Assembly: GCA_023228865.1 (NCBI GenBank)
Contig: JALOAH010000005.1
Location: forward strand, 1 to 64,000
Length of the DNA: 64,000 bases
Reading direction: 5' to 3'
DNA from: Porticoccaceae bacterium
GTDB lineage: Bacteria > Pseudomonadota > Gammaproteobacteria > Pseudomonadales > Porticoccaceae
Positions within the stretch are counted from its first letter, which is position 1. Every line of letters starts with the position of its first letter. Below, piece by piece: positions 1 to 64,000 of this stretch. Position numbers and translations under genes: made by a program. The notes beneath the pieces are model-generated. The model was given only the letters and a program-made list of their open reading frames with translations. It searched no databases and was not told the origin of the DNA.

Positions 1-435
1 CATTTTTCGGTTATAAATATTGAAAAGGTGAATACAGGATGAATAAATCAGCGAATTGGAAAACGCACCAACCTGAACCTGGCCATTTCCGGCCTTGCGA
101 TGCTTATAGTAAAGATTTTCCAAATGCTGGCAGGTTTCCTTGTTTTCAAAAATGAAAACCGCAATATCCACATAGCCATTGACACGCCAGCGCAGCTCTT
201 TCATTTTTGGAATTATGGTAAAGTCGCCGCCCATAACGTAGTCTTGAGATTCATCGCTGCCATCCAATACTCGGCGTATTCTCGCTCGACCGGAAATCTG
301 AAAAGCCAGCATGGGATATTTAAGCTCGGGCAGCACATATTCAGGCAAATAAACCCGCCAGCGCTGCAGCGAACAGACACCCAACCCCGTTCCCACGATA
401 TGAGTAACCGCCTTGGCGCCATGCACCAGGTTCAT
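1..435 (-). CDS. AraC-family transcriptional regulator, N-terminal part (cut by window edge)
   Basis: The leftward reading frame is open from a start at 435 to base 1 with no stop, so only about 145 N-terminal residues are visible. The protein reads MNLVHGAKAV, then a cupin-like effector domain with LAFQISGRARIRRV and a GGDFTIIP turn, then RWRVNGYVDIAVFIFE, and ends in the linker. This pattern is typical of the effector-binding half of AraC/XylS regulators; the C-terminal double helix-turn-helix would lie beyond the edge. A stop lies a few codons upstream of the ATG, so the start can only be this ATG or an in-frame GTG 48 bases earlier. It is divergent from the operon starting at 803, which makes it that operon's likely regulator (inference). 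The family call is fairly sure; the inducer is unknown. Confidence 0.6.
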   Translation of the reverse strand, partial: MNLVHGAKAVTHIVGTGLGVCSLQRWRVYLPEYVLPELKYPMLAFQISGRARIRRVLDGSDESQDYVMGGDFTIIPKMKELRWRVNGYVDIAVFIFENKETCQHLENLYYKHRKAGNGQVQVGAFSNSLIYSSCIHLFNIYNRKM

Positions 436-802
436 TATTTCAGCTTGCTGTATTACCGACAAACCAGCCACCCGCCAACGTTATTGTTTTATTCCAGCTC
501 ATCACCAACGAGTGCTGATACTAGCACGATAATGACAAAGAATGGATCTCAAAGTCAATAATGTGCAAATAATTGGTTTTGTCGTGAAAGACTTCCGGTA
601 CTTTTCTATCTATATTCCTACCCACCAAAGCAAAGACTGATTGACCAGTTACCATAAAAATCGTTCCGCTCGCTCAGTAAAGGGCAGATTAATAAATACG
701 CCATAGCGATAAAACCATGGGCGATGAATAGAGCATCACATCAAACGCCGCATTTTCGAGAAAGCAAGACTCAATAGATCAAGCCATTTTTGAGGAAAAA
801 AC
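436..802. promoter_or_regulatory. Divergent intergenic region between AraC regulator and the 803 operon
   Basis: This stretch of 367 bases carries no convincing gene on either strand. It separates two divergent starts and so must contain both promoters. The only clear signal is a good ribosome binding site, GAGGAAAA, a few bases before the ATG at 803. I could not identify a convincing pair of AraC half-sites by eye. Confidence 0.4.
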
Positions 803-1759
803 ATGATCAAAGAAAATGATATTTACTTTCACACCCCCTCGCCAACCCCTTTCGACTGGGCTGAAACCGGGTTTTTTAATTTTTATATTCCAGAAAAAAA
901 TATTCTCGGCATTGTCTACATCGTTCACCGCTCCGGCATTGGCGCCACCATAGCAGATATCGAAATTATCGACAGAATGTCTGCTGACACTTTTGATCCT
1001 GCTTATATCGATATGGGTAATCACTACCCCATTCCAGACAAAGCTGAAAATTTTGCCCTCGCCAACGGTCTCTCCTTTGAAGCAAAATCCATCAGAGAAT
1101 ATCTCATCAAATACAATTCCAAGGATGTGGATATCGACCTTCATTACACCAGCTGCATGGAGCCTTTTGATATTCATGACCCCGCCATGGATCCCATGGC
1201 AACCCCAGAAAATAGTGGCAATGCCGAAACCACGGGCTTTGGCGCCGCCTACTCCGCCCATTTTGACATGGCTGTGAACGTGACCGGATCGCTGCGCATT
1301 GGCAAAGACACTTATCCCGTCAACTGTACCTCAACCATGGATCACAGCTGGGGGCCGCGCCCGGAAAGCAATATCAGCCCTATTCTGTGGCTCAATGCCC
1401 ATTTTGACGACGGCTATGGTATCCATGCTATTTTTTCCTACGACCCCCATGCACCCAAGGGTAAACAGCACATCTTCAGACACGGCTACGCCCTGGTAAA
1501 TGGCGTGGTTCGCGGTGCCACTGCAGGAACTGTATCCACAGACCGGGATGGCCTTGTCGTCAATACCACGGACGTCAGCATTGTGGATATCGACGGCACC
1601 AGGCACAGCTTCAAGGGACAGGCATTGAACCAACATCACTGGAGACCCTATGGCAACAACCTGTCGCCCCTGGCCATGATGCGCTGGCAAGGGGAAGGCA
1701 GGGAAAATGGCATTGGCACCTATATGGAAGGCTTTCCACTCAACACTCTGAGACGCTAG
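803..1759 (+). CDS. AttH/CrtC-like (DUF7064-type) beta-barrel protein, function unknown
   Basis: A 318-residue soluble protein with no signal peptide or membrane segment. A central motif, MDHSWGPRPES (about residues 180-190), together with the following WLNAHFDDGYGIHAIF and a late WQGEGRENGIG, resembles the two-lipocalin fold of the AttH/CrtC group. That group includes hydroxyneurosporene synthase and many uncharacterised proteins beside acyl-CoA or steroid catabolism genes. The start is set by the strong Shine-Dalgarno GAGGAAAA. It is the first gene of a five-gene operon, only 2 bases from the next start. By analogy it may bind or hydrate a hydrophobic substrate that the kinases downstream then phosphorylate; that role is inference. 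Fold assignment is moderate, function unknown. Confidence 0.55.
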   Translation: MIKENDIYFHTPSPTPFDWAETGFFNFYIPEKNILGIVYIVHRSGIGATIADIEIIDRMSADTFDPAYIDMGNHYPIPDKAENFALANGLSFEAKSIREYLIKYNSKDVDIDLHYTSCMEPFDIHDPAMDPMATPENSGNAETTGFGAAYSAHFDMAVNVTGSLRIGKDTYPVNCTSTMDHSWGPRPESNISPILWLNAHFDDGYGIHAIFSYDPHAPKGKQHIFRHGYALVNGVVRGATAGTVSTDRDGLVVNTTDVSIVDIDGTRHSFKGQALNQHHWRPYGNNLSPLAMMRWQGEGRENGIGTYMEGFPLNTLRR

Positions 1760-1761
1760 TT

Positions 1762-2934
1762 ATGGCAGCCTTGAATACAGCACCGACAAACGCAAAAAAT
1801 GTCGACGATCTCGACCCTCACCTGGACGCCATGCTTGAGCGAAAACGCAAAAAGCTGACCAGAGGGGAATACCGGCCTTTAGCCAAAGCTGAGGTTACAG
1901 CGGCACTCAATCGACTCTTGGCTGCTCACCACATCAGTGACGCCAAGGTGGAAGATGTACACAGGCTGGCGGGTGGCGCATCGAAAGAACAGTTTTTGTT
2001 TACTTTGGCTCACGCCAATGGCCGCAGGGAAAAACTGGTTTTGCGCATGGATCCCACCAGCAGTGTTCTCGAAACCAGCCGGGTGCAGGAGTGCGAAATT
2101 TTACGGGCAATGCACAATGTGGTTCCCGTGCCGGAAGTGCGGTTTTTGGACGCGAGCGGCGAACATCTCGGCCTGCCCGGCATGATCACCGCATTCGTGT
2201 CAGGAACCACCAAACCCACTCAGGGCGGTGCTGGCGTCAGCGGCCTGGGAACCGGCTTTACCCAAGCCTGGAGAGAGCAACTGACTCCACAGTTTATCGA
2301 CATTCTGGCGCGAATACACAGGTTTGATTTTCGCCGTGCAGCACTGCCCAGCTTTGGCATTCCCGACGCCAACCCGGAACAGGCTGCCCTCTGGCGGGTC
2401 AACCTGTGGTCGCAGGTATGGCGCGACAGCACCAGCGAGCCCTGCCCTATTTTTGCCGTGACCGAATCCTGGCTGCGCAATAATCTTCCCAAGTGCGAAG
2501 AGCTGGTCTTGGTTCACGGCGATTTTCGCACCGGCAATTATTTGTTCGATGAAGACAGCAAACAAATTACCGCCATTCTCGATTGGGAACTCGCCCATAT
2601 TGGCGACTTCCACGAGGACATTGCCTGGTCACTGGTGGAGATTTTTGGCGCCCGGGCGGAGGACGGCACCTATCTGTGCTCGAATCTTATGTCTGTGGAT
2701 GATTATATTGCCCACTACGAAGCCGCCACCGGCCGCACCGTTAACCGCAAAACATTATTGTTTTACCGGATTCTTCTCGCCTGGAGCGTCATCGCCATGG
2801 CCATGGGCACGGGCATAGCTGCCGCCAAGGCCAAACACAGTCATCAGGACATACTCCTGACCTGGCTCGCCAACGTCACCCCCCCACTGATTGATGAAAT
2901 ATCGCGCCTACTGCTTGAGGAGAACAAGCCATGA
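1762..2934 (+). CDS. APH-family phosphotransferase (ACAD10/LvaA-like kinase), copy 1
   Basis: A 390-residue kinase of the aminoglycoside phosphotransferase fold. Visible motifs are the catalytic loop HGDFRTGN (H252, D254, N259) and the metal-binding ILDWE (D274), followed by HIGDFHEDIAW. The N-lobe contains LAGGASKEQF and the ATP-binding region LVLRMDP. This subtype (GGASKEQF, FxSGTTKPT, LGTGF) is the one linked to acyl-CoA catabolism, for example LvaA, which phosphorylates 4-hydroxyacyl-CoA, and the kinase domains of ACAD10/11. It is not the antibiotic-resistance branch. It overlaps the next gene by 4 bases (ATGA). The substrate is probably a hydroxyacyl-CoA or a related hydroxy compound (inference). 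A paralogue lies two genes downstream. Confidence 0.8.
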   Translation: MAALNTAPTNAKNVDDLDPHLDAMLERKRKKLTRGEYRPLAKAEVTAALNRLLAAHHISDAKVEDVHRLAGGASKEQFLFTLAHANGRREKLVLRMDPTSSVLETSRVQECEILRAMHNVVPVPEVRFLDASGEHLGLPGMITAFVSGTTKPTQGGAGVSGLGTGFTQAWREQLTPQFIDILARIHRFDFRRAALPSFGIPDANPEQAALWRVNLWSQVWRDSTSEPCPIFAVTESWLRNNLPKCEELVLVHGDFRTGNYLFDEDSKQITAILDWELAHIGDFHEDIAWSLVEIFGARAEDGTYLCSNLMSVDDYIAHYEAATGRTVNRKTLLFYRILLAWSVIAMAMGTGIAAAKAKHSHQDILLTWLANVTPPLIDEISRLLLEENKP

Positions 2935-3452
2935 CGCCAGGTTTTGATGTCCGCTTATCCAGCATGAAGCGTGCCCTTAGCGAAGTGATTATTCCCGCCA
3001 TTGATAGTGACAGCAGCCTGGCTCAGGAACAGGCTGCCCTTCTTCTCGGCCACCTCGAATTGATCTCCCAGCAATGGCGCAATGTATCCCGCTACAACCA
3101 GATTTGCCTTGACGAAATCATGGCATTGGTTAAGCAGATAAAGCCGGTTGGCAAAGAGGCTACCCAATCAGCATCCTTGCAATTAAATGAAGCAATGACT
3201 GCAGCCACAGGCGACAGCGAAGCTGCCTACAAGCAAATTGCCCACGCCCTGGAACAACTGGTTTATGCCGTGGACATTGATGGCGATGGTGATTTTCGTG
3301 ACAGCCTCCACCGCCAGATTTTGCTTTACAGCCAACAACAGGCTCTCAGAGACAGGGTTTGGTTTGCCGCCTGCGGCTTTGATGTTAACGCCAAAGCCCT
3401 TCCATCCATCGATGAAATAATCAGCGGCCAAAAGGAGACCAACCATGGATGA
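2931..3452 (+). CDS. Small helical partner protein of the APH-like kinase, copy 1
   Basis: A 173-residue, largely alpha-helical soluble protein without catalytic motifs I recognise. It opens with LSSMKRALSEVIIPAID and ends with RDRVWFAACGFD. The same two blocks recur in the product of the gene at 4619 (VMKALDDIIAPAIS and RDRVWTLATGFD), so the two are paralogues. Its start overlaps the kinase stop by 4 bases, indicating translational coupling. In Pseudomonas levulinate catabolism the kinase LvaA works with the small protein LvaB (DUF6285-like). The gene order, size and PAID-type N-terminal helix here suggest a comparable partner or activator (inference). Confidence 0.6.
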   Translation: MTPGFDVRLSSMKRALSEVIIPAIDSDSSLAQEQAALLLGHLELISQQWRNVSRYNQICLDEIMALVKQIKPVGKEATQSASLQLNEAMTAATGDSEAAYKQIAHALEQLVYAVDIDGDGDFRDSLHRQILLYSQQQALRDRVWFAACGFDVNAKALPSIDEIISGQKETNHG

Positions 3453-4629
3453 CAAACAAACCCCCTCACCGGAATGGATAGAAGCCATTCGCGCCAAGTT
3501 TCCAACGGAGCGCACCGTTGATGAAGCATTGACACGCAAGCTGCGCAACCGCGCAGGACCCGCCTACAGCCCCAGCTCCCTCGCTGAAATAGAAGCCTGT
3601 CTGAAAAATTTTATGGCACACACTGTCCCTGGCGCCCAGGTAAAAAATGTTGAACCCCTGGGAGGCGGCGCGTCAAAGGAGCAATATCGTTTTGATCTTA
3701 TCGATAGCGATAATAAAACAAGACCCTATGTGCTGCGCCGCGAACCCCCCGAGTCTGTGGTGGAAACCCACCGCCTTCGGGAATATCAAATCATGCGGGC
3801 AATGAAAGGTGTGGTACCTGTTCCCGAGGTGCCATGGGTTGACAGTGACGGCCACTGGTTTGGCCGCCCCAGCTTGATCAGCAAGTTTGTTGGCGGGGTA
3901 ACCAAACCCGCAGACAGCAAGGGCAATGTCACCGGTCTTGGCACCGGTTTCAGCCCACAACTGCAACGGGATCTGGGGGTTCAATTTGTCGAGCTAATGG
4001 CCAAATTCCACCTTCACGACTGGACAAAAGATGAGCTCGATGCCTTTGATAGCCCTGCACAGGGCAGCAACTCCGGCGTTATCTCTGTAATCAACTGGTG
4101 GGATCGAGTCTGGGAAGAAGACAGCTACGAAGCCCTGCCCATTATTAAATTAACCAGCCAGTGGCTGCGCGCCAACGCGCCGAAAATCGACAGAGTTACC
4201 GTCATTCACCATGACTACAGGGCAGGAAATTTTCTCTTTGATCCCGACAGCCACAAGATTCAGGCGGTACTGGACTGGGAGCTCGCCCACTTGGGTGACT
4301 ACCACGAAGACATCGCCTGGACTTTTCAAAAAGGGTACGGCTACCACGATGAAAAAGGCCGTTTTTTTGTCTGCGGACTCATTGAACAAAATGAATTTCT
4401 TGAGCGCTACCAGGCATTGACCGGGTTTGACATTGATCACAAAAAACTCGCCTATTACAGCATTATGAACACCTGGAAATCGGCAATTATGGTGTTGGCA
4501 ACTGCAGTTCGCTGCACCATTGGCGGCAAAAGCCATCAGGATATTTTGCTTAGCTGGCTGGCAGGATTTGGCCCTGTGTGTGTTCATTCCCTCAACCAAT
4601 TACTACGGGAGGTGAATCGTGGTTCCTGA
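3445..4629 (+). CDS. APH-family phosphotransferase (ACAD10/LvaA-like kinase), copy 2
   Basis: A 394-residue paralogue of the kinase at 1762. It has LGGGASKEQYRFDL in the N-lobe, YVLRREPPESVVETHRLREY around the nucleotide pocket, the catalytic HHDYRAGN (D257, N262) and LDWELAHLGDYHEDIAW (metal Asp D277). The first catalytic-loop position differs from copy 1 (HHD against HGD), but the essential Asp and Asn are kept, so both should be active. It starts 8 bases inside the preceding gene and ends 11 bases inside the following one. Two divergent kinases in one operon suggest two related substrates or two steps (inference). Aminoglycoside resistance is unlikely given the subfamily motifs. Confidence 0.8.
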   Translation: MDDKQTPSPEWIEAIRAKFPTERTVDEALTRKLRNRAGPAYSPSSLAEIEACLKNFMAHTVPGAQVKNVEPLGGGASKEQYRFDLIDSDNKTRPYVLRREPPESVVETHRLREYQIMRAMKGVVPVPEVPWVDSDGHWFGRPSLISKFVGGVTKPADSKGNVTGLGTGFSPQLQRDLGVQFVELMAKFHLHDWTKDELDAFDSPAQGSNSGVISVINWWDRVWEEDSYEALPIIKLTSQWLRANAPKIDRVTVIHHDYRAGNFLFDPDSHKIQAVLDWELAHLGDYHEDIAWTFQKGYGYHDEKGRFFVCGLIEQNEFLERYQALTGFDIDHKKLAYYSIMNTWKSAIMVLATAVRCTIGGKSHQDILLSWLAGFGPVCVHSLNQLLREVNRGS

Positions 4630-5149
4630 TACAAGAATGAGACTGGGTGCAGTGATGAAAGCATTGGACGATATCATCGCCCCTGCCATTTCAGCAGACA
4701 AAAAATATGCACTGGAGCAGCTCGCTCTTATTCAAAAATCCATAGCACTGATACAGAACCAAATTATTCACGAATACAGTTTTTTGATTCGCGATGCCAT
4801 GGATTACCTGGAGCTGGCAAATTCAATCATCAGTCTGCTGCCTGAGGATGAAACTATTCGTGCAAATTTACGCCAGGAAATAATTAAAATTGAAGAGCAG
4901 CTACCCAAAGTAATTCCCGACAGAGAAACGGATGAAAAAAATATTCGCCTGTTCAAAGCCTATATGGAAAATACTGTGGAACAGCTTATGTCGAAAACCG
5001 AACTCTCAAACTATCAACAATTGTTTGATGTGATTTTAAGCCACAGCGAAAAGCAAACCACCAGAGATCGTGTCTGGACGCTGGCCACAGGTTTTGACCC
5101 CGCACCAGAAACCCTGCCATCCATGAAAGAAAGTATTTATCACAAATGA
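4619..5149 (+). CDS. Small helical partner protein of the APH-like kinase, copy 2
   Basis: A 176-residue helical protein, paralogous to the product at 2931. Shared features are the N-terminal MKALDDIIAPAIS helix, the EQLALIQKSIALIQ helix and the C-terminal RDRVWTLATGFDPAPETLPS block. The start is GTG, chosen because GGGAGGTG sits just upstream and because it preserves the overlap with the kinase gene. No membrane segment or signal peptide. It closes the operon; no clear hairpin terminator follows. Interpreted as a kinase-associated subunit by repetition of the kinase/partner order (inference). No function is known to me for this exact family. Confidence 0.6.
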   Translation: MVPDTRMRLGAVMKALDDIIAPAISADKKYALEQLALIQKSIALIQNQIIHEYSFLIRDAMDYLELANSIISLLPEDETIRANLRQEIIKIEEQLPKVIPDRETDEKNIRLFKAYMENTVEQLMSKTELSNYQQLFDVILSHSEKQTTRDRVWTLATGFDPAPETLPSMKESIYHK

Positions 5150-5472
5150 CTGGATAGAACGGCGAATTTCGATGCCAGAGCTGAAAAGCCTTGCAAATGC
5201 TTAGTGTGAACAATTTAACGCTGATAAGCGCGATCATCATTTCTCAAGGGAAATTGAATGGGTGTTTTGTATTTGCCTATCCCTGTGATCGCGAAACTAA
5301 CTTTGTCCTGGCTCGAAACCAAATGGTTTCTATAAATCCCTGCCATTTAGATGGCCTTAGCGGTTTTTTTTGCCGATCGCGCCTGACAGAGCAGCCCAAA
5401 AAACCTACAATGTGCCCTGAAGTCCGGCAGCCTCCTCGTTGGAGGCAAAATACCTTTATCCACTTAGGGAAG
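5150..5472. other. Gene-free stretch before the norE block
   Basis: No reading frame here looks like a protein family and codon usage is unlike the flanking genes. Short dyads occur (AAACCAAATGGTTT, CCATTTAGATGG) and a T8 run lies near 5365, possibly a weak terminator for the kinase operon. Nothing else supportable. Confidence 0.3.
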
Positions 5473-5572
5473 CTCTGATTAATGTCATTCCCGCGCAGGC
5501 GGGAATCTATAATCCATTGATTTTTCTGGACTCCCGCCTACGCGGGAGTGGCGAAAACAGAATTAATCAGAG
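5473..5572. repeat. REP-doublet / MITE-like element, copy A
   Basis: A 100-bp nested inverted structure. The outer 11-bp ends are perfect inverted repeats, CTCTGATTAAT (5473-5483) and ATTAATCAGAG (5562-5572). Inside are two GC-rich hairpins facing each other, at 5486-5507 and 5529-5550, each with ATTCCCGC or ACTCCCGC stems and a 4-base loop. A related pair with different outer ends lies at 13883-14012. The layout is that of a non-autonomous palindromic repeat. It sits 55 bases upstream of the start chosen at 5628, so it may insulate or modify expression of the norE block (inference). Confidence 0.7.
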
Positions 5573-5627
5573 TTTTCTTAGTGTTAACAGCCCCTGCATT
5601 AAGTATTCCATAAAGGATGGCAGCCTA

Positions 5628-6101
5628 TTGATCACTTCCACTCGGAAAGAAAATGTCTCAGCGCTTTCAGCCTCGACGGAATCACAAAACGATGAGTCCA
5701 TCGGCGACAAAAGCGACCCCGGTCGCGGCTATGTTGTAGTCATTTACGGACTCTACATCGGTAGCATCATGGCAGTGGTGACTGCTCCTATAGGCGCACT
5801 GATCGCTCACCTGCGCCTGAAACGCGGCGCCCCCTGGCTGGACTCCCACCTGCGTTTTCAAATTCGCACTTTCTGGCTGGGACTGTTGGCCGCGGCCATC
5901 GCCGCCCTGCTGTGGCGGATTGCCGGCGCCATCGGTCTGCCGCCAGTCTATGCCTGGTCTTTCGGCTATCTGTTTTTCACCTTGGCTATCACCTGGATGA
6001 TGGGTCGCTGCGCTGTCGGCATTCACCGGCTCACCGCCAACAAAGCCATCGACAAGCCGAAAAGCTGGCTGTTTGGCACTCGCCTCAAATGTCGGACTTA
6101 A
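5628..6101 (+). CDS. DUF4870-like membrane protein upstream of norE
   Basis: About 157 residues with three hydrophobic segments (near 45-65, 85-108 and 115-135). Core motifs are YGLYIGSIMAVVTAPIGALI, then GAPWLDSHLRFQIRTFW and a final WMMGRCAVGIHRL. This matches DUF4870-type inner-membrane proteins, whose hallmark is a W-x-S-H-F/L-x-F-Q-I-R-T-F-W loop. The frame is open further upstream to 5439, but that would translate the repeat element. A TTG at 5628 with AAAGG upstream is preferred; the start is uncertain. It overlaps norE by 13 bases, so the two are co-translated, which suggests a nitric oxide reductase assembly or accessory role (inference). Confidence 0.6.
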   Translation: MITSTRKENVSALSASTESQNDESIGDKSDPGRGYVVVIYGLYIGSIMAVVTAPIGALIAHLRLKRGAPWLDSHLRFQIRTFWLGLLAAAIAALLWRIAGAIGLPPVYAWSFGYLFFTLAITWMMGRCAVGIHRLTANKAIDKPKSWLFGTRLKCRT

Positions 6102-6664
6102 ACACCACAGAACAGGCCGACGACTGGGGACCCCTATCCAGGCTGCCGGGCAATCCACTGATGTGGGTGCTGATTCTGAGCGAAATGCTGGTGTTCGCCG
6201 CTTTTTTTGGTTTGTTCGCCTGGCAGCGTGTCGGTGAGCGTGCAATTTTCGACGCCTCACAGCAACTTCTCGACCCCATAACCGGCGGTATCAACACTAT
6301 GGTACTACTCACCAGCGGCCTGCTGGCAGCGCTGGCGATACAGGCAATTGCCGATAACCGTGTGCACCTGTGCCGGCAACTGCTGGGGGCGGCAATGGCG
6401 CTGGGCACCGTGTTTTGCGCCATAAAGGTTATCGAATACGCCGACAAGCTGACCGCAGGCTTGACCCCTGAAACCAACACTTTCTTCAGTTTTTACTATC
6501 TATTGACGGCTTTCCACTTCGCCCATGTGATATTTGGCCTGTGCCTGCTGGCGCTGGCCTGCTGGCGCACCTCCAGAGCCAATGTGGAAACTGTGACCGC
6601 TTTTTGGCACATGGTCGACCTTATCTGGATCATGCTCTACCCACTTCTCTATCTGTTGCGATGA
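6089..6664 (+). CDS. norE: NorE, cytochrome c oxidase subunit III-like protein of the nitric oxide reductase cluster
   Basis: A 191-residue membrane protein with five predicted helices. The start MSDLNTTEQADDWGPLSRLPG is followed by NPLMWVLILSEMLVFAAFF, the usual beginning of heme-copper oxidase subunit III homologues, and by FHFAHVIFGLCLLAL. The end FWHMVDLIWIMLYPLLYLLR is the NorE signature. Subunit III homologues of nor clusters are accessory: they aid activity or assembly of NorCB but carry no redox centres. The frame extends upstream to 5912, but the internal ATG at 6089 gives the family's proper N-terminus and the 13-base overlap. It is followed 10 bases later by norF. Confidence 0.85.
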   Translation: MSDLNTTEQADDWGPLSRLPGNPLMWVLILSEMLVFAAFFGLFAWQRVGERAIFDASQQLLDPITGGINTMVLLTSGLLAALAIQAIADNRVHLCRQLLGAAMALGTVFCAIKVIEYADKLTAGLTPETNTFFSFYYLLTAFHFAHVIFGLCLLALACWRTSRANVETVTAFWHMVDLIWIMLYPLLYLLR

Positions 6665-6674
6665 CATCGAGATA

Positions 6675-6974
6675 ATGCTGGACGAAACCCTGCCCGGAAA
6701 AAACCGCCTGTTGCGCACCTGGCTTGCGCTGATGCTCTTGACCTTGATTTCCATGCTGTCGGCGCTGGCCAGCGCCACGGACTGGTTGCCGCTGCCGATC
6801 TGGGGAGCACTTCTGGTATTAGTCAGCACCGGTTTCAAGGTTCAGCAGGTATTGATGGTCTACCTCAATCTGCGTGTCTCCAGTGGGGGCTGGAAGGGCG
6901 GCTTCCTGTGCCTGTTGGCGGCGATTCTGCTACTGATTTTTTCCGGTTACCTGGCGGCGCGCTATGCGGGGTAG
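6675..6974 (+). CDS. norF: NorF-like small membrane protein (subunit IV-type)
   Basis: A 99-residue protein with three hydrophobic helices (about residues 13-33, 38-58 and 75-96). The middle contains STGFKVQQVLMVYLNLR, close to the FK-x-x-x-V-x-x-x-F-M-x-L-R pattern of prokaryotic subunit IV/NorF proteins. It lies 10 bases after norE on the same strand, which is the usual norEF arrangement. NorF is needed for full nitric oxide reductase function in some denitrifiers, but its mechanism is unclear. The gene ends 21 bases from the convergent gene at 6996. Assignment rests on size, topology and position. Confidence 0.75.
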   Translation: MLDETLPGKNRLLRTWLALMLLTLISMLSALASATDWLPLPIWGALLVLVSTGFKVQQVLMVYLNLRVSSGGWKGGFLCLLAAILLLIFSGYLAARYAG

Positions 6975-6995
6975 CGGCTATCTGTTAGTGCAAGA

Positions 6996-7259
6996 TCAGT
7001 CGGGAAAGTCGGGGTCAACGGGCACAGAAGCATGTGAATCCCTGCGCGCCCAGCGCTCCAGCGCCCTGCAGCCGCGCATCAGCACCCAGACCAGCGGCGG
7101 CGCCATCAACAATAAGCCGACGCCCCAATCGAAGTGATTGATCGCCAGGACAAAGGGAATAATGGTTGCCGCACACAGGAGCAAGGCCAAGGCCAGCGCT
7201 ACGGCGAGGCGGACACTTGTTGTGGCGGATTTTGGTTGCTGTTGACCCTGGTTGTTCAT
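6996..7259 (-). CDS. Small two-helix membrane protein downstream of norD
   Basis: 87 residues: a short polar N-terminus (MNNQGQQQPKSATTS), two hydrophobic helices (about 16-40 and 44-62) and a charged tail ending DSHASVPVDPDFPD. I do not recognise a family. It starts 1 base after the norD stop codon on the same strand, so it is almost certainly co-transcribed and probably translationally coupled with norCBQD. Position suggests a role in maturation or membrane placement of the reductase, but that is inference only. It converges with norF. Confidence 0.55.
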   Translation of the reverse strand: MNNQGQQQPKSATTSVRLAVALALALLLCAATIIPFVLAINHFDWGVGLLLMAPPLVWVLMRGCRALERWARRDSHASVPVDPDFPD

Positions 7260-7260
7260 A

Positions 7261-9195
7261 TCAATGGCTTATGATCTGGCGGTAAATACCGGGAAGCGCC
7301 AACGACAGATGCTCGGGCTTGTGCACCATGGCATAGCCGCCACGGCCAAACAGGTGGGCGATATAGTGATGGGCGTCGCGATCAATGGTCACCCCGAATA
7401 CTTTTAGTTCCTGTTGCCGGGCATCGAGAATTGCGCGCCGAGTATCCTCAATGGCGTAGCGCCCCTCGTAATAATCGCTATCGTTGGGTTTGCCGTCGGT
7501 CAACACCAACAGCAGGCGATGGCGATTGGGGCGACGGCAAAGCTCTACTGTGGTGTGACGGATAGCCGCGCCCATTCGCGTGTAGTGGCCAGGCTTGAGA
7601 CTGGCGATCCGGCGTTCAGTGACCTCGCTCATGGCCTCGTCAAATGATTTGAGTGTATTCACCCAGACCCGGTGGCGCCGATGGGAGGTAAAGGTTTGAA
7701 TACTGTAGTCATCTCCGCAGGCAGCCAAGCCATGGGCCAATACCAGCAAGGCTTCCTTCTCGATATCCACGACACGCCGATCCTCCACCCAGGCATCGGT
7801 GGATAGGGATATGTCAATGAGAATAGACACCGCCAGATCCCTCGCCTGGGCGCGAGTGCTCATATAGAGCCCGGCACTACTGTCACCCACGGCAGCGAAA
7901 TCGCAGCGGGCGCGGATCACAGCATCCATATCCAGCTCGTTGCCATCGACCTGGCTGCGCAGCCATTGCCGGCGCGGCCGCAGCGCCTCAAATTGGCGCC
8001 TGACCCGGCGAATGCGCCGCCGTGTCTGTTCATCGATTCCCCTGTGGTCACCCTCTTCATGGTGCAGCCCGGACAGCACACGGCAGTGGTGGGGTTGATA
8101 TTCCTGCTTGCGCCAATTCCACTCAGGATAAGTGTGGGCAGCACGCAGTTGTTCGCCCCCTGCTGTGGCAGGGGATAGATCCAGATCCATTTTCAGGCGG
8201 GAAGCGGCGCGCTGCTGGTTGGGACTGAGGGTGATTTCATCCATCTGCTCGGCATTGCTCTTGGCGTTCTTATCCTCTTCGTCATCAATCATGCGGTTGA
8301 CGTTGACCATTTCAGCCAGTGAGAGAATTTTCTCGAAACGGTTGAATACCAGGGGGTCATCCCGTTCACTTTGATCCTGCCGACGCCGCTCCGCCTTGCG
8401 CTTATTGGGAGTCTCGCCACTGACAGCTGGCGGTGGTTCATCCTGTTCGTCCGCGTCTGCATCCCGCGCCACGGTGCCGAGGTGACCCAGATTGGCCCAC
8501 AGCGGCACAGGCAGTGGTCGCCGGTAATTCTGCGGTGCACGGATTTCCCGCAAACTCATGGTCTGATCCAGTACAGCCTCATGATAGCGGCTAGCCTGGT
8601 TATCGAGCGTCACATCGGCGCCTAAAAGCGAGCAAATAACCGCTTCGATAGCGGCCTCCACCGGCGGCAGCTGGCGGGCGGGACGCATCGCCAGTATTTC
8701 TCGACGCAGCCGGGCATGGCGCGAACCCAAGCCGGGAAATTGTTTCAACACTGCTTCCGTGGCGGTTAGTGCCTGCCGCAAGCTGCTAATATCCTGGCGC
8801 AGGGGGTCTTGGTAGGAGGGGACTGGCGTCATATTGGCAAGCAAGGCAGCCAACCAGAAGTACAGGTCACGATTAAGCTTGGCGTCGTCAAAGAGTGCAA
8901 TACTCGGCGGCAATAACAGATTTTCCTCGTCGAGACGGGCGATATCCAAGGTTTCTTCGTCAAATCCCAGGCGTTGCCGCCAGCTGAGTCGATGTGACGA
9001 GGTGCGCGCCGCGACAGAGGCCACGGCAACCCCTGGCTGACCACCGCCGGCACGAAAGAAAACCGCCAGCGACCCCGCGACACTGCTCAGACTAACTGCC
9101 GCAGCCGGGTAGTTCGGAAAACTGGTGCTGTATGCGGACACCCAGCGATGCCATACACGCCCGACTTTTTCTTCGAACTCCAGCCATTCAAACAC
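7261..9195 (-). CDS. norD: NorD, von Willebrand factor A-domain nitric oxide reductase activation protein
   Basis: A 644-residue protein of normal NorD length. The C-terminal third is a VWA domain. Its metal-site motif DISLST fits D-x-S-x-S; IQTFTSHRRHRVWVN and LVLTDGKPNDSDYY supply the remaining metal-site residues. The N-terminal part is the variable, acidic helical region typical of NorD/CbbO. NorD pairs with the AAA+ ATPase NorQ, encoded immediately upstream, to insert non-heme iron into NorB (known from Paracoccus and CbbQO relatives). The gap from norQ is 12 bases. No frameshift or missing motif seen. Confidence 0.9.
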   Translation of the reverse strand: MFEWLEFEEKVGRVWHRWVSAYSTSFPNYPAAAVSLSSVAGSLAVFFRAGGGQPGVAVASVAARTSSHRLSWRQRLGFDEETLDIARLDEENLLLPPSIALFDDAKLNRDLYFWLAALLANMTPVPSYQDPLRQDISSLRQALTATEAVLKQFPGLGSRHARLRREILAMRPARQLPPVEAAIEAVICSLLGADVTLDNQASRYHEAVLDQTMSLREIRAPQNYRRPLPVPLWANLGHLGTVARDADADEQDEPPPAVSGETPNKRKAERRRQDQSERDDPLVFNRFEKILSLAEMVNVNRMIDDEEDKNAKSNAEQMDEITLSPNQQRAASRLKMDLDLSPATAGGEQLRAAHTYPEWNWRKQEYQPHHCRVLSGLHHEEGDHRGIDEQTRRRIRRVRRQFEALRPRRQWLRSQVDGNELDMDAVIRARCDFAAVGDSSAGLYMSTRAQARDLAVSILIDISLSTDAWVEDRRVVDIEKEALLVLAHGLAACGDDYSIQTFTSHRRHRVWVNTLKSFDEAMSEVTERRIASLKPGHYTRMGAAIRHTTVELCRRPNRHRLLLVLTDGKPNDSDYYEGRYAIEDTRRAILDARQQELKVFGVTIDRDAHHYIAHLFGRGGYAMVHKPEHLSLALPGIYRQIISH

Positions 9196-9207
9196 GGGGA
9201 AAACCTG

Positions 9208-10026
9208 TCAGTCTTCGCCGAATGTGGCGCGAATCACTTCCATCAAGCCTTCCTGGACATCTGGCTCGTCACTCAATGGTTCCACCAGGGTCGCCAGAGC
9301 GGCCTGGAGCACAGGCATGCCATTGGCGATAAGCGTGGCGCAATAAATCAACAGTCGCGTCGACACGCCCTCCTCCAGATCCTGCCCCTTCATGGCCCGC
9401 AGTCGTGCCGCGAGGTTTACCAGGGCTGCGCACTGCTGTGGCGGTAGACCGCTCTCTCTGGCGACAATGTCGCGCTCCAGATTGGCTGGCGGAAAATCAA
9501 AACTCTTGGCGACAAAACGCTGTCGTGTACTGGGCTTAAGGGATTTGAGAATATGCTGGTAACCAGGATTGTAGGATACCACCAGCATGAAGTCATTCGG
9601 GGCTTCAAGGAGTTCACCGGTTCGCTCCAGGGGCAACAGACGGCGGTCGTCGGTCAATGGATGCAGCACCACAGTTACGTCTTTGCGGGCTTCTACCACT
9701 TCGTCGAGATAGCAGATTCCGCCGCTGCGCACGGCCTCGGTCAATGGCCCGTCCACCCAGCGGGTCTCGCCACCCTGCAGCAGGTAGCGCCCGGTCAGAT
9801 CCGCGGCCGTGAGGTCGTCGTGGCAAGAAACCGTAAATAACGGGCGTCCTAGCTTTGCCGCCATATGGGTAACAAAACGGGTTTTGCCGCAGCCTGTAGG
9901 CCCCTTGAGCAACAGGGGAAGACGTTGGCGATAAGCCTGTTCGAACAGCTCGCATTCATTGCCTACGGGCTGGTAAAACGGAACATCCCCCCGGATCGAT
10001 GCACCCGCTCTTGCCGGGTTGCTCAT
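9208..10026 (-). CDS. norQ: NorQ, MoxR/CbbQ-type AAA+ ATPase
   Basis: A 272-residue AAA+ ATPase. Walker A is GPTGCGKT (residues 42-49) and Walker B is GGICYLDEV (D108, E109); sensor-1 is around VVSYNPGYQ, and STRQRFVAKSFDFP is the CbbQ/NorQ-type arginine-finger region. CbbQ/NorQ ATPases remodel a partner enzyme together with a VWA protein, here NorD encoded just downstream. The target is NorB, encoded 78 bases upstream. The C-terminal domain (VSTRLLIYCATLIANG) is the CbbQ_C region. All key residues are present. Confidence 0.93.
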   Translation of the reverse strand: MSNPARAGASIRGDVPFYQPVGNECELFEQAYRQRLPLLLKGPTGCGKTRFVTHMAAKLGRPLFTVSCHDDLTAADLTGRYLLQGGETRWVDGPLTEAVRSGGICYLDEVVEARKDVTVVLHPLTDDRRLLPLERTGELLEAPNDFMLVVSYNPGYQHILKSLKPSTRQRFVAKSFDFPPANLERDIVARESGLPPQQCAALVNLAARLRAMKGQDLEEGVSTRLLIYCATLIANGMPVLQAALATLVEPLSDEPDVQEGLMEVIRATFGED

Positions 10027-10104
10027 AACTGAATACTCACAAGCCTGCTGACGAAAGCGAATAGCATCGTCGGCAAAAGATTTTCTTTCACCATCACTTT
10101 GAGG

Positions 10105-11466
10105 TTAGCCATTACCAGCTGTCGCCGCCTGCTGCATGCCGGAACTGGAGGTAGAGGCCTGCTCCCTGGCGGGGCCGAAAATGGCGATGAAAAAGACGGT
10201 GGCGGCGATGGCGACCACAACCCCGGCACCCAGACGCATGTAATAAAACAGTTGTAGCTGATCCTGCACCTCCATGTAATTCATACCCAGCACCCGTTGC
10301 AGATGTGTTTGCACGACACCGGCAAAGGTCAAGGTAAACGTCATAAAACACATGGCCGATGTCATCAGCCAGAAACTCCACATGTTGAGGATTTGGTTGT
10401 AGGGCTGCACTCGCCGCAACTGCGGCATGGCATAGGTGATGACGGCAATAACAGTCATGACGTAGGCACCAAAGAAGGCCAAATGGCCATGGGCAGCGGT
10501 GACTTGAGTACCGTGGCTATAATAGTTGACGAAAGACAGGGTATGCATGAAACCCCAAACGCCGGCACCGAAAAAGGCCAGTGTGGCGCTGCCCAGAGTC
10601 CACAGCATGGCGGCCTTGTTAGGATGGTTGCGCCGCCCTTTCCAGAACATAAAAAAGGCGAACATGACCATGGCAAAAAATGGCAATACTTCCAGTGTCG
10701 AGAAGATGCTTGACAGTGGCTGCCAGTAGCCGGGAGCACCAATCCAGTAGTAGTGATGCCCAGTGCCCAGGAGACCGGAAAACAAGGCTAAACCGATGAT
10801 AACGTAAAGCCACTTCTCAATGATCTCACGATCCACACCGGTCATTTTGATCAACAGGTATGCCAGTAGCGACGCCATGATGAGTTCCCACACACCTTCC
10901 ACCCACAGGTGCACCACCCACCACCAGTACAATTTGTCCACGGCAAGATTGCTGGGGTTGTAGAAGGCAAATAACCAAAACACTGCGGCGAGCCACAAGC
11001 CGAGCATCAACACCATATTTATCGCCGTTTTGCGTCCCTTGATGAGTGTCATACTGGTGTTGTAGAGAAACATCAGAAAGGAAATGGTAATGAGGATTTT
11101 CGACCACAGGGGCTGCTCGAGAAATTCCCGACCCTCGTGAATCCCCAGCTGATAGCTCAGCAGTGCACCAGCACCAGCCACTGCAAAAATAGCCAGCTGG
11201 AGATAGGCAATCAGCGGACTGTGTATTTCAGTTTCCGCCTCTTCTGGCATCAGATAGTAGGTGCACCCCATAAAACCAATCAACAACCACACCACCAGTA
11301 AGTTGGTATGACTCATGCGCATGATATGGAAGGGCATGGCTTCAGCCAGGAATTCAGGCATAACATACACAGTGCCCGCCATAATGCCGAATACGACCTG
11401 CAGCGCAAATAGCGCCATTGCGACCGCAAAGAACGGGTAGGCCACCCGCTGTGTTTCGTATTTCAT
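10105..11466 (-). CDS. norB: NorB, cytochrome bc-type nitric oxide reductase catalytic subunit
   Basis: A 453-residue, 12-helix inner-membrane protein of the heme-copper superfamily. The heme b ligand H53 lies in MRMSHTNLLVVW. The non-heme iron site is formed by H186 in HLWVEGVWE with H237 and H238 in GTGHHYYWIG; E190 in the same helix is the conserved NorB glutamate. H326 and H328 in TAAHGHLAFFG ligate the hemes. It reduces NO to nitrous oxide using electrons from NorC. It is the short, cytochrome c-dependent form, not the quinol-dependent qNor, because there is no N-terminal extension and a norC gene precedes it. Confidence 0.95.
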   Translation of the reverse strand: MKYETQRVAYPFFAVAMALFALQVVFGIMAGTVYVMPEFLAEAMPFHIMRMSHTNLLVVWLLIGFMGCTYYLMPEEAETEIHSPLIAYLQLAIFAVAGAGALLSYQLGIHEGREFLEQPLWSKILITISFLMFLYNTSMTLIKGRKTAINMVLMLGLWLAAVFWLFAFYNPSNLAVDKLYWWWVVHLWVEGVWELIMASLLAYLLIKMTGVDREIIEKWLYVIIGLALFSGLLGTGHHYYWIGAPGYWQPLSSIFSTLEVLPFFAMVMFAFFMFWKGRRNHPNKAAMLWTLGSATLAFFGAGVWGFMHTLSFVNYYSHGTQVTAAHGHLAFFGAYVMTVIAVITYAMPQLRRVQPYNQILNMWSFWLMTSAMCFMTFTLTFAGVVQTHLQRVLGMNYMEVQDQLQLFYYMRLGAGVVVAIAATVFFIAIFGPAREQASTSSSGMQQAATAGNG

Positions 11467-11517
11467 CGAACAGATCCTCTTACAGTAAACGTGGTGCGTT
11501 GATTGCCTGATAGCGTA

Positions 11518-11970
11518 CTAGCCCGCCGGTGTCGGCGGCCAGTTTTGCGTATTGATGGCATCGGTCCACTGGAAAAAGTCCACCAGGGCATCCAGCTCTT
11601 CTTCGCTCAAATCGAATTTGGGCATCACACGGCGACCGGGAACATTGAGGGGCTGAGCCCTAATCCAGGCTTTAAGGCTGGCGCGGGCGGCTTCAGGGTT
11701 TTCGCGCCCGCCGTAGCGTGTCCAGACATTGCCTATTTCGGGGGCGAAATAGGCGCCCTCACCGAGAATACTGTGGCAATTAATGCAACTGTTTTTTTCC
11801 CACACATGCTTGCCGTGTTTGACCTGGTCGGTCAACCCTTCTTTATCTGTCGACACATTGACCATGTACCAGTGCGTATGGCCGGTAAGGCCGGCAAAAA
11901 GCAGGAAAAAAAACAGCGATCCGCCATAGAATATATTGCGTGCCGCCGACTTGGTGAGAGCTTCGGCCAT
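11518..11970 (-). CDS. norC: NorC, membrane-anchored cytochrome c subunit of nitric oxide reductase
   Basis: 150 residues with one N-terminal membrane anchor (about 12-32) and a periplasmic cytochrome c domain. The heme-binding motif is CINCH (C62, C65, H66) and the likely axial methionine is M116 in RRVMPKFD. It passes electrons from periplasmic carriers to NorB. It is the first gene of the leftward norCBQD operon, 51 bases before norB. Its upstream region contains clustered CATGT/ACATG half-sites but no FNR-type box. The family call is secure. Confidence 0.95.
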   Translation of the reverse strand: MAEALTKSAARNIFYGGSLFFFLLFAGLTGHTHWYMVNVSTDKEGLTDQVKHGKHVWEKNSCINCHSILGEGAYFAPEIGNVWTRYGGRENPEAARASLKAWIRAQPLNVPGRRVMPKFDLSEEELDALVDFFQWTDAINTQNWPPTPAG

Positions 11971-12012
11971 TGGATTTCTCCATAGTTAACTATTTTAAGC
12001 TGCCCATTATTT

Positions 12013-12063
12013 ACATGGGGCATGTACCATGTCCGGGGCAGAACCACTGTGACATAAATGTTA
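12013..12063. promoter_or_regulatory. Candidate operators in the norC-nnrS divergent region
   Basis: The 348-base region between norC (start 11970) and nnrS (start 12319) holds no convincing gene. Its norC-proximal part has a perfect palindrome ACATG-GGG-CATGT at 12013-12025, another CATGT at 12028-12032, and a near-perfect dyad TGACAT-AA-ATGTTA at 12050-12063. On the leftward strand a TAAAAT -10-like hexamer lies near the norC start, with no good -35 at normal spacing, which fits an activator-dependent promoter. These dyads do not match the FNR box, and I cannot assign them to NsrR, NorR or Dnr with confidence. NO-responsive control is inferred from the genes served. Confidence 0.35.
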
Positions 12064-12318
12064 CACATGGTTTATAGTTGTTTTTTGCGGATGTTACAAC
12101 GATTATTTCCCCTAAAATCCGGGAGCGCATTTTCAATAGGGGTTGAAACTCCCTGTGAATGCAGACACCATCACAGCGTAAAGCAGGATAAGGCAGAATA
12201 ATCTCTGTCGTGTACCTGTTCAAAAAAACCTCGCTGAAATCGGTCTTGGCTTGATTGTTGAGGTTTTGACTAGTCATGGGGCAAGGCTCCGTCACAATGT
12301 TTACTGAGGGAACTTCGC

Positions 12319-13518
12319 GTGCAAAATTCTAATGTCAGACAGGTCGGGACACCCCGACCGATATTGAGGTTGGCATTTCGACCCCTGTTTTTTGGGGGAA
12401 CCCTGTTTTCCCTGGTTGCGATACTCTGGTGGGTAATTTTCTGGCTACACCCGTCTCCCTGGCAGCCCTATGGCGGCCCGACCTGGTGGCACGGCCATGA
12501 GATGCTATTCGGCTTTGGCAGCGCCATTGTGGTGGGTTTCCTCCTTACCGCAGTGCAAAACTGGACAGGAGTGCCGGGGCTGCGCGGAGGCCTGCTGGCG
12601 CTGCTGGCCGGCGTTTGGTTGCTGGCTCGCCTGTTGCTGGCATTTGGCGCAGGATTGCCCAGAGGATTGCTGGTTGCCGTGGATCTCTCCTTCCTGTTGC
12701 TTGCTGCCGCAGCGATGGCCTATCCAGTGGTGAAGGTCAAACAGTGGCGCAATATCATGTTCGTACCCATGCTGTTTGTGCTGGCCTTATTAAATGGTGC
12801 CAGCCATTGGGGAGTGTTGAGGGATCGACCGGATCTCGCCCTGCAAGCGCTCCATGGCGCCGTTTTGCTCATCACCCTGTTTATTGTCGTCATCGGCGGT
12901 CGAGTTATACCCTTTTTCACCGCCAACGGCACAGGTTGTCAGCGACTGCCAGCGAAACGCTGGCTGGAAGTGCTCAGTGGCGCCTCCATGATACTGCTGG
13001 TGATCAGCGCCTTCATCGGCTTCTCCAGGGTGCCCGCGGCGATCATGGTGCCTTTGTGCGTTGCCGCTGCTGTAGTTAACGGCTGGCGCTTCCTGCGCTG
13101 GGGCTACCAGCACTGCTGGAACGTGCCCCTGCTGTGGTCACTGCATCTATCCTATGTCTTCATTCCAGTGGGATTATTGGCTCTCGCCTTCTATGCCGCC
13201 GGGTTGCTGGCCAATGTCAGCATCGCCTTGCACTGTTTCACCGTCGGCGCTATCGGCGGCATGATCCTGGCGATGATTTCCCGTGTCACCCTTGGCCATA
13301 CGGGTCGACCATTGTGCCCGCCTCGGGCAATGGCCGCCGCCTACATCCTGATCCTGAGCGGCGCGGCCATCCGTGTGCTGGTGCCCGCTTTGTTGCCGGC
13401 ACTATCCCAATGGGGCATCGGACTTTCTGGCGTTCTGTGGCTACTGGCCTACGGCTTATTCTGTTTTTACTATGGCCCCATGCTGCTGACCCCTCGGGTT
13501 GACGGCGGCAATGGCTAG
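12319..13518 (+). CDS. nnrS: NnrS family heme/copper membrane protein
   Basis: 399 residues with about 12 hydrophobic helices. It starts with LRLAFRPLFFGGTLFSL, then HPSPWQPYGGPTWWHGHEMLFGFGSAIVVGFLLTAVQNWTG. Conserved polar spots typical of NnrS are WHGHEM, GGRVIPFFTANG and GGMILAMISRVTLGHTGRP. NnrS proteins co-occur with denitrification genes and relieve nitrosative stress; in Vibrio cholerae NnrS protects the cellular iron pool from nitric oxide. The start is GTG with GAGGG 8 bases upstream. It is divergent from norC and is followed by a 40-residue Cys-rich open reading frame. Confidence 0.9.
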   Translation: MQNSNVRQVGTPRPILRLAFRPLFFGGTLFSLVAILWWVIFWLHPSPWQPYGGPTWWHGHEMLFGFGSAIVVGFLLTAVQNWTGVPGLRGGLLALLAGVWLLARLLLAFGAGLPRGLLVAVDLSFLLLAAAAMAYPVVKVKQWRNIMFVPMLFVLALLNGASHWGVLRDRPDLALQALHGAVLLITLFIVVIGGRVIPFFTANGTGCQRLPAKRWLEVLSGASMILLVISAFIGFSRVPAAIMVPLCVAAAVVNGWRFLRWGYQHCWNVPLLWSLHLSYVFIPVGLLALAFYAAGLLANVSIALHCFTVGAIGGMILAMISRVTLGHTGRPLCPPRAMAAAYILILSGAAIRVLVPALLPALSQWGIGLSGVLWLLAYGLFCFYYGPMLLTPRVDGGNG

Positions 13519-13620
13519 GAAGCCGTCGAAGACAGAGACAAGGGTGATCCAGATCAATTAATCGACTATTTTAGTAGGTTATTATTTGCACCGAAAACAA
13601 CGTTTTGTGAGGAGTAATCT

Positions 13621-13743
13621 ATGAGTGATAGTTGTTGTGGTGGCTGTGGTGGCCAAGGTCACGAACCGAAAAAAGAACAGCCTGTCGTCCAGGAGCATAA
13701 TCCGGAAACTGAGCAAAAACAGGGACAGAAAGAGGACGAATAA
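13621..13743 (+). CDS. Cys-rich 40-residue microprotein (CCGGCGG) downstream of nnrS
   Basis: A 40-codon frame from ATG to TAA, preceded by an excellent ribosome binding site (GAGGAG, 7 bases before the start). The protein begins MSDSCCGGCGGQGHEPKKEQ and continues as a highly polar Gln/Glu/Lys tail with no hydrophobic segment. Three cysteines plus a histidine in the first 14 residues could bind a metal or iron-sulfur/nitrosyl species (inference). It lies 102 bases after nnrS on the same strand and so may belong to the NO-response unit. The ribosome binding site, biased composition and clean stop argue that it is translated. No family name is known to me. Confidence 0.55.
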   Translation: MSDSCCGGCGGQGHEPKKEQPVVQEHNPETEQKQGQKEDE

Positions 13744-13882
13744 TCTGTAGTCATTCAGAACTGACCTGAACGTTACCGTTTTTTAGAAAGTGATCTGTCA
13801 GGTCAAATTCAGCTCACCAACTTTTCCTTTTGGATTCTTTTGCCCTTGAGCAAAGTGTCCAGTAAAAGATGTGTGGTGCTGG

Positions 13883-14012
13883 AATGGCACTGACTTAGCA
13901 CCAAAGCCACAATTTTCGTCATTCCCGCGTAGGTGGGAATCTAAGAGTCTCGGCACCCTAGAAAAACTGGATTCCCGCCTACGCGGGAATGAAGGCTTAG
14001 GTCAGTGCCATT
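13883..14012. repeat. REP-doublet / MITE-like element, copy B
   Basis: A 130-bp nested inverted structure. The outer 12-bp ends AATGGCACTGAC (13883-13894) and GTCAGTGCCATT (14001-14012) are perfect inverted repeats. The inner 22-bp arms at 13920-13941 and 13970-13991 pair with one mismatch, and each also folds on itself (ATTCCCGC stem, 4-base loop). The inner hairpins match those at 5486-5550, but the outer ends differ. The 139 bases before it (13744-13882) show only a weak TGACCTGA/TCAGGTCA dyad. Confidence 0.7.
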
Positions 14013-14064
14013 TGGGTTCTGTTGATCTTTAAGGCTCGACCCCTTTAACTTAACGTTTTGCGTC

Positions 14065-14316
14065 TCACAACGTGAAAAATATGCGCTCGGCTGCACTGCG
14101 CTGTCAGGCCGACTCAACCTCGCACAGAGGCACTGCCTCAGCGGCCACTTTCAAACCGGCCGGATCTATCGCCTGCAGCAATTGGCCGACCACTTTCACC
14201 AAACCTTCGCTGGATACACTGCCCAGGCCGCTGCCGAGGATCTCGAGGCCCAGGAAATTCACGCTTGCAGATATTTCATCGATGCCAACAGCCCCAAACC
14301 CGTGGGCAGGTTCGGA
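14065..14316 (-). pseudogene. 3' remnant of a zinc/quinone-oxidoreductase-type MDR dehydrogenase
   Basis: Read leftward from 14316, 70 codons resemble the C-terminal end of medium-chain (quinone oxidoreductase-like) dehydrogenases: LEILGSGLGSVSSEGLVKVV, then PAGLKVAAEAVPLCEVESA. The next codon is TGA where the family has Trp (E-x-A-W), and the same frame continues QRSAAERIFFTL to a second stop at 14065. ERIFFTL matches the usual GRRIVFT-type terminus. An in-frame stop directly precedes the segment and no start or N-terminal domain is present. So this is a decayed 3' fragment with a Trp-to-stop change. Rightward frames over the same bases are shadows. The original substrate is unknown. Confidence 0.5.
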
Positions 14317-14464
14317 TTATGCAGTAACGGTTACCAGCAATGCGAAATCCGTCCTTCACCAGTCAGGATGTATCCCTGTTTGAGAAAAATTATCCTATTG
14401 TCTGGCATGGCAACCCAGAGCCTTAAATCCATGTCGAGTACTCTTCCCGATTGAACCCAGGGCT

Positions 14465-15343
14465 TCAGTGCTCCAGATCCTTGGTGCGATAGGAGCCCGG
14501 CGTCACACCCAGAACCCGCTTGAATGTTGACACCATATGAGCCAGAGATGAGAACCCGCATTCAGCAGAGATTATGGTCAATGACAAATTGCTGCTTTCA
14601 ATCAAGTCATGCGCCGTTTTTACGCGATGCTGGATAATATAGCGGTGGATAGGCATGCCCATGACCGCTTGAAAGCGCTGACGCAACAAACTGGCCGACA
14701 TTCTTTGCAGCTGCGCCAGCTGGGCGATCGTCAGTGGCTCACCAATACGGGCATGGATATATAACACCGTCTCATTGACTGCAGGGTCAGAAGTTCGAAT
14801 CACTTCCCCACTGCGATTTCCCAACGCAAGCCACTCCAGCTGAGCCGTGATGGCATCAATAATGCGTTCCACATACCGCACGGGGCGCGGGGCAGTTGGC
14901 GAAGTTGCGATCTCAAATATCTGCCGTGCCAGCACCGGCAAAAGTGCATCATTGATCTGTAACGGCACGCGATGGCGGCCAATTATCTTTTTCAAAACAT
15001 GCTGGGTGTCTCCTGAGGTGTACAGGAGATGGAACCACAGAGCCCGATCCTGGCTACGGAAACGTACCTCGGTTCCACTGGGGTGTAACATCACGCTATA
15101 CGGTACAGCGCTGGCTTCCGGACTCACACTCTGACCCGTGGGATATGCATCAATCGCTCTGCCGTAATGCACGGCGATCATCGCCATGGGCAAGGGCGGA
15201 ACAAAGAATCCCGTTGAAGGCTCGGTGACATAGGACTCAATCGCCAGGTGGTTGGAGCCACGATTCTCCCACTGCGCTACCGGCTTGGCATCTACACCCT
15301 GCTGAACCAGTGCCGAGGTCTCTTTGAACAGCGGATCGATCAT
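14465..15343 (-). CDS. AraC/XylS-family transcriptional regulator
   Basis: 292 residues. The N-terminal 170 form an effector domain (PPLPMAMIAVHYGRAIDAYP; PSGTEVRFRSQDRALWFHLL) and the C-terminal 100 form the double helix-turn-helix. The first helix-turn-helix includes IGEPLTIAQLAQLQRMSASL and RQRFQAVMGMPIHRYI; the second ends in SAECGFSSLAHMVSTFKRVL, then GVTPGSYR, the hallmark second AraC helix. It is the last gene of the leftward operon that starts at 21044, 36 bases after the ferredoxin reductase, so it probably controls that operon (inference). The effector is unknown. Confidence 0.88.
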   Translation of the reverse strand: MIDPLFKETSALVQQGVDAKPVAQWENRGSNHLAIESYVTEPSTGFFVPPLPMAMIAVHYGRAIDAYPTGQSVSPEASAVPYSVMLHPSGTEVRFRSQDRALWFHLLYTSGDTQHVLKKIIGRHRVPLQINDALLPVLARQIFEIATSPTAPRPVRYVERIIDAITAQLEWLALGNRSGEVIRTSDPAVNETVLYIHARIGEPLTIAQLAQLQRMSASLLRQRFQAVMGMPIHRYIIQHRVKTAHDLIESSNLSLTIISAECGFSSLAHMVSTFKRVLGVTPGSYRTKDLEH

Positions 15344-15379
15344 CCTGTTCCCTCCCCAGGATATTCGGGCGTCCCTGGC

Positions 15380-16603
15380 TTATACCGCTAGGGACACCAT
15401 TTCCTCTTCCAGATCGCAGAGCTGCGCAGTCGAGACCACCGATTTGCGAACTATCATTTGCTTGCCCGCCGCAAACTCCAAAGGTGCGTCCACTGTCTCA
15501 ACCGCCTGAACGCAGCCTCCTTTCATATGGAAGGCGACGAAAGTATCTGTATCACTGCGCACAACCACATCGTCGACATCGAAGGACATACCTACAATCT
15601 GGATCTTGAGATCAAACTGATGCGACCAAAACCAGGGTACTTCGGGTTTGGGTCTGGGTTTGCCCATTATCGCAGCAGCAGCCTGCTTCGCCTGCTCCAG
15701 CGCGTTGGGGACGCTGCGCAAACAAAACATGCGGCTATCGTAGAGCGGCATGGGGCGGCAGGTGACATCTCCGATGGCGAAAATCGCCGGGTCGTCGGTA
15801 CGCGCATCCTGATCCACCAGAATCCCGCTGCAACAGGCTAGCCCGGCGTCAACAGCCAGCTGCATATTGGGTATAACCCCTACACACACGACTACGGCGT
15901 CACATGGAACCAGACTACCATCCACTAACCGAATACCACTTACTTTACCTTGGCTCTCTTCGATCCGTGCCACTTGTACACCGAACCGGAATTCAACCCC
16001 TTTTGCCTCATGGGCACGCTGCAGATAGCGGGATAACTGGGGGCTCGCCACAGACTCCAGGACACGTTCAGCCTGTTCGATGATGACCGCTGTACCGCCC
16101 AGGCCAACTGTGCTGGCTGCCACCTCCAGGCCGATGTAACCCCCGCCAATCAGCGCAATCCGCTTTCCAGGCCCGATCGCCGGCCTGAGCCCATCAACAT
16201 CGCCGACTGTATGCAGGCGATGTACACCTTCCAGATTGATGCCCGGCAGGTCGATGTCCCGCGGTCGTACTCCAGTGGCGATAACCAGAGTATCGTAGGA
16301 ATACTCCGCGCGATCTGCCAGCCGTATGTATTTTCCGGCTCGATCCACCTCCTCAACCACGGCTCCCAGTTCCAGATTGATATCGTTGTTGTGGTAGAAC
16401 TCATCCGGCCACATCTTCAGTCCTTCGAAATCCATTTTTTCCGCCAGGTAGGCTTTGGATAATGGCGGCCGTTGATAGGGCGAAACCGACTCCGCACCCA
16501 GCAGGATGATGTCGCCGCCAAATTTCAGTTTGCGTAGCTGCGCAGCCAAGGCTGTTCCCGCATGACCCGCACCCACTATAACAACACGCTCATTTACACT
16601 CAT
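15380..16603 (-). CDS. FAD-dependent ferredoxin reductase (putidaredoxin-reductase type)
   Basis: 407 residues. The FAD motif VVIVGAGHAG (G11, G13, G16) opens the protein, LLGAESVSPYQRPPLSKAYL follows, the NADH-binding Rossmann motif IALIGGGYIGLEVAA lies mid-protein, and IFAIGDVTCRP is the second FAD contact. This is the CamA/ThcD/BphA4 family, which passes electrons from NAD(P)H to a [2Fe-2S] ferredoxin. The ferredoxin gene lies 34 bases upstream. Such pairs normally serve a P450 or a Rieske oxygenase, yet neither is encoded nearby; the adjacent redox proteins are two CrtI-like flavoproteins. Family certain, terminal acceptor unknown. Confidence 0.92.
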   Translation of the reverse strand: MSVNERVVIVGAGHAGTALAAQLRKLKFGGDIILLGAESVSPYQRPPLSKAYLAEKMDFEGLKMWPDEFYHNNDINLELGAVVEEVDRAGKYIRLADRAEYSYDTLVIATGVRPRDIDLPGINLEGVHRLHTVGDVDGLRPAIGPGKRIALIGGGYIGLEVAASTVGLGGTAVIIEQAERVLESVASPQLSRYLQRAHEAKGVEFRFGVQVARIEESQGKVSGIRLVDGSLVPCDAVVVCVGVIPNMQLAVDAGLACCSGILVDQDARTDDPAIFAIGDVTCRPMPLYDSRMFCLRSVPNALEQAKQAAAAIMGKPRPKPEVPWFWSHQFDLKIQIVGMSFDVDDVVVRSDTDTFVAFHMKGGCVQAVETVDAPLEFAAGKQMIVRKSVVSTAQLCDLEEEMVSLAV

Positions 16604-16637
16604 TTTGCGTCACCTCTTTTCAAGCTGATGGCACCTT

Positions 16638-16994
16638 TTAGGGTTTATCGTTGCCAGGACTGTAATCCTGCCACTCCTCTTCCGGTCTGAGGGTGCGAAT
16701 GACCAAGCCATCCAGCTCCTCTGAAATGGTAATCTGGCACGACAAGCGTGAGTTCGGTTGCCATGTTTCCTGCAGGGACAGCAGCCCTTTCTCTATCTTG
16801 GAGGCAACCCCGGTTTTTTCCAGCCATTTGGGGTCGACATGAACATGGCAGGCAGCACAGGTGCAGACGCCACCACAATCGGATTCGATCTCCGGTACGC
16901 CATTGGCTCTGGCGCCAGCCATAACCGACACACCGGGCGCCACATCAACCACCCGAACATTATTGTCCGAATCCACATAGGTTATGCTGACCAT
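16638..16994 (-). CDS. [2Fe-2S] ferredoxin, adrenodoxin/putidaredoxin type
   Basis: 118 residues. The cluster loop CGGVCTCAACH supplies C40, C46 and C49, and the fourth ligand is C86 in SRLSCQI; C44 is the non-ligand Cys common in this family. The end DGLVIRTLRPEEEWQDY is slightly longer than usual. It carries single electrons from the reductase encoded next door (15380) to an unidentified acceptor. Its start base coincides with the last base of the upstream small-protein gene, so translation is coupled. Cofactor assignment is secure; partner identity is inference. Confidence 0.92.
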   Translation of the reverse strand: MVSITYVDSDNNVRVVDVAPGVSVMAGARANGVPEIESDCGGVCTCAACHVHVDPKWLEKTGVASKIEKGLLSLQETWQPNSRLSCQITISEELDGLVIRTLRPEEEWQDYSPGNDKP

Positions 16995-17332
16995 TATTCA
17001 ACGACCTCCGTATACTTTTTTCTGACTAACCCCATCATCCTCGGCAAGCGATACAAGCCTAGCAAGACAATCAGTTTCACAATGTACCAGCCCATTTTCA
17101 ATGCCATCCCCAAGCCAACCGACTTGGCGATGAAATCACCTGCCTCCCGGCTGGTGGCGGTATTGAGTATCGCACGCCAGTCATCGAGGTGGACAACAAC
17201 CTCGTACTCCCATGGCGCGGGAGCGTCGACAATGCCCGTCAGCACCACCCCTTTTTCGTTACGTTCCAGTTCGGATCTGTCGAGCCCCATGACCAGCTCT
17301 CTGCTACCAAGACCTTCAGACCAGAAATTCAT
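16994..17332 (-). CDS. Small protein of the flavoprotein/ferredoxin operon, paralogue 1
   Basis: 112 residues, no recognised family. N-terminal MNFWSEGLGSRELVMGLDRS and a central PWEYEVVVHLDDWRAI are followed by a hydrophobic stretch (about residues 75-98, IVKLIVLLGLYRL) and a basic tail, which suggests a peripheral or single-pass membrane protein. The neighbouring product (17329) shares the W-S-x-G-L-G start, the SEL and L-x-G-I blocks and a W-E-Y, so the two are tandem paralogues. It overlaps that gene by 4 bases and abuts the ferredoxin gene. Could be a membrane-docking or substrate-handling subunit (inference). Confidence 0.55.
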   Translation of the reverse strand: MNFWSEGLGSRELVMGLDRSELERNEKGVVLTGIVDAPAPWEYEVVVHLDDWRAILNTATSREAGDFIAKSVGLGMALKMGWYIVKLIVLLGLYRLPRMMGLVRKKYTEVVE

Positions 17333-17652
17333 ACTGCCTCCTGCCGACGGAACCTGCCGACGGTTTTTTCAAATACCACCTTGCAAATCAGTCCGGGCAA
17401 GATACTGATGAGTCGAAGCAAAAACGGCATCAGTATGCCTTTATGTTCGGCAAGATAGGTTATCGTTTCCCGATGGGTCAGGAGCTTCAAAAAAGCAACC
17501 AGATCCTGAGGACTGAGTTTTATCGAGTATTCCCAGAAAACCGGCTCGATAATACCTTTGAGCATGAGATGTTCTGGTGCCCTGCTCAACTCTGAATCCT
17601 TGAGCTCAATAGGTAGCCGCTGTTTACCCAAACCTTTAGACCAGACAATCAT
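17329..17652 (-). CDS. Small protein of the flavoprotein/ferredoxin operon, paralogue 2
   Basis: 107 residues, no recognised family. It starts MIVWSKGLGKQRLPIELKDS, has FWEYSIKLSPQDLVAFLKLL in the middle and a hydrophobic amphipathic C-terminus (PFLLRLISILPGLICKVVF) with a basic end. The same layout occurs in paralogue 1. Its ATG overlaps the stop of the flavoprotein gene at 17649 by 4 bases, and its own stop overlaps paralogue 1 by 4 bases. Such tight coupling argues for a stoichiometric complex with the flavoprotein or ferredoxin. No cysteine or histidine cluster suggests a cofactor. Confidence 0.55.
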   Translation of the reverse strand: MIVWSKGLGKQRLPIELKDSELSRAPEHLMLKGIIEPVFWEYSIKLSPQDLVAFLKLLTHRETITYLAEHKGILMPFLLRLISILPGLICKVVFEKTVGRFRRQEAV

Positions 17653-19298
17653 AGTAGGAGCCCCTTTTCTCGTGCGGCGATGACCTCATCGGGCTCTGTC
17701 CACCAGATATTCAGCCCCATGTCCTGGGCGACGGTCTTGGCCGCATTGTAACCACCGCCGAAAGTGATCATTCCACCCGGAAAGGTACTCGCACCGCATA
17801 CATACAAACCCTTGATTGGGGTTTTATTGGCTGAACATTGAACATTGGGTCGCGAATATCCCATCTGTGTCATGACATACGCACCGTGCTTGAATGAACC
17901 ACGCTTCATTTGCGGGATTTTCATTTCGATATAAACAGGCGTGTAATCAAAACGACGAATGATGTCTGCAGGATCGAAATCCACCATATACTCAGCCAGC
18001 TTGGCGAGCAGACGGCCACCATACTGGGTGGAAATATCGGCCCACTTTCCTGCGGCTGGCTCATAGGGTACACAGGCTTCTATTCGGCATACTGCGCTGC
18101 CTGGTTCAGTCTCCTGAGGCGCCTGGTTGGGGTCGAGATCCGTGGTAAAAGTTACATGTCCGATATCGTGCAGTAGACGCCCTTCCATCACCTCATTGAA
18201 ATGAGTTACAACATCCTCAGGGGTTTCCACGCCAAATACCCGAATGAAAGCAGTTTTAACCGCCGGATCATCATCCTCAGCCTTGAAGCGAGGCTTTTTC
18301 CTGAGGCCGAGATGGCACAGAAATAAGGAACTGGCCTCCCACTCCCAATTGCGAGCCGTGTTGAGGCATAGCCTGGAGCGCTGCTGCATCTCTTCTTCGG
18401 GAATGAATGTGCCAAAAGTGGTTGTCGGATCTGTCGAGGTGACGACGGATCTGGCATCCACTCTGATTAATGGCCCCTCCATGCCGGTAGGTGCAACCTC
18501 GACACCGACAGCTGCGCCGCCCTCCATGATAATGCGTCTGACTTCATGGTTTTCCAGAACCTCCATACCTGCGAGAATCCCCGCTTTCTGTAGAGTAGAG
18601 GACAGACGGTGCGACCCACCGCGTACCAGTGTGGCGTTCAACATGCGGTTGAAGTAAAGGGGTACCAGATAGCTTGAGTTGGTCTCGGAAGGATCGATGC
18701 CCCACATACACACCAGATAGAGCAATAGTGCGCTCAGTTCAGGGGTTTCAAAGCCCCAGCTGTGGCAGATCTCTAGCGGCGTCAGTTCAGACACTTCAAG
18801 AACCTTCTTGCCTAGTTCGCTTTCCATATAGGTACCGGCCAGCTCTGCGGAGCCCACCGGTTTACCGTAGGTTGCCGGAATCAGATATTCATTAGACATC
18901 TGCTCATATTCAAGATAAATTTCACGGAACCGTTCCGCATCTCGTGGTGACACTCTACAGATGGACTCGACGCTTTTTTCCAGATCGGCATGCAGCGTAA
19001 TCGCCGTACCATCCTTCTTCAGAATGGCTGCCGACACATCCGGCCTGATATAAACGCAACCATCCGCCTCCAGCCCGAGATCCTTGTATGGCGGCGCCAC
19101 ATCCAGCATCATCATATAATTGGCATGGAGGTTGAACCGAAACCCGGAGAATTCCTCAGTTACCAGGGCACCACCGGTTTCATGGCGTCGTTCCACGACA
19201 ATAACCTTGGCACCAGCTCTGGCCAGATAGGCCGCAGTGGTAAGGCCATTATGCCCCGCTCCTATCACCACAACATCGCATTGTTTGACTTCAGACAT
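17649..19298 (-). CDS. CrtI/phytoene-desaturase-like FAD oxidoreductase, copy 1
   Basis: 549 residues. The N-terminal dinucleotide motif VVVIGAGHNGLTTAAYLARAG is followed by VIVVERRHETGGALVTEEF, the usual CrtI/PDS-like beginning. The C-terminal FAD contact KGLYVCGASTFPGGMITFGG is intact. The family includes carotenoid desaturases and isomerases, retinol saturase and many uncharacterised amine-oxidase-fold enzymes. No phytoene synthase or other carotenoid gene occurs in the window, so carotenoid synthesis is unlikely. It is 48 bases downstream of a distant paralogue (19347) and overlaps the next small gene by 4 bases. Substrate unknown; a lipophilic alkene or alicyclic compound would fit the family (inference). 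Confidence 0.82.
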   Translation of the reverse strand: MSEVKQCDVVVIGAGHNGLTTAAYLARAGAKVIVVERRHETGGALVTEEFSGFRFNLHANYMMMLDVAPPYKDLGLEADGCVYIRPDVSAAILKKDGTAITLHADLEKSVESICRVSPRDAERFREIYLEYEQMSNEYLIPATYGKPVGSAELAGTYMESELGKKVLEVSELTPLEICHSWGFETPELSALLLYLVCMWGIDPSETNSSYLVPLYFNRMLNATLVRGGSHRLSSTLQKAGILAGMEVLENHEVRRIIMEGGAAVGVEVAPTGMEGPLIRVDARSVVTSTDPTTTFGTFIPEEEMQQRSRLCLNTARNWEWEASSLFLCHLGLRKKPRFKAEDDDPAVKTAFIRVFGVETPEDVVTHFNEVMEGRLLHDIGHVTFTTDLDPNQAPQETEPGSAVCRIEACVPYEPAAGKWADISTQYGGRLLAKLAEYMVDFDPADIIRRFDYTPVYIEMKIPQMKRGSFKHGAYVMTQMGYSRPNVQCSANKTPIKGLYVCGASTFPGGMITFGGGYNAAKTVAQDMGLNIWWTEPDEVIAAREKGLLL

Positions 19299-19346
19299 TT
19301 GAATTATCTCCTATTGATAGATACTTCTTCAGCTATTGCTCTATGC

Positions 19347-21044
19347 TCAGTCGACGCTAATCCGCCGCTCGACGCCTTCCCGGCGCCACAGCTCTTTTGC
19401 ACCATCCATCGCCTTGGCCTGCCACCAATCCGGTCTTGTCATCCCCAGATCGCCGACAACTTCACAGGCGGCAACATAAGCAGACCCCAGGTGGGTAAAA
19501 TTCGATGTCGCCAGCGACTGACAGATATACAGACTGTCAATTGGTGTTCTCGGCGCGTCACACCCCGCAAAGGGCTTCCAGCTCCACATTTGCGACTCGG
19601 TAGTGGCACCACTGGGATGCATATTGCCAAACGAGTGGGGGTTGCGGCGCACGTAATCATGGGGGGTATTTACATAACGCCCCACCTTGGCAGTCTTCAG
19701 GTTTGGCAGGTACTGAACCAGAACCTCCTCAACCTTGTCGGCGTAGGATTCTCTGATGTCATCCCAGGCGCGAGGTCCACCCAGGGAGTTCAGTTTGTAG
19801 GGTACGAAGCACCAGGACATGACCGTAAACATACCGGGAGGCGCCTGGGTAGGATCGGCGATGCAATAATTGGCGCAGCCACCCCAGGCGACAGGGGGAT
19901 CAGGCAGAATACCACGGACATCGCAATGATCGAACAGCGTGGTCGCCTCGTCCACGGTTTCAGCGCCGAAGTTGAATGAAAAGGTATTATTGGCCTCGGG
20001 GAATTTTTCTGCACAGGCAAAATTGGGGCGCTCATTCATCACATAATAATTGGTAAACAAGGTGCCACCACGATAGTCGTAGCGCTTCAGGGAAGCCCGT
20101 ACCGATGCCGACAAGTGCTCTTCACCCACCATATCGAAGAAGGTCGTCTGGGCACTAAGATCGCTGATCACCGCTTTGGTGGCGGTGAATGCGGTATCCG
20201 GATAACAGGATAGGGATGATAAAACGACGCCCTTGGCCTGTTTGTCTTCAATTACAATTTTGTCAACTGGACAGTTGTAGAAAATCTTGCCGCCGTGGGT
20301 AACGAAACACCGCACCAGCGAATGAACCACATCATGGCTGCCACCCCGTGCGGTATAAAAAGACGAGGTGAAGCCACAGAGGGTGACAAGAATCGATATC
20401 GGTCCTGCCAACCGGCTCTTGAGATCGTCTGCAGCCATTGCCGCCGAACTCAGCACACCCACCTTGATTTGCTCATGCTCGAACAGAGAATCGACAAACT
20501 CGAAGCCGGTCATCCACAGCCAGTCTTTGGGGAACACAGGCACGTCACTGAATTGTTCGAGAAATTGCAGGAAGCTCTCGTCAGTATGCTTCGAGCACAA
20601 CGCCTGCTGGAGAAGATCGTCTTGAAAGGGGGCAAGGAAGTTGGTGATTTTACGGTAGATTTCGGCATCCTTTGGCGAAATGCGCTTCCACATTTCATAG
20701 GTCTTGCGCACGTCATACCAGCCAAACATGGCCGCATTGCCATCGAGAAACGGATAGAAGTAGCCATACTCGGCACCGGGCGGTTTGCACAGCTCCAATC
20801 CGAACTTTTCGAGCTCCAGGTCAACCATGGCCGGCCCGAAGTGGGTCACCAACAGTGACGCGTGCATATTCAACTTCACACCTGGGAAGAGAACTTCTTC
20901 AGTGGCACAGAAGGTTCCGGACTCGTCTCTACGCTCAAAAATCGCCACGCTGAGTCCGGCCTTCTGCAGATATGCGCCGGTAGCCAGACCATTCAAACCA
21001 CCGCCCACGATGATTATGTCGTATTCACTCTTTGGATTTGACAT
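19347..21044 (-). CDS. CrtI/phytoene-desaturase-like FAD oxidoreductase, copy 2 (divergent C-terminus)
   Basis: 565 residues, first gene of the operon, with a strong GGAGGAG ribosome binding site. The FAD motif [20 protein letters not shown] and the ERRDESG turn are intact. At the C-terminus the family's glycine-rich H-P-G-G segment is replaced by [20 protein letters not shown], so FAD contact or the active site differs from copy 1. Identity between the copies looks low outside the FAD-binding parts, so they are probably two different subunits or two different steps rather than a recent duplication. No signal peptide. Function unknown; same operon context as copy 1. Confidence 0.8.
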
Positions 21045-21305
21045 GATTGTTTTACTCCTCCAGTACTTGACCGAAAGGCGATAAACAGTGGATTTTTTAT
21101 CCTCTTATCGCCGCACCAGGACCCATTAAATGAATCCCTTATATAGCTTTTAAAGCTGAACTCTGGGCTTTTTTACCTGTGCACACTTGAGTCAGGCTTG
21201 GTCACTATATAAGCACGCTTGTTTTTTAAAAACGATACGCAAGCTGTCAGCAAAAGTTATAGATTCTGTCACAACTTATATAAACGACAGAAATAATAGC
21301 GAAAC

Positions 21306-21319
21306 TTGATCTTGATCAA
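21306..21319. promoter_or_regulatory. FNR/Anr/Dnr-type box
   Basis: TTGAT-CTTG-ATCAA matches the FNR consensus TTGAT-N4-ATCAA exactly. It lies about 262 bases upstream of the start at 21044, farther than the usual -41.5 position unless the transcript has a long leader. Together with the nor cluster it suggests oxygen- or NO-linked control (inference). A chance match in AT-rich DNA is possible. Confidence 0.5.
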
Positions 21320-21382
21320 TTACGGTTTTATTTTTCGGCGACCATTGCCTGTAACAGGACACAAGGCTATAGAAAGCACAAC

Positions 21383-21434
21383 GAATTTAAGGATATGGAG
21401 AGTGCAATGAATTTAAGGATATGGAGAATGTAAT
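21383..21434. repeat. Two-copy 26-bp tandem direct repeat
   Basis: Units at 21383-21408 and 21409-21434 share GAATTTAAGGATATGGAGA and differ at three positions near the end. Direct repeats upstream of an operon that encodes its own AraC regulator are candidate AraC binding sites, though these lie about 340 bases from the start codon. Confidence 0.6.
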
Positions 21435-21633
21435 AAATTTATTGTTATCGGTGATGGCTTGGCGACCTCTGTTCAGATCCGCAGTGCCTTAACAGTCCCT
21501 TGTGGTGTAACTGGATCAATTGTTTGCACCGTTTTCTGCAATGCATGTCGCCAGGGCTTGCGGGCATCTTTTTTCCCATGGCTAACCAGACACAGATTAC
21601 TCATCAAAGCACGCGGAGAATTGGTGCAGGATC

Positions 21634-21667
21634 TATAAAAAAACCCGGCAAACTGGCCGGGTTTTTG
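21634..21667. terminator. Intrinsic terminator after the alcohol dehydrogenase gene
   Basis: A hairpin AACCCGGC-AAACTG-GCCGGGTT with A-run on the left and T-run on the right, so it can act in both directions. It lies 29 bases past the stop of the dehydrogenase gene at 21696 and separates that transcript from the CrtI-like operon. Confidence 0.85.
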
Positions 21668-21695
21668 TCTTGCATTGTTGTGCAAAGGAGTGCTC

Positions 21696-22802
21696 TTAGG
21701 GCAGCAATACCGGCTTGATACAACCACCTTTGAGCTGTTCGGTTACCGCTGTGTTGATGTCATCAAAGGCAAAGGTTTTGCACAGTTTATCGAAGGGAAA
21801 ACGGCCATCCATATAAAGATCCACCATTTCCGGAATAAACTGCGCCGGATCGGCATCGCCTTCGGTAATGCCCATCACCTTGATACCTTTGGACAACATG
21901 GCAATGACATTGAAACTCAAGGATGGCTTGTCGGCTTTGGGAATACCCACCAGCCCCAGGGTGCCGAGCTGAGCCATGGCGGGAACAATACCGTCGATGA
22001 CAACCTGCAACGCGGTGGTGTCAAAGGCGTAATTGAGTCCTTCGGGAGCAATGGCGAGAATGGCGGCGGTGAGATCTTCTGTGGCCATGGGGTCGATGGC
22101 GTGGGTGGCGCCCAGGGACAACGCCAGTTCACGGCGGCTGGCGTGGGGTTCTACCACAATAATTTTGCTGCAACCCTGAACCGCGCCGCCCATAACAGCC
22201 GCCAAGCCCACAGTGCCACCACCGGCAACCAGCAGGGTGCTGCCTTTTTTCGCGGCAAAGGCTTTGATGATGCTGCCAGCGCCGGTCTGAATACCACAGC
22301 CCAGGGGGCCGAGCAGTTCCAGGGGCGCATCGTTGCGCACTTTGATGGTATTCGCCTTGTTGGCAATGGCATAGGTGCCAAAGGATGACTGGCCAAAAAA
22401 GTGGCTGCCGATGTCTTCGCCGTCTTTATGGAGCGCCTTGGTGCCATCGAGGCGCCCGCACAAGAAGTTCAGCGGCATGAAGTTGTTGCAATAGCTGGGG
22501 TGGTGTTCTTCACAGGTATGGCAGGTGCCACAGGCGTGGAAAGAGAGCACCACATGGTCGCCAGGCTGGAGGCCGGTGACATTGCTGCCAACTTTTTCGA
22601 CGATGCCTGAGCCTTCGTGACCGAGAACCACCGGCAGGGCAACCGGCAAGTCCTGATCCCTGGCGGCGATATCCGAGTGGCAAACGCCAACACCGACAAT
22701 TTTGACCAGAACCTCATCCGCCTTGGGGTCGTCAATGGTGAGTTGCTCAATGGCGAAATCCTGGCCAGGATTGCGCACAACTGCTGCTTTAATCGTATTC
22801 AT
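21696..22802 (-). CDS. Zinc-dependent alcohol dehydrogenase (aryl/allylic alcohol type)
   Basis: 368 residues of the medium-chain dehydrogenase family. Catalytic zinc ligands are C41 (GVCHSD), H62-E63 (GHEGSG) and C169 (GPLGCG). The structural zinc is held by C91, C94, C97 and C105 in CGTCHTCEEHHPSYC. The coenzyme motif is VAGGGTVGLA (about 192-201). The length and the GPLGCGIQTGAG segment match the benzyl/geraniol alcohol dehydrogenase subgroup. Oxidation of a primary allylic, aryl or long-chain alcohol to an aldehyde would feed the aldehyde dehydrogenase encoded 14 bases upstream. The exact substrate is not readable. Confidence 0.85.
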   Translation of the reverse strand: MNTIKAAVVRNPGQDFAIEQLTIDDPKADEVLVKIVGVGVCHSDIAARDQDLPVALPVVLGHEGSGIVEKVGSNVTGLQPGDHVVLSFHACGTCHTCEEHHPSYCNNFMPLNFLCGRLDGTKALHKDGEDIGSHFFGQSSFGTYAIANKANTIKVRNDAPLELLGPLGCGIQTGAGSIIKAFAAKKGSTLLVAGGGTVGLAAVMGGAVQGCSKIIVVEPHASRRELALSLGATHAIDPMATEDLTAAILAIAPEGLNYAFDTTALQVVIDGIVPAMAQLGTLGLVGIPKADKPSLSFNVIAMLSKGIKVMGITEGDADPAQFIPEMVDLYMDGRFPFDKLCKTFAFDDINTAVTEQLKGGCIKPVLLP

Positions 22803-22816
22803 CTTATCGCCTTTTA

Positions 22817-24283
22817 TTAACCGAGTTTAATGCAAACTGATTTGGATTCTGTGTACATCAGGACACCATCTTCGCCCACTTCACGGCCAAGCCCGGACTC
22901 CTTGAAACCGCCGAAGGGCATGGCGGGATCGACAACGAAGTAACAGTTGGTCCAGACAGTGCCCGCATCCAGGGCTTCAGCAAACTGATGGCAGGTATTG
23001 ATGTTTTGCGACCAGACATTGGCACCGAGGCCATAGCGGCTTGAATTGGCCAGCTGGATCGCCTCCTCCATGGTACTGAAAGGCGTTGCAGACAGCACCG
23101 GACCAAAAATTTCTTCCTGAAACACGCGGTGATTGGGCTTGGTATTGGCGAGAATGGCCGGCTCCACATAATAACCTGGGCCTCTGGTGTTGCCGCCGGT
23201 AAGGAGTTCAGCGCCCTCTTCCTGACCGACACGAACGTATTCCATAATGCGGTTTTGCTGTTGCCGTGACACCACGGGACCAATCATGGTTTCGGGATTC
23301 ATGCCATCGCCAATAGGCAGGTTTTTCGCCACTTCAGCGATGCCGTTGAGCACCACATCGTAGACATCCTTATGAACCAGAAGCCGTGACCCGGCAAAAC
23401 AGGTTTGTCCTGAATTGAAGAAAATGGACATGGCCGCGCCGGGAATGGCCTGTTCCATATCGGCATCGGGCATGATGATGGTGGGGGATTTGCCCCCCAG
23501 CTCCAGACTGACCCGTTTCATGTCATCCGCAGAGGTGCGCAGAATATGCTTGCCCACAGCCGTAGATCCCGTGAAGGCCACCTTGTCGACATCGGTATGG
23601 GAAATCAGCGCTTGACCGGCTGTTTGTCCGTAACCGGTGATGATATTCAATGCCCCTTCGGGAAGCCCGGCTTCCAGCGCCAGCTCCCCCAGACGAAGGG
23701 CTGTGAGAGGCGTAATTTCGGAGGGTTTCAACACCATGGTGCAACCAGCGGCGAGCGCTGAGGCGACTTTCCAGGCAGCCATGGCGAGGGGATAATTCCA
23801 AGGCACGATTGCACCGATAACCCCCACAGGCTGGCGCAATGTATAGGCGAGATACTGGCTGCCATCGCCGGAAACCGGCAGGGTTTTGCCATAAATTTTG
23901 GTGCACCAGCCGGCCATGTAACGGAAGATTTCAACAGTTGAGGGAATATCCACCATCAGCGCCAGGTGCTTGGGCTTGCCATTGTTGAGGCATTCCAGTG
24001 TTGCCAGTTCGTCGGCATTGTCTTCAACCAGCTGGGCAATTCTTTCGAGAATTTTACTGCGATCTATCGGCCGCATACGACGCCAGGCTGGATTATTGAA
24101 GGTGTTTCTGGCCGCGCGAACGGCGCGATCCACGTCGGTTTCAGTGCCGTCCTGAACCTGGGTAAAAACATCGCCGGTGGCGGGGTTGATCAGTTCGATG
24201 TGTCCGCCCCCTGAAGCGTCCTGCCACTCGCCGCCGATAAGCAATTTCCGGTTTGGTAACTTGATTGATGCAATAGTGTTCAT
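22817..24283 (-). CDS. NAD-dependent aldehyde dehydrogenase
   Basis: 488 residues, normal for the superfamily. The catalytic nucleophile is C295 in FFNSGQTCFAGSRL, the general base is E261 in LELGGKSP, and N163 in PWNYPLAMAAWK completes the site; FTGSTAVG is the NAD loop. The end EIFGPVLSATPF and MPFGGFKESGLGRE are typical of the betaine/aromatic aldehyde dehydrogenase branch. Converts an aldehyde to its acid, most likely the product of the alcohol dehydrogenase encoded next in the same transcript. It is the first gene of the pair, transcribed from a MerR-type promoter near 24446-24479. Confidence 0.88.
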   Translation of the reverse strand: MNTIASIKLPNRKLLIGGEWQDASGGGHIELINPATGDVFTQVQDGTETDVDRAVRAARNTFNNPAWRRMRPIDRSKILERIAQLVEDNADELATLECLNNGKPKHLALMVDIPSTVEIFRYMAGWCTKIYGKTLPVSGDGSQYLAYTLRQPVGVIGAIVPWNYPLAMAAWKVASALAAGCTMVLKPSEITPLTALRLGELALEAGLPEGALNIITGYGQTAGQALISHTDVDKVAFTGSTAVGKHILRTSADDMKRVSLELGGKSPTIIMPDADMEQAIPGAAMSIFFNSGQTCFAGSRLLVHKDVYDVVLNGIAEVAKNLPIGDGMNPETMIGPVVSRQQQNRIMEYVRVGQEEGAELLTGGNTRGPGYYVEPAILANTKPNHRVFQEEIFGPVLSATPFSTMEEAIQLANSSRYGLGANVWSQNINTCHQFAEALDAGTVWTNCYFVVDPAMPFGGFKESGLGREVGEDGVLMYTESKSVCIKLG

Positions 24284-24445
24284 TATCGATCCCTATCTGA
24301 AATAAATCGTTTACCGCCAGCCACACAGACTCTGAAAACTTAACCGTCGGCGGCGTTGACCACAAACGTTGATGGCGCCTGTCTACTGGCAAATTTTGGG
24401 TAATTTATGCGTATTCCTGGTTTCCGAATTCTCGGCAAGCCATGC

Positions 24446-24479
24446 TTTATAGGGTTTGACCTGTCGCAGGTGTCAAACC
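24446..24479 (-). promoter_or_regulatory. MerR-type promoter of the aldehyde/alcohol dehydrogenase pair
   Basis: On the leftward strand a perfect -35 TTGACA (24476-24471) and -10 TATAAA (24451-24446) are separated by 19 bases instead of 17. The spacer contains a perfect dyad ACCTG-CGA-CAGGT, extended by GGTTTG/CAAACC outside. A long spacer with a centred dyad is the hallmark of promoters untwisted by MerR-family activators, including aldehyde-responsive AdhR/NmlR types. The start codon of the aldehyde dehydrogenase is about 160 bases downstream. No merR gene is in the window. Confidence 0.55.
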
Positions 24480-25004
24480 TCGATCACTCGAGCGCACAGG
24501 GCGCCCCCGCCCACCACTCTGCCTGCTTTTCACCATCGATTCCCGATGACAACAAGGTCTTTAAGCGACTTGACCTGCAAACCAGCTTCCCCTCCTCAAT
24601 TATTGACAGGGCAGTCAGTAAGCAGCCCTACAATTAAACAGCTTACGGAGTTTGAATTCAAGTGACTGAGCAAGTGACGGCGTCACGCCGTGACTCTCGC
24701 CGAAGAAAGAAAAAGGAAAGTAACTATTTACGGCATCATTGCCAGCGCCACCGGGTTCAGGTCAAGAGGCGCTATTCAAGGGAAAGGGCTTATAAAAAAG
24801 GCTTGGGAAAGAAACCGGCAATTTCAGTGAATGGCTTTTCAATGAGCGGTTTAATGGGTGGCAAAGGCTGTCAACGAGCCAGTGACAGCCCGTTTAACGA
24901 TGCGAGTGCGGATTGACCTGAAAACTGCATCAATCCAGCCTCAAATGCGGGTTAGCGGCGAGCCCTGCGGAAAGCTTGGCGGCTCAAAGCTCCCGTCGCT
25001 GCCA

Positions 25005-25097
25005 TTAAAAAATATCCGCCGTCAGTAACAGCACCAATCCCATCATGGAATAGACGGGCAGAGTCAGGGTTAAAAACATACCAATGTTCTTTTTCAT
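25005..25097 (-). CDS. Single-helix small membrane protein (30 residues)
   Basis: A 30-codon frame beginning MKKNIGMFLTLTLPVY and ending LLLTADIF, with one hydrophobic helix spanning most of it and a positive N-terminus. An AAGGA ribosome binding site lies 8 bases upstream of the ATG. Composition (Lys-rich start, uninterrupted helix, clean TAA) fits a genuine small inner-membrane protein. No homologue known to me; isolated in a gene-poor region. Confidence 0.4.
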   Translation of the reverse strand: MKKNIGMFLTLTLPVYSMMGLVLLLTADIF

Positions 25098-25484
25098 TTC
25101 TGTGTCCTTATATTTATAGTCACTGCTGCTTTATAGCGAGCTAATTTTGGTAGCACCTTGCGTAAATGCCTTGAGACCTTGGCGCACCTGGGGTTCAGCC
25201 TATTGCACATCAAGCCACCTGCCAAGCCAAGCTACCAAAAAAGGGGTATACCCCGCAAGCGGGCGCTGTTATTTTTGCCGAGCTGGCTCTGACACCTGCC
25301 CATGTGTTACTGTTTTTAACAACTGGCACGCCGACGTGTTACTTGAGGCGACCCTGACTGCGGTTGCGGAAATAGCATTAGTCACCGCAGGGAAAACAGG
25401 GCAAGTGAAAAAACCGTTTGGAATCCCGCCCTGGTATTGCCAAAATACGCCTCCACCAACACCGGCCAGCCATCAAGCAAACCC

Positions 25485-26390
25485 ATGTCCTATCCCAGTC
25501 CAGACCCAAGCTATTTACTGGAGGTTCACGACCTGCGCAAGGTTTACCGCAACCTCACCGCTGTCGCAGGCATCAGCTTTGGTATAAAACCGGGCATATG
25601 CTTTGGCCTACTCGGCCCCAACGGAGCTGGCAAAACCACCACCATCGAGATGATGGAGGGCATCACCAAACCCAGTAGCGGCAGAATTCTGTATAAGGGG
25701 GAAACCCCCAGCAAACAATTTGCCCAGCAGACGGGTATTCAATTTCAGTCTACAGCCTTGCCGGACTATCTTTCCGTCACTGAGGTGCTCAAGCTCTTCC
25801 ACAGCTTTTACACAAAATGCGTCAACATTGGCGATCTCATTGAACAGTGCGCCCTTGGCGAATTTGCCAACCGCGAGGCCAACAAACTGTCGGGCGGCCA
25901 AAAACAGCGCCTGTTGTTGGCGCTGGCGCTTATCAACGATCCCGAAATCGTCTTTCTCGACGAACCCACCACGGGGCTAGACCCCCAGTCCAGAAGGCGT
26001 TTCTGGCAGCTGATCGAGGATATCAAAGCCAGGGGCAAAACCATTGTCCTCACCACCCACTACATGGACGAGGCGGAACTACTCTGCGACGATCTCGTCA
26101 TTATGGATCACGGCCGCATTGTCGATCAGGGCTCGCCGCGGCGCCTGCTCAACAAACATTTGCCCCACAAGCGGGTCTGTATCGAAAACCCCGGCAACAG
26201 CATTCGTCTCGATCAACTGAGTGGCGAATTGATTGTCGGCGAAGATGAGCTGGAAATTATCACCACCTCCGTGGAGAAGTCTCTTCAGGAACTGATGACC
26301 CAGGCGGTGGATCTGTCCTCTCTGCGGGTGCGCAACCCGACCCTGGAAGACCTGTTCATCAAACTCACCGGCCACCAGCTCAGGGAATAA
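25485..26390 (+). CDS. ABC transporter ATP-binding protein (ABC-2 exporter)
   Basis: About 301 residues from the ATG at 25485; an in-frame ATG at 25437 would add 16 residues and neither has a clear ribosome binding site. Walker A is GPNGAGKTT, the signature LSGGQKQR, Walker B IVFLDEPTTGLDP and the switch His in VLTTHYMDEAE. The region after about residue 215 is the extension common in drug- or lipid-type (CcmA/NodI) ATPases. It pairs with the ABC-2 permease that starts 10 bases later. Export of a small hydrophobic compound is likely; substrate unknown. Confidence 0.9.
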   Translation: MSYPSPDPSYLLEVHDLRKVYRNLTAVAGISFGIKPGICFGLLGPNGAGKTTTIEMMEGITKPSSGRILYKGETPSKQFAQQTGIQFQSTALPDYLSVTEVLKLFHSFYTKCVNIGDLIEQCALGEFANREANKLSGGQKQRLLLALALINDPEIVFLDEPTTGLDPQSRRRFWQLIEDIKARGKTIVLTTHYMDEAELLCDDLVIMDHGRIVDQGSPRRLLNKHLPHKRVCIENPGNSIRLDQLSGELIVGEDELEIITTSVEKSLQELMTQAVDLSSLRVRNPTLEDLFIKLTGHQLRE

Positions 26391-26399
26391 CCGCTCTAT

Positions 26400-27407
26400 A
26401 TGAAAGAATTTTTTGCCCTTTTTATCGCCCGCAATCGGGAGTACTACCGGGATAGAGCCGCCATCGGCTGGGCTTTTCTGTTCCCGTTGCTGGTGATTGT
26501 CGCCTGTGCCCTCGCCTTTTCCAACCCCGACACCTCCCTGTTTACCGTTGGTGTTCACGGCGATTTTTCTCGCGACAGCAAAGTGCAGGAGTTTCTCCGC
26601 CAGCCCTACGTCAAAACCGTTACCTACCAGGATCTCGACAAAGGGCTGGTGCGCACCCGCCACCATCAGATTGACCTTTTGCTCAGCGATGACGGCGCCA
26701 AGCGCTACTGGATCAACACCGAATCCACCAGCAGCCAGGCGGTGGAACAGCTGTTCCTCGATCACAGCCGGGATTTCCAGCGCCAGCAAACCAGCGGCCG
26801 CAAAGTACGCTATGTCGACTGGGTGATTCCCGGCGTTCTGGGTATGAACCTGATGTTTGGCGCCCTCTTTGGCGTCGGCTATGTGATTGTGCGCTATCGC
26901 CACAACGGGGTGCTCAAGCGCCTTCAGGCCACGCCGGTCACCGCGCTGCAATTCCTCAGCGCCCAGATGGTTTCCCGCTTGCTTATTGTCATTGTGGTCA
27001 ACGGAATTATTTTTGCCGGCTGTGTCATTTTTCTCGACCTTATCGTTCTCGGCAGCTATCTCAACCTGCTCTTGATTTCACTGCTCGGCGCCATGGCGAT
27101 GATCTGCCTGGGACTGTTGATGGCCAGCCGCACCGCCAATGAAGAGCTGGCCGGCGGCATGCTCAACGTGTCTTCCTGGCCGATGCTACTGCTGTCCGAC
27201 GTCTGGTTCACCCTGGATGAGGCGCCACTCTGGATGCAAAACCTGGCGACCATTATGCCCTTGACCCACATTGTCAAAGCCACCCGCGCGGTAATGATTG
27301 AAGGAGCGACGCTAATGGAGGTCAGCAACCACCTGCTGTGGCTGGCAACCATGACATCCGCCTGCCTGGTGCTGGCGGCCAGTCTTTTTCGCTGGCATAC
27401 CCGCTAA
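26400..27407 (+). CDS. ABC-2 type transporter permease
   Basis: 335 residues. One N-terminal helix (WAFLFPLLVIVACALAF, about residues 22-40), a large soluble loop (about 45-140) and five C-terminal helices. RYRHNGVLKRLQATPVTALQ is the typical ABC-2 permease loop with L-K-R-L-x-A-T-P, and ASRTANEELAGGMLNVSSWP precedes the last helices. It forms the membrane part of the exporter with the ATPase just upstream. It ends 17 bases from the convergent gene at 27425. No regulator is adjacent. Confidence 0.88.
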   Translation: MKEFFALFIARNREYYRDRAAIGWAFLFPLLVIVACALAFSNPDTSLFTVGVHGDFSRDSKVQEFLRQPYVKTVTYQDLDKGLVRTRHHQIDLLLSDDGAKRYWINTESTSSQAVEQLFLDHSRDFQRQQTSGRKVRYVDWVIPGVLGMNLMFGALFGVGYVIVRYRHNGVLKRLQATPVTALQFLSAQMVSRLLIVIVVNGIIFAGCVIFLDLIVLGSYLNLLLISLLGAMAMICLGLLMASRTANEELAGGMLNVSSWPMLLLSDVWFTLDEAPLWMQNLATIMPLTHIVKATRAVMIEGATLMEVSNHLLWLATMTSACLVLAASLFRWHTR

Positions 27408-27424
27408 CAACAGGGATTGCGCCA

Positions 27425-30926
<3,502 letters not shown>

Positions 30927-31144
30927 GCAATCCTCTGGTTCAGAAATTTAATGAAATTACGTTTTAACGATTACTAATAATCTGCAAGTTTGACCTGAAA
31001 ACGTCTGCGGGGGAAGCGCCAATAGCGTGACAGCGTTTTCATTACCCGCATTTCCATCTAAAGGTCATGCAGGTCCGAGCGGAGTTCCATCTCTATCAGC
31101 TTCAAAAAGCTGGCGACCATTGTAAAAAAATATGTCGCCAATAA

Positions 31145-31182
31145 AAACCGCCAGCGGCATTTTGCCAAAATTTGGCGGCGCC
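31145..31182 (-). terminator. Possible terminator downstream of smc
   Basis: Just past the smc stop, read leftward, arms CCGCCA and TGGCGG flank a loop holding GCAAAATGC and are followed by TTTTTATT. The stem is short relative to its loop, so this is a modest candidate; it would separate smc from zipA transcription. Confidence 0.4.
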
Positions 31183-31183
31183 A

Positions 31184-34100
31184 TCAGGCCTCTGCCAGTT
31201 CCACGGCCTTGTCCACATCCACAGTCACCAGCCGGGAAACGCCGGGCTCGTGCATGGTGACCCCCATAAGATGCTGTGCCATTTCCATGGCGATTTTGTT
31301 GTGGGTGATGTAAATAAACTGCACCTGGGAGGACATCTCTTCCACCATGCGCGCATAGCGGCCGACATTGGCGTCATCCAGGGGGGCGTCCACTTCGTCG
31401 AGCATGCAGAAGGGCGCGGGATTAAGGCGAAAAATGGAAAACACCAGGGCGATGGCCGTGAGTGCTTTTTCTCCGCCGGAGAGCAGGTGAATGGTGGTGT
31501 TTTTCTTGCCCGGCGGCCTTGCCATAATGGACACACCGGTATCGAGAAGGTCATCGCCAACCAGTTCCAGATAGGCGTGGCCGCCGCCGAATACTTTGGG
31601 AAACAACTCCTGCAGGGAACTGTTCACCGTATCAAAGGTTTCCTTGAACCGGGTTCTGGTTTCGCGATCGATTTTGCGAATGGCATTTTCCAGGGTTTCA
31701 AGGGCTTCCTCGAGCTCCGCATTCTGGGCGTCGAGATAGGTTTTACGTTCCGATTCGGTTTTATATTCCTCGATGGCCGCCAGGTTGATGGCGCCAAGAC
31801 GTTGAATGCGCCCGGCGAGGCGTTCCAGCTCCTCCTCCCACTGGCGGGGATTGGCACCTTCTTCCAACTCTGACAGCAATACCTGAAGATCGTAGTTGTG
31901 GGCACTGATCTGCTCAACAATGGTTTTGCTGCGGGTATTGATTTCCTGGGCGGCAAGGCGGGTCTGCTCCAGCTCGGTGCGCTTGTGCATAATTTGCTGT
32001 TCGAGCTGACTGCGGCGGGTTTCGCGCTCCCGCATGGTCTCTTCCACCGCTTCAAGCTGGCGACGGGCGTCCGCCAGTTTTTTCTCAATGGCGAGGCGTT
32101 TTTCAAGGCGCTCTTCCAATTGCAGCCCGAGTTCGTCGGAAGGGTCGTCCTGGGTATTGAGGGCAGCCTGAAGTTGTTCTCTGCGCTCCTCAAGTCTCGC
32201 CACCTGAACTTCAAGGCGGGCGATACTTTCTTTTACCGCACTGAGCTGGGTGCTGATGGCGCTTTCGCGCATGGCCAGCTCGTGGAGCCTGTCGCGGCCG
32301 TGGCGGGCACTTTGCCGCGCCTGATCGAGGCGATTGCGGCAGTCATCCCTCTCTGTGAGCATGGCTTCCCGCTCCTGGGTGTGGGTTTCCATAATATCCA
32401 GAGCAGCCTGCAACAGCTGGCGCGCTTCGCCGAGATTTTCCTGTTCGGTGCGCTGCTGCTGGCGAATATCTTCAAGTTCCGCTTCGGCGCGGCTACGGCG
32501 AGCACTGAGCTGGTCGATTTCCATTTTGCCGGCGCTGACCCTGGAGCGCAGTTCGGCGTATTCCCGCTGCCGCTCGGAGATTTCACGGGACAGGTTTTCC
32601 CGCTGGCCTTCAAGGCTTTTGAGCGCCATTTCACTGTCAGCCTGGGCAGTTTCGAGGCTTTGCAACTGGGCAGATAGCTGCTCCAGTTCGACGCCCAGGG
32701 CTTCCAGTTCCTGCTGGCGCAAAAGCACACCGCTGGCGGCATTTTTTTCCCGGGAAATCCGTATCCAGTTAGCCCCCATCCAGATACCGTCACGGGTGAT
32801 GACGGACTGCCCCCCTGCCAGGGTTGGGCGCAGTTGCAAGGCGTCGGCGAGGGTTTCGACGCCGTAGACGGCGGCAAGCACGGCGATATTCTGTCCCTCG
32901 ACCACAGCGCCAAGACAGATGGCATTGGCAGGGTTTGCCGCTGTTGAACCAACCCGTTCATCGACGAGAATAAGCTCGCCCTGGGAAAGCCGAGCAAGGG
33001 GTTCAATATAATCATCGAGATTGTCGACACAGACCGCCTGAAGATAGCCCTCAAGCACCGTTTCCACGGCGGTTTCCCAGCCTGATTGGACGCGAAGATT
33101 TTCCGCAAGGCGGCTGGCTGAGCCCAGATGCTGCTGCCGCAGCCAGTCCTTTTCGCCACCGTTGTCATCCAGCGCCGCCTGTTGCAGCGCCTCAAAGGAC
33201 GACTGCCGCCCTTTGCTGGTCTGAATTCTTTCCCGCACCTGCCCCAGTTCCCGGCCGCAGGCCTGATAAGACTGGCGCGCCTCATCGATGGTCACCGTCA
33301 ATTGCGTCAACTCTGCCTGTTTTTCGCCGTTGACCAGCTCCAGTTCCGCCAGCTGCTCTTCCAGGAGGGCAACCTCTTCTTCGGCGGGACTGATATTGAG
33401 ATCCTGGTGCTCGCTTTCGAGGCGGTGAATGCGTTCGGCAAGCCTCCGCAGTACCTGTTCGAAATGCTGAATACGGGACTGCTGCACTTCGGCTTGCTGG
33501 CGGGGCTCTGCAGCCTGCTGATTAAACTCATCCCAGCGGGTTTGCCAGCTGGCCATGGCCTCTTCCGCTTCCTGAAGGCTGTCGGCAAGGGATTCTTCAC
33601 GGCCGTGCAGCTCTTCCAGTTGGGGGCTGATCTGCGCAAGCTCTTCATCCCAGATCTGGCATTTTTCCCGGTCTGCGCGCAAATGCTGTTCGGATTCGGC
33701 AAAGTTGCGCTCGGTTTGCTGAATATCATCCTGAAGCTCACGGGCGCGCTGGCGGGCGTGCTCTATGGTTTGTTCAATGCGGGCCACTTCAGCGCCCACG
33801 GCATAGAACTCGCCTTGCACCTCGTTGAAGGCATCGCTTTCATCGGTGTACTGAGTGCGCAATTTTTCCAGCGCGGTATCGCAGCCGCTGCGCTCGGTGA
33901 CCAGGGCTTCAACGTCCAGCTCCTGGCGACTGATCTGGGACTGCTTGCTCTGAATCTGAACATTGAGTTCCCGCCAGCGCAGCGCCTGGAGCTGAGCCTT
34001 GAGGAGGCGCTCCTCCTTTTTGAACTCGGCATATTTTTCCGCCGCCTGCGCCTGACGCTCCAGCCGCTGCAACTGGCGACCCAGTTCTTCGCGAATATCG

Positions 34101-34684
34101 GTGAGGCGCTCCAGGTTTTCCTGGGTACGGCGCATGCGGCTTTCCGTGTCCTTGCGGCGCTCTTTGTATTTGGAGATACCCGCCGCTTCTTCGATAAAGA
34201 CCCGCAGCTCATCGGGTTTGGCCTCAATCAGCCGGGAAATCATGCCCTGCTCGATAATGGCGTAACTGCGCGGGCCAAGCCCAGTGCCCAGGAAGATGTC
34301 GGTAATATCCCGGCGGCGGCATTTGTTGCCATTCAGGTAATAGTTTGACTGACCATCGCGGGTGACTTTGCGGCGAATGGAAATTTCACTGTATTTGGCG
34401 TATTCGCCACCCAGGGAGCCATCGCCATTGTCAAAAATAAGTTCGATGGACGCCTGCCCCACGGGTTTGCGCCCGCCGGAACCGTTGAAAATAACATCGG
34501 TCATGGACTCGCCGCGCAGGTGCTTGGCGGAACTCTCGCCCATGACCCAGCGCACCGCATCGATGACATTGGATTTGCCACAGCCATTGGGACCCACCAC
34601 CGCGCAGAGGTTGCTGGGGAAATGCACTGTCGTGGGATCCACAAAGGATTTAAACCCCGCCAGTTTGATGCTTTTTAAGCGCAT
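31184..34684 (-). CDS. smc: Chromosome segregation protein SMC
   Basis: 1166 residues. Walker A is GPNGCGKSNVIDAVRWVMGE near the N-terminus, followed by two long coiled coils around a hinge (about residues 500-650, with QAVCVDNLDDYIEPLARLSQ). The C-terminal head has the signature LLSGGEKALTAIALVFSIF and Walker B PFCMLDEVDAPLDD. It is the core ATPase of an SMC condensin. Gammaproteobacteria of the Pseudomonas/Cellvibrio side carry SMC rather than MukB, which fits the host inference. The scpAB genes are not in the window. Start assigned at MRLKSIKLAGFKSF, the universal SMC beginning. Confidence 0.97.
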   Translation of the reverse strand: MRLKSIKLAGFKSFVDPTTVHFPSNLCAVVGPNGCGKSNVIDAVRWVMGESSAKHLRGESMTDVIFNGSGGRKPVGQASIELIFDNGDGSLGGEYAKYSEISIRRKVTRDGQSNYYLNGNKCRRRDITDIFLGTGLGPRSYAIIEQGMISRLIEAKPDELRVFIEEAAGISKYKERRKDTESRMRRTQENLERLTDIREELGRQLQRLERQAQAAEKYAEFKKEERLLKAQLQALRWRELNVQIQSKQSQISRQELDVEALVTERSGCDTALEKLRTQYTDESDAFNEVQGEFYAVGAEVARIEQTIEHARQRARELQDDIQQTERNFAESEQHLRADREKCQIWDEELAQISPQLEELHGREESLADSLQEAEEAMASWQTRWDEFNQQAAEPRQQAEVQQSRIQHFEQVLRRLAERIHRLESEHQDLNISPAEEEVALLEEQLAELELVNGEKQAELTQLTVTIDEARQSYQACGRELGQVRERIQTSKGRQSSFEALQQAALDDNGGEKDWLRQQHLGSASRLAENLRVQSGWETAVETVLEGYLQAVCVDNLDDYIEPLARLSQGELILVDERVGSTAANPANAICLGAVVEGQNIAVLAAVYGVETLADALQLRPTLAGGQSVITRDGIWMGANWIRISREKNAASGVLLRQQELEALGVELEQLSAQLQSLETAQADSEMALKSLEGQRENLSREISERQREYAELRSRVSAGKMEIDQLSARRSRAEAELEDIRQQQRTEQENLGEARQLLQAALDIMETHTQEREAMLTERDDCRNRLDQARQSARHGRDRLHELAMRESAISTQLSAVKESIARLEVQVARLEERREQLQAALNTQDDPSDELGLQLEERLEKRLAIEKKLADARRQLEAVEETMRERETRRSQLEQQIMHKRTELEQTRLAAQEINTRSKTIVEQISAHNYDLQVLLSELEEGANPRQWEEELERLAGRIQRLGAINLAAIEEYKTESERKTYLDAQNAELEEALETLENAIRKIDRETRTRFKETFDTVNSSLQELFPKVFGGGHAYLELVGDDLLDTGVSIMARPPGKKNTTIHLLSGGEKALTAIALVFSIFRLNPAPFCMLDEVDAPLDDANVGRYARMVEEMSSQVQFIYITHNKIAMEMAQHLMGVTMHEPGVSRLVTVDVDKAVELAEA

Positions 34685-34956
34685 GGCAGACTCATATTCA
34701 GCTTTAGATAGACCAGTCCCTGTAAAGGTGCGACCGCATGGAAACTCCGCGCACCTGTGATTATTACCAAACGGCGAATTTTACACGCTGCAGCCGTTGC
34801 CACAAGGGACTAACCCGAATATTGCATCAGTTGCCGGAATTTCGGCCGGGTTAGGTAGGGCGACAGCAAAATAGATGTCCTCAGGAGCCTTGCGATGCCA
34901 GTTTTGCTTCAGCACAGGGGCATTTGCCGTTTGTCGGGTTATGCCCTGCAGACAAG

Positions 34957-36366
34957 CTAGCGCCGTTTCCAGATGGTACCGTCTTTGCTGTCTTCAAGCT
35001 CGATACCCTGTGCCTTGAGCTGGTCGCGAATCTCGTCGGAGCGGGCAAAATTTTTGTTGTTGCGGGCGTCGAGACGCTCGTCAATCAGTGCCTGAATCGC
35101 TGCAGCACTGAGACCGCCATCGTCGCTTGTGGCAACTCCCTGAAAAAAGCCGTCGGGATTGTCCTGGCAAATACCCAGGATTACCCCCAGGGCTTTCAGT
35201 TCAGAAGCAAGCCGGGCGGCAATATCCAGGGCGCTATCCCGTTTGGCATTATTGAGGTCGCGCACCAGATCGTAGAGCACGGCGATGGCCTCGCGGGTAT
35301 TGAAGTCGTCATCCATGGCGGCGACAAAACGCTGGTAAAAGGGGCTGTTGTGCATTTCCCCTGTGGAGATGTCATAGAGACCGGTAACGCCGCGGAGGGC
35401 GGCATAAAACCGCTCCAGACCACTTTTGGCTTCAATCAGGTTGTCTTCAGAGTAATTGATAGGGCTGCGGTAATGGCTTGATATCAGGAAAAACCGCACC
35501 ACTTCCGGGTGGTATTTGGCCAGCACTTCGCGAATGGTGAAGAAATTGCCCAGGGATTTGGACATTTTTTCGTCGTTAACCCGCACCGCTCCAGCGTGCA
35601 TCCAGTAATTGACGTAGTGCTTGTGGGTGGCAGCCTCGCTCTGGGCAATCTCGTTTTCGTGGTGGGGAAACACCAGATCGGGACCGCCACCGTGAATATC
35701 AAAACTGTCGCCGAGGTGACAGGTGGACATGGCGGAGCATTCGATGTGCCAACCGGGGCGCCCCCAACCCCAGGGAGACTGCCAGCCCACCTCCTCTTCC
35801 GGTGCCGCTTTCCAAAGGGCGAAATCCCGGGGATCTTCCTTCAAGTCGCCAATTTCCACCCTGGCGCCTGCGAGGAGTTCATCGGGTTTCTTGCCGCTGA
35901 GTTTGCCGTATTCGGGAAAGCGCTTGACGCGGTAGTACACATCGCCGTTATTGGCCATGTAGGCGTAGTGATTGTCGATGAGATTTTGCACCATGTCGAT
36001 AATATCCTCGATATGGGCGGTGGCTCTGGGCTCAATATCCGGCGGCGCCACCCCCAGGGAAAACTCATCCTCGTGCTGGGCGTCGATCATACGCGCTGTC
36101 AGCGCCGTGTAGGCTTCGCCATTTTCGTTGGCGCGATTGAGAATTTTGTCGTCGATGTCGGTGATATTGCGCACATAGGTGACATCCCAACCCCGCGCCC
36201 GCAAATAGCGGACTATGACATCGAAACTCACCATGACGCGGGCGTGGCCGATATGGGCATAGTCATAAACGGTGTTGCCACAGACGTACATTGAAATTTT
36301 GCCGGGTTCAAGGGGCACAAAAGGCTCTTTGGCGCGTTTCAAGGTGTTATAAATCTGTAGCGTCAT
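34957..36366 (-). CDS. cysS: Cysteinyl-tRNA synthetase
   Basis: 469 residues from the ATG at 36366 (MTLQIYNTLKRAKEPFVPLE). The frame stays open to 36570, but that extension would translate a repeat element and lacks homologous character. Motifs: CGNTVYDYAHIGHAR (HIGH motif), zinc ligands including C in HIECSAMS and the HHENE box, and KMSKSLGNF (KMSKS loop). The C-terminal SDEIRDQLKAQGIELEDSKDGT matches the family's end. Charges tRNA-Cys. Lies beside glnS but separated by a MITE-like repeat. Confidence 0.96.
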   Translation of the reverse strand: MTLQIYNTLKRAKEPFVPLEPGKISMYVCGNTVYDYAHIGHARVMVSFDVIVRYLRARGWDVTYVRNITDIDDKILNRANENGEAYTALTARMIDAQHEDEFSLGVAPPDIEPRATAHIEDIIDMVQNLIDNHYAYMANNGDVYYRVKRFPEYGKLSGKKPDELLAGARVEIGDLKEDPRDFALWKAAPEEEVGWQSPWGWGRPGWHIECSAMSTCHLGDSFDIHGGGPDLVFPHHENEIAQSEAATHKHYVNYWMHAGAVRVNDEKMSKSLGNFFTIREVLAKYHPEVVRFFLISSHYRSPINYSEDNLIEAKSGLERFYAALRGVTGLYDISTGEMHNSPFYQRFVAAMDDDFNTREAIAVLYDLVRDLNNAKRDSALDIAARLASELKALGVILGICQDNPDGFFQGVATSDDGGLSAAAIQALIDERLDARNNKNFARSDEIRDQLKAQGIELEDSKDGTIWKRR

Positions 36367-36411
36367 GGGGTAGCGATCCTTGGGTTTGTTGCAAGTATAG
36401 AATTTATTTCC

Positions 36412-36553
36412 GGGTGTCCCTAAAAATAGGGATTTTTGCTCTCTGGCAAGGAAAGGCTGCGCACAGCGAACGGAGCATATACTGAAATATGTGACTGAGC
36501 GAGCACAGTCTTGACGCAGCCAGAGTGCAAAAAGTACATTTTTAGAGATGCCC
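36412..36553. repeat. 142-bp MITE-like inverted repeat between cysS and glnS
   Basis: Ends GGGTGTCCCTAAAAAT (36412-36427) and ATTTTTAGAGATGCCC (36538-36553) are imperfect inverted repeats (three mismatches in 16). The pairing continues inward through TTTTTGC-T/A-CTCTGGC and GGCTGCG/CGCAGCC, so the whole segment can form one long hairpin. It ends 2 bases before the glnS stop codon. No transposase is encoded, so this is a non-autonomous element. It may double as a transcription terminator of glnS (inference). Confidence 0.65.
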
Positions 36554-36554
36554 T

Positions 36555-38225
36555 TCAGTCTTTCGACCAATTGTCCTTTAGCCCAATAGTCTGATTAAAA
36601 ATCAGTTTGCCGTCGCCGCTGTGCTTGCTGTCGAGATAAAAATAGCCTTCCCGCTCAAACTGGTAGTGAATATCGAGATTGGCGTTGGCAAGGCCAATTT
36701 CGCCTTTGCAGCCGGTCAATATCTGCAGCGAATTTGGATTGATGCTGTCGAGAAAGTGCCTGCCGCCTGCTTCGGGAGAGGCCTCACTGAAGAGGCGATC
36801 GTAGATACGCAGTTCGCAATCGACAGATTCCCGGGCGGAGACCCAGTGAATCACGCCCCGGGGCTTGATGTCGTCCGGGGGATTTTCTCCCAAAGTGCCG
36901 GGGACGATGGTGGCGCGCACCTCCACCAGATTACCCTGACCGTCTTTCACCGCTTCGTCGGCGCGGATCACATAGGCAGAGCGCAGTCGCACCCATTCCC
37001 CCAGCACCAGGCGCTTGAATTTCTTGCGCGAGAGGGTTGTATCCTCACTGAAATCGTCGATATCGATATAAATTTCACGACTGAACGGCAACGTTCTGTG
37101 GCCGAGATCATCGCGATTGGGGTGACTGGGGGCGCTCAGGTATTCAGTCGCGCCCTCATCCACATTGGTCAGCACAACCTTCAGGGGACGCAGCACGCAC
37201 ATGGCGCGATGGGCGCTGTCATTGAGATCGTCGCGAATAAAGTGTTCCAGCTGCGCCATATCGACGGTGCCATCGGTTTTCGCCACCGCAAGGCTGTCGC
37301 AAAAATTGCGGATTGCCTCCGCCGTGACGCCGCGACGGCGCAGCCCGGAAATGGTTGGCATACGCGGATCATTCCAGCCATCGACGTGGTTTTCGTCCAC
37401 CAACTGCTTGAGCTTGCGCTTGCTGGTCACGGTGTAATTGAGATTGAGGCGGCCAAATTCAAACTGTCGAGGTTTGCTCGGCACCGGCAGATTGTTGATA
37501 AACCATTCGTATAGAGGGCGATGGTCTTCAAATTCCAGGGTGCAGATGGAATGGGAAATGCCTTCGATAGCATCTTCCTGACCGTGGGCAAAATCGTAGG
37601 ACGGGTAGATATTCCACTTGTCGCCACTGCGATGGTGAGCCATGCGCTTGATGCGGTAGAGCACCGGGTCGCGCAAATTCATGTTCGGCGACGCCATATC
37701 AATCTTTGCGCGCAGGGTCATTTTGCCCTCTTCAATTTCACCGCTGCGCATTTTTTCCAGCAGCGCCAGATTTTCGTCAGCGGGGCGATCCCGATAGGGG
37801 CTGTTTTTGCCGGGTTCTGTCAGGGTGCCCCGGTAGGCGCGGGTTTCCTCGGCGCTCAGCTCACACACATAGGCCTTCCCATTGTTGATCAGGTAAAGTG
37901 CCCACTGGTAAAGCTGCTCAAAATAATCGGAGGCAAAACGCACTTCACCGGCCCATTGAAAACCCAGCCAACGCACGTCTTCCTCAATGGCGCGAACAAA
38001 CTCCTCACTCTCTTTTTCTGGGTTGGTGTCATCAAAGCGCAGGTTGCATTCACCGCCAAAGTGGCGGGCAAGACCAAAATTGATGCAGATGGATTTGGCA
38101 TGGCCAATATGGAGATAGCCGTTGGGCTCTGGCGGAAATCGCGTGACAACCTTGCTGACAACCCCGTTTTCCAGGTCGCTTTTGATGATTTGCTGAATAA
38201 AATTGTGGCTTTGATTGGCGTCCAT
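36555..38225 (-). CDS. glnS: Glutaminyl-tRNA synthetase
   Basis: 556 residues, the usual bacterial GlnRS length. PPEPNGYLHIGHAKSICINF carries the HIGH motif, the class-I signature loop is in TVTSKRKLKQLVDENHVDGW, and DPRMPTISGLRRRGVT is the highly conserved GlnRS block. The anticodon-binding beta-barrel domains occupy the last 220 residues (SAPSHPNRDDLG, REIYIDIDDFSED). Charges tRNA-Gln directly, so the organism does not depend only on the amidotransferase route. Start ATG at 38225. Confidence 0.97.
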   Translation of the reverse strand: MDANQSHNFIQQIIKSDLENGVVSKVVTRFPPEPNGYLHIGHAKSICINFGLARHFGGECNLRFDDTNPEKESEEFVRAIEEDVRWLGFQWAGEVRFASDYFEQLYQWALYLINNGKAYVCELSAEETRAYRGTLTEPGKNSPYRDRPADENLALLEKMRSGEIEEGKMTLRAKIDMASPNMNLRDPVLYRIKRMAHHRSGDKWNIYPSYDFAHGQEDAIEGISHSICTLEFEDHRPLYEWFINNLPVPSKPRQFEFGRLNLNYTVTSKRKLKQLVDENHVDGWNDPRMPTISGLRRRGVTAEAIRNFCDSLAVAKTDGTVDMAQLEHFIRDDLNDSAHRAMCVLRPLKVVLTNVDEGATEYLSAPSHPNRDDLGHRTLPFSREIYIDIDDFSEDTTLSRKKFKRLVLGEWVRLRSAYVIRADEAVKDGQGNLVEVRATIVPGTLGENPPDDIKPRGVIHWVSARESVDCELRIYDRLFSEASPEAGGRHFLDSINPNSLQILTGCKGEIGLANANLDIHYQFEREGYFYLDSKHSGDGKLIFNQTIGLKDNWSKD

Positions 38226-38441
38226 CGAAATCCTGTGTGCTTGGCCTGTCGTTGATCAATAGGATCGGGGCATTCAATTGCCAGCTTCACCCCGGAAAAC
38301 CCGGCATTATAGCCGTCAGCAACCAGCGGAGAAACCAGACCGGGATATTTATCCGGTCGCATCCGGAAACCGGTTGTTTTTCAAAGGGGTTGGCACCACA
38401 GCGTTGCCAGACACTTGCGAGGTGTGGATTAACAGCAATCT

Positions 38442-40025
38442 TCAAACGATGCGACTGTCCCTGCTCTGCCAAAAAGGTTTGCGCAATTCGGTTTTAAGCA
38501 CCTTGCCGGCACCGGACAAAGGCATGGGTTCGTCCCGGAAGCTGATGGACTTGGGCAGCTTGTATCCGGCAATTTTGTCGCGGCAGTGATCGATCAGCTC
38601 TTTTTCTGAGGGCGACTGCCCCTGGTGGACAATCACAATGGCGTGAACCGCCTCGCCCCAGTCCTCGTGAGGAATGCCAATCACCGCCACATCGGCAACC
38701 GCCGGGTGGCTGATCAGGGTATTTTCCACTTCCGTGGTATAGACATTTTCACCGCCGCTGATAATCATGTCTTTGACTCTGTCGGCGATAAACAGATAAC
38801 CCTGATCATTGACGTACCCGGCATCACCGGTTGCCACCCAGCCGTTTTTGAGGGTTTTGGCGGTTTCTTCAGGTTTATTCCAGTAACCCAGCATGGCATT
38901 GGGGCCGCGCACCCAGATCTCTCCCGCCACACCCACAGGGCAGTCACTGCCGTCCTCGGCCACAATACGCACCTCACTAACCGCGGTGGGCAGGCCTGCG
39001 GATTTCAGTTTAATACCGCCCTCGCGGTGATCCTGCGCTGACAGGGTCGAGACCACCGGCGCCAGTTCTGTCTGCCCGTAAGCCTGGGTCAAACCCACCC
39101 GAGGCCAGACTTGAAGGCATTTTTTGAGGATTTCAGCGGGCATGGGAGATGCGCCATAAACCAGCATTTGCAGGGACGAGGCGGCAATTTTGTCGGCATC
39201 GGAATGATTGAGAAGCATCTTGATCATCGCCGGCACCAGAATAACGTGGGTGACATTTTCATTGAGGATGATGTCGACAACCGCGCCGGGATCAAACCTC
39301 GGCACCATGATATGGGTGGCAGCGCTGAGGGTTGCCGCATTGGAAACCGCCATATCCGCCATATGAAACATGGGCGCAGCGTGCAGATACACGCTGTTTC
39401 TGGACAGGGCAAAATCCGGCAGAGCGCCCATTGCACTGGCCCAGAGCGCCCGGTGGGGCTGCATCACACCCTTGGGAAACCCGGTGGTGCCACCAGTGTA
39501 GAAGATACCGGCGAGATCATCCCCCTGCCGCATAGAAGGCTTGCTGGGGTTGTGGCTCTGAATCAGTGTTTCAGCAGACACCGCCCAGGGCGGGCATTCA
39601 GCATCGCCCAGATAGACGCAGGCTTGCAGAGAGGGAACGCTTTTCAGCAAGGACTCTACCTGGCTGACGAAGGTATCGTCAAAAAACAGAATACGGCTGT
39701 CAGAATCGTCGAGAGCGTAGTGATTTTCGGCTTCGACCCAGCGGGTATTGAGGGGCACCAGGGTATAGCCCGCCCAGGAAATGGCAAACAGCGCCTCAAA
39801 ATAGCGGTCGCTGTTCAGGCTCAACAACGCCACGGATTCCGCTTCGGCAGTGGCGTTGCCATCAACGGCCGCACGCCCGATGTCGAGATCCCTGAGCCCC
39901 GCCGCCAGCCTGGCAATACGGTCAACAAATTCTGTCCAGCTGTGCTCGCGACCATTGAATCTGGTGGCGATTCCCTGGGGATTGTGCCGGGCGGCACGCA
40001 AAATCATTGCGGGTAGAGAAACCAT
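38442..40025 (-). CDS. Acyl-CoA synthetase (AMP-dependent, FadD-like)
   Basis: 527 residues of the ANL superfamily. The AMP-binding P-loop is GIFYTGGTTGFPKGVMQPH, then YGQTELAP, the hinge region GWVATGDAGYVNDQGYLFI with ADRVKDMIISGGENVYTTEVE, and the catalytic Lys near the end in PLSGAGKVLKTELRK. Activates a carboxylic acid to its CoA thioester via an acyl-adenylate. The subgroup with MVSLPAMILRAARHNPQGIA at the N-terminus is commonly a medium- or long-chain or aromatic acyl ligase; substrate not defined. It stands alone, divergent from ppiB. Confidence 0.88.
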   Translation of the reverse strand: MVSLPAMILRAARHNPQGIATRFNGREHSWTEFVDRIARLAAGLRDLDIGRAAVDGNATAEAESVALLSLNSDRYFEALFAISWAGYTLVPLNTRWVEAENHYALDDSDSRILFFDDTFVSQVESLLKSVPSLQACVYLGDAECPPWAVSAETLIQSHNPSKPSMRQGDDLAGIFYTGGTTGFPKGVMQPHRALWASAMGALPDFALSRNSVYLHAAPMFHMADMAVSNAATLSAATHIMVPRFDPGAVVDIILNENVTHVILVPAMIKMLLNHSDADKIAASSLQMLVYGASPMPAEILKKCLQVWPRVGLTQAYGQTELAPVVSTLSAQDHREGGIKLKSAGLPTAVSEVRIVAEDGSDCPVGVAGEIWVRGPNAMLGYWNKPEETAKTLKNGWVATGDAGYVNDQGYLFIADRVKDMIISGGENVYTTEVENTLISHPAVADVAVIGIPHEDWGEAVHAIVIVHQGQSPSEKELIDHCRDKIAGYKLPKSISFRDEPMPLSGAGKVLKTELRKPFWQSRDSRIV

Positions 40026-40249
40026 ATCGACCTTTTTACGTTTATAATGTCAGCCATTCAAGGAATGGATTATAGCCAGAGCCCCACTGATTGCTAGCCA
40101 ATACCAGGGGCGAACAGGCTTGTGGCAGGACAGCTGAGCGCCAACCTTCAATGCCGAGTTCGTCTCACCCACCCTATTCCGACAATTTTTCGTTCAACTT
40201 GGCCGCCAAAATCTTTATCATTGGCGCCGTAACCACACAGGAATGATTA

Positions 40250-40759
40250 ATGATTACCCTACATACCAACTACGGCGACATTGTCGTCGAACTCAATTTT
40301 GACAAGGCACCCAAAACCGCTGCCAACTTCCTTCAGTACTGCCGCGACCAATTCTACGCCGGCACTATTTTCCACCGTGTTATCAACGGCTTTATGGTTC
40401 AGGGCGGCGGCATGGATGAAAACATGAAAGAAAAAGCCTCCCGCGCACCCATCGAAAACGAGGCTGACAACGGCCTTAAAAACGATACGGGCACCCTGGC
40501 GATGGCGCGCACCAACGACCCTCACTCAGCATCTTCCCAGTTTTTTATCAATGTGGCTGACAATGACTTTCTCAACCACAAGGGCAAAAACCTCCAGGGT
40601 TGGGGCTACGCCGTCTTCGGCCGTGTTGTCGATGGCATGGAAACCGTCAACAAAATCAAAGCAGTGCCCACCGGCAGTAAAGGCTTTCACCAGGACGTTC
40701 CCACCGAGCTGGTCATTATCGAGCGCGTCAGCATTTCTGACGCCTATGCCGACAAATAA
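40250..40759 (+). CDS. ppiB: Peptidyl-prolyl cis-trans isomerase B (cyclophilin)
   Basis: 169 residues, cytoplasmic (no signal peptide). Cyclophilin motifs [15 protein letters not shown] (catalytic Arg in FHR), [18 protein letters not shown] and [15 protein letters not shown] are all intact. Accelerates proline isomerisation in folding. It is followed 26 bases later by lpxH on the same strand, the conserved ppiB-lpxH pair of gammaproteobacteria. This pairing supports both calls. Confidence 0.95.
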
Positions 40760-40785
40760 ATGTCGCAGCAAAAACCTCGACAACA

Positions 40786-41514
40786 ATGACAGATCTGCTG
40801 ATTTCCGATCTCCACCTGTCGCCAGAACGCCCGGCCATTACCCGGGCGTTTTTTGATTTTCTCGACAACCGCGCTCGACAAGCCCGCGGCCTCTATATTC
40901 TCGGCGACCTTGTCGAGGCCTGGATCGGCGACGACGACCCGGATCAACTCAGCAGGGATCTGGTGGCAAGACTTCGCAACCTCAGCGACAGCGGCACCGG
41001 TCTCTATATCCAGCACGGCAACCGAGATTTCCTTATGGGCAAACGTTTTGCCCGCGAGACCGGCGCAACCCTGCTGGGGGATTACCATATTATTGAAAAC
41101 CCCGAGTACGCCAGCCTCGGCAGAATTCTCCTCTGCCACGGCGATACCCTGTGCAGTGACGATGTCGACTATCAGCGCTTTCGCCGCAAAGTGCGCAGGC
41201 CACTGAATCGCTGGCTGTTAGCACACCTGCCCTTGAAAAAGCGCCAGGCCATCGCCCGCAAATGGCGCAACCAAAGCAGCGCCGCCAACAGCAACAAGGC
41301 CGACAACATCATGGATGTCAACGGCGACACCGTTGCCGAGGTGATGCTCGCCTACAAGGCAAAAACCCTGATTCATGGCCATACCCACAGACCAGGCATT
41401 CACGATAACAAATTCGGAAAAAGAGTGGTGCTCGGCGATTGGGCAGAACAGGGCTGGTATGCCAGTCTTGAGGATGGCGGTGTGAAGCTTGACGCCTTTG
41501 CCATCACGACCTAG
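40786..41514 (+). CDS. lpxH: UDP-2,3-diacylglucosamine hydrolase LpxH
   Basis: 242 residues, calcineurin-like metallophosphoesterase. Metal-binding motifs: LLISDLHLS (D and H), LGDLVEAWIGDDD, QHGNRDFLMG, LLCHGDTLCSDD and HGHTHRPGIH. Cleaves UDP-2,3-diacylglucosamine to lipid X in lipid A synthesis at the inner membrane face. This is the classical gammaproteobacterial enzyme, and it follows ppiB as in related genomes. It is followed by a palindromic repeat that can act as a terminator. Confidence 0.95.
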   Translation: MTDLLISDLHLSPERPAITRAFFDFLDNRARQARGLYILGDLVEAWIGDDDPDQLSRDLVARLRNLSDSGTGLYIQHGNRDFLMGKRFARETGATLLGDYHIIENPEYASLGRILLCHGDTLCSDDVDYQRFRRKVRRPLNRWLLAHLPLKKRQAIARKWRNQSSAANSNKADNIMDVNGDTVAEVMLAYKAKTLIHGHTHRPGIHDNKFGKRVVLGDWAEQGWYASLEDGGVKLDAFAITT

Positions 41515-41549
41515 CACTCTTTCAATTTCATTTTGTCTTATCGAACTGC

Positions 41550-41616
41550 CATCGCCAGCAGGGCTGGCTCCTACCGAATAATCATTTATTTGTAGGAGCC
41601 AGCCCTGCTGGCGATG
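41550..41616. repeat. REP-like perfect palindrome after lpxH
   Basis: 25-bp arms at 41550-41574 and 41592-41616 are perfectly complementary around a 17-base AT-rich loop; the core is GTAGGAGCCAGCCCTGCTGG. The sequence resembles Pseudomonas-type REP elements (GTAGGAGC...GCGATG). It could terminate lpxH and stabilise the message. No associated RAYT transposase gene is in the window. Confidence 0.75.
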
Positions 41617-41778
41617 TCTGAAGATTATTTATGGTAGACAATATCAAATTGAAGCAACACGAGGAGACTTCCCCCAGGACTGCAATAAAACAGCAATTAT
41701 TTTCCTATATAAAGGGCACATCTATTTATCCAGCCCTCAGGGTCCTAGATACTCTGGCCTTAATACACACCCTGCCCT

Positions 41779-43593
41779 ATGCCTGTGCGCAACGTTTCAA
41801 TTAACCCTATGCAGCAATCTGCCAGCGACCAACTTAAACGCATTCTGGAGAGCAATTGGCTGACAGCTGTTTTCCAGCCCATTGCCAATCTTGGCAAAAA
41901 TAATGTCATTGGCTACGAAGGGCTGATTCGCGGCCCGGCAGGAACCGAACTCCAACCGGCGGCCGCACTGTTTGCGGCCGCCAACGCTCCCTGGCTGAGG
42001 GAGCGTCTGGAAATCGCTGCCATTGAACGGATTCTCAGCCAAGTGCGGCAAACACAGTCCCAGGGTTTTATCTTCCTCAATATCAGCGGCAATGTCCTCA
42101 TCAATATCACCGCAAAATGGGGACTCCCACGATTTATCAGTTGGCTTGAACAGCAGAAAGTGCCACTGAGTAAACTCATTTTCGAGATCACCGAGCACGA
42201 ACGCATCGCCGACGTGGAGCAACTTAAAGCTGTGACCACCAGCCTGCACGCCAGAGGTATAAGCTTTGCTCTGGACGATTTCGGCGATGGTCATTCCAGT
42301 CTTCGTGTTTGGGCGGAAATCCAACCCAGATTTGTCAAAATCGACAAATTCTTCACCGCTGATATCGCTAACATTGCCTATAAATCCAAAACACTTCACG
42401 CCCTTTGCCATATCTGCGAAACCCTGGGTGGAACCCTGATCGCCGAAGGCATTGAGAATGAAGAGCAACTTGGCGTCATCCGCGACTTGGGCATCACTCT
42501 GGGGCAAGGCTTTTATATCGCTCCTCCGGAAGCCGAACCAGCGACCCGCATATCAGCCGCCGCTGCCGCCACCCTCGAAAACAAGGAAGTCACAGTTCTC
42601 AGTGATAACTTCTTTCTCGGTTCACAGCAGGTCAATGCAGAAAAACTTTCAATCGCCGCACCCATCATAGAACCTGATGAACCCAATGAAACTGCGCTTC
42701 ATATCTTCCAGACAAATCCAGAACTCCACGCCCTACCTGTTATCCGCGACCATATCCCGGTTGGGCTTATCAATCGCAGGGATTTCATGGAAAGATTCAC
42801 TCGCGCCTATCAGAAGGAATTGCTCGGCCAACGCCCCTGCAGCCTGCTGATGAATCACAACCCCAGACTGCTCGAACGCAGCGCAAACATCAGCGAAATG
42901 ATCGGACTGCTGACATCAGAAGATCAACGCTATCTTTTCGAAGGCTTCATCGTTACCGACAATGGCAGATATTTTGGCATTGGTACGGGAGAATTACTGG
43001 TGCGCACCGTCACTGCCCAGCGTCTTGAAGCTGCCCGGCATGCCAATCCCCTGACGTTTCTTCCGGGCAATATTCCCATCAGCCAACACATTGACAAGCT
43101 GTTACGCAATGGCAAACCATTTTATGTGGCCTACTGCGATCTCAACCATTTCAAGCCCTACAATGATCAATACGGCTACTGGCGCGGCGACGAAATGATC
43201 CGCCTTGTCTCGCGCACCATACTCAATACCATCAACAACCGAATGGATTTTATCGGTCATGTGGGCGGGGATGATTTCATTATCATTTTTCAGAGCCGAA
43301 ACTGGGAGCAATTGTGTTGCGATATCATCGCCAGTTTCAATCTCCACGCCAGAGAGTTATACGACTCCCAGGAACTGGAGAACAATGGCATAACCGCCGA
43401 GGACAGGCACGGCCATGTAGTATTCTTTCCACTCACTACCCTGGCCATCGGTGTGGTGACAGTAAATCCTCCCTATTACCACCAGGCGGAAGACGTGGCC
43501 TCTGCAGCGGCGGCAGCAAAAAGGCAGGCAAAGAAAAGGAATATAGGTTTCTGGATTGCAGATACAAACCCTGCCCCCATCTCTGAAACTTAA
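41779..43593 (+). CDS. EAL-CBS-GGDEF cyclic di-GMP signalling protein
   Basis: 604 residues with unusual order: an EAL phosphodiesterase domain first (about 25-265), a CBS pair (about 275-400), then a GGDEF cyclase domain (about 430-595). EAL residues: E47 in YEGLIRG (EGL instead of EAL), EITEHE, LDDFGDGHSSL, VKIDKFF and AEGIENEEQLG, so metal and catalytic sites appear complete. GGDEF: DLNHFKPYNDQYGY and G496-G-D-D-F500; GGDDF is a tolerated variant. The inhibitory RxxD site is absent (NRMD). CBS domains suggest nucleotide sensing (inference). No membrane segment. An alternative start lies 30 bases downstream. Confidence 0.9.
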   Translation: MPVRNVSINPMQQSASDQLKRILESNWLTAVFQPIANLGKNNVIGYEGLIRGPAGTELQPAAALFAAANAPWLRERLEIAAIERILSQVRQTQSQGFIFLNISGNVLINITAKWGLPRFISWLEQQKVPLSKLIFEITEHERIADVEQLKAVTTSLHARGISFALDDFGDGHSSLRVWAEIQPRFVKIDKFFTADIANIAYKSKTLHALCHICETLGGTLIAEGIENEEQLGVIRDLGITLGQGFYIAPPEAEPATRISAAAAATLENKEVTVLSDNFFLGSQQVNAEKLSIAAPIIEPDEPNETALHIFQTNPELHALPVIRDHIPVGLINRRDFMERFTRAYQKELLGQRPCSLLMNHNPRLLERSANISEMIGLLTSEDQRYLFEGFIVTDNGRYFGIGTGELLVRTVTAQRLEAARHANPLTFLPGNIPISQHIDKLLRNGKPFYVAYCDLNHFKPYNDQYGYWRGDEMIRLVSRTILNTINNRMDFIGHVGGDDFIIIFQSRNWEQLCCDIIASFNLHARELYDSQELENNGITAEDRHGHVVFFPLTTLAIGVVTVNPPYYHQAEDVASAAAAAKRQAKKRNIGFWIADTNPAPISET

Positions 43594-43614
43594 GGGGAGG
43601 GAGAGGGTGATAGA

Positions 43615-44235
43615 TCAAACGGGCAAACCTGAGTGGAAACGAAACTCATCGTCAGGGCTTTCGATCAACCTCTTTTCGGCCTCGGCAACAAGGGCAATAC
43701 GGTCACTGATATCCACCCCGGCAACCTTTTTGGCCAGACTGAGATAATCCCGATAGTGGCGGCTCTCCGATTTCAGCAGCGAGGTGTAGAACTTTGCCAG
43801 CTCAGCATCCAAATGGGGCGCCAAAGCGGCAAAGCGCTCACAGGAACGGGCTTCAATAAAAGCGCCAATAATCAGAGTGTCCACCAATTTCCAGGGTTCC
43901 TGGGGACGTATCAGCTTGCGCAGTTCGGCGGCATAACGGGAGGCGCTGACGTGCACATAGGCGATATTGCGCGCCGACATGATTTCCAAAACCTGCTCAA
44001 AATGGCGCAATTCTTCCCGCGCCAGCTTCGACATTTTATTGAGCAGGTCGCTGTGATTGATATATTTATACATCAGCGACATGGCCGTGCCCGCCGCTTT
44101 TTTCTCACAGTTGGCGTGATCAATCAATAAAACTGACTGCTGGCGGAGAGCCTCTTCAACCCACAAAGCCGGAGTTTCACAGGCCAAAAAAGCCTTGATT
44201 TCAACGAGGGCGGGACTTTCTTTAGCTTCACTCAT
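43615..44235 (-). CDS. miaE: tRNA-(ms2io6A37) hydroxylase MiaE
   Basis: 206 residues from the ATG at 44235; the frame opens 14 codons earlier, but MSEAKESPALVEIK is the better N-terminus. A ferritin-like diiron fold with the ligand motifs ANCEKKAAGTAMSLM, REELRHFEQV, EARSCERF and ESRHYRDYLSLA. Hydroxylates the isopentenyl group of ms2i6A37 in tRNA, an O2-dependent modification found mainly in gammaproteobacteria. Stands alone, convergent with the EAL-GGDEF gene. Confidence 0.92.
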   Translation of the reverse strand: MSEAKESPALVEIKAFLACETPALWVEEALRQQSVLLIDHANCEKKAAGTAMSLMYKYINHSDLLNKMSKLAREELRHFEQVLEIMSARNIAYVHVSASRYAAELRKLIRPQEPWKLVDTLIIGAFIEARSCERFAALAPHLDAELAKFYTSLLKSESRHYRDYLSLAKKVAGVDISDRIALVAEAEKRLIESPDDEFRFHSGLPV

Positions 44236-44336
44236 AAAACAATACTTAACTCGATAACCCAGGGTTGATAGCAACACGCCAATGGCCAGATAACACCGGC
44301 TTTCATCTGGCCGCTCGCGGACAGTCCTCGCAAAGC

Positions 44337-44981
44337 TTATTTTTTCAGCATTTTCTGCATATCTGCCTGCTGGGCGCGATCCAGTTCAATAACCAGCTCC
44401 CGCTCAGCCATGCGCCGCCGCCATGGGGACAGCACAGGGGACAACTCATCAATATTGACATCCAGACACCGACCGGCAATAAAGTCGGCAAAGGCGAGGC
44501 AATAATAGGCAAAAATATCTGCCGCAGAGAAGTTCTCCCCCGTCAGCCACGGCTTTACTGCCGCCAATTTCTCCAGCGCCGCCACCCCTTTTTTCAACTC
44601 AACGACAGCCCGTGATTTTCTGTGCTCCTCAAGTACTTTGCCACCAAATACAGTGGCCAGCAGTGGCCTTGCCGCACCATCGATGTATTTTTCAGATATG
44701 TGACAGAGGCGCCTGACTGCAGCTTTCTTGAACGGGTCTTTGGGAAACAGGGGAATTTCCGGATAGATATCCTCGAGAAATTCGACAATAACCTGGGTTT
44801 CCGAAATAAAGCCTTCCCGCACTTCAAGCACGGGGATTTTACCCAAAGGACTGATGGCGAGAAATTCCTCCGCCTGGGATGGCATGGTATAAATTTCTTC
44901 AAAATCCAGACCTTTTTCCAGCATCGCCAGTTTGACGATATTGTAGTAATTACTGAGCGGTGCACCGTAAAGTTTGAACAT
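44337..44981 (-). CDS. Glutathione S-transferase family protein
   Basis: 214 residues from the ATG at 44981 (MFKLYGAPLSNYYNIVKLAM). The frame is open further upstream to 45191, but that part is low-complexity and not conserved in character. The thioredoxin-like domain has the cis-Pro in GKIPVLEV and the ET in FISETQVIVEFLEDIYP, which contact glutathione. The helical C-terminal domain has PWLTGENFSAADIFAYY (N-capping box). Substrate unknown. No operon partner. Confidence 0.85.
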   Translation of the reverse strand: MFKLYGAPLSNYYNIVKLAMLEKGLDFEEIYTMPSQAEEFLAISPLGKIPVLEVREGFISETQVIVEFLEDIYPEIPLFPKDPFKKAAVRRLCHISEKYIDGAARPLLATVFGGKVLEEHRKSRAVVELKKGVAALEKLAAVKPWLTGENFSAADIFAYYCLAFADFIAGRCLDVNIDELSPVLSPWRRRMAERELVIELDRAQQADMQKMLKK

Positions 44982-45445
44982 GAAAATGCTCCTTTTCAAT
45001 TTTCTGTTGTTGCGCCCCTGGCTTGTTTCACACCTGGCATCTCTCTGCTTTCTGGCTGGCAGCGGCGGTTTATAACCTACGCCTTCCAAGGCAGGTGAAC
45101 TATTATGGATTGCAGGCAGAAATGCAATGTCTCGCCAGTTGCGCAATAGCGGCGGAGTCTCACTCCCCGGGCCTTCCGTGGGCGTGCTCACCGCACCAGC
45201 GCTTCAAACCCTGGTTTTCACGGGGCAGTTTGGGAGCCGGAGAGTTGCCGCCCATGGGGTTGGCAACCAGAGGGACAGAGCACTGCACGTCTTCACTTGG
45301 TTATCATTAGCTTAGTAACCGCAGCAAATTTCCGGTAGAATTGTCGGCTGCGGGCTATCCGGCCCCCCATCGATGTGTGTCATCGATAGCCCCGACTCCG
45401 GCAACCACCGGGGCGGGTAAATCCATCAAATATGAGGACCTAACC
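44982..45445. other. Intergenic region between gst and acnB
   Basis: 464 bases between divergent genes. No convincing protein frame or RNA. It must hold both promoters; I see only the acnB ribosome binding site GAGGA near 45434 and no obvious operator. Confidence 0.3.
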
Positions 45446-48058
45446 GTGCTTGAAGCTTATCGCCAACACGTAGAAGAACGCGCTGCCGAAGGCGTGCCCC
45501 CCAAACCCCTGAACGCCGAATGGACAGCTGCACTGGTTGAGTTGCTCAAAGCGCCCCCCGCTGGCGAAGAAGAATTTCTGCTCGACCTGATCACCAACCG
45601 CGTACCGCCGGGCGTGGACGATGCGGCTTACGTCAAAGCCGGTTTTCTTACCGCTATCGTCAAGGGTGAAGCCTCATCCCCCATCCTCGGCAAAGAAAAA
45701 GCGGTCGAACTGCTCGGCATGATGCTCGGCGGTTACAACATCGCCACCCTGGTTGAACTCCTCGACGACAGCGCCCTCGCCGCTCTCGCCGGTGAACAGC
45801 TCAAGCACACCCTGCTGATGTTTGACGCTTTCCACGATGTTGAAAGCAAAGCCAAGGCGGGCAATGCCGTCGCCAAAGAAGTACTGCAGTCATGGGCCGA
45901 TGGCGAATGGTTTCTGGCCAAGCCCGACGTGCCGGAAAAAATCACCACTGCGGTTTTCAAGGTCACTGGCGAAACCAATACCGACGACCTCTCCCCCGCT
46001 CCGGATGCCTGGTCGCGCCCCGATATTCCCCTCCATGCCCGCGCCATGTACAAAATGGCTCGCGACGGCATTACCCCAGACGAACCCGGTGTCGTTGGCC
46101 CCATCAAGCAAATTGAAGCCCTCAATGCCCGCGGCTACAAGGTCGCCTTTGTCGGCGACGTGGTGGGTACCGGCTCCTCGCGCAAATCCGCCACCAACTC
46201 GGTGCTTTGGTTCTTCGGCGACGACATGCCCGGCGTACCCAACAAGCGCACCGGCGGCATCTGTATCGGCAGCAAGGTTGCCCCTATTTTCTACAACACC
46301 ATGGAAGATTCCGGCGCTCTGGTTTTTGAAGCCCCGGTGGACGAAATTCAACAGGGACAGATCATCGATATTTTTCCCTATGAGGGCAAAATCACCGACC
46401 ACGACAGTGGCAAAGTTCTTTCCCAATTCGAACTCAAATCCCAGGTGCTGCTGGATGAGGTGCGCGCCGGTGGCCGTATCAACCTGATTGTGGGTCGCGG
46501 CCTTACCAACCGCGCCCGCGAGGCGCTTGGATTGGGTCACAGCGACCTGTTCCGCACCCCGGAACAACCCGCCGACTCCGGCAAAGGCTACACTCTGGCG
46601 CAAAAAATGGTAGGCAAAGCCTGCGGCATGCCCGGCGTTCGCCCCGGCACCTACTGCGAGCCGAAAATGACCACCGTCGGCTCCCAGGACACCACGGGAC
46701 CCATGACCCGCGACGAACTCAAAGATCTCGCCTGCCTGGGTTTTCAGGCCGACCTCGTCATGCAGTCCTTTTGCCACACGGCGGCCTATCCCAAGCCTGT
46801 GGACGTGGATACCCAGCACACTCTGCCCGACTTTATTCGCAATCGCGGCGGTGTAAGCCTCCGTCCCGGCGACGGCATCATTCACAGCTGGCTCAACCGC
46901 ATGCTGCTGCCCGATACGGTCGGCACCGGCGGCGACTCCCACACCCGCTTCCCCATGGGTATCTCCTTCCCGGCGGGTTCCGGCCTGGTAGCTTTCGCCG
47001 CTGCCACCGGCGTCATGCCCCTGGATATGCCCGAGTCTGTACTGGTGCGTTTTAAAGGCAAAATGCAACCCGGCATCACATTGCGGGATCTGGTGCACGC
47101 CATTCCCTACTACGGCATCAAAGCCGGCCTGCTCACCGTTGAGAAAAAGGGCAAGAAGAACATCTTCTCCGGCCGTATTCTTGAGATTGAAGGCCTCGAC
47201 AATCTGACCGTTGAACAGGCGTTTGAACTCTCCGACGCCTCCGCCGAGCGCTCTGCTGCCGGTTGCACCATTAAAATGTCTGAAGACTCTGTGGCCGAAT
47301 ACCTGCGCTCCAACGTCACCCTGCTGCGCTGGATGATTTCCGAAGGCTACGGGGACCCCAGAACCCTGGAGCGCCGCGTGCGCAAAATGGAAGAGTGGCT
47401 GGCCAACCCGAGCCTGATGAGTGCCGACGCCGACGCCGAGTACGCTGCGGTTATCGAAATTGATCTCAACGACATCAAAGAGCCCATTGTCTGCGCCCCC
47501 AACGACCCAGACGATGCCCGCCTGCTCTCCGATGTCGCTGGCGACAAGGTCGATGAAATCTTTATCGGCTCCTGCATGACCAACATCGGCCACTTCCGCG
47601 CTGCGGGCAAAATGCTCGCCAAAGCGCCCGCGCTGTCCACCCGCTTCTGGATTTGTCCGCCCACCCGCATGGACGAGCACACCCTCATGGAGGAAGGTTA
47701 CTACGCCATCTACGGCAAAGCCGGTGCCCGCACCGAAATGCCCGGCTGCTCCCTGTGCATGGGCAACCAGGCGCGGGTGGCACCAAAATCCACGGTATTG
47801 TCCACCTCAACCCGCAACTTCCCCAACCGTCTCGGCGACGGCGCCAATGTCTACCTGACATCCGCCGAGCTCGCCACCGTTGGCGGCATTCTGGGTCGGT
47901 TGCCGACACCGGCGGAATATATGGAATACGCCAGCCAGCTCGATGCCATGTCGGCGGATATCTACCGCTACATGAACTTCGATCAAATCGAGTCCTTCCA
48001 GAAAGCGGCAGCAGACGGCAAGCGCATTGCCGCCGAACTGATCGTGGAAGTGGCCTGA
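45446..48058 (+). CDS. acnB: Bifunctional aconitate hydratase 2 / 2-methylisocitrate dehydratase
   Basis: 870 residues from a GTG at 45446 ([20 protein letters not shown]), preferred over the upstream open frame because GAGGA lies 8 bases before it and it matches the AcnB N-terminus. Iron-sulfur ligands are C710 (GSCMTNIGH) and C768/C771 (CSLCMGNQ), nearly the numbering of E. coli AcnB. The N-terminal HEAT-like domain and swivel domain precede the catalytic parts, the AcnB order. Interconverts citrate and isocitrate in the TCA cycle. An intrinsic terminator follows. Confidence 0.97.
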
Positions 48059-48098
48059 GACATGACCTGACATGGTAACCGGTTAAACGCGGCTACCT

Positions 48099-48126
48099 GA
48101 AAAACCCCGCTTCGGCGGGGTTTTTT
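48099..48126 (+). terminator. Intrinsic terminator of acnB
   Basis: Perfect stem AAACCCCGC / GCGGGGTTT with a TTCG tetraloop, followed by a T6 run, about 40 bases past the acnB stop. The UUCG loop gives an especially stable hairpin. Confidence 0.92.
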
Positions 48127-48213
48127 ATGGGCGCAAGTTACGGGGAAAATCAAAAATTCCGGGAATACCGCCGAAATGTAGCAACGCTTTTGGGGTTATC
48201 CCGACAGGGCTTG

Positions 48214-48435
48214 TTAATAGGTCGAATTTGGCGTGTTTTCAGGGTTTATCTCAGCATAGACTTCTTCGGGATCAACATCATTGATCAACAAAACCTCCCT
48301 GACAGCCTCTATATGCTCAAGGATTTTTTGGTAGCGATCACCATATTCATACCTGGTGATCTCAATAGCCTTGGGCATATAGGTAAAGGCTATTTTCAGG
48401 GCGTTCAACGCTGCTTCGTCCAGTTTATCGTTCAT
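48214..48435 (-). CDS. Small acidic hypothetical protein
   Basis: 73 residues: MNDKLDEAALNALKIAFTYM, RYEYGDRYQKILEHIEAVRE and an acidic end DPEEVYAEINPENTPNSTY. Predicted helical, no membrane segment. Not a family I recognise. Codon pattern and balanced composition look real, and it sits alone between the acnB terminator and the next gene. A CAACCTCAG-type sequence opposite the start offers a weak GAGG ribosome binding site. Confidence 0.5.
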   Translation of the reverse strand: MNDKLDEAALNALKIAFTYMPKAIEITRYEYGDRYQKILEHIEAVREVLLINDVDPEEVYAEINPENTPNSTY

Positions 48436-48613
48436 ACCAACCTCAGCCTTTCATTAACAAGGTTTCGATTATAGCTGCTCTCTCAAAAGCGGGGCTTACG
48501 CTTTTCAGCCCCATGCAAAAAAGTAGATCGCGCCTCTATCCTGCAGCAACCATTGCACTACCTCCCCGTTACCCTGAAAATGCATTCGTTAACCCAACCA
48601 GGTTGAGCAACGT

Positions 48614-50692
48614 TTGAACGATTCATTATTCAATCTTCTTGAAAAGGGCGCTCCAGAGAATGGCGATAGCCTTGAGCCAGTAAGCGCGCTCAAAGCCATT
48701 GTCGCCTGGCTGAGACCCCGTGGCAGCGACAAAGGCAAAACCGCTCCGGTACTGGCGCGTATGATTGAGTTGGAACAATGGCTGGAAACCCATCCCTTGG
48801 CACGGGAACGCCTCACCGAAGCTCTCAAAAACTGGTTGATGGAAGCCAGTTATTTCGAGGTTTTTACCTCCCTTGGCATTCTTTCCCGCCGAGGCTTCAG
48901 CAGGGAGTTTATCGACCGGCTTTACGAAAAAATCAATCCCTCTCCCAGAGACAAGGACAGTATTCGCGATACTATCGCCCTGGTGTTTAATCGCGACAAT
49001 GATGCCGACTGGGTCTGCGCTATTCCCACAGAAACCTGGATCAGTTTTTTATCCAGTCTCTGGCGCTACGACAGCGAACAGCTCAAGCCCGTCCGCCACA
49101 AGGTGTGCAGCGAAGTTCTCTACGCAATCGAAATGCTGTCCATCTGGATTGCGGCGGAAGAATTGGAGGCGGAAATACTCCGCCTTGATCCCAGGGTTAT
49201 TAACAAGGATTCCGCCTTTGTCGCCCAGCAGCGGGAACTCGCCAATTTTATTCGCCACTATGAGCGATGGCTGGACAATGACGCAGAATTTTATGATGAC
49301 GACCACGCCCGCGTGCTACTGGAGCAATGCAAAGACGGCCTGATTCAATTGCGCAAGCGCATGATGACCAAGGGCACCAGTATCGCCCTCACCCATCTGC
49401 TGGAAAGGCTCGACCAAACCCTGGCGCGGATCGAGCTTTTGTTGGACACCCTCACCGTCAGGAACCGCGAAGCCTTCAACGAAAAAGCCATCGAACTGCT
49501 CAAACAGCTGGTTAGCGCCAGTAATAACCGCAACAGTCTTTCAACCCTGTGGCGCCAAAACAGCCGCCTGCTGGCGCGCAGCGTCACTGAAAATGCCAGC
49601 CATCACGGCGAGTACTATGTCACCAGCAACCGCAGGGAATACCTGAATATGCTCTGGTCTGGCGCCGGTGGCGGTTTCATTATCGCATTTATGGCACTGA
49701 TCAAAATCCAGATCCTTGCCCAGGGATTTGGCGCGGGCTTGGAAACTCTTCTCAGCAGCCTCAATTATGGCCTCGGTTTTGTATTGATTCATATGGTTGG
49801 CTGCACTGTGGCCACCAAGCAGCCGGCCATGACCGCCGCCCATTTTGCCAATGCGGTGGAAAAAGGCGACCAGGGGCGCGCCAATGCCAGCAAACTCGCA
49901 GATCTTCTCATCCGCGTGAGCCGCTCGCAATTTATCGCCATTGTCGGCAATGTCAGCATTGCCCTGTCTCTCGCCTACCTCCTCGCCAGGGGCTACAGCC
50001 ACTGGCAAGGCGTGAATCTGATCGACCCTGAAACCGCTGACTATCTCCTTCATCGCCTCGACTTCATCGACAGCCCGGCTCTGGTACACGCCGCCATAGC
50101 CGGTGTCTGGCTGTTTGTGTCGGGATTGATTTCCGGTTATTTCGATAATCGCGCCGCCAGACTCGATTTGGCGGGTCGCCTTGCAGGACACCCGTTACTG
50201 ACAAGGCTTCTGCCCACTGGCGCGCGGCAAAAAGTGGCGGTTTATGTGGGCGATAATTACGGCGCTTTGATCGGCAACTTCGCTTTTGGCTTTTTACTGG
50301 GAACAACGGCTTATTTCGGCGCGATGATCGGTTTACCCCTGGATATCCGCCATGTCGCTTTTGCATCAACAGACCTGGGTTATGGCATCAGTATTGCCAG
50401 CCTAGACACTGAACAGCTTCTTCTCTATGGCGGCTGCGTGCTCTTGATTGGCGCCATCAATTTGTGGGTCAGTTTCTCTCTGGCGCTGTCAGTGGCGCTG
50501 CGCGCCCGGGATGTGCGGATCAGTAGCATCTCCACCCTGGGGTCTGCGCTATGGCGGCAAATACTCCGCCAACCCCTGGCGCTTTTTCTTCCCCCCGCTG
50601 ACTCGGAAACGGATGAAAAAGTCAGTGGGCAAAGTCCCTCAACCGCCAGCAACCCGCCGCAATCGGCGACAGCGCAACACCAGAAAAAATAA
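48614..50692 (+). CDS. Gcr-family membrane protein (annotated 'site-specific recombinase')
   Basis: 692 residues, COG4389-like. The N-terminal 330 residues are soluble and helical (VSALKAIVAWLRPRGSDKGK; LANFIRHYERWLDNDAEFYD). The C-terminal half has six or seven membrane helices beginning around GAGGGFIIAFMALIKI and contains HMVGCTVATKQPAMTAAHFA and FGFLLGTTAYFGAMIGLPLD. Relatives are called site-specific recombinase after a Neisseria gene, but no Ser or Tyr recombinase motif is present, so a DNA-recombining role is doubtful. The start is probably TTG 48614 (NDSLFNLLEKG). It is not a mobile-element gene. True function unknown. Confidence 0.75.
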   Translation: MNDSLFNLLEKGAPENGDSLEPVSALKAIVAWLRPRGSDKGKTAPVLARMIELEQWLETHPLARERLTEALKNWLMEASYFEVFTSLGILSRRGFSREFIDRLYEKINPSPRDKDSIRDTIALVFNRDNDADWVCAIPTETWISFLSSLWRYDSEQLKPVRHKVCSEVLYAIEMLSIWIAAEELEAEILRLDPRVINKDSAFVAQQRELANFIRHYERWLDNDAEFYDDDHARVLLEQCKDGLIQLRKRMMTKGTSIALTHLLERLDQTLARIELLLDTLTVRNREAFNEKAIELLKQLVSASNNRNSLSTLWRQNSRLLARSVTENASHHGEYYVTSNRREYLNMLWSGAGGGFIIAFMALIKIQILAQGFGAGLETLLSSLNYGLGFVLIHMVGCTVATKQPAMTAAHFANAVEKGDQGRANASKLADLLIRVSRSQFIAIVGNVSIALSLAYLLARGYSHWQGVNLIDPETADYLLHRLDFIDSPALVHAAIAGVWLFVSGLISGYFDNRAARLDLAGRLAGHPLLTRLLPTGARQKVAVYVGDNYGALIGNFAFGFLLGTTAYFGAMIGLPLDIRHVAFASTDLGYGISIASLDTEQLLLYGGCVLLIGAINLWVSFSLALSVALRARDVRISSISTLGSALWRQILRQPLALFLPPADSETDEKVSGQSPSTASNPPQSATAQHQKK

Positions 50693-50769
50693 AACTACTG
50701 TATATATTTACAGCTCAAAGCAGAAAGGACTATGATGCTGTACAAATATCCAGTAAGAGCCTGACTGCC

Positions 50770-51297
50770 ATGTTACAGATATCCCTGCTCAACACGTGCC
50801 CGCAGCAACCAGGAAGATTGCTCCAATTCCCCACCCAGCAGGAGACGCTGCCGGAAGCGATACCGCGCAGCAAAGCCACTGGCCTCAGCCTGTTACTGAA
50901 TACCGGGAACTTACCGCCCGCCTACGAAACCCTTGTGGTCAGATCACCGGAGGACAACCTGCCCCTTGGCATCGCCAAAAACGAACTGCTCATTGTGGAT
51001 AAAGTGCGCCGCCGCGACGATGCTGTCTGGCTGATGACCAACAGCAACCACCAACTTAAAATTGTCGCCCCAGACAACCCTCTGCGCACAGCCCTAGGCT
51101 GCGGTGTAAAGGCCAGTGGCAAGAGGGTATTGCTGTCACAAGGGCTGCCCGAAAAGCCCTGTGCCAGCCCGGGGGAGGAATACCAGTTTTTAGGTTCGCT
51201 GGTTGAGGTTTTACCCGGTGCCAAAGGTTTGCGCTATGCCCACAACGTCAAACCCATCGCCAGGCAAATGGCACAGGGCAGGCATTTCTTTGGCTAA
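50770..51297 (+). CDS. Hypothetical protein, weakly S24-peptidase-like
   Basis: 175 residues. The middle reads LPLGIAKNELLIVDKVRRRD, recalling the G-D-x-L-I-V-D step of LexA/UmuD S24 folds, and KIVAPDNP-LRT follows, but the Ser-Lys dyad cannot be placed with confidence. The start ATG is preceded by a promoter-like AT-rich stretch. A perfect hairpin overlaps the stop codon. It may be a truncated or divergent S24-like protein; otherwise unknown. Confidence 0.5.
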   Translation: MLQISLLNTCPQQPGRLLQFPTQQETLPEAIPRSKATGLSLLLNTGNLPPAYETLVVRSPEDNLPLGIAKNELLIVDKVRRRDDAVWLMTNSNHQLKIVAPDNPLRTALGCGVKASGKRVLLSQGLPEKPCASPGEEYQFLGSLVEVLPGAKGLRYAHNVKPIARQMAQGRHFFG

Positions 51298-51309
51298 AAT
51301 GCCTGCCCT
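51275..51309 (+). terminator. Hairpin overlapping the 3' end of the 50770 gene
   Basis: 13-bp perfect arms AGGGCAGGCATTT (51275-51287) and AAATGCCTGCCCT (51297-51309) enclose the last codons and the stop. It is followed by a weak T tract (TTTCTTCTT), so termination would be inefficient; message stabilisation is an alternative. Confidence 0.45.
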
Positions 51310-51348
51310 GCCCTGTTTCTTCTTGGAACTGTTTATTGTTGGAACTGT

Positions 51349-51894
51349 TTATTCTTTGTTGTCAGCGGCTTCTTCACTGTCAACCACTTGGGATTCACCG
51401 GAAGCCTGAGCTTCGGCCACTTCTTTTTTGAACTGGTCGGAGTCGAGAAATTGCAACTTGATCAGCGCCGTTTGTCGGGAAGGCGCAATGCCCAGCACCA
51501 GCACGTTGATGTTTTCCCGATCCTGAATAACACCAGGCAAATGAACAAGCACCTCGCCGGTTTCCTTGCTGGTGAAAATATTGAGATCTTTCTTTTTTTG
51601 CAGGCGCCCGGCGATATTCCTCATCATCAGCTGAAGGGCGGATTTGAACATATGAAACGTCAAATGGCCTTTATATTCCTGATGATCAAGACAAAGCTTT
51701 ACCTTGATAGGTGGAATTTTGCTGTCATTAAACGTCAATGACGCAAATTCAACAGCCTCCCCAGCCGCTATCTCCTTATAGAGTTTGCGAGCTTTTTCCT
51801 TGTGTGACTTGAAAAAGTAATGATCAAGGGCATTCAGCGACAGCGTCAGCAATTGATCAATATTAATGGTGGGTTGTTTTGGTGAAGCAGTCAT
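51349..51894 (-). CDS. Conserved hypothetical protein
   Basis: 181 residues with no membrane segment: PTINIDQLLTLSLNALDHYF, then KLYKEIAAGEAVEFASLTFN, beta-rich middle (IPPIKVKLCLDHQEYKGHLT), GVIQDRENINVLVLGIAPSR and an acidic tail ESQVVDSEEAADNKE. I recognise no family. Composition and length look like a genuine cytoplasmic protein. Converges with the 50770 gene. Confidence 0.5.
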   Translation of the reverse strand: MTASPKQPTINIDQLLTLSLNALDHYFFKSHKEKARKLYKEIAAGEAVEFASLTFNDSKIPPIKVKLCLDHQEYKGHLTFHMFKSALQLMMRNIAGRLQKKKDLNIFTSKETGEVLVHLPGVIQDRENINVLVLGIAPSRQTALIKLQFLDSDQFKKEVAEAQASGESQVVDSEEAADNKE

Positions 51895-52060
51895 TATCGG
51901 TTACCCCTTGTCAGCGAGGGCGAATTTTACCGTTGCCAGCGGATATTGGCCATAGCCAGCTCAACAGAGTCGCACTTCCACCGGAAAGACTTGATTTGCG
52001 GGAACATTGTTGTAGTATCTGGGTCTGAATCAGTGAACCAATTATCGGAGCAATAACCCT

Positions 52061-52723
52061 ATGGAAACACGGACAAAAGCTGTTATTTCCAATACGTCTA
52101 CCGCGCTTTCCGCCGACGTCAGCAAAGTGCTGCGCAACACCTACGCCCTGCTGGCCATGACGGTGCTTTTCAGCGCCATCACTGCCGGCGTCGCTATGGC
52201 GCTGAATGTGCCCTACCTCGGCCTGTGGACACTGCTGCCCTACTTTCTTTGCCTGTGGATGACAGAAAAGAACAAAAACAACGCCTCCGGCCTGCTGTGG
52301 GTGTTTGCCCTCACCGGCTGGCTCGGTTTTAGCATCGGCCCCATTATCAGCCACTACCTGAAAACCTCCGGCGCCGAGCCTGTTCTCACCGCCCTCGGCG
52401 GCACAGCCCTGATCTTTTTCGCCTGTTCCGGTTATGTGCTCACCACCCGCAAAAACCTGGGCTTTATGTCGGGCTTTCTGATCACCGGCCTGGTTGTCGC
52501 CTTTGTCGGCGCTATTGCCAACATCTTTCTCCAGATTCAGGGGCTGTCTCTGGCCATCTCCTGCATGTTTCTGGTGATCTGTTCAGGGTTGCTGATGTGG
52601 CAAACCAGTGAAATCATCCACGGCGGCGAGCGCAACTACATCTCCGCCACTGTCACCCTGTTTGTGATGATCTACAACATTTTCAGCAGCCTGTTACACC
52701 TGCTCGGCATGAATGACGACTGA
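52061..52723 (+). CDS. Bax inhibitor-1/YccA family membrane protein
   Basis: 220 residues with seven hydrophobic helices. The start VLRNTYALLAMTVLFSAITA, the middle FALTGWLGFSIGPIISHYL and the end LFVMIYNIFSSLLHLLGMNDD with the conserved Asp pair match YccA, the BI-1 relative that modulates the FtsH protease in E. coli. Inner membrane; precise role in this organism not known. Preceded by GGAGCAATAACCCT and followed by a strong terminator. It is close to tusE, as in several relatives. Confidence 0.9.
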   Translation: METRTKAVISNTSTALSADVSKVLRNTYALLAMTVLFSAITAGVAMALNVPYLGLWTLLPYFLCLWMTEKNKNNASGLLWVFALTGWLGFSIGPIISHYLKTSGAEPVLTALGGTALIFFACSGYVLTTRKNLGFMSGFLITGLVVAFVGAIANIFLQIQGLSLAISCMFLVICSGLLMWQTSEIIHGGERNYISATVTLFVMIYNIFSSLLHLLGMNDD

Positions 52724-52741
52724 AATTAACACTGGTGAAGG

Positions 52742-52767
52742 AAGGCGGCTTGAATGCCGCCTTTTTT
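52742..52767 (+). terminator. Intrinsic terminator of the YccA-family gene
   Basis: Stem AAGGCGGC / GCCGCCTT with a TTGAAT loop followed by a T run (TTTTTTA), 19 bases after the stop codon. Clear rho-independent structure. Confidence 0.9.
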
Positions 52768-52830
52768 ATCGCTGAATTTTAGGCGCCATCTGTAACAATC
52801 CTACTCTCCGGCAACCATTCTCAGAAAATC

Positions 52831-53139
52831 ATGTACAACGTGGATGAAGAAGGCTTTCTCGTCAACCCCAGCGACTGGGACAGGGCTTTCGCCCGCGAAA
52901 CGGCAGCAGTGGAAGGTATTGATCTCAATGAAGAACGCTGGCGGCTGATTGAGCAAACCCGGGGGTTTTATAACGAATACGGCTTTTCACCGTCCATGCG
53001 CCCGCTGGTGAAATACATCGGCATGAATTTGGGGGCAGACAAAGGCAAAAGCATTTACCTCATGAAACTGTTTCCGCCAAGCCCGGCAAAAATACTGAGC
53101 AAGCTTGCCGGCTTACATAAACCGAAAAATTGCTTGTAA
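52831..53139 (+). CDS. tusE: TusE/DsrC-family sulfur relay protein
   Basis: 102 residues. The family end is complete, with the penultimate cysteine in KPKNCL; WDRAFARETAAVEGIDL and FYNEYGFSPSMRPLVKYIG are core TusE segments. TusE accepts sulfur from TusBCD and hands it to MnmA for 2-thiouridine in tRNA. Only one catalytic Cys near the end is present, which favours TusE over dissimilatory DsrC. TusBCD are not in the window. Located after the YccA-family gene, as is common. Confidence 0.88.
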   Translation: MYNVDEEGFLVNPSDWDRAFARETAAVEGIDLNEERWRLIEQTRGFYNEYGFSPSMRPLVKYIGMNLGADKGKSIYLMKLFPPSPAKILSKLAGLHKPKNCL

Positions 53140-53193
53140 GGCCGACTATACTCAGTGTTAAAAATGAAACCTGGTACTGAACGGAGAAACAGC

Positions 53194-53544
53194 ATGAGCT
53201 TTGAAAATAAAATCTGCGAACCCTGCCACTCTGGGGCACCCGCAATGGGCAAGGCCGAACAGGAAGAACATCTCGCGCAACTGTCTGGCTGGACAATTAG
53301 CCAACCAGACAACATCGATACCCTGGTAAAAACCTACAAGTTCGAAGATTATCCCAGCGGCCTCAGATTTGCCTTAAAGGTGGGAGAAGCCGCTGAAAAC
53401 CATGGCCATCACCCGGTGCTGGAAATCAGCTGGGGAAAAGTTAGGGTGTTCTGGTGGACTCACGCCTCCAGCGGCCTTCACCTCAACGACTTTATTATGG
53501 CAGAGGAAACGGACCGGATTTACGCTCAATTCAGCCCTGTCTGA
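53194..53544 (+). CDS. phhB: 4a-hydroxytetrahydrobiopterin dehydratase (PCD/PhhB)
   Basis: 116 residues from the ATG at 53194 with CGGAGAAAC upstream; the frame opens 13 codons earlier. The catalytic block AENHGHHPVLEISW and the following WWTHASSGLHLNDF match the pterin-carbinolamine dehydratase signature (E-x2-H-H-P, T-H-x-x-x-G-L-x-x-x-D). Regenerates the pterin cofactor of aromatic hydroxylases. No phenylalanine hydroxylase gene is near, so the free-standing gene may serve elsewhere. An N-terminal CEPCHSG pair of cysteines is unexplained. Confidence 0.88.
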   Translation: MSFENKICEPCHSGAPAMGKAEQEEHLAQLSGWTISQPDNIDTLVKTYKFEDYPSGLRFALKVGEAAENHGHHPVLEISWGKVRVFWWTHASSGLHLNDFIMAEETDRIYAQFSPV

Positions 53545-53559
53545 CAACCCCGTTAAAAC

Positions 53560-53979
53560 CTACTCCCCGCAAAGAATGGCCACCAGAGTTCTGCGCCCAC
53601 CGCTGTTGCGATGTTCGCAGAGGTAAATGCCCTGCCAGATCCCCATATTTAAGCGGCCATCGGCCACTGGAATGCTGACTGAGGCGCCCAGGAGGCTGGA
53701 TTTGATGTGGGCGGGGAGATCGTCGGAACCCTCATCCCGATGTCGATAATAGGGTTCGTCCTCGGGCACGGCGCGGCTGAAAAAGCTCTCAAAATCCTGA
53801 CGCACCGTCGGATCGACATTTTCATTTATCGTGAGGGAAGCGGAGGTATGCTTGATAAAGAGGTGCAAAAGCCCGACTTTGCAGGACGCAATTTCTCCAA
53901 CCGCGGCAAGGACTTCCGAGGTAATCAGGTGAAAGCCTCGCGGTTTTGCGGTTAACCGAAACTCCTTTTGCAGCCACAT
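53560..53979 (-). CDS. yjbQ: YjbQ/UPF0047 family protein (secondary thiamine-phosphate synthase)
   Basis: 139 residues. EVLAAVGEIASCKVGLLHLFIKHTSASLTINENVDPTVRQD holds the HTSASLTINE active-site motif; the later GASVSIPVADGRLNMGIWQGIYLCEHR has the G-x-W-Q-G-I-x-L signature. YjbQ has low thiamine-phosphate synthase activity, though its physiological role is unclear. Lies 42 bases after aroC on the same strand. Family certain, function tentative. Confidence 0.92.
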   Translation of the reverse strand: MWLQKEFRLTAKPRGFHLITSEVLAAVGEIASCKVGLLHLFIKHTSASLTINENVDPTVRQDFESFFSRAVPEDEPYYRHRDEGSDDLPAHIKSSLLGASVSIPVADGRLNMGIWQGIYLCEHRNSGGRRTLVAILCGE

Positions 53980-54021
53980 AAAACCGACCTTTAGCCGCTC
54001 AAGTGGTTAAACAGATTAAGG

Positions 54022-55116
54022 TTAAGCATCGCGGGAAGGTTTAAGCGTCGCGAGAACATCGGCATTTTGCCCCCGGTGGCGCAGGGCGTGATCCATGAGC
54101 ACAATCGCCATCATCGCTTCGGCAATAGGAATGGCGCGAATGCCCACGCAGGGGTCGTGGCGGCCCGTGGTGATAACCTCAATGGCATTGCCATGGATAT
54201 CAATGGATTGGCCGGGAATTCTCAGACTGGATGTGGGCTTTAACGCCAGGTGGGCGACAATGTCCTGACCGCTGGAAATGCCGCCGAGAATGCCGCCGGC
54301 ATTGTTGGAGAGAAAACCATGGGGGGTGATTTCATCGCGGTGCTCGGTGCCTTTCTGGGCAACACTGGCAAAACCCGCGCCGATTTCAATGCCCTTGACG
54401 GCGTTGATGCTCATCAGGGCGTGGGCGAGCTCGGCGTCGAGGCGGTCAAACACCGGCTCTCCCCAACCCGCAGGGACTCCGTTGGCGCAGACGCTGACCT
54501 TGGCGCCCACCGAATTGCCCTCCTTGATGAGCACCTGCATGTATTCTTCCAGTTCGGCAATTTTGTCGGGCTGGGCGCAGAAAAAAGGGTTGGTTTCAAT
54601 GGCGCTCTTGTCCACCAGATCCAGTTTTATGGGGCCGAGCTGGCTGAGATAGCCAAATATTTCCACGCCGAAAGCCTGGCGGAGGTATTTTTTGGCGACA
54701 GCACCAGCCGCCACCCGCACACTGGTTTCCCGGGCGGAAGAGCGGCCACCGCCGCGATAATCGCGAATACCGTATTTTTTCTGGTAGGTGTAGTCCGCAT
54801 GAGCCGGGCGAAACTGATCCTTGATTTTTGAATAGTCCTTGGAGCGCTGGTCGGTATTTTCAATGATCATACCTATGGGCGTGCCCGTGGTTTTACCCTC
54901 AAAAACACCGGAGAGAATTTTGACTTCATCGCCTTCCCGACGCTGGGTGGTGTAACGGGACTGGCCGGGCTTGCGGCGATCAAGGTCGTGCTGGAGATCC
55001 GCCTCGCAGAGCTCCATGCCAGGAGGACAGCCGTCGACAATACAGCCAAGGGCAACGCCGTGGCTTTCGCCAAAAGTGGTAACCGTAAAAAGTTTGCCGA
55101 ATGTATTGCCGGACAA
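54022..55116 (-). CDS. aroC: Chorismate synthase
   Basis: 364 residues. The start [20 protein letters not shown] is the universal AroC N-terminus (signature G-E-S-H-G), followed by [20 protein letters not shown] and later [23 protein letters not shown]-dependent last shikimate step, EPSP to chorismate. It is 28 bases downstream of prmB, reproducing the conserved prmB-aroC pair. The C-terminus [12 protein letters not shown] is complete. No abnormalities. Confidence 0.97.
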
Positions 55117-55144
55117 GGATCGATCCCCTCAAAAATTGGCCATT

Positions 55145-56047
55145 TTAACTTAAATTGCGCAGGTCGTCCCGGCGAAGAATAAAGACGCCGCCACCGCCGC
55201 GCTCAAACTCTACCCAAACGAAAGGCAGCTGGGGAAAACCGGCCTCAAGGGCTGGCCAGGAATTGCCCACTTCAACAATCAATACACCGTTCTCGCTGAG
55301 GTGAGAGGCTGCCTGTGCCAGCAAACGGCGGGTAAAATCCAGGCCATCATCACCGGACGCCAGCGCCAGCGCTGGCTCATGGCGATATTCATCGGGCATG
55401 CTGTTGATATCGTCGGCATCCACATAGGGAGGATTACTGACGATAAGGTCGTAAACCCTGCCGCCAAGATTTTCAAAGAGGTCGGATTTTATCGCCGTTA
55501 CCCTGCCCTGGAGTTTATGCTGGGCAATATTGCTGTTAGCCACCGCCAGGGCATCTGCGGAAATATCGCTGAGATCCACCTTTGCCTCGGCAAATGCATA
55601 GGCACAGGCAATGCCGATACAGCCGCTGCCGGTGCAAAGATCGAGAATATGCTCAGGTTCTTGGGGCAGCCAGGGCTGAAAGCCCTGCTCAATCATCTCC
55701 GCAATGGGGGATCGGGGAATCAGCACCCTCTCATCGACGTCAAATTTCAGCCCGGCAAACCAGGCTTCACCGGTCAGATAGGGCACGGGCAGGCGCTCGT
55801 TGACACGCCGATTGACCAGAGCGACGATTTGCTGCTTTTCAGTCAGGGTCAGATTGGCATCGAGAAAACGCTGATCCCCGGCGGGCGGCAAACCGAGAAC
55901 ATGACAAACCAGGTGCAGAGCCTCGTCCCAAGCATTATCGGTGCCGTGGCCGTAATAAATACCGGCGCGATTAAAAGTGGAGACGGACCAGCGCAGAAAA
56001 TCCCGCAGGGTTTTCAGGTCGTGCTCGATGTCTTTTTGATGATCCAT
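55145..56047 (-). CDS. prmB: 50S ribosomal protein L3 glutamine methyltransferase PrmB
   Basis: 300 residues from the ATG at 56047 ([20 protein letters not shown]), with CGGGAA upstream; the frame is open a further 33 codons. SAM site [19 protein letters not shown] and the catalytic NPPY in [11 protein letters not shown]. PrmB rather than PrmC is favoured by the N-terminal [20 protein letters not shown] and the position next to aroC. Methylates Gln150 of L3. Divergent from folE, 114 bases away. Confidence 0.92.
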
Positions 56048-56161
56048 AAATTTCCCGGCTAAAATGGCCATTGTATCTTTATGACAAAAAATTCGCTTTA
56101 CCTTTATGCCGCTCTGGCTTAGGGTTGCGAGCTTAATTGAGTGCATTGTTAGGAATTAAAA

Positions 56162-56701
56162 ATGAAAGAGGCGTTTGCTGAAATTATTACCCAAGTTGGC
56201 GAAAATCTGGAGCGCCCCGGTTTGGTGGATACGCCGGATCGCGCCGCAAAAGCCTTTGAGTTCTTAACCAAGGGTTATCGCCAGAACCTCGATGACGTTA
56301 TCAACGGCGCCCTTTTTCCCAGCGACTCCAACGAAATGGTGATCGTCACCGATATCGAACTCTACTCCCTGTGCGAGCACCACCTGCTGCCCTTTATCGG
56401 CAAATGCCATGTGGCTTACATTCCCAATGGCAAGGTGCTCGGCTTGTCGAAGGTCGCGCGCATTGTCGACATGTACGCCCGCCGCCTGCAGATTCAGGAA
56501 AATCTGGTGATGCAAATTGCCACCACCATTGAAAACGTCACCGATGCCCTGGGCGTGGCCGTGATTATTGAAGCCCGACACCTGTGCATGATGATGCGCG
56601 GCGTGGAAAAACAGAATTCCTCCATGAAAACCTCCGCCATGCTCGGCTGTTTCCGCACCAATCAGGCGACACGGTCGGAGTTTCTGTCCTTATTGCCCTA
56701 G
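56162..56701 (+). CDS. folE: GTP cyclohydrolase I
   Basis: 179 residues. The zinc motif [20 protein letters not shown], then [20 protein letters not shown] and the second zinc Cys in [19 protein letters not shown] are intact. Catalyses the first step of tetrahydrofolate synthesis, GTP to dihydroneopterin triphosphate. The type I zinc enzyme, not FolE2. Convergent with the hydrolase gene, 2 bases apart. The pterin dehydratase gene 3 kb away is a functional neighbour only in theme. Confidence 0.96.
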
Positions 56702-56703
56702 AT

Positions 56704-57546
56704 TTACTGTCGCAAAAAAACTCTGATTTTTTCCGCCACCACTGGGCAGGCTTCTTCCATATGGAGGTGGTGGCTGGTATCAAAGCAGCAGGTAGTAATC
56801 CCCTCGTTGAGCGCCACCAGGCGCTGGTAATAGGGATTAACCTCTTGCCCGGCGATCAATAACAGGGTTGGGCAGGCAATGGCGCGCACAAAGGCTCGGC
56901 AGTGGTCTTCCGTCAATTTGAATTCGGAAGCGCCCCGCAGGCGCTGATCCGCCCGCCAGTAATACCCCTCCCCGTTTTTAGCCAAACCTCGGCTGGCGAT
57001 GGCTTCCGCAGCTTTTCTCGATAATGCCAGCTCACCCCGGCATCTGGAGGCCAGTGCCTGCTCACGGCTGTCATAGAATCGCGGCACTTTGCGGCGATAA
57101 AGATGGCTATCAGTTATGGCCTGCGCCAGCTGCCTGGGGGCATCCTCAGGGTTTACCGGTGTTGGCACCAAGCCATCCAGCAATATCAGGCGGGTTATTT
57201 TTTCCGGAAAGGTGGCGGCGAACAGGCTGGCAATAATGGCGCCGCGGGAATGACCCATTAAAACGAATTCATCCCAGCCGAGCTGATTGCCCAATTCATG
57301 TATCTCGGCGACATCCTGCCAGATATTGTAGGCGGCATCCGCCGAGCGGTGATCGCTAAGACCATGACCTGCCAGGTCGGGCGCTACTATCTGAGAGTTT
57401 GGCAGCAGGGGGGCAAGAAAATCAAAACTGGCGCTGTTATCGAGCCAGCCATGTAAGGCCAGAACCTTCGTCGACCTCGATTGGTGCCATTGCTGTAGGG
57501 CAAGAGTTCGCCCAGCAACGGTCATTGGCTGATCAATTGCCGACAC
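56704..57546 (-). CDS. Alpha/beta-fold hydrolase
   Basis: 280 residues. Oxyanion region LALHGWLDNSASFDFLAPLL, nucleophile elbow MGHSRGAI with Ser near residue 97, an Asp around LLIAGQEVNPYY and the catalytic His in FDTSHHLHMEE. Cytoplasmic, no signal peptide. Belongs to the broad MhpC/lipase-like group, so the substrate (ester, lactone or thioester) cannot be read. Last gene of a leftward trio with sixA and the DUF4389 gene. Confidence 0.82.
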   Translation of the reverse strand: MSAIDQPMTVAGRTLALQQWHQSRSTKVLALHGWLDNSASFDFLAPLLPNSQIVAPDLAGHGLSDHRSADAAYNIWQDVAEIHELGNQLGWDEFVLMGHSRGAIIASLFAATFPEKITRLILLDGLVPTPVNPEDAPRQLAQAITDSHLYRRKVPRFYDSREQALASRCRGELALSRKAAEAIASRGLAKNGEGYYWRADQRLRGASEFKLTEDHCRAFVRAIACPTLLLIAGQEVNPYYQRLVALNEGITTCCFDTSHHLHMEEACPVVAEKIRVFLRQ

Positions 57547-57558
57547 GGCAATTTGCCC

Positions 57559-58020
57559 TCAAGGAAAGAGCTTGGTGGCCAGGGTACCGCAACCGCGAAC
57601 AAAGGCAATCACGTCGACAGCAAAGATGCTGGAAGTAGCCACGCTGTAGTGCAGATCCCGGTCATCGCAGAGCCAACCGAGAAAATTACCCAGCAGGGGT
57701 TGATGCCCCACCAGCATAAGCGGCCACTGCTGCTGGTTTTCGAGCATGGCAGCCAAGCCGGCAATACTGGCTTCAGGCCGCAGGGCTGTCGTCACCAGAC
57801 ATTCTTTGTTCTCTACCGAAAGATGGTTTAAGGCAATTTCTGCGGTCTGTTTGGCGCGCACCAGGGGGCTGCACATGATGGCATGGAGAGAGCCGTCTAT
57901 TGTCTCCACACAGCGCTGAAAAACCCTGTCGGATTCCGTTCTACCCAAATCCGTCAGCTGGCGCTGGTCGTCCACCGCTGCCCTGCCAGCTTCGCCGTGG
58001 CGGGCGAGATAAAGCCGCAT
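57559..58020 (-). CDS. sixA: Phosphohistidine phosphatase SixA
   Basis: 153 residues. The histidine phosphatase motif LYLARHGEAGRA is at the very N-terminus (catalytic His in RHGE), with MCSPLVRAKQTAE and the second His in LVGHQPLLGNFL. SixA dephosphorylates phospho-His on signalling or PTS proteins. It lies 3 bases after the DUF4389 gene and 12 bases before the hydrolase gene. The call rests on length and the RHG/GHQP pair, which is strong for the family. Confidence 0.88.
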   Translation of the reverse strand: MRLYLARHGEAGRAAVDDQRQLTDLGRTESDRVFQRCVETIDGSLHAIMCSPLVRAKQTAEIALNHLSVENKECLVTTALRPEASIAGLAAMLENQQQWPLMLVGHQPLLGNFLGWLCDDRDLHYSVATSSIFAVDVIAFVRGCGTLATKLFP

Positions 58021-58023
58021 AAA

Positions 58024-58497
58024 TCAGGGTTCGCGAATATTGCCAAAGGAGGATTTTGCACCACTGTCACCAGTATTTTCCTCGGTTGTCTGATTCCCTT
58101 CGCCTTCCTGGTTTACTGATGACGGCGGCGGCACCGCGGGGCTTGCTTCTGTCTTCTCTGTATCTGAAGAAGCAGCGGCTATATCGGTTTGCTGGCTGTC
58201 GTCACTGCCATCCTCGCCCTGTCCACACTGTGGCCAATCCTGAAATGGAAACGGCTTTTCGTCAGAGGCAAAACTGAGAAAGAGAAAATTTTGCTGTATC
58301 CAGACGGCGATACTTCGCCCCCCATTGCGCAACCCTCCGTTGCCCTCGCCATTAACCAGGACAAGAACAAACTGAATCAGGGCAATCACGGCAATTGCCG
58401 CCCGCGCCACCCAGGACAGCAGCCAGAAAACCAGCATGTAGACCAGACGTATCCACAGGTCGGGATTGGTTAAATTGGATTGTCTGTCGTCAGACAT
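58024..58497 (-). CDS. DUF4389 family membrane protein
   Basis: 157 residues. DLWIRLVYMLVFWLLSWVAR begins the DUF4389 core, with two membrane helices (about 15-33 and 36-56), and ends in NGGRSIAVWIQQNFLFLSFA followed by PFPFQDWP. The C-terminal 60 residues are low-complexity and acidic. Known only as a conserved domain in gammaproteobacteria; function unknown. It is first of the leftward trio with sixA and the hydrolase gene. Confidence 0.82.
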   Translation of the reverse strand: MSDDRQSNLTNPDLWIRLVYMLVFWLLSWVARAAIAVIALIQFVLVLVNGEGNGGLRNGGRSIAVWIQQNFLFLSFASDEKPFPFQDWPQCGQGEDGSDDSQQTDIAAASSDTEKTEASPAVPPPSSVNQEGEGNQTTEENTGDSGAKSSFGNIREP

Positions 58498-58567
58498 GAT
58501 TACACCTCATCTACATTCATCTGGTCAGGTTTTCGAGTACAGTTTCAGGCCATAGCCGCAGTGGCCA

Positions 58568-60481
58568 TTAAACACCAACGGGCAGTAAAAGCCTATTGAG
58601 GCGCTGCACAAATTCAGCGGGATTGTCGAGGTGCTCTCCGGCGGACAACAGCGCCTGGTTATAGATGACCCAGGCGAGATCTTCATTGCGACTGCTGTCA
58701 TCACCGGCAAATATCGCCATCAACGGGTGATCTGGATTAACTTCCAGCACTGGCTTCGACTCCGGGGCTTTCTGTCCTGCGGCCTCGAGAATTTTCCGCA
58801 TCTGCACTCCCAGGTCGTGCTCGCCGCCAACCAGACAGGCGGGGGACTCCGTGAGGCGTTTGGTGATACGCACATCGGCAACGGCATCGGCGAGGTAGCC
58901 TTTAATTTTCTCCGTAAGCGCTGAGGTTTTAGACTCGTCTCCTTTGTCGTCGCCATCAGCCTGAGGTTCGTCAGCGTCCAGATCGAGCTCACCCTTGGCG
59001 ACATTCTGAAGCTGAACACCGTCAAACTCGGTGAGGTAGCTCATCAGCCACTCGTCAATGCGATCGGTAAGTAACAGGACTTCAATGCCTTTTTTGCGGA
59101 AAATTTCCAGGTAAGGGCTGTTTTTCGCCGCCTTGAAGTTGTCGCCAATAAGGAAGTAAATTTTCTTCTGTTCGTCACCTTTTTCCGCTTTCGCTCTGGC
59201 CAGGTAGTCTTCCAGGGAGGTGTTATCTTCAGCATCGCCAGACTGGGTGCTGGCAAAGCGAAGCAGCTTGGCGATGCGCTCGCGATTGACAAAATCTTCC
59301 GCCAGACCTTCCTTGAGCACAGAACCAAAGTGCTTCCAGAAAACTTTGTAATCCTCAGGTTTATCCTTGCTCATGGTTTCGAGCATATCCAGCACCCTTT
59401 TGGTGAGGGCATTGCGAATGCTGCTGACGGCGGCGCTGTCCTGGAGAATTTCCCTGGATACATTCAAGGGCAGATCATTGGAGTCCACCACACCTTTGAC
59501 GAAGCGTAAGTAAAGGGGCAGAAACTGTTCGGCGTCATCCATGATAAAAGTGCGCTGCACATAGAGTTTGACGCCCCGGGGAGATTCGCGCTGATAAAGG
59601 TCGAAGAGCGGCTCAGTGGGAATATAGAGCAGGCTGATATAGTCGAGCTTGCCCTCAACCCGGTTGTGGCTCCAGCTCAGGGGATCGCGAAAATCGTGGG
59701 AAACATGCCTGTAGAAATTCTTGTAGTCGTCGTCGCCAAGTTCATTTTTTGATTTCACCCAAAGGGCAGTGGCGTCATTGACCACTTCCCACTGATCTTC
59801 TCCAGTCTGCTCTACTTCATCACTGCCGGTTTTGAGTTTTTGCAGCGATACCGGCACGGCGATATGGTCAGAATATTTTTTGATAATCGAGCGCAATCGC
59901 CAGTGATCGGCAAACTCGCGATCCTCTTCTTTCAGATAAAGCGTAATACGGGTGCCGCGATCTGGCTTGTCGATGGTTTCAACGGAGAATTCCGCTTCGC
60001 CTTCGCTGATCCAGCGCACGCCCTCTTCCGGCTTGGCGCCCGCGCGGCGGGTTTCTACACTGATTTTGTCAGCGACGATAAAACCGGAATAAAAACCGAC
60101 ACCAAACTGGCCGATCAATTGAGAATCTTTTTTCTGGTCACCGCTGAGAGCCTCAAGAAACTGGGCAGTCCCCGACTTGGCAATGGTACCCAGATTTTCA
60201 ATCACTTCTGCACGGGACATGCCAATACCATTATCGCTAATGGTCAAGGTGCCGTTATCCTTGTCAAAGGTAATTTTGATGGCCGGCTCGGCGCCACCTT
60301 CCAACAACTCCGGAGAGTGGAGGGATTCAAAGCGCAACTTGTCGCAGGCGTCGGAGGCGTTGGAGATCAACTCGCGCAGGAAAATTTCCTTGTTGCTGTA
60401 CATCGAGTGGATCATCAGGTGCAGGATTTTTTTGGCTTCAGTCTGGAAACCCAGGGTTTCGGGGTTGGCAGCTGCTGTCAT
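58568..60481 (-). CDS. htpG: Molecular chaperone HtpG (Hsp90)
   Basis: 637 residues. N-terminal ATPase domain: [40 protein letters not shown] and [16 protein letters not shown]; middle domain with SFILMD-like [20 protein letters not shown] and the C-terminal dimerisation domain [20 protein letters not shown]. Bacterial Hsp90 chaperone. Transcribed leftward from a sigma-32 type promoter at 60582-60610. Length and all motifs normal. Confidence 0.97.
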
Positions 60482-60581
60482 TGGATCACTCCTTTGTGGA
60501 AATTGATTAGCGAATCTTTAAAGCTGTGGCGCGAAGTCTTTTCGTTAGCGCTGACGGCGCCACAGGCCTACTGGAGCTGAA

Positions 60582-60610
60582 TAAATGGGGGCGAAGCGGT
60601 GAATTTCAAG
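60582..60610 (-). promoter_or_regulatory. Sigma-32 heat-shock promoter of htpG
   Basis: Read leftward: -35 CTTGAAA (60610-60604), 13-base spacer, then -10 CCCCATTTA (60590-60582). This matches the RpoH consensus CTTGAAA-N11-16-CCCCATNT exactly. It lies about 100 bases upstream of the htpG start codon (60481). Supports heat-shock control of htpG. Confidence 0.9.
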
Positions 60611-60654
60611 GCTCTGACCCATTCCTTGGCGCAGCGGGATTTTTCAGGGGCAAT

Positions 60655-60684
60655 AAAAAAGGCAGCTCGAAAGCTGCCTTTTTT
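60655..60684. terminator. Intrinsic terminator of the suc operon
   Basis: Stem AAAAAAGGCAGCT / AGCTGCCTTTTTT around a CGAA tetraloop. Located 21 bases past the sucD stop, read leftward, with a T run on the outgoing side. The A and T flanks also make it usable in the other direction. Confidence 0.93.
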
Positions 60685-60704
60685 GAGTAAAGCTGAAAAC
60701 AAAC

Positions 60705-61577
60705 TTACCAGCCGGTAACTTCTTTCAACGCTTCACCGATCTGCGCCAGAGAGCGCACGGTTTTGACACCGGCATCTTCCAGTGCAGCAAACTTCTCGTC
60801 AGCCGTACCTTTGCCGCCGGAAATAATGGCACCGGCATGCCCCATACGCTTGCCTTTGGGTGCGGTAACACCGGCAATGTAGGAAACCACAGGCTTGGTG
60901 ACATTGGCTTTGATAAAGGCCGCAGCTTCTTCCTCGGCGGTGCCGCCGATTTCGCCGATCATGACGATGGCTTCGGTGGCGGGGTCTTCCTGGAACAACT
61001 TGAGAATATCGATAAAGTTGGAACCGGGAATGGGATCGCCACCAATACCCACACAGGTGGACTGGCCAAAACCGTAGTCGGTGGTCTGCTTCACGGCTTC
61101 ATAGGTCAGGGTGCCGGAGCGGGAGACGATACCCACTTTGCCAGGCAGGTGGATATGGCCAGGCATAATACCGATTTTACATTCGCCGGGAGTGATAACA
61201 CCCGGACAGTTGGGGCCGATCAAACGCACGCCCAGCTCGTCACATTTGACTTTGCAGTCGAGCATGTCGAGGGTGGGAATGCCTTCGGTGATACAAACGA
61301 TCAGTTTGATACCGGAATTCGCGGCTTCGAGAATGGAATCCTTACAGAAGGCTGCGGGCACATAGATCACAGAGGCTTCAGCACCTGTGGCCTCAACCGC
61401 ATCCTTGACCGTGTTAAACACCGGCAGACCCAGGTGAGTAGTGCCACCTTTGCCGGGGGTAACGCCGCCAACCATTTTGGTGCCATAGGCGATGGCCTGT
61501 TCGGAGTGGAAAGTGCCCTGACCGCCGGTAAAGCCCTGGCAGATGACCTTGGTGTCTTTGTTAATCAATACAGCCAT
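60705..61577 (-). CDS. sucD: Succinyl-CoA synthetase alpha subunit
   Basis: 290 residues. CoA-binding Rossmann start [20 protein letters not shown], the active-site His in [17 protein letters not shown] and the [15 protein letters not shown] segment. Forms a heterotetramer with SucC to convert succinyl-CoA to succinate with nucleoside triphosphate formation. Its start lies 2 bases past the sucC stop. The order lpd-sucC-sucD is typical of the TCA cluster and supports all three calls. No anomaly. Confidence 0.97.
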
Positions 61578-61579
61578 GA

Positions 61580-62743
61580 TTAGTTCCCCGCTGCTTTCAC
61601 TGCTTGCTGGGCAGCGTCTGTTAAACTTTCGGCCGCGATGATGTCAAGGCCGGACTCACTCAGCACTTTCTTGCCAAGCTCAGCATTGGTGCCTTCGAGG
61701 CGAACCACCACAGGTACATTGACGCCCACTTCTTTGACAGCGCCAATGATACCTTCGGCAATCATGTCGCAGCGGACGATACCACCAAAGATATTGACCA
61801 GAACTGCCTTGACTTTCTCGTCGGAGAGAATCAGTTTAAAGGCGTGGGCAACCCGCTCTTTGGTGGCGCCGCCGCCCACATCAAGGAAATTGGCCGGAAA
61901 ACCGCCGTGCAGAGCGACGATATCCATGGTGCCCATGGCCAGGCCAGCGCCGTTGACCATACAGCCGATATTGCCATCGAGAGCCACATAGTTGAGTTCC
62001 CACTTGGCGGCTTCCGCTTCGCGGGGATCTTCCTGACTGTGGTCATTCATTTCGTGGAGGTCGGCATGACGGAAAACCGCATTGCCGTCGACGCCGATTT
62101 TGGCATCCAGACAGTGGAGGTTGCCGTCGGTTTTGATCACCAGGGGGTTGATCTCGATGAGCGCCAGATCCTTGTCCAGGAACAGCTGCGCCAGACCCAT
62201 GAAAATTTTGGTGAACTGCTTGATCTGGTCGCCTTTCAGACCCAGTTTGAACGCCAGTTCGCGGCCTTGGTAGGGCTGTGGACCTGTGAGGGGATCGATG
62301 ATCGCCTTGAGAATTTTCTCTGGCGTTTCCTCGGCCACTTTCTCGATTTCGACACCACCTTCGGTGGACGCCATAAACACCACGCGACGGGTGCCGCGAT
62401 CGACAACAGCGCCGAGATAAAGCTCATCAGCGATATCGGTGCAATCTTCAACAAGAATCTTTGACACCGGCTGACCGTTCTCATCTGTTTGATAGGTTAC
62501 CAGACGGTTGCCGAGCCATTTCTGGGCGAATTCAGCGGCTTCCTGGGCGCTGTCAACCAATTTGACGCCGCCGGCTTTACCGCGACCACCGGCGTGAACC
62601 TGGGCTTTGACCACCCACTTGTTGCCACCGATTTCTTTAACTGCTGCTTCAACTTCCTTGGGCGTATCGCAAGCGATTCCCTTGGAAACTGGCAGACCGT
62701 ACTGGGCAAACAGCTGCTTGCCTTGATATTCATGAAGATTCAT
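61580..62743 (-). CDS. sucC: Succinyl-CoA synthetase beta subunit
   Basis: 387 residues. ATP-grasp start [39 protein letters not shown] in the ATP site, [20 protein letters not shown] and [16 protein letters not shown] in the C-terminal domain. Partner of SucD. The gap to lpd is about 240 bases, which holds no gene. Bacterial-type beta subunit of normal length. Confidence 0.97.
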
Positions 62744-62981
62744 GTTGTTTACCGTCTTTCCGTCTCATCAGGACATCATTTAAAGGTGAGATGCCCCAAA
62801 CCCTAGACCAGCAGGACAATTTTACTGCCCTGCCCCCTTTTCACACCATTGAAAATACAGGGAATCCTTGCGTTACTGGATTCACCGCAAACTCCGCTGG
62901 TGCTGTCAATGAATATTGATGTCAGTGCTCGGCACCAATACCCAAAAGTTGTTCAGTTGTCTGTAAAACCCTCAAAGGCAA

Positions 62982-64000
<1,019 letters not shown>

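Follow-up and report, generated by a model that had tools for sequence, protein, structure and literature searches.

An operon collinear with a limonene dehydrogenase cluster

What enzyme is encoded by an operon that joins two flavoproteins to a ferredoxin and a ferredoxin reductase, with no oxygenase gene in sight? We addressed this question for a leftward operon in a 64,000-nucleotide stretch of a Porticoccaceae genome (hereafter the window). Its seven ORFs are all present on the minus strand at 14465..21044 and encode, in order of transcription, a 565 aa flavoprotein (19347..21044), a 549 aa flavoprotein (17649..19298), small proteins of 107 aa (17329..17652) and 112 aa (16994..17332), a putidaredoxin-type [2Fe-2S] ferredoxin of 118 aa (16638..16994), a CamA-type NAD(P)H:ferredoxin reductase of 407 aa (15380..16603) and, as the final gene, an AraC-family regulator of 292 aa (14465..15343; HTH_18/HTH_AraC in Pfam). 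ORF coordinates, Pfam and NCBIfam thus bear out the seven-gene layout and the gene classes given by a first-pass annotation of this DNA.

The operon is ctmABCDEF and matches the Castellaniella defragrans limonene dehydrogenase cluster collinearly, sharing the gene order A-B-C-D-E-F with the published ctmABCDEFG of strain 65Phen. Compared with the corresponding locus of C. defragrans DSM 12141 (L005), its products are 71-91% identical (CtmA 88% over 565 aa, CtmB 91% over 549 aa, CtmC 71%, CtmD 79%, CtmE 76%, CtmF 72%), with equal gene lengths for ctmA (1698 bp) and ctmB (1650 bp). The overlaps at B/C (4 bp), C/D (4 bp) and D/E (1 bp) are also equal to those of L005; the remaining intergenic gaps in the window measure 48 bp (A/B), 34 bp (E/F) and 36 bp (F/AraC). 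The first-pass annotation had suggested an undescribed redox system, a description ruled out by the C. defragrans locus and by the literature, in which the ctmABCDEFG limonene dehydrogenase is already described (PMC4109377). Other genomes repeat the order A-B-C-D, indicating that the arrangement is not due to chance.

The two clusters differ at one end, in a feature that is not catalytic. No ctmG-like frame was seen by eye in 13.45-14.47 kb, and neither ctmG nor a LuxR-family regulator was found at the end of the cluster, where the AraC gene stands in place of the LuxR-family gene of C. defragrans (PMC4109377). A Sterolibacterium MAG (L007) likewise has an AraC homologue (53%) next to ctm, there encoded on the other strand.

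Flavoproteins CtmA and CtmB

Both flavoproteins match Amino_oxidase/NAD_binding_8 in Pfam and belong to a superfamily in common with the CrtI/CrtO carotenoid desaturases and ketolases, but they fall far under the NCBIfam cut-offs of the carotenoid families listed (crtI_fam, 95 bits for CtmB and 51 bits for CtmA vs. 238; CrtO, 152 bits each vs. 1000) and carry a covalent-flavin motif. In our tree, each window protein is sister to its C. defragrans counterpart (L005 CtmA and L005 CtmB, both 100/100). Together, cut-offs and tree rule out a carotenoid enzyme identity, and membership of a characterized carotenoid clade, named by the first-pass annotation as an outcome that would overturn its reading, was not observed. 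No carotenoid genes were recognized among the window ORFs given to Pfam.

The covalent-flavin consensus printed for both subunits is G-F-L/R-X-N/S-T/L-H-A (PMC11061730), to which the CtmB motif GFRFNLHA is an exact fit. The CtmA motif GVKLNMHA departs from this consensus, as does GVKLNLHA of C. defragrans CtmA, with the His aligned in each; across the window and ten related loci, the flavin-linking His is aligned in 22/22 CtmA and CtmB rows.

Electron-transfer partners and the oxygenase question

CtmE (Fer2 in Pfam) has putidaredoxin/terpredoxin-type ferredoxins as its top PDB matches, with cysteines arranged, by eye, as CX5CX2C plus a distal Cys, and CtmF (Pyr_redox_2 and Reductase_C) has putidaredoxin reductase among its PDB matches. 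These families are common to the putidaredoxin/putidaredoxin reductase pair that supplies P450, but the ctm operon contains no P450. Neither a P450 nor a Rieske protein was detected in the 39 window ORFs given to Pfam (a subset of the window ORFs), and a scan for motifs covering 249,464 bases, comprising 13 related loci and window positions 1-40000, returned no P450/Rieske motifs in the window portion. Within that scope, the absence of an oxygenase reported by the first-pass annotation holds.

Among the 13 related loci, signs of a P450 near the cluster were found in two (L009 by Pfam, L079 by P450 motif) and no convincing Rieske motif in any, with one Rieske-like match in L001 judged to be chance; Pfam on locus neighbors covered 20 ORFs drawn from a longest-frame list able to name antisense frames. 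An oxygenase as a regular member of the neighborhood, which the earlier reading had offered as its own refutation, is therefore not seen. On the basis of the motif scan we rejected a P450 or Rieske partner, and we judge that the earlier reading rightly paired the ferredoxin with the flavoproteins, not with an oxygenase.

Neighboring genes

Directly upstream of the operon on the minus strand lie a GeoA-like zinc alcohol dehydrogenase of the benzyl alcohol dehydrogenase subfamily (21696..22802) and a StyD-like aldehyde dehydrogenase (22817..24283; Aldedh, 599 bits), functions that in C. defragrans are spread over a genomic island. The top C. defragrans genome match of the alcohol dehydrogenase (51%) lies on the ctm contig (C22:34636-35724), a place we took as geoA from gene order vs. 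the published table, and benzyl alcohol dehydrogenase 1f8f is among its top PDB matches. The aldehyde dehydrogenase is 39% identical to the C22 copy at the geoB place (by order) and 50% to another C. defragrans copy, which rules it out as the GeoB orthologue, although it may perhaps play the GeoB role.

Three further window genes lie at 0.8-4.6 kb, and the two searched—a DUF7065/7064 protein and a kinase at 1762-2934—both have their top C. defragrans matches on the ctm contig. Pfam additionally identified COX3 (norE-like), NorQ-type and NnrS genes nearby, the COX3/NorE-like protein in a separate nor region, and reading of the frames placed norD, norB and norC around them, a gene set that makes denitrification plausible. 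No ring-cleavage (mrc) genes were recognized in the window, nor, among the genes other than that of the AMP-binding protein at 38442-40025, was a perillate-CoA ligase. A ZipA match was also present among the window ORFs (Pfam), which would suggest a gammaproteobacterial host.

Predicted function and alternative readings

Based on this orthology, the product of the operon is very probably a cyclic-monoterpene dehydrogenase that works without oxygen and is the orthologue of limonene dehydrogenase CtmAB (probability about 0.88). The chemistry of the ctm system is described as oxidative allylic hydroxylation of limonene (PMC4109377), and our account of the CtmAB mechanism draws on papers that cite the primary limonene dehydrogenase study. 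By analogy, the allylic methyl of a cyclic monoterpene is most likely hydroxylated with water, in an oxidative rather than a saturating reaction. CtmA and CtmB, each with a covalent flavin, would take a hydride from this methyl, and water would add to the cation to give the allylic alcohol (limonene to perillyl alcohol). Electrons would presumably leave via ferredoxin CtmE, which is needed for limonene growth in C. defragrans, and which CtmF may either drain or prime. CtmC and CtmD would be structural partners that, through their hydrophobic C-terminal helices, hold the flavoprotein pair at the membrane, the site of the substrate. The next steps would fall to the adjacent GeoA-like dehydrogenase, acting on the alcohol, and then to the aldehyde dehydrogenase. 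Both the substrate in this host and the membrane anchoring are features that we infer; the lipophilic substrate anticipated by the first-pass annotation is probably a terpene. Its proposed use under low oxygen fits as well, but in C. defragrans, ctmA, ctmB and ctmE are required for limonene also under oxic conditions (PMC4109377).

The first-pass annotation had also raised a reductive role, namely an undescribed saturase fed NADH electrons through the ferredoxin. CtmE and CtmF have the make-up of P450 electron-supply pairs, and electrons could in principle flow toward the flavoproteins, but the described chemistry runs in the oxidative direction and a later paper states that the enzyme requires a positive-potential acceptor. 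Moreover, C. defragrans mutants in ctmA, ctmB and ctmE no longer grow on limonene but still grow on perillyl alcohol (PMC4109377), which points to oxidation and leaves a saturase highly improbable. Also unlikely, albeit less so, is a role in desaturating terpenoid or steroid side chains, as in delta-24 steroid desaturase, in place of methyl hydroxylation. The closest other characterized relative is indeed a desaturase: the delta-24 steroid desaturase of Sterolibacterium denitrificans likewise has two paired flavoproteins, a His-bound covalent flavin and the shared motif (PMC11061730), and one Sterolibacterium-family genome carries several such flavoprotein pairs. That enzyme desaturates and does not hydroxylate (PMC11061730), and the 16-kb stretch around a delta-24 desaturase-type locus (L054) contains no CtmE or CtmF homologue. 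Against a desaturase role, the window proteins share 88-91% identity with CtmAB vs. 33% and 38% with desaturase-type subunits, from which they are separate in the tree. Furthermore, the GeoA-like alcohol dehydrogenase adjoins the operon, and no sterol genes were recognized among the window ORFs given to Pfam.

A cyclic-monoterpene dehydrogenase of the CtmAB type would use flavin and water, without O2 or metal, to break an allylic C-H bond, a rare kind of reaction, and the window provides another full ctmABCDEF set, near denitrification-type genes.

Small proteins CtmC and CtmD

CtmC and CtmD have no family match in Pfam or NCBIfam. They are paralogues (31% identity) with 12 invariant columns common to 41 homologues, and their genes follow ctmB in 13/13 related loci. 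The AF2 model of CtmC (pLDDT 82.7), together with hydropathy, predicts a small beta-sheet domain and a long hydrophobic C-terminal helix; for neither this model nor that of CtmD (pLDDT 76.4) did Foldseek return a known fold at E<=0.001, the COMM-domain matches to CtmC being weak rows. CtmC and CtmD are also found fused as a single polypeptide in two metagenome proteins. In the alignment made for the natural C-D fusion, the CtmD rows fell on the CtmC half.

A CtmC/D relative also lies just upstream (136 bp) of a gene pair closely fitting sterol delta-24 desaturase, as one gene in that locus vs. the two small proteins of the window. This suggests a conserved linkage, newly seen here, with paired covalent-flavin dehydrogenases acting at allylic positions, probably including one active on plant sterols, and CtmC/CtmD may be a partner conserved among these enzymes. 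We further propose, as close to an even call, that they represent an unrecognized family of small, partly membrane-anchored subunits whose partners are paired covalent-flavin enzymes of O2-free allylic C-H activation. If so, one multi-subunit enzyme class would comprise two branches, limonene dehydrogenase and sterol delta-24 desaturase; its hallmarks would be the flavoprotein pair and a small protein of the GLG...W type, and ferredoxin and reductase would serve as optional electron partners. The recurrence of the family, with a relative next to the sterol-desaturase-fitting locus, points to a component possibly missed in enzyme preparations.

A possible, if somewhat doubtful, alternative is that CtmC and CtmD serve as covalent-flavin maturation factors or substrate carriers rather than as membrane anchors or subunits. 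Their genes accompany covalent-flavin enzymes, the proteins are only about 100 aa, and the sterol desaturase preparation, as published, gave two major bands near 60 kDa. The C. defragrans publication calls CtmC and CtmD hypothetical, its phellandrene-grown proteome is described with neither detected, and its account of the transposon collection names ctmA, ctmB and ctmE and neither ctmC nor ctmD (PMC4109377). The Sterolibacterium relatives, in addition, seem to have no C-terminal helix or a shortened one, which makes anchoring less likely as their shared role. Against maturation factors or carriers, the six genomes measured all retain the hydrophobic C-terminal helix in both CtmC and CtmD, in agreement with the models, and a 4-bp B/C overlap in 10/10 loci fits stoichiometric subunits.

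The ctmA upstream region

A perfect palindrome, TTGAT-N4-ATCAA, which we take to be an FNR/ANR/Dnr/FixK-type box, lies 262 bp upstream of ctmA (21306..21319) as the sole match in the window, where 0.09 were expected; such a putative box is a further difference from C. defragrans. Across the window and 10 loci, four of the five perfect boxes lie no more than 300 bp upstream of ctmA (0.013 expected), but the corresponding p-value of 1.5e-7 is optimistic, as the 300-bp limit was chosen only after 700 bp of upstream sequence in the 10 loci had been searched with a more permissive pattern. Besides the window, a perfect box precedes ctmA in 3/12 related loci; it is absent from C. defragrans and six others of the 10 loci (with only 250 bp of upstream sequence for L006), and from both later loci (0/2). 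Judged from these boxes, the operon may be under low-oxygen control. Three 26-bp direct repeats occupy 21363..21440 of the same upstream region (100, 77 and 65% identity to the first copy).

Distribution of the ctm genes

Of the three strains compared in a 2014 study, C. defragrans was the only one reported to carry the ctm cluster (PMC4109377). The Sterolibacterium MAG L007 likewise holds a full ctmABCDEF set, and genomes titled alpha- and betaproteobacterial repeat the ABCD core. Beside ABCD, ctmE is absent in 4/12 judgeable loci and ctmF present in only two, indicating that EF is less fixed than ABCD. Plasmid carriage was rejected, as only distant relatives (~28% identity) were found, in three Novosphingobium plasmids. 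A survey for the small proteins gave 0/397 other Pseudomonadota genomes (at most 11 candidates scored per genome). For ctmA, one order, with three candidates scored per genome, yielded 2/398 genomes, both previously found, and another order yielded 7/96, five of them previously found.

The operon matches the limonene dehydrogenase cluster of Castellaniella defragrans

The ORF listing of the window confirmed the seven minus-strand genes that the first-pass annotation placed at 14465..21044, comprising, in transcription order, two flavoproteins (ctmA, 565 aa; ctmB, 549 aa), two small proteins (ctmC, 107 aa; ctmD, 112 aa), a ferredoxin (ctmE, 118 aa), a reductase (ctmF, 407 aa) and an AraC regulator (292 aa). 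Starts and stops overlap by 4 bp (B/C), 4 bp (C/D) and 1 bp (D/E), with remaining gaps (A/B, E/F, F/AraC) of 48, 34 and 36 bp. The named families are backed by both Pfam and NCBIfam, which assigned CtmC and CtmD to no family. A carotenoid assignment for the flavoproteins was rejected, their scores lying far under the cut-offs of the listed carotenoid families (NCBIfam).

A ctmABCDEFG cluster is known from Castellaniella defragrans 65Phen, for which PMC4109377 describes ctmA (1698 bp) and ctmB (1650 bp) as phytoene dehydrogenase-type FAD oxidoreductases, ctmE as a 2Fe-2S ferredoxin, ctmF as an NADH:ferredoxin oxidoreductase, and ctmC, ctmD and ctmG as hypothetical genes, alongside a LuxR-type regulator. 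The same paper reports that transposon insertions in ctmA, ctmB or ctmE abolished growth on limonene under both oxic and anoxic conditions, but not growth on perillyl alcohol. The window ctmA and ctmB have the lengths published there. Scanning genome contigs with the 549 aa window CtmB yielded 18 pattern-matching stretches that reduced to 11 loci, including the ctm locus of C. defragrans DSM 12141 (L005), which has the gene order and overlaps of the window and shares 88% (A), 91% (B), 71% (C), 79% (D), 76% (E) and 72% (F) identity with it. In a flavoprotein tree of 60 rows (56 different), the window and L005 sequences paired at 100/100 for both CtmA and CtmB. Judged by sequence, the best explanation is that the operon is a limonene dehydrogenase orthologue. 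The earlier reading of an undescribed system was not borne out, as the C. defragrans cluster matches from ctmA to ctmF, and neither was the suggestion that it is perhaps reductive; the operon is instead a further example of the already known ctm system.

Flavin attachment and electron transfer

PMC11061730 states that a consensus around the flavin-carrying His of sterol delta-24 desaturase is present in CtmAB too. In the window this motif reads GFRFNLHA (CtmB) and GVKLNMHA (CtmA), and all 22 rows that the window and ten loci contribute for CtmA and CtmB carry the His at the aligned position. That alignment also includes 31 CtmA-like database proteins (a subset of 120 listed, four identical to locus rows), whose residue in this column is His in 23, Cys in 6 and Gln in 2. 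Cys or Gln was found in the distant CtmA-like proteins P0074, P0077, P0081, P0109, P0118 and P0120, and P0101 and P0105, respectively, whose sequences suggest a flavin linkage that is different or absent.

The mechanism proposed for limonene dehydrogenase, as summarised in PMC11061730, involves hydride transfer and a cationic intermediate. According to PMC12583861 (2025), the enzyme needs a positive-potential acceptor. This makes direct draining to NAD+ unlikely, and CtmF may either drain the ferredoxin or prime it; any electron path beyond CtmE in the window host is presumptive.

A recurring small-protein family

Across related loci, ctmC and ctmD follow ctmB in 13 of 13 cases (the 11 from the CtmB scan plus genomes G894 and G895; L010 starts within ctmB, and the L003 contig ends partway through ctmD), with the 4-bp B/C overlap kept in all ten loci measured. 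The ferredoxin gene adjoins ctmCD in 8 of the 12 judgeable loci (L003 being cut off), and ctmF does so in two, L005 and the Sterolibacterium MAG locus L007. CtmE-like ferredoxins occur somewhere in the genome in 8/8 genomes searched and CtmF-like reductases in 10/10, and these may serve other enzymes. Two tandem copies of ctmA precede ctmB-C-D-E in G894 and G895 (stretches L078 and L079); in L079, ctmE is followed after ~2.3 kb by a P450 motif. We also found two CtmC-CtmD fusions (P0146, P0147), each from a single metagenome contig.

A nine-genome profile search recovered CtmC/D-like genes from G031 and from four genomes carrying ctm; the other four, whose CtmB relatives reach only 27-29%, gave none. 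In a survey of 398 Pseudomonadota genomes that scored no more than 11 candidates in each, the family appeared solely in C. defragrans, the survey centre. Scanning 60 CtmC/CtmD homologues up to E 1 gave no convincing Pfam family (best 0.018, one member). AlphaFold models of CtmD (pLDDT 76.4) and CtmC (pLDDT 82.7; pTM 0.56 each) predict a small beta-sheet domain followed by a long hydrophobic C-terminal helix, with no good fold match in the PDB.

G031 belongs to the same family as the Sterolibacterium MAG, and its CtmC/D-like match (E 1e-11) is a small gene (stretch L054, 9538-9990, minus strand) located 136 bp upstream of a minus-strand pair of flavoprotein genes, alpha (7680-9401) and beta (6116-7711). 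Calculated masses are 62.7 kDa for alpha and, for beta, 57.0 kDa from an inner Met or 59.4 from the first start; the pair shows 33.9% identity to CtmA, 38.2% to CtmB and 27% to each other, and carries the motifs GFLFNTHA and GFRFNLHA. For the published delta-24 desaturase, the corresponding values are 63 + 57 kDa and identities of 34%, 38% and 26%, with the same consensus as in L054. The CtmC/D family is probably linked to sterol desaturase, and this link, together with the recurrence of the family, is what is new here. A second, weaker small gene precedes another flavoprotein pair in L056 (E 1.1e-5 among ORFs of the fetched stretches), and was not recovered when the whole genome was searched at E 0.1. 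The third flavoprotein group of G031 (L055, 3610-9026) contains one CtmB-like and two larger, mutually very alike members; a small partner gene was looked for there and not found.

For the job of CtmC and CtmD we rely on inference, and one reading makes them subunits of the flavoprotein pair. Against this, the available text of PMC4109377 reports CtmA, B, E and F, and not CtmC or CtmD, from the phellandrene-grown C. defragrans proteome, and names no ctmC or ctmD mutants from the transposon collection. The enriched sterol desaturase preparation gave two major bands near 60 kDa. The Sterolibacterium relatives, moreover, have GLG and W motifs in common with CtmC/CtmD but not clearly the helix, so a membrane-anchoring role is suggested for CtmC and CtmD alone. 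Small hydrophobic proteins are easily overlooked, and these points against a subunit role are therefore not decisive. Among the titles and abstracts listed by literature searches that covered little of the subscription literature, none was seen to give CtmC or CtmD more than hypothetical status.

Neighbouring genes and downstream steps

Directly upstream of the operon, side by side on the minus strand, lie a zinc alcohol dehydrogenase (21696-22802) and an aldehyde dehydrogenase (22817-24283), which would act in that order on the CtmAB product. In a genome search, the best C. defragrans match of the former was C22:34636-35724 (51%), on the contig carrying ctm, which we infer to be geoA from gene order against the published table. 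The aldehyde dehydrogenase was rejected as an orthologue of geoB, being 39% identical to the copy on C22 and 50% to another C. defragrans copy. No ring-cleavage genes were recognised in the window, and the substrate in the host is presumed.

The region 803-4629 encodes a DUF7065/DUF7064 protein and two APH-type phosphotransferases (1762-2934 and 3445-4629); the best C. defragrans matches of the DUF7065 protein and the first kinase, at 37% and 41%, are on C22. These proteins could take part in phosphorylation or (de)hydration of tertiary terpene alcohols, and ATP-stimulated monoterpene isomerisation has been reported for C. defragrans lysates. By eye, C. defragrans CtmG (L005, about 13925-14535) resembles a COX3/NorE-type membrane protein, an unexpected neighbour for a terpene dehydrogenase that might tie the system to NO or the respiratory chain; an ORF overlapping it gives a 27% match to window 5912-6664.

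A likely low-oxygen setting and the ctmA upstream region

Pfam identified a COX3/norE-like gene (5912-6664), a NorQ-type gene (9208-10026) and nnrS (12319-13518), while norD (7261-9195; without a Pfam match within the limit applied) and norB and norC (10105-11970) were read from sequence and position. The window host is likely a denitrifier.

The sole perfect TTGAT-N4-ATCAA palindrome of the window lies upstream of ctmA at 21306-21319 (0.09 expected; at least one in 9/100 shuffles). The window plus ten loci, 245,997 bases in total, contain five perfect sites, four of which are at most 300 bp upstream of ctmA (in the window, L003, L004 and L011; 0.013 expected); the Fisher p of 1.5e-7 is post hoc, as the 300-bp limit was picked after a first look at the data. 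No perfect box was found in C. defragrans and six others of the ten loci, nor in two later loci, giving 4/13 overall (window plus 12 loci). Since C. defragrans needs ctm for oxic limonene growth too, low-oxygen control does not apply generally. The spacer separating ctmA from the alcohol dehydrogenase gene contains three 26-bp direct repeats (21363-21440), possibly sites for the AraC regulator.
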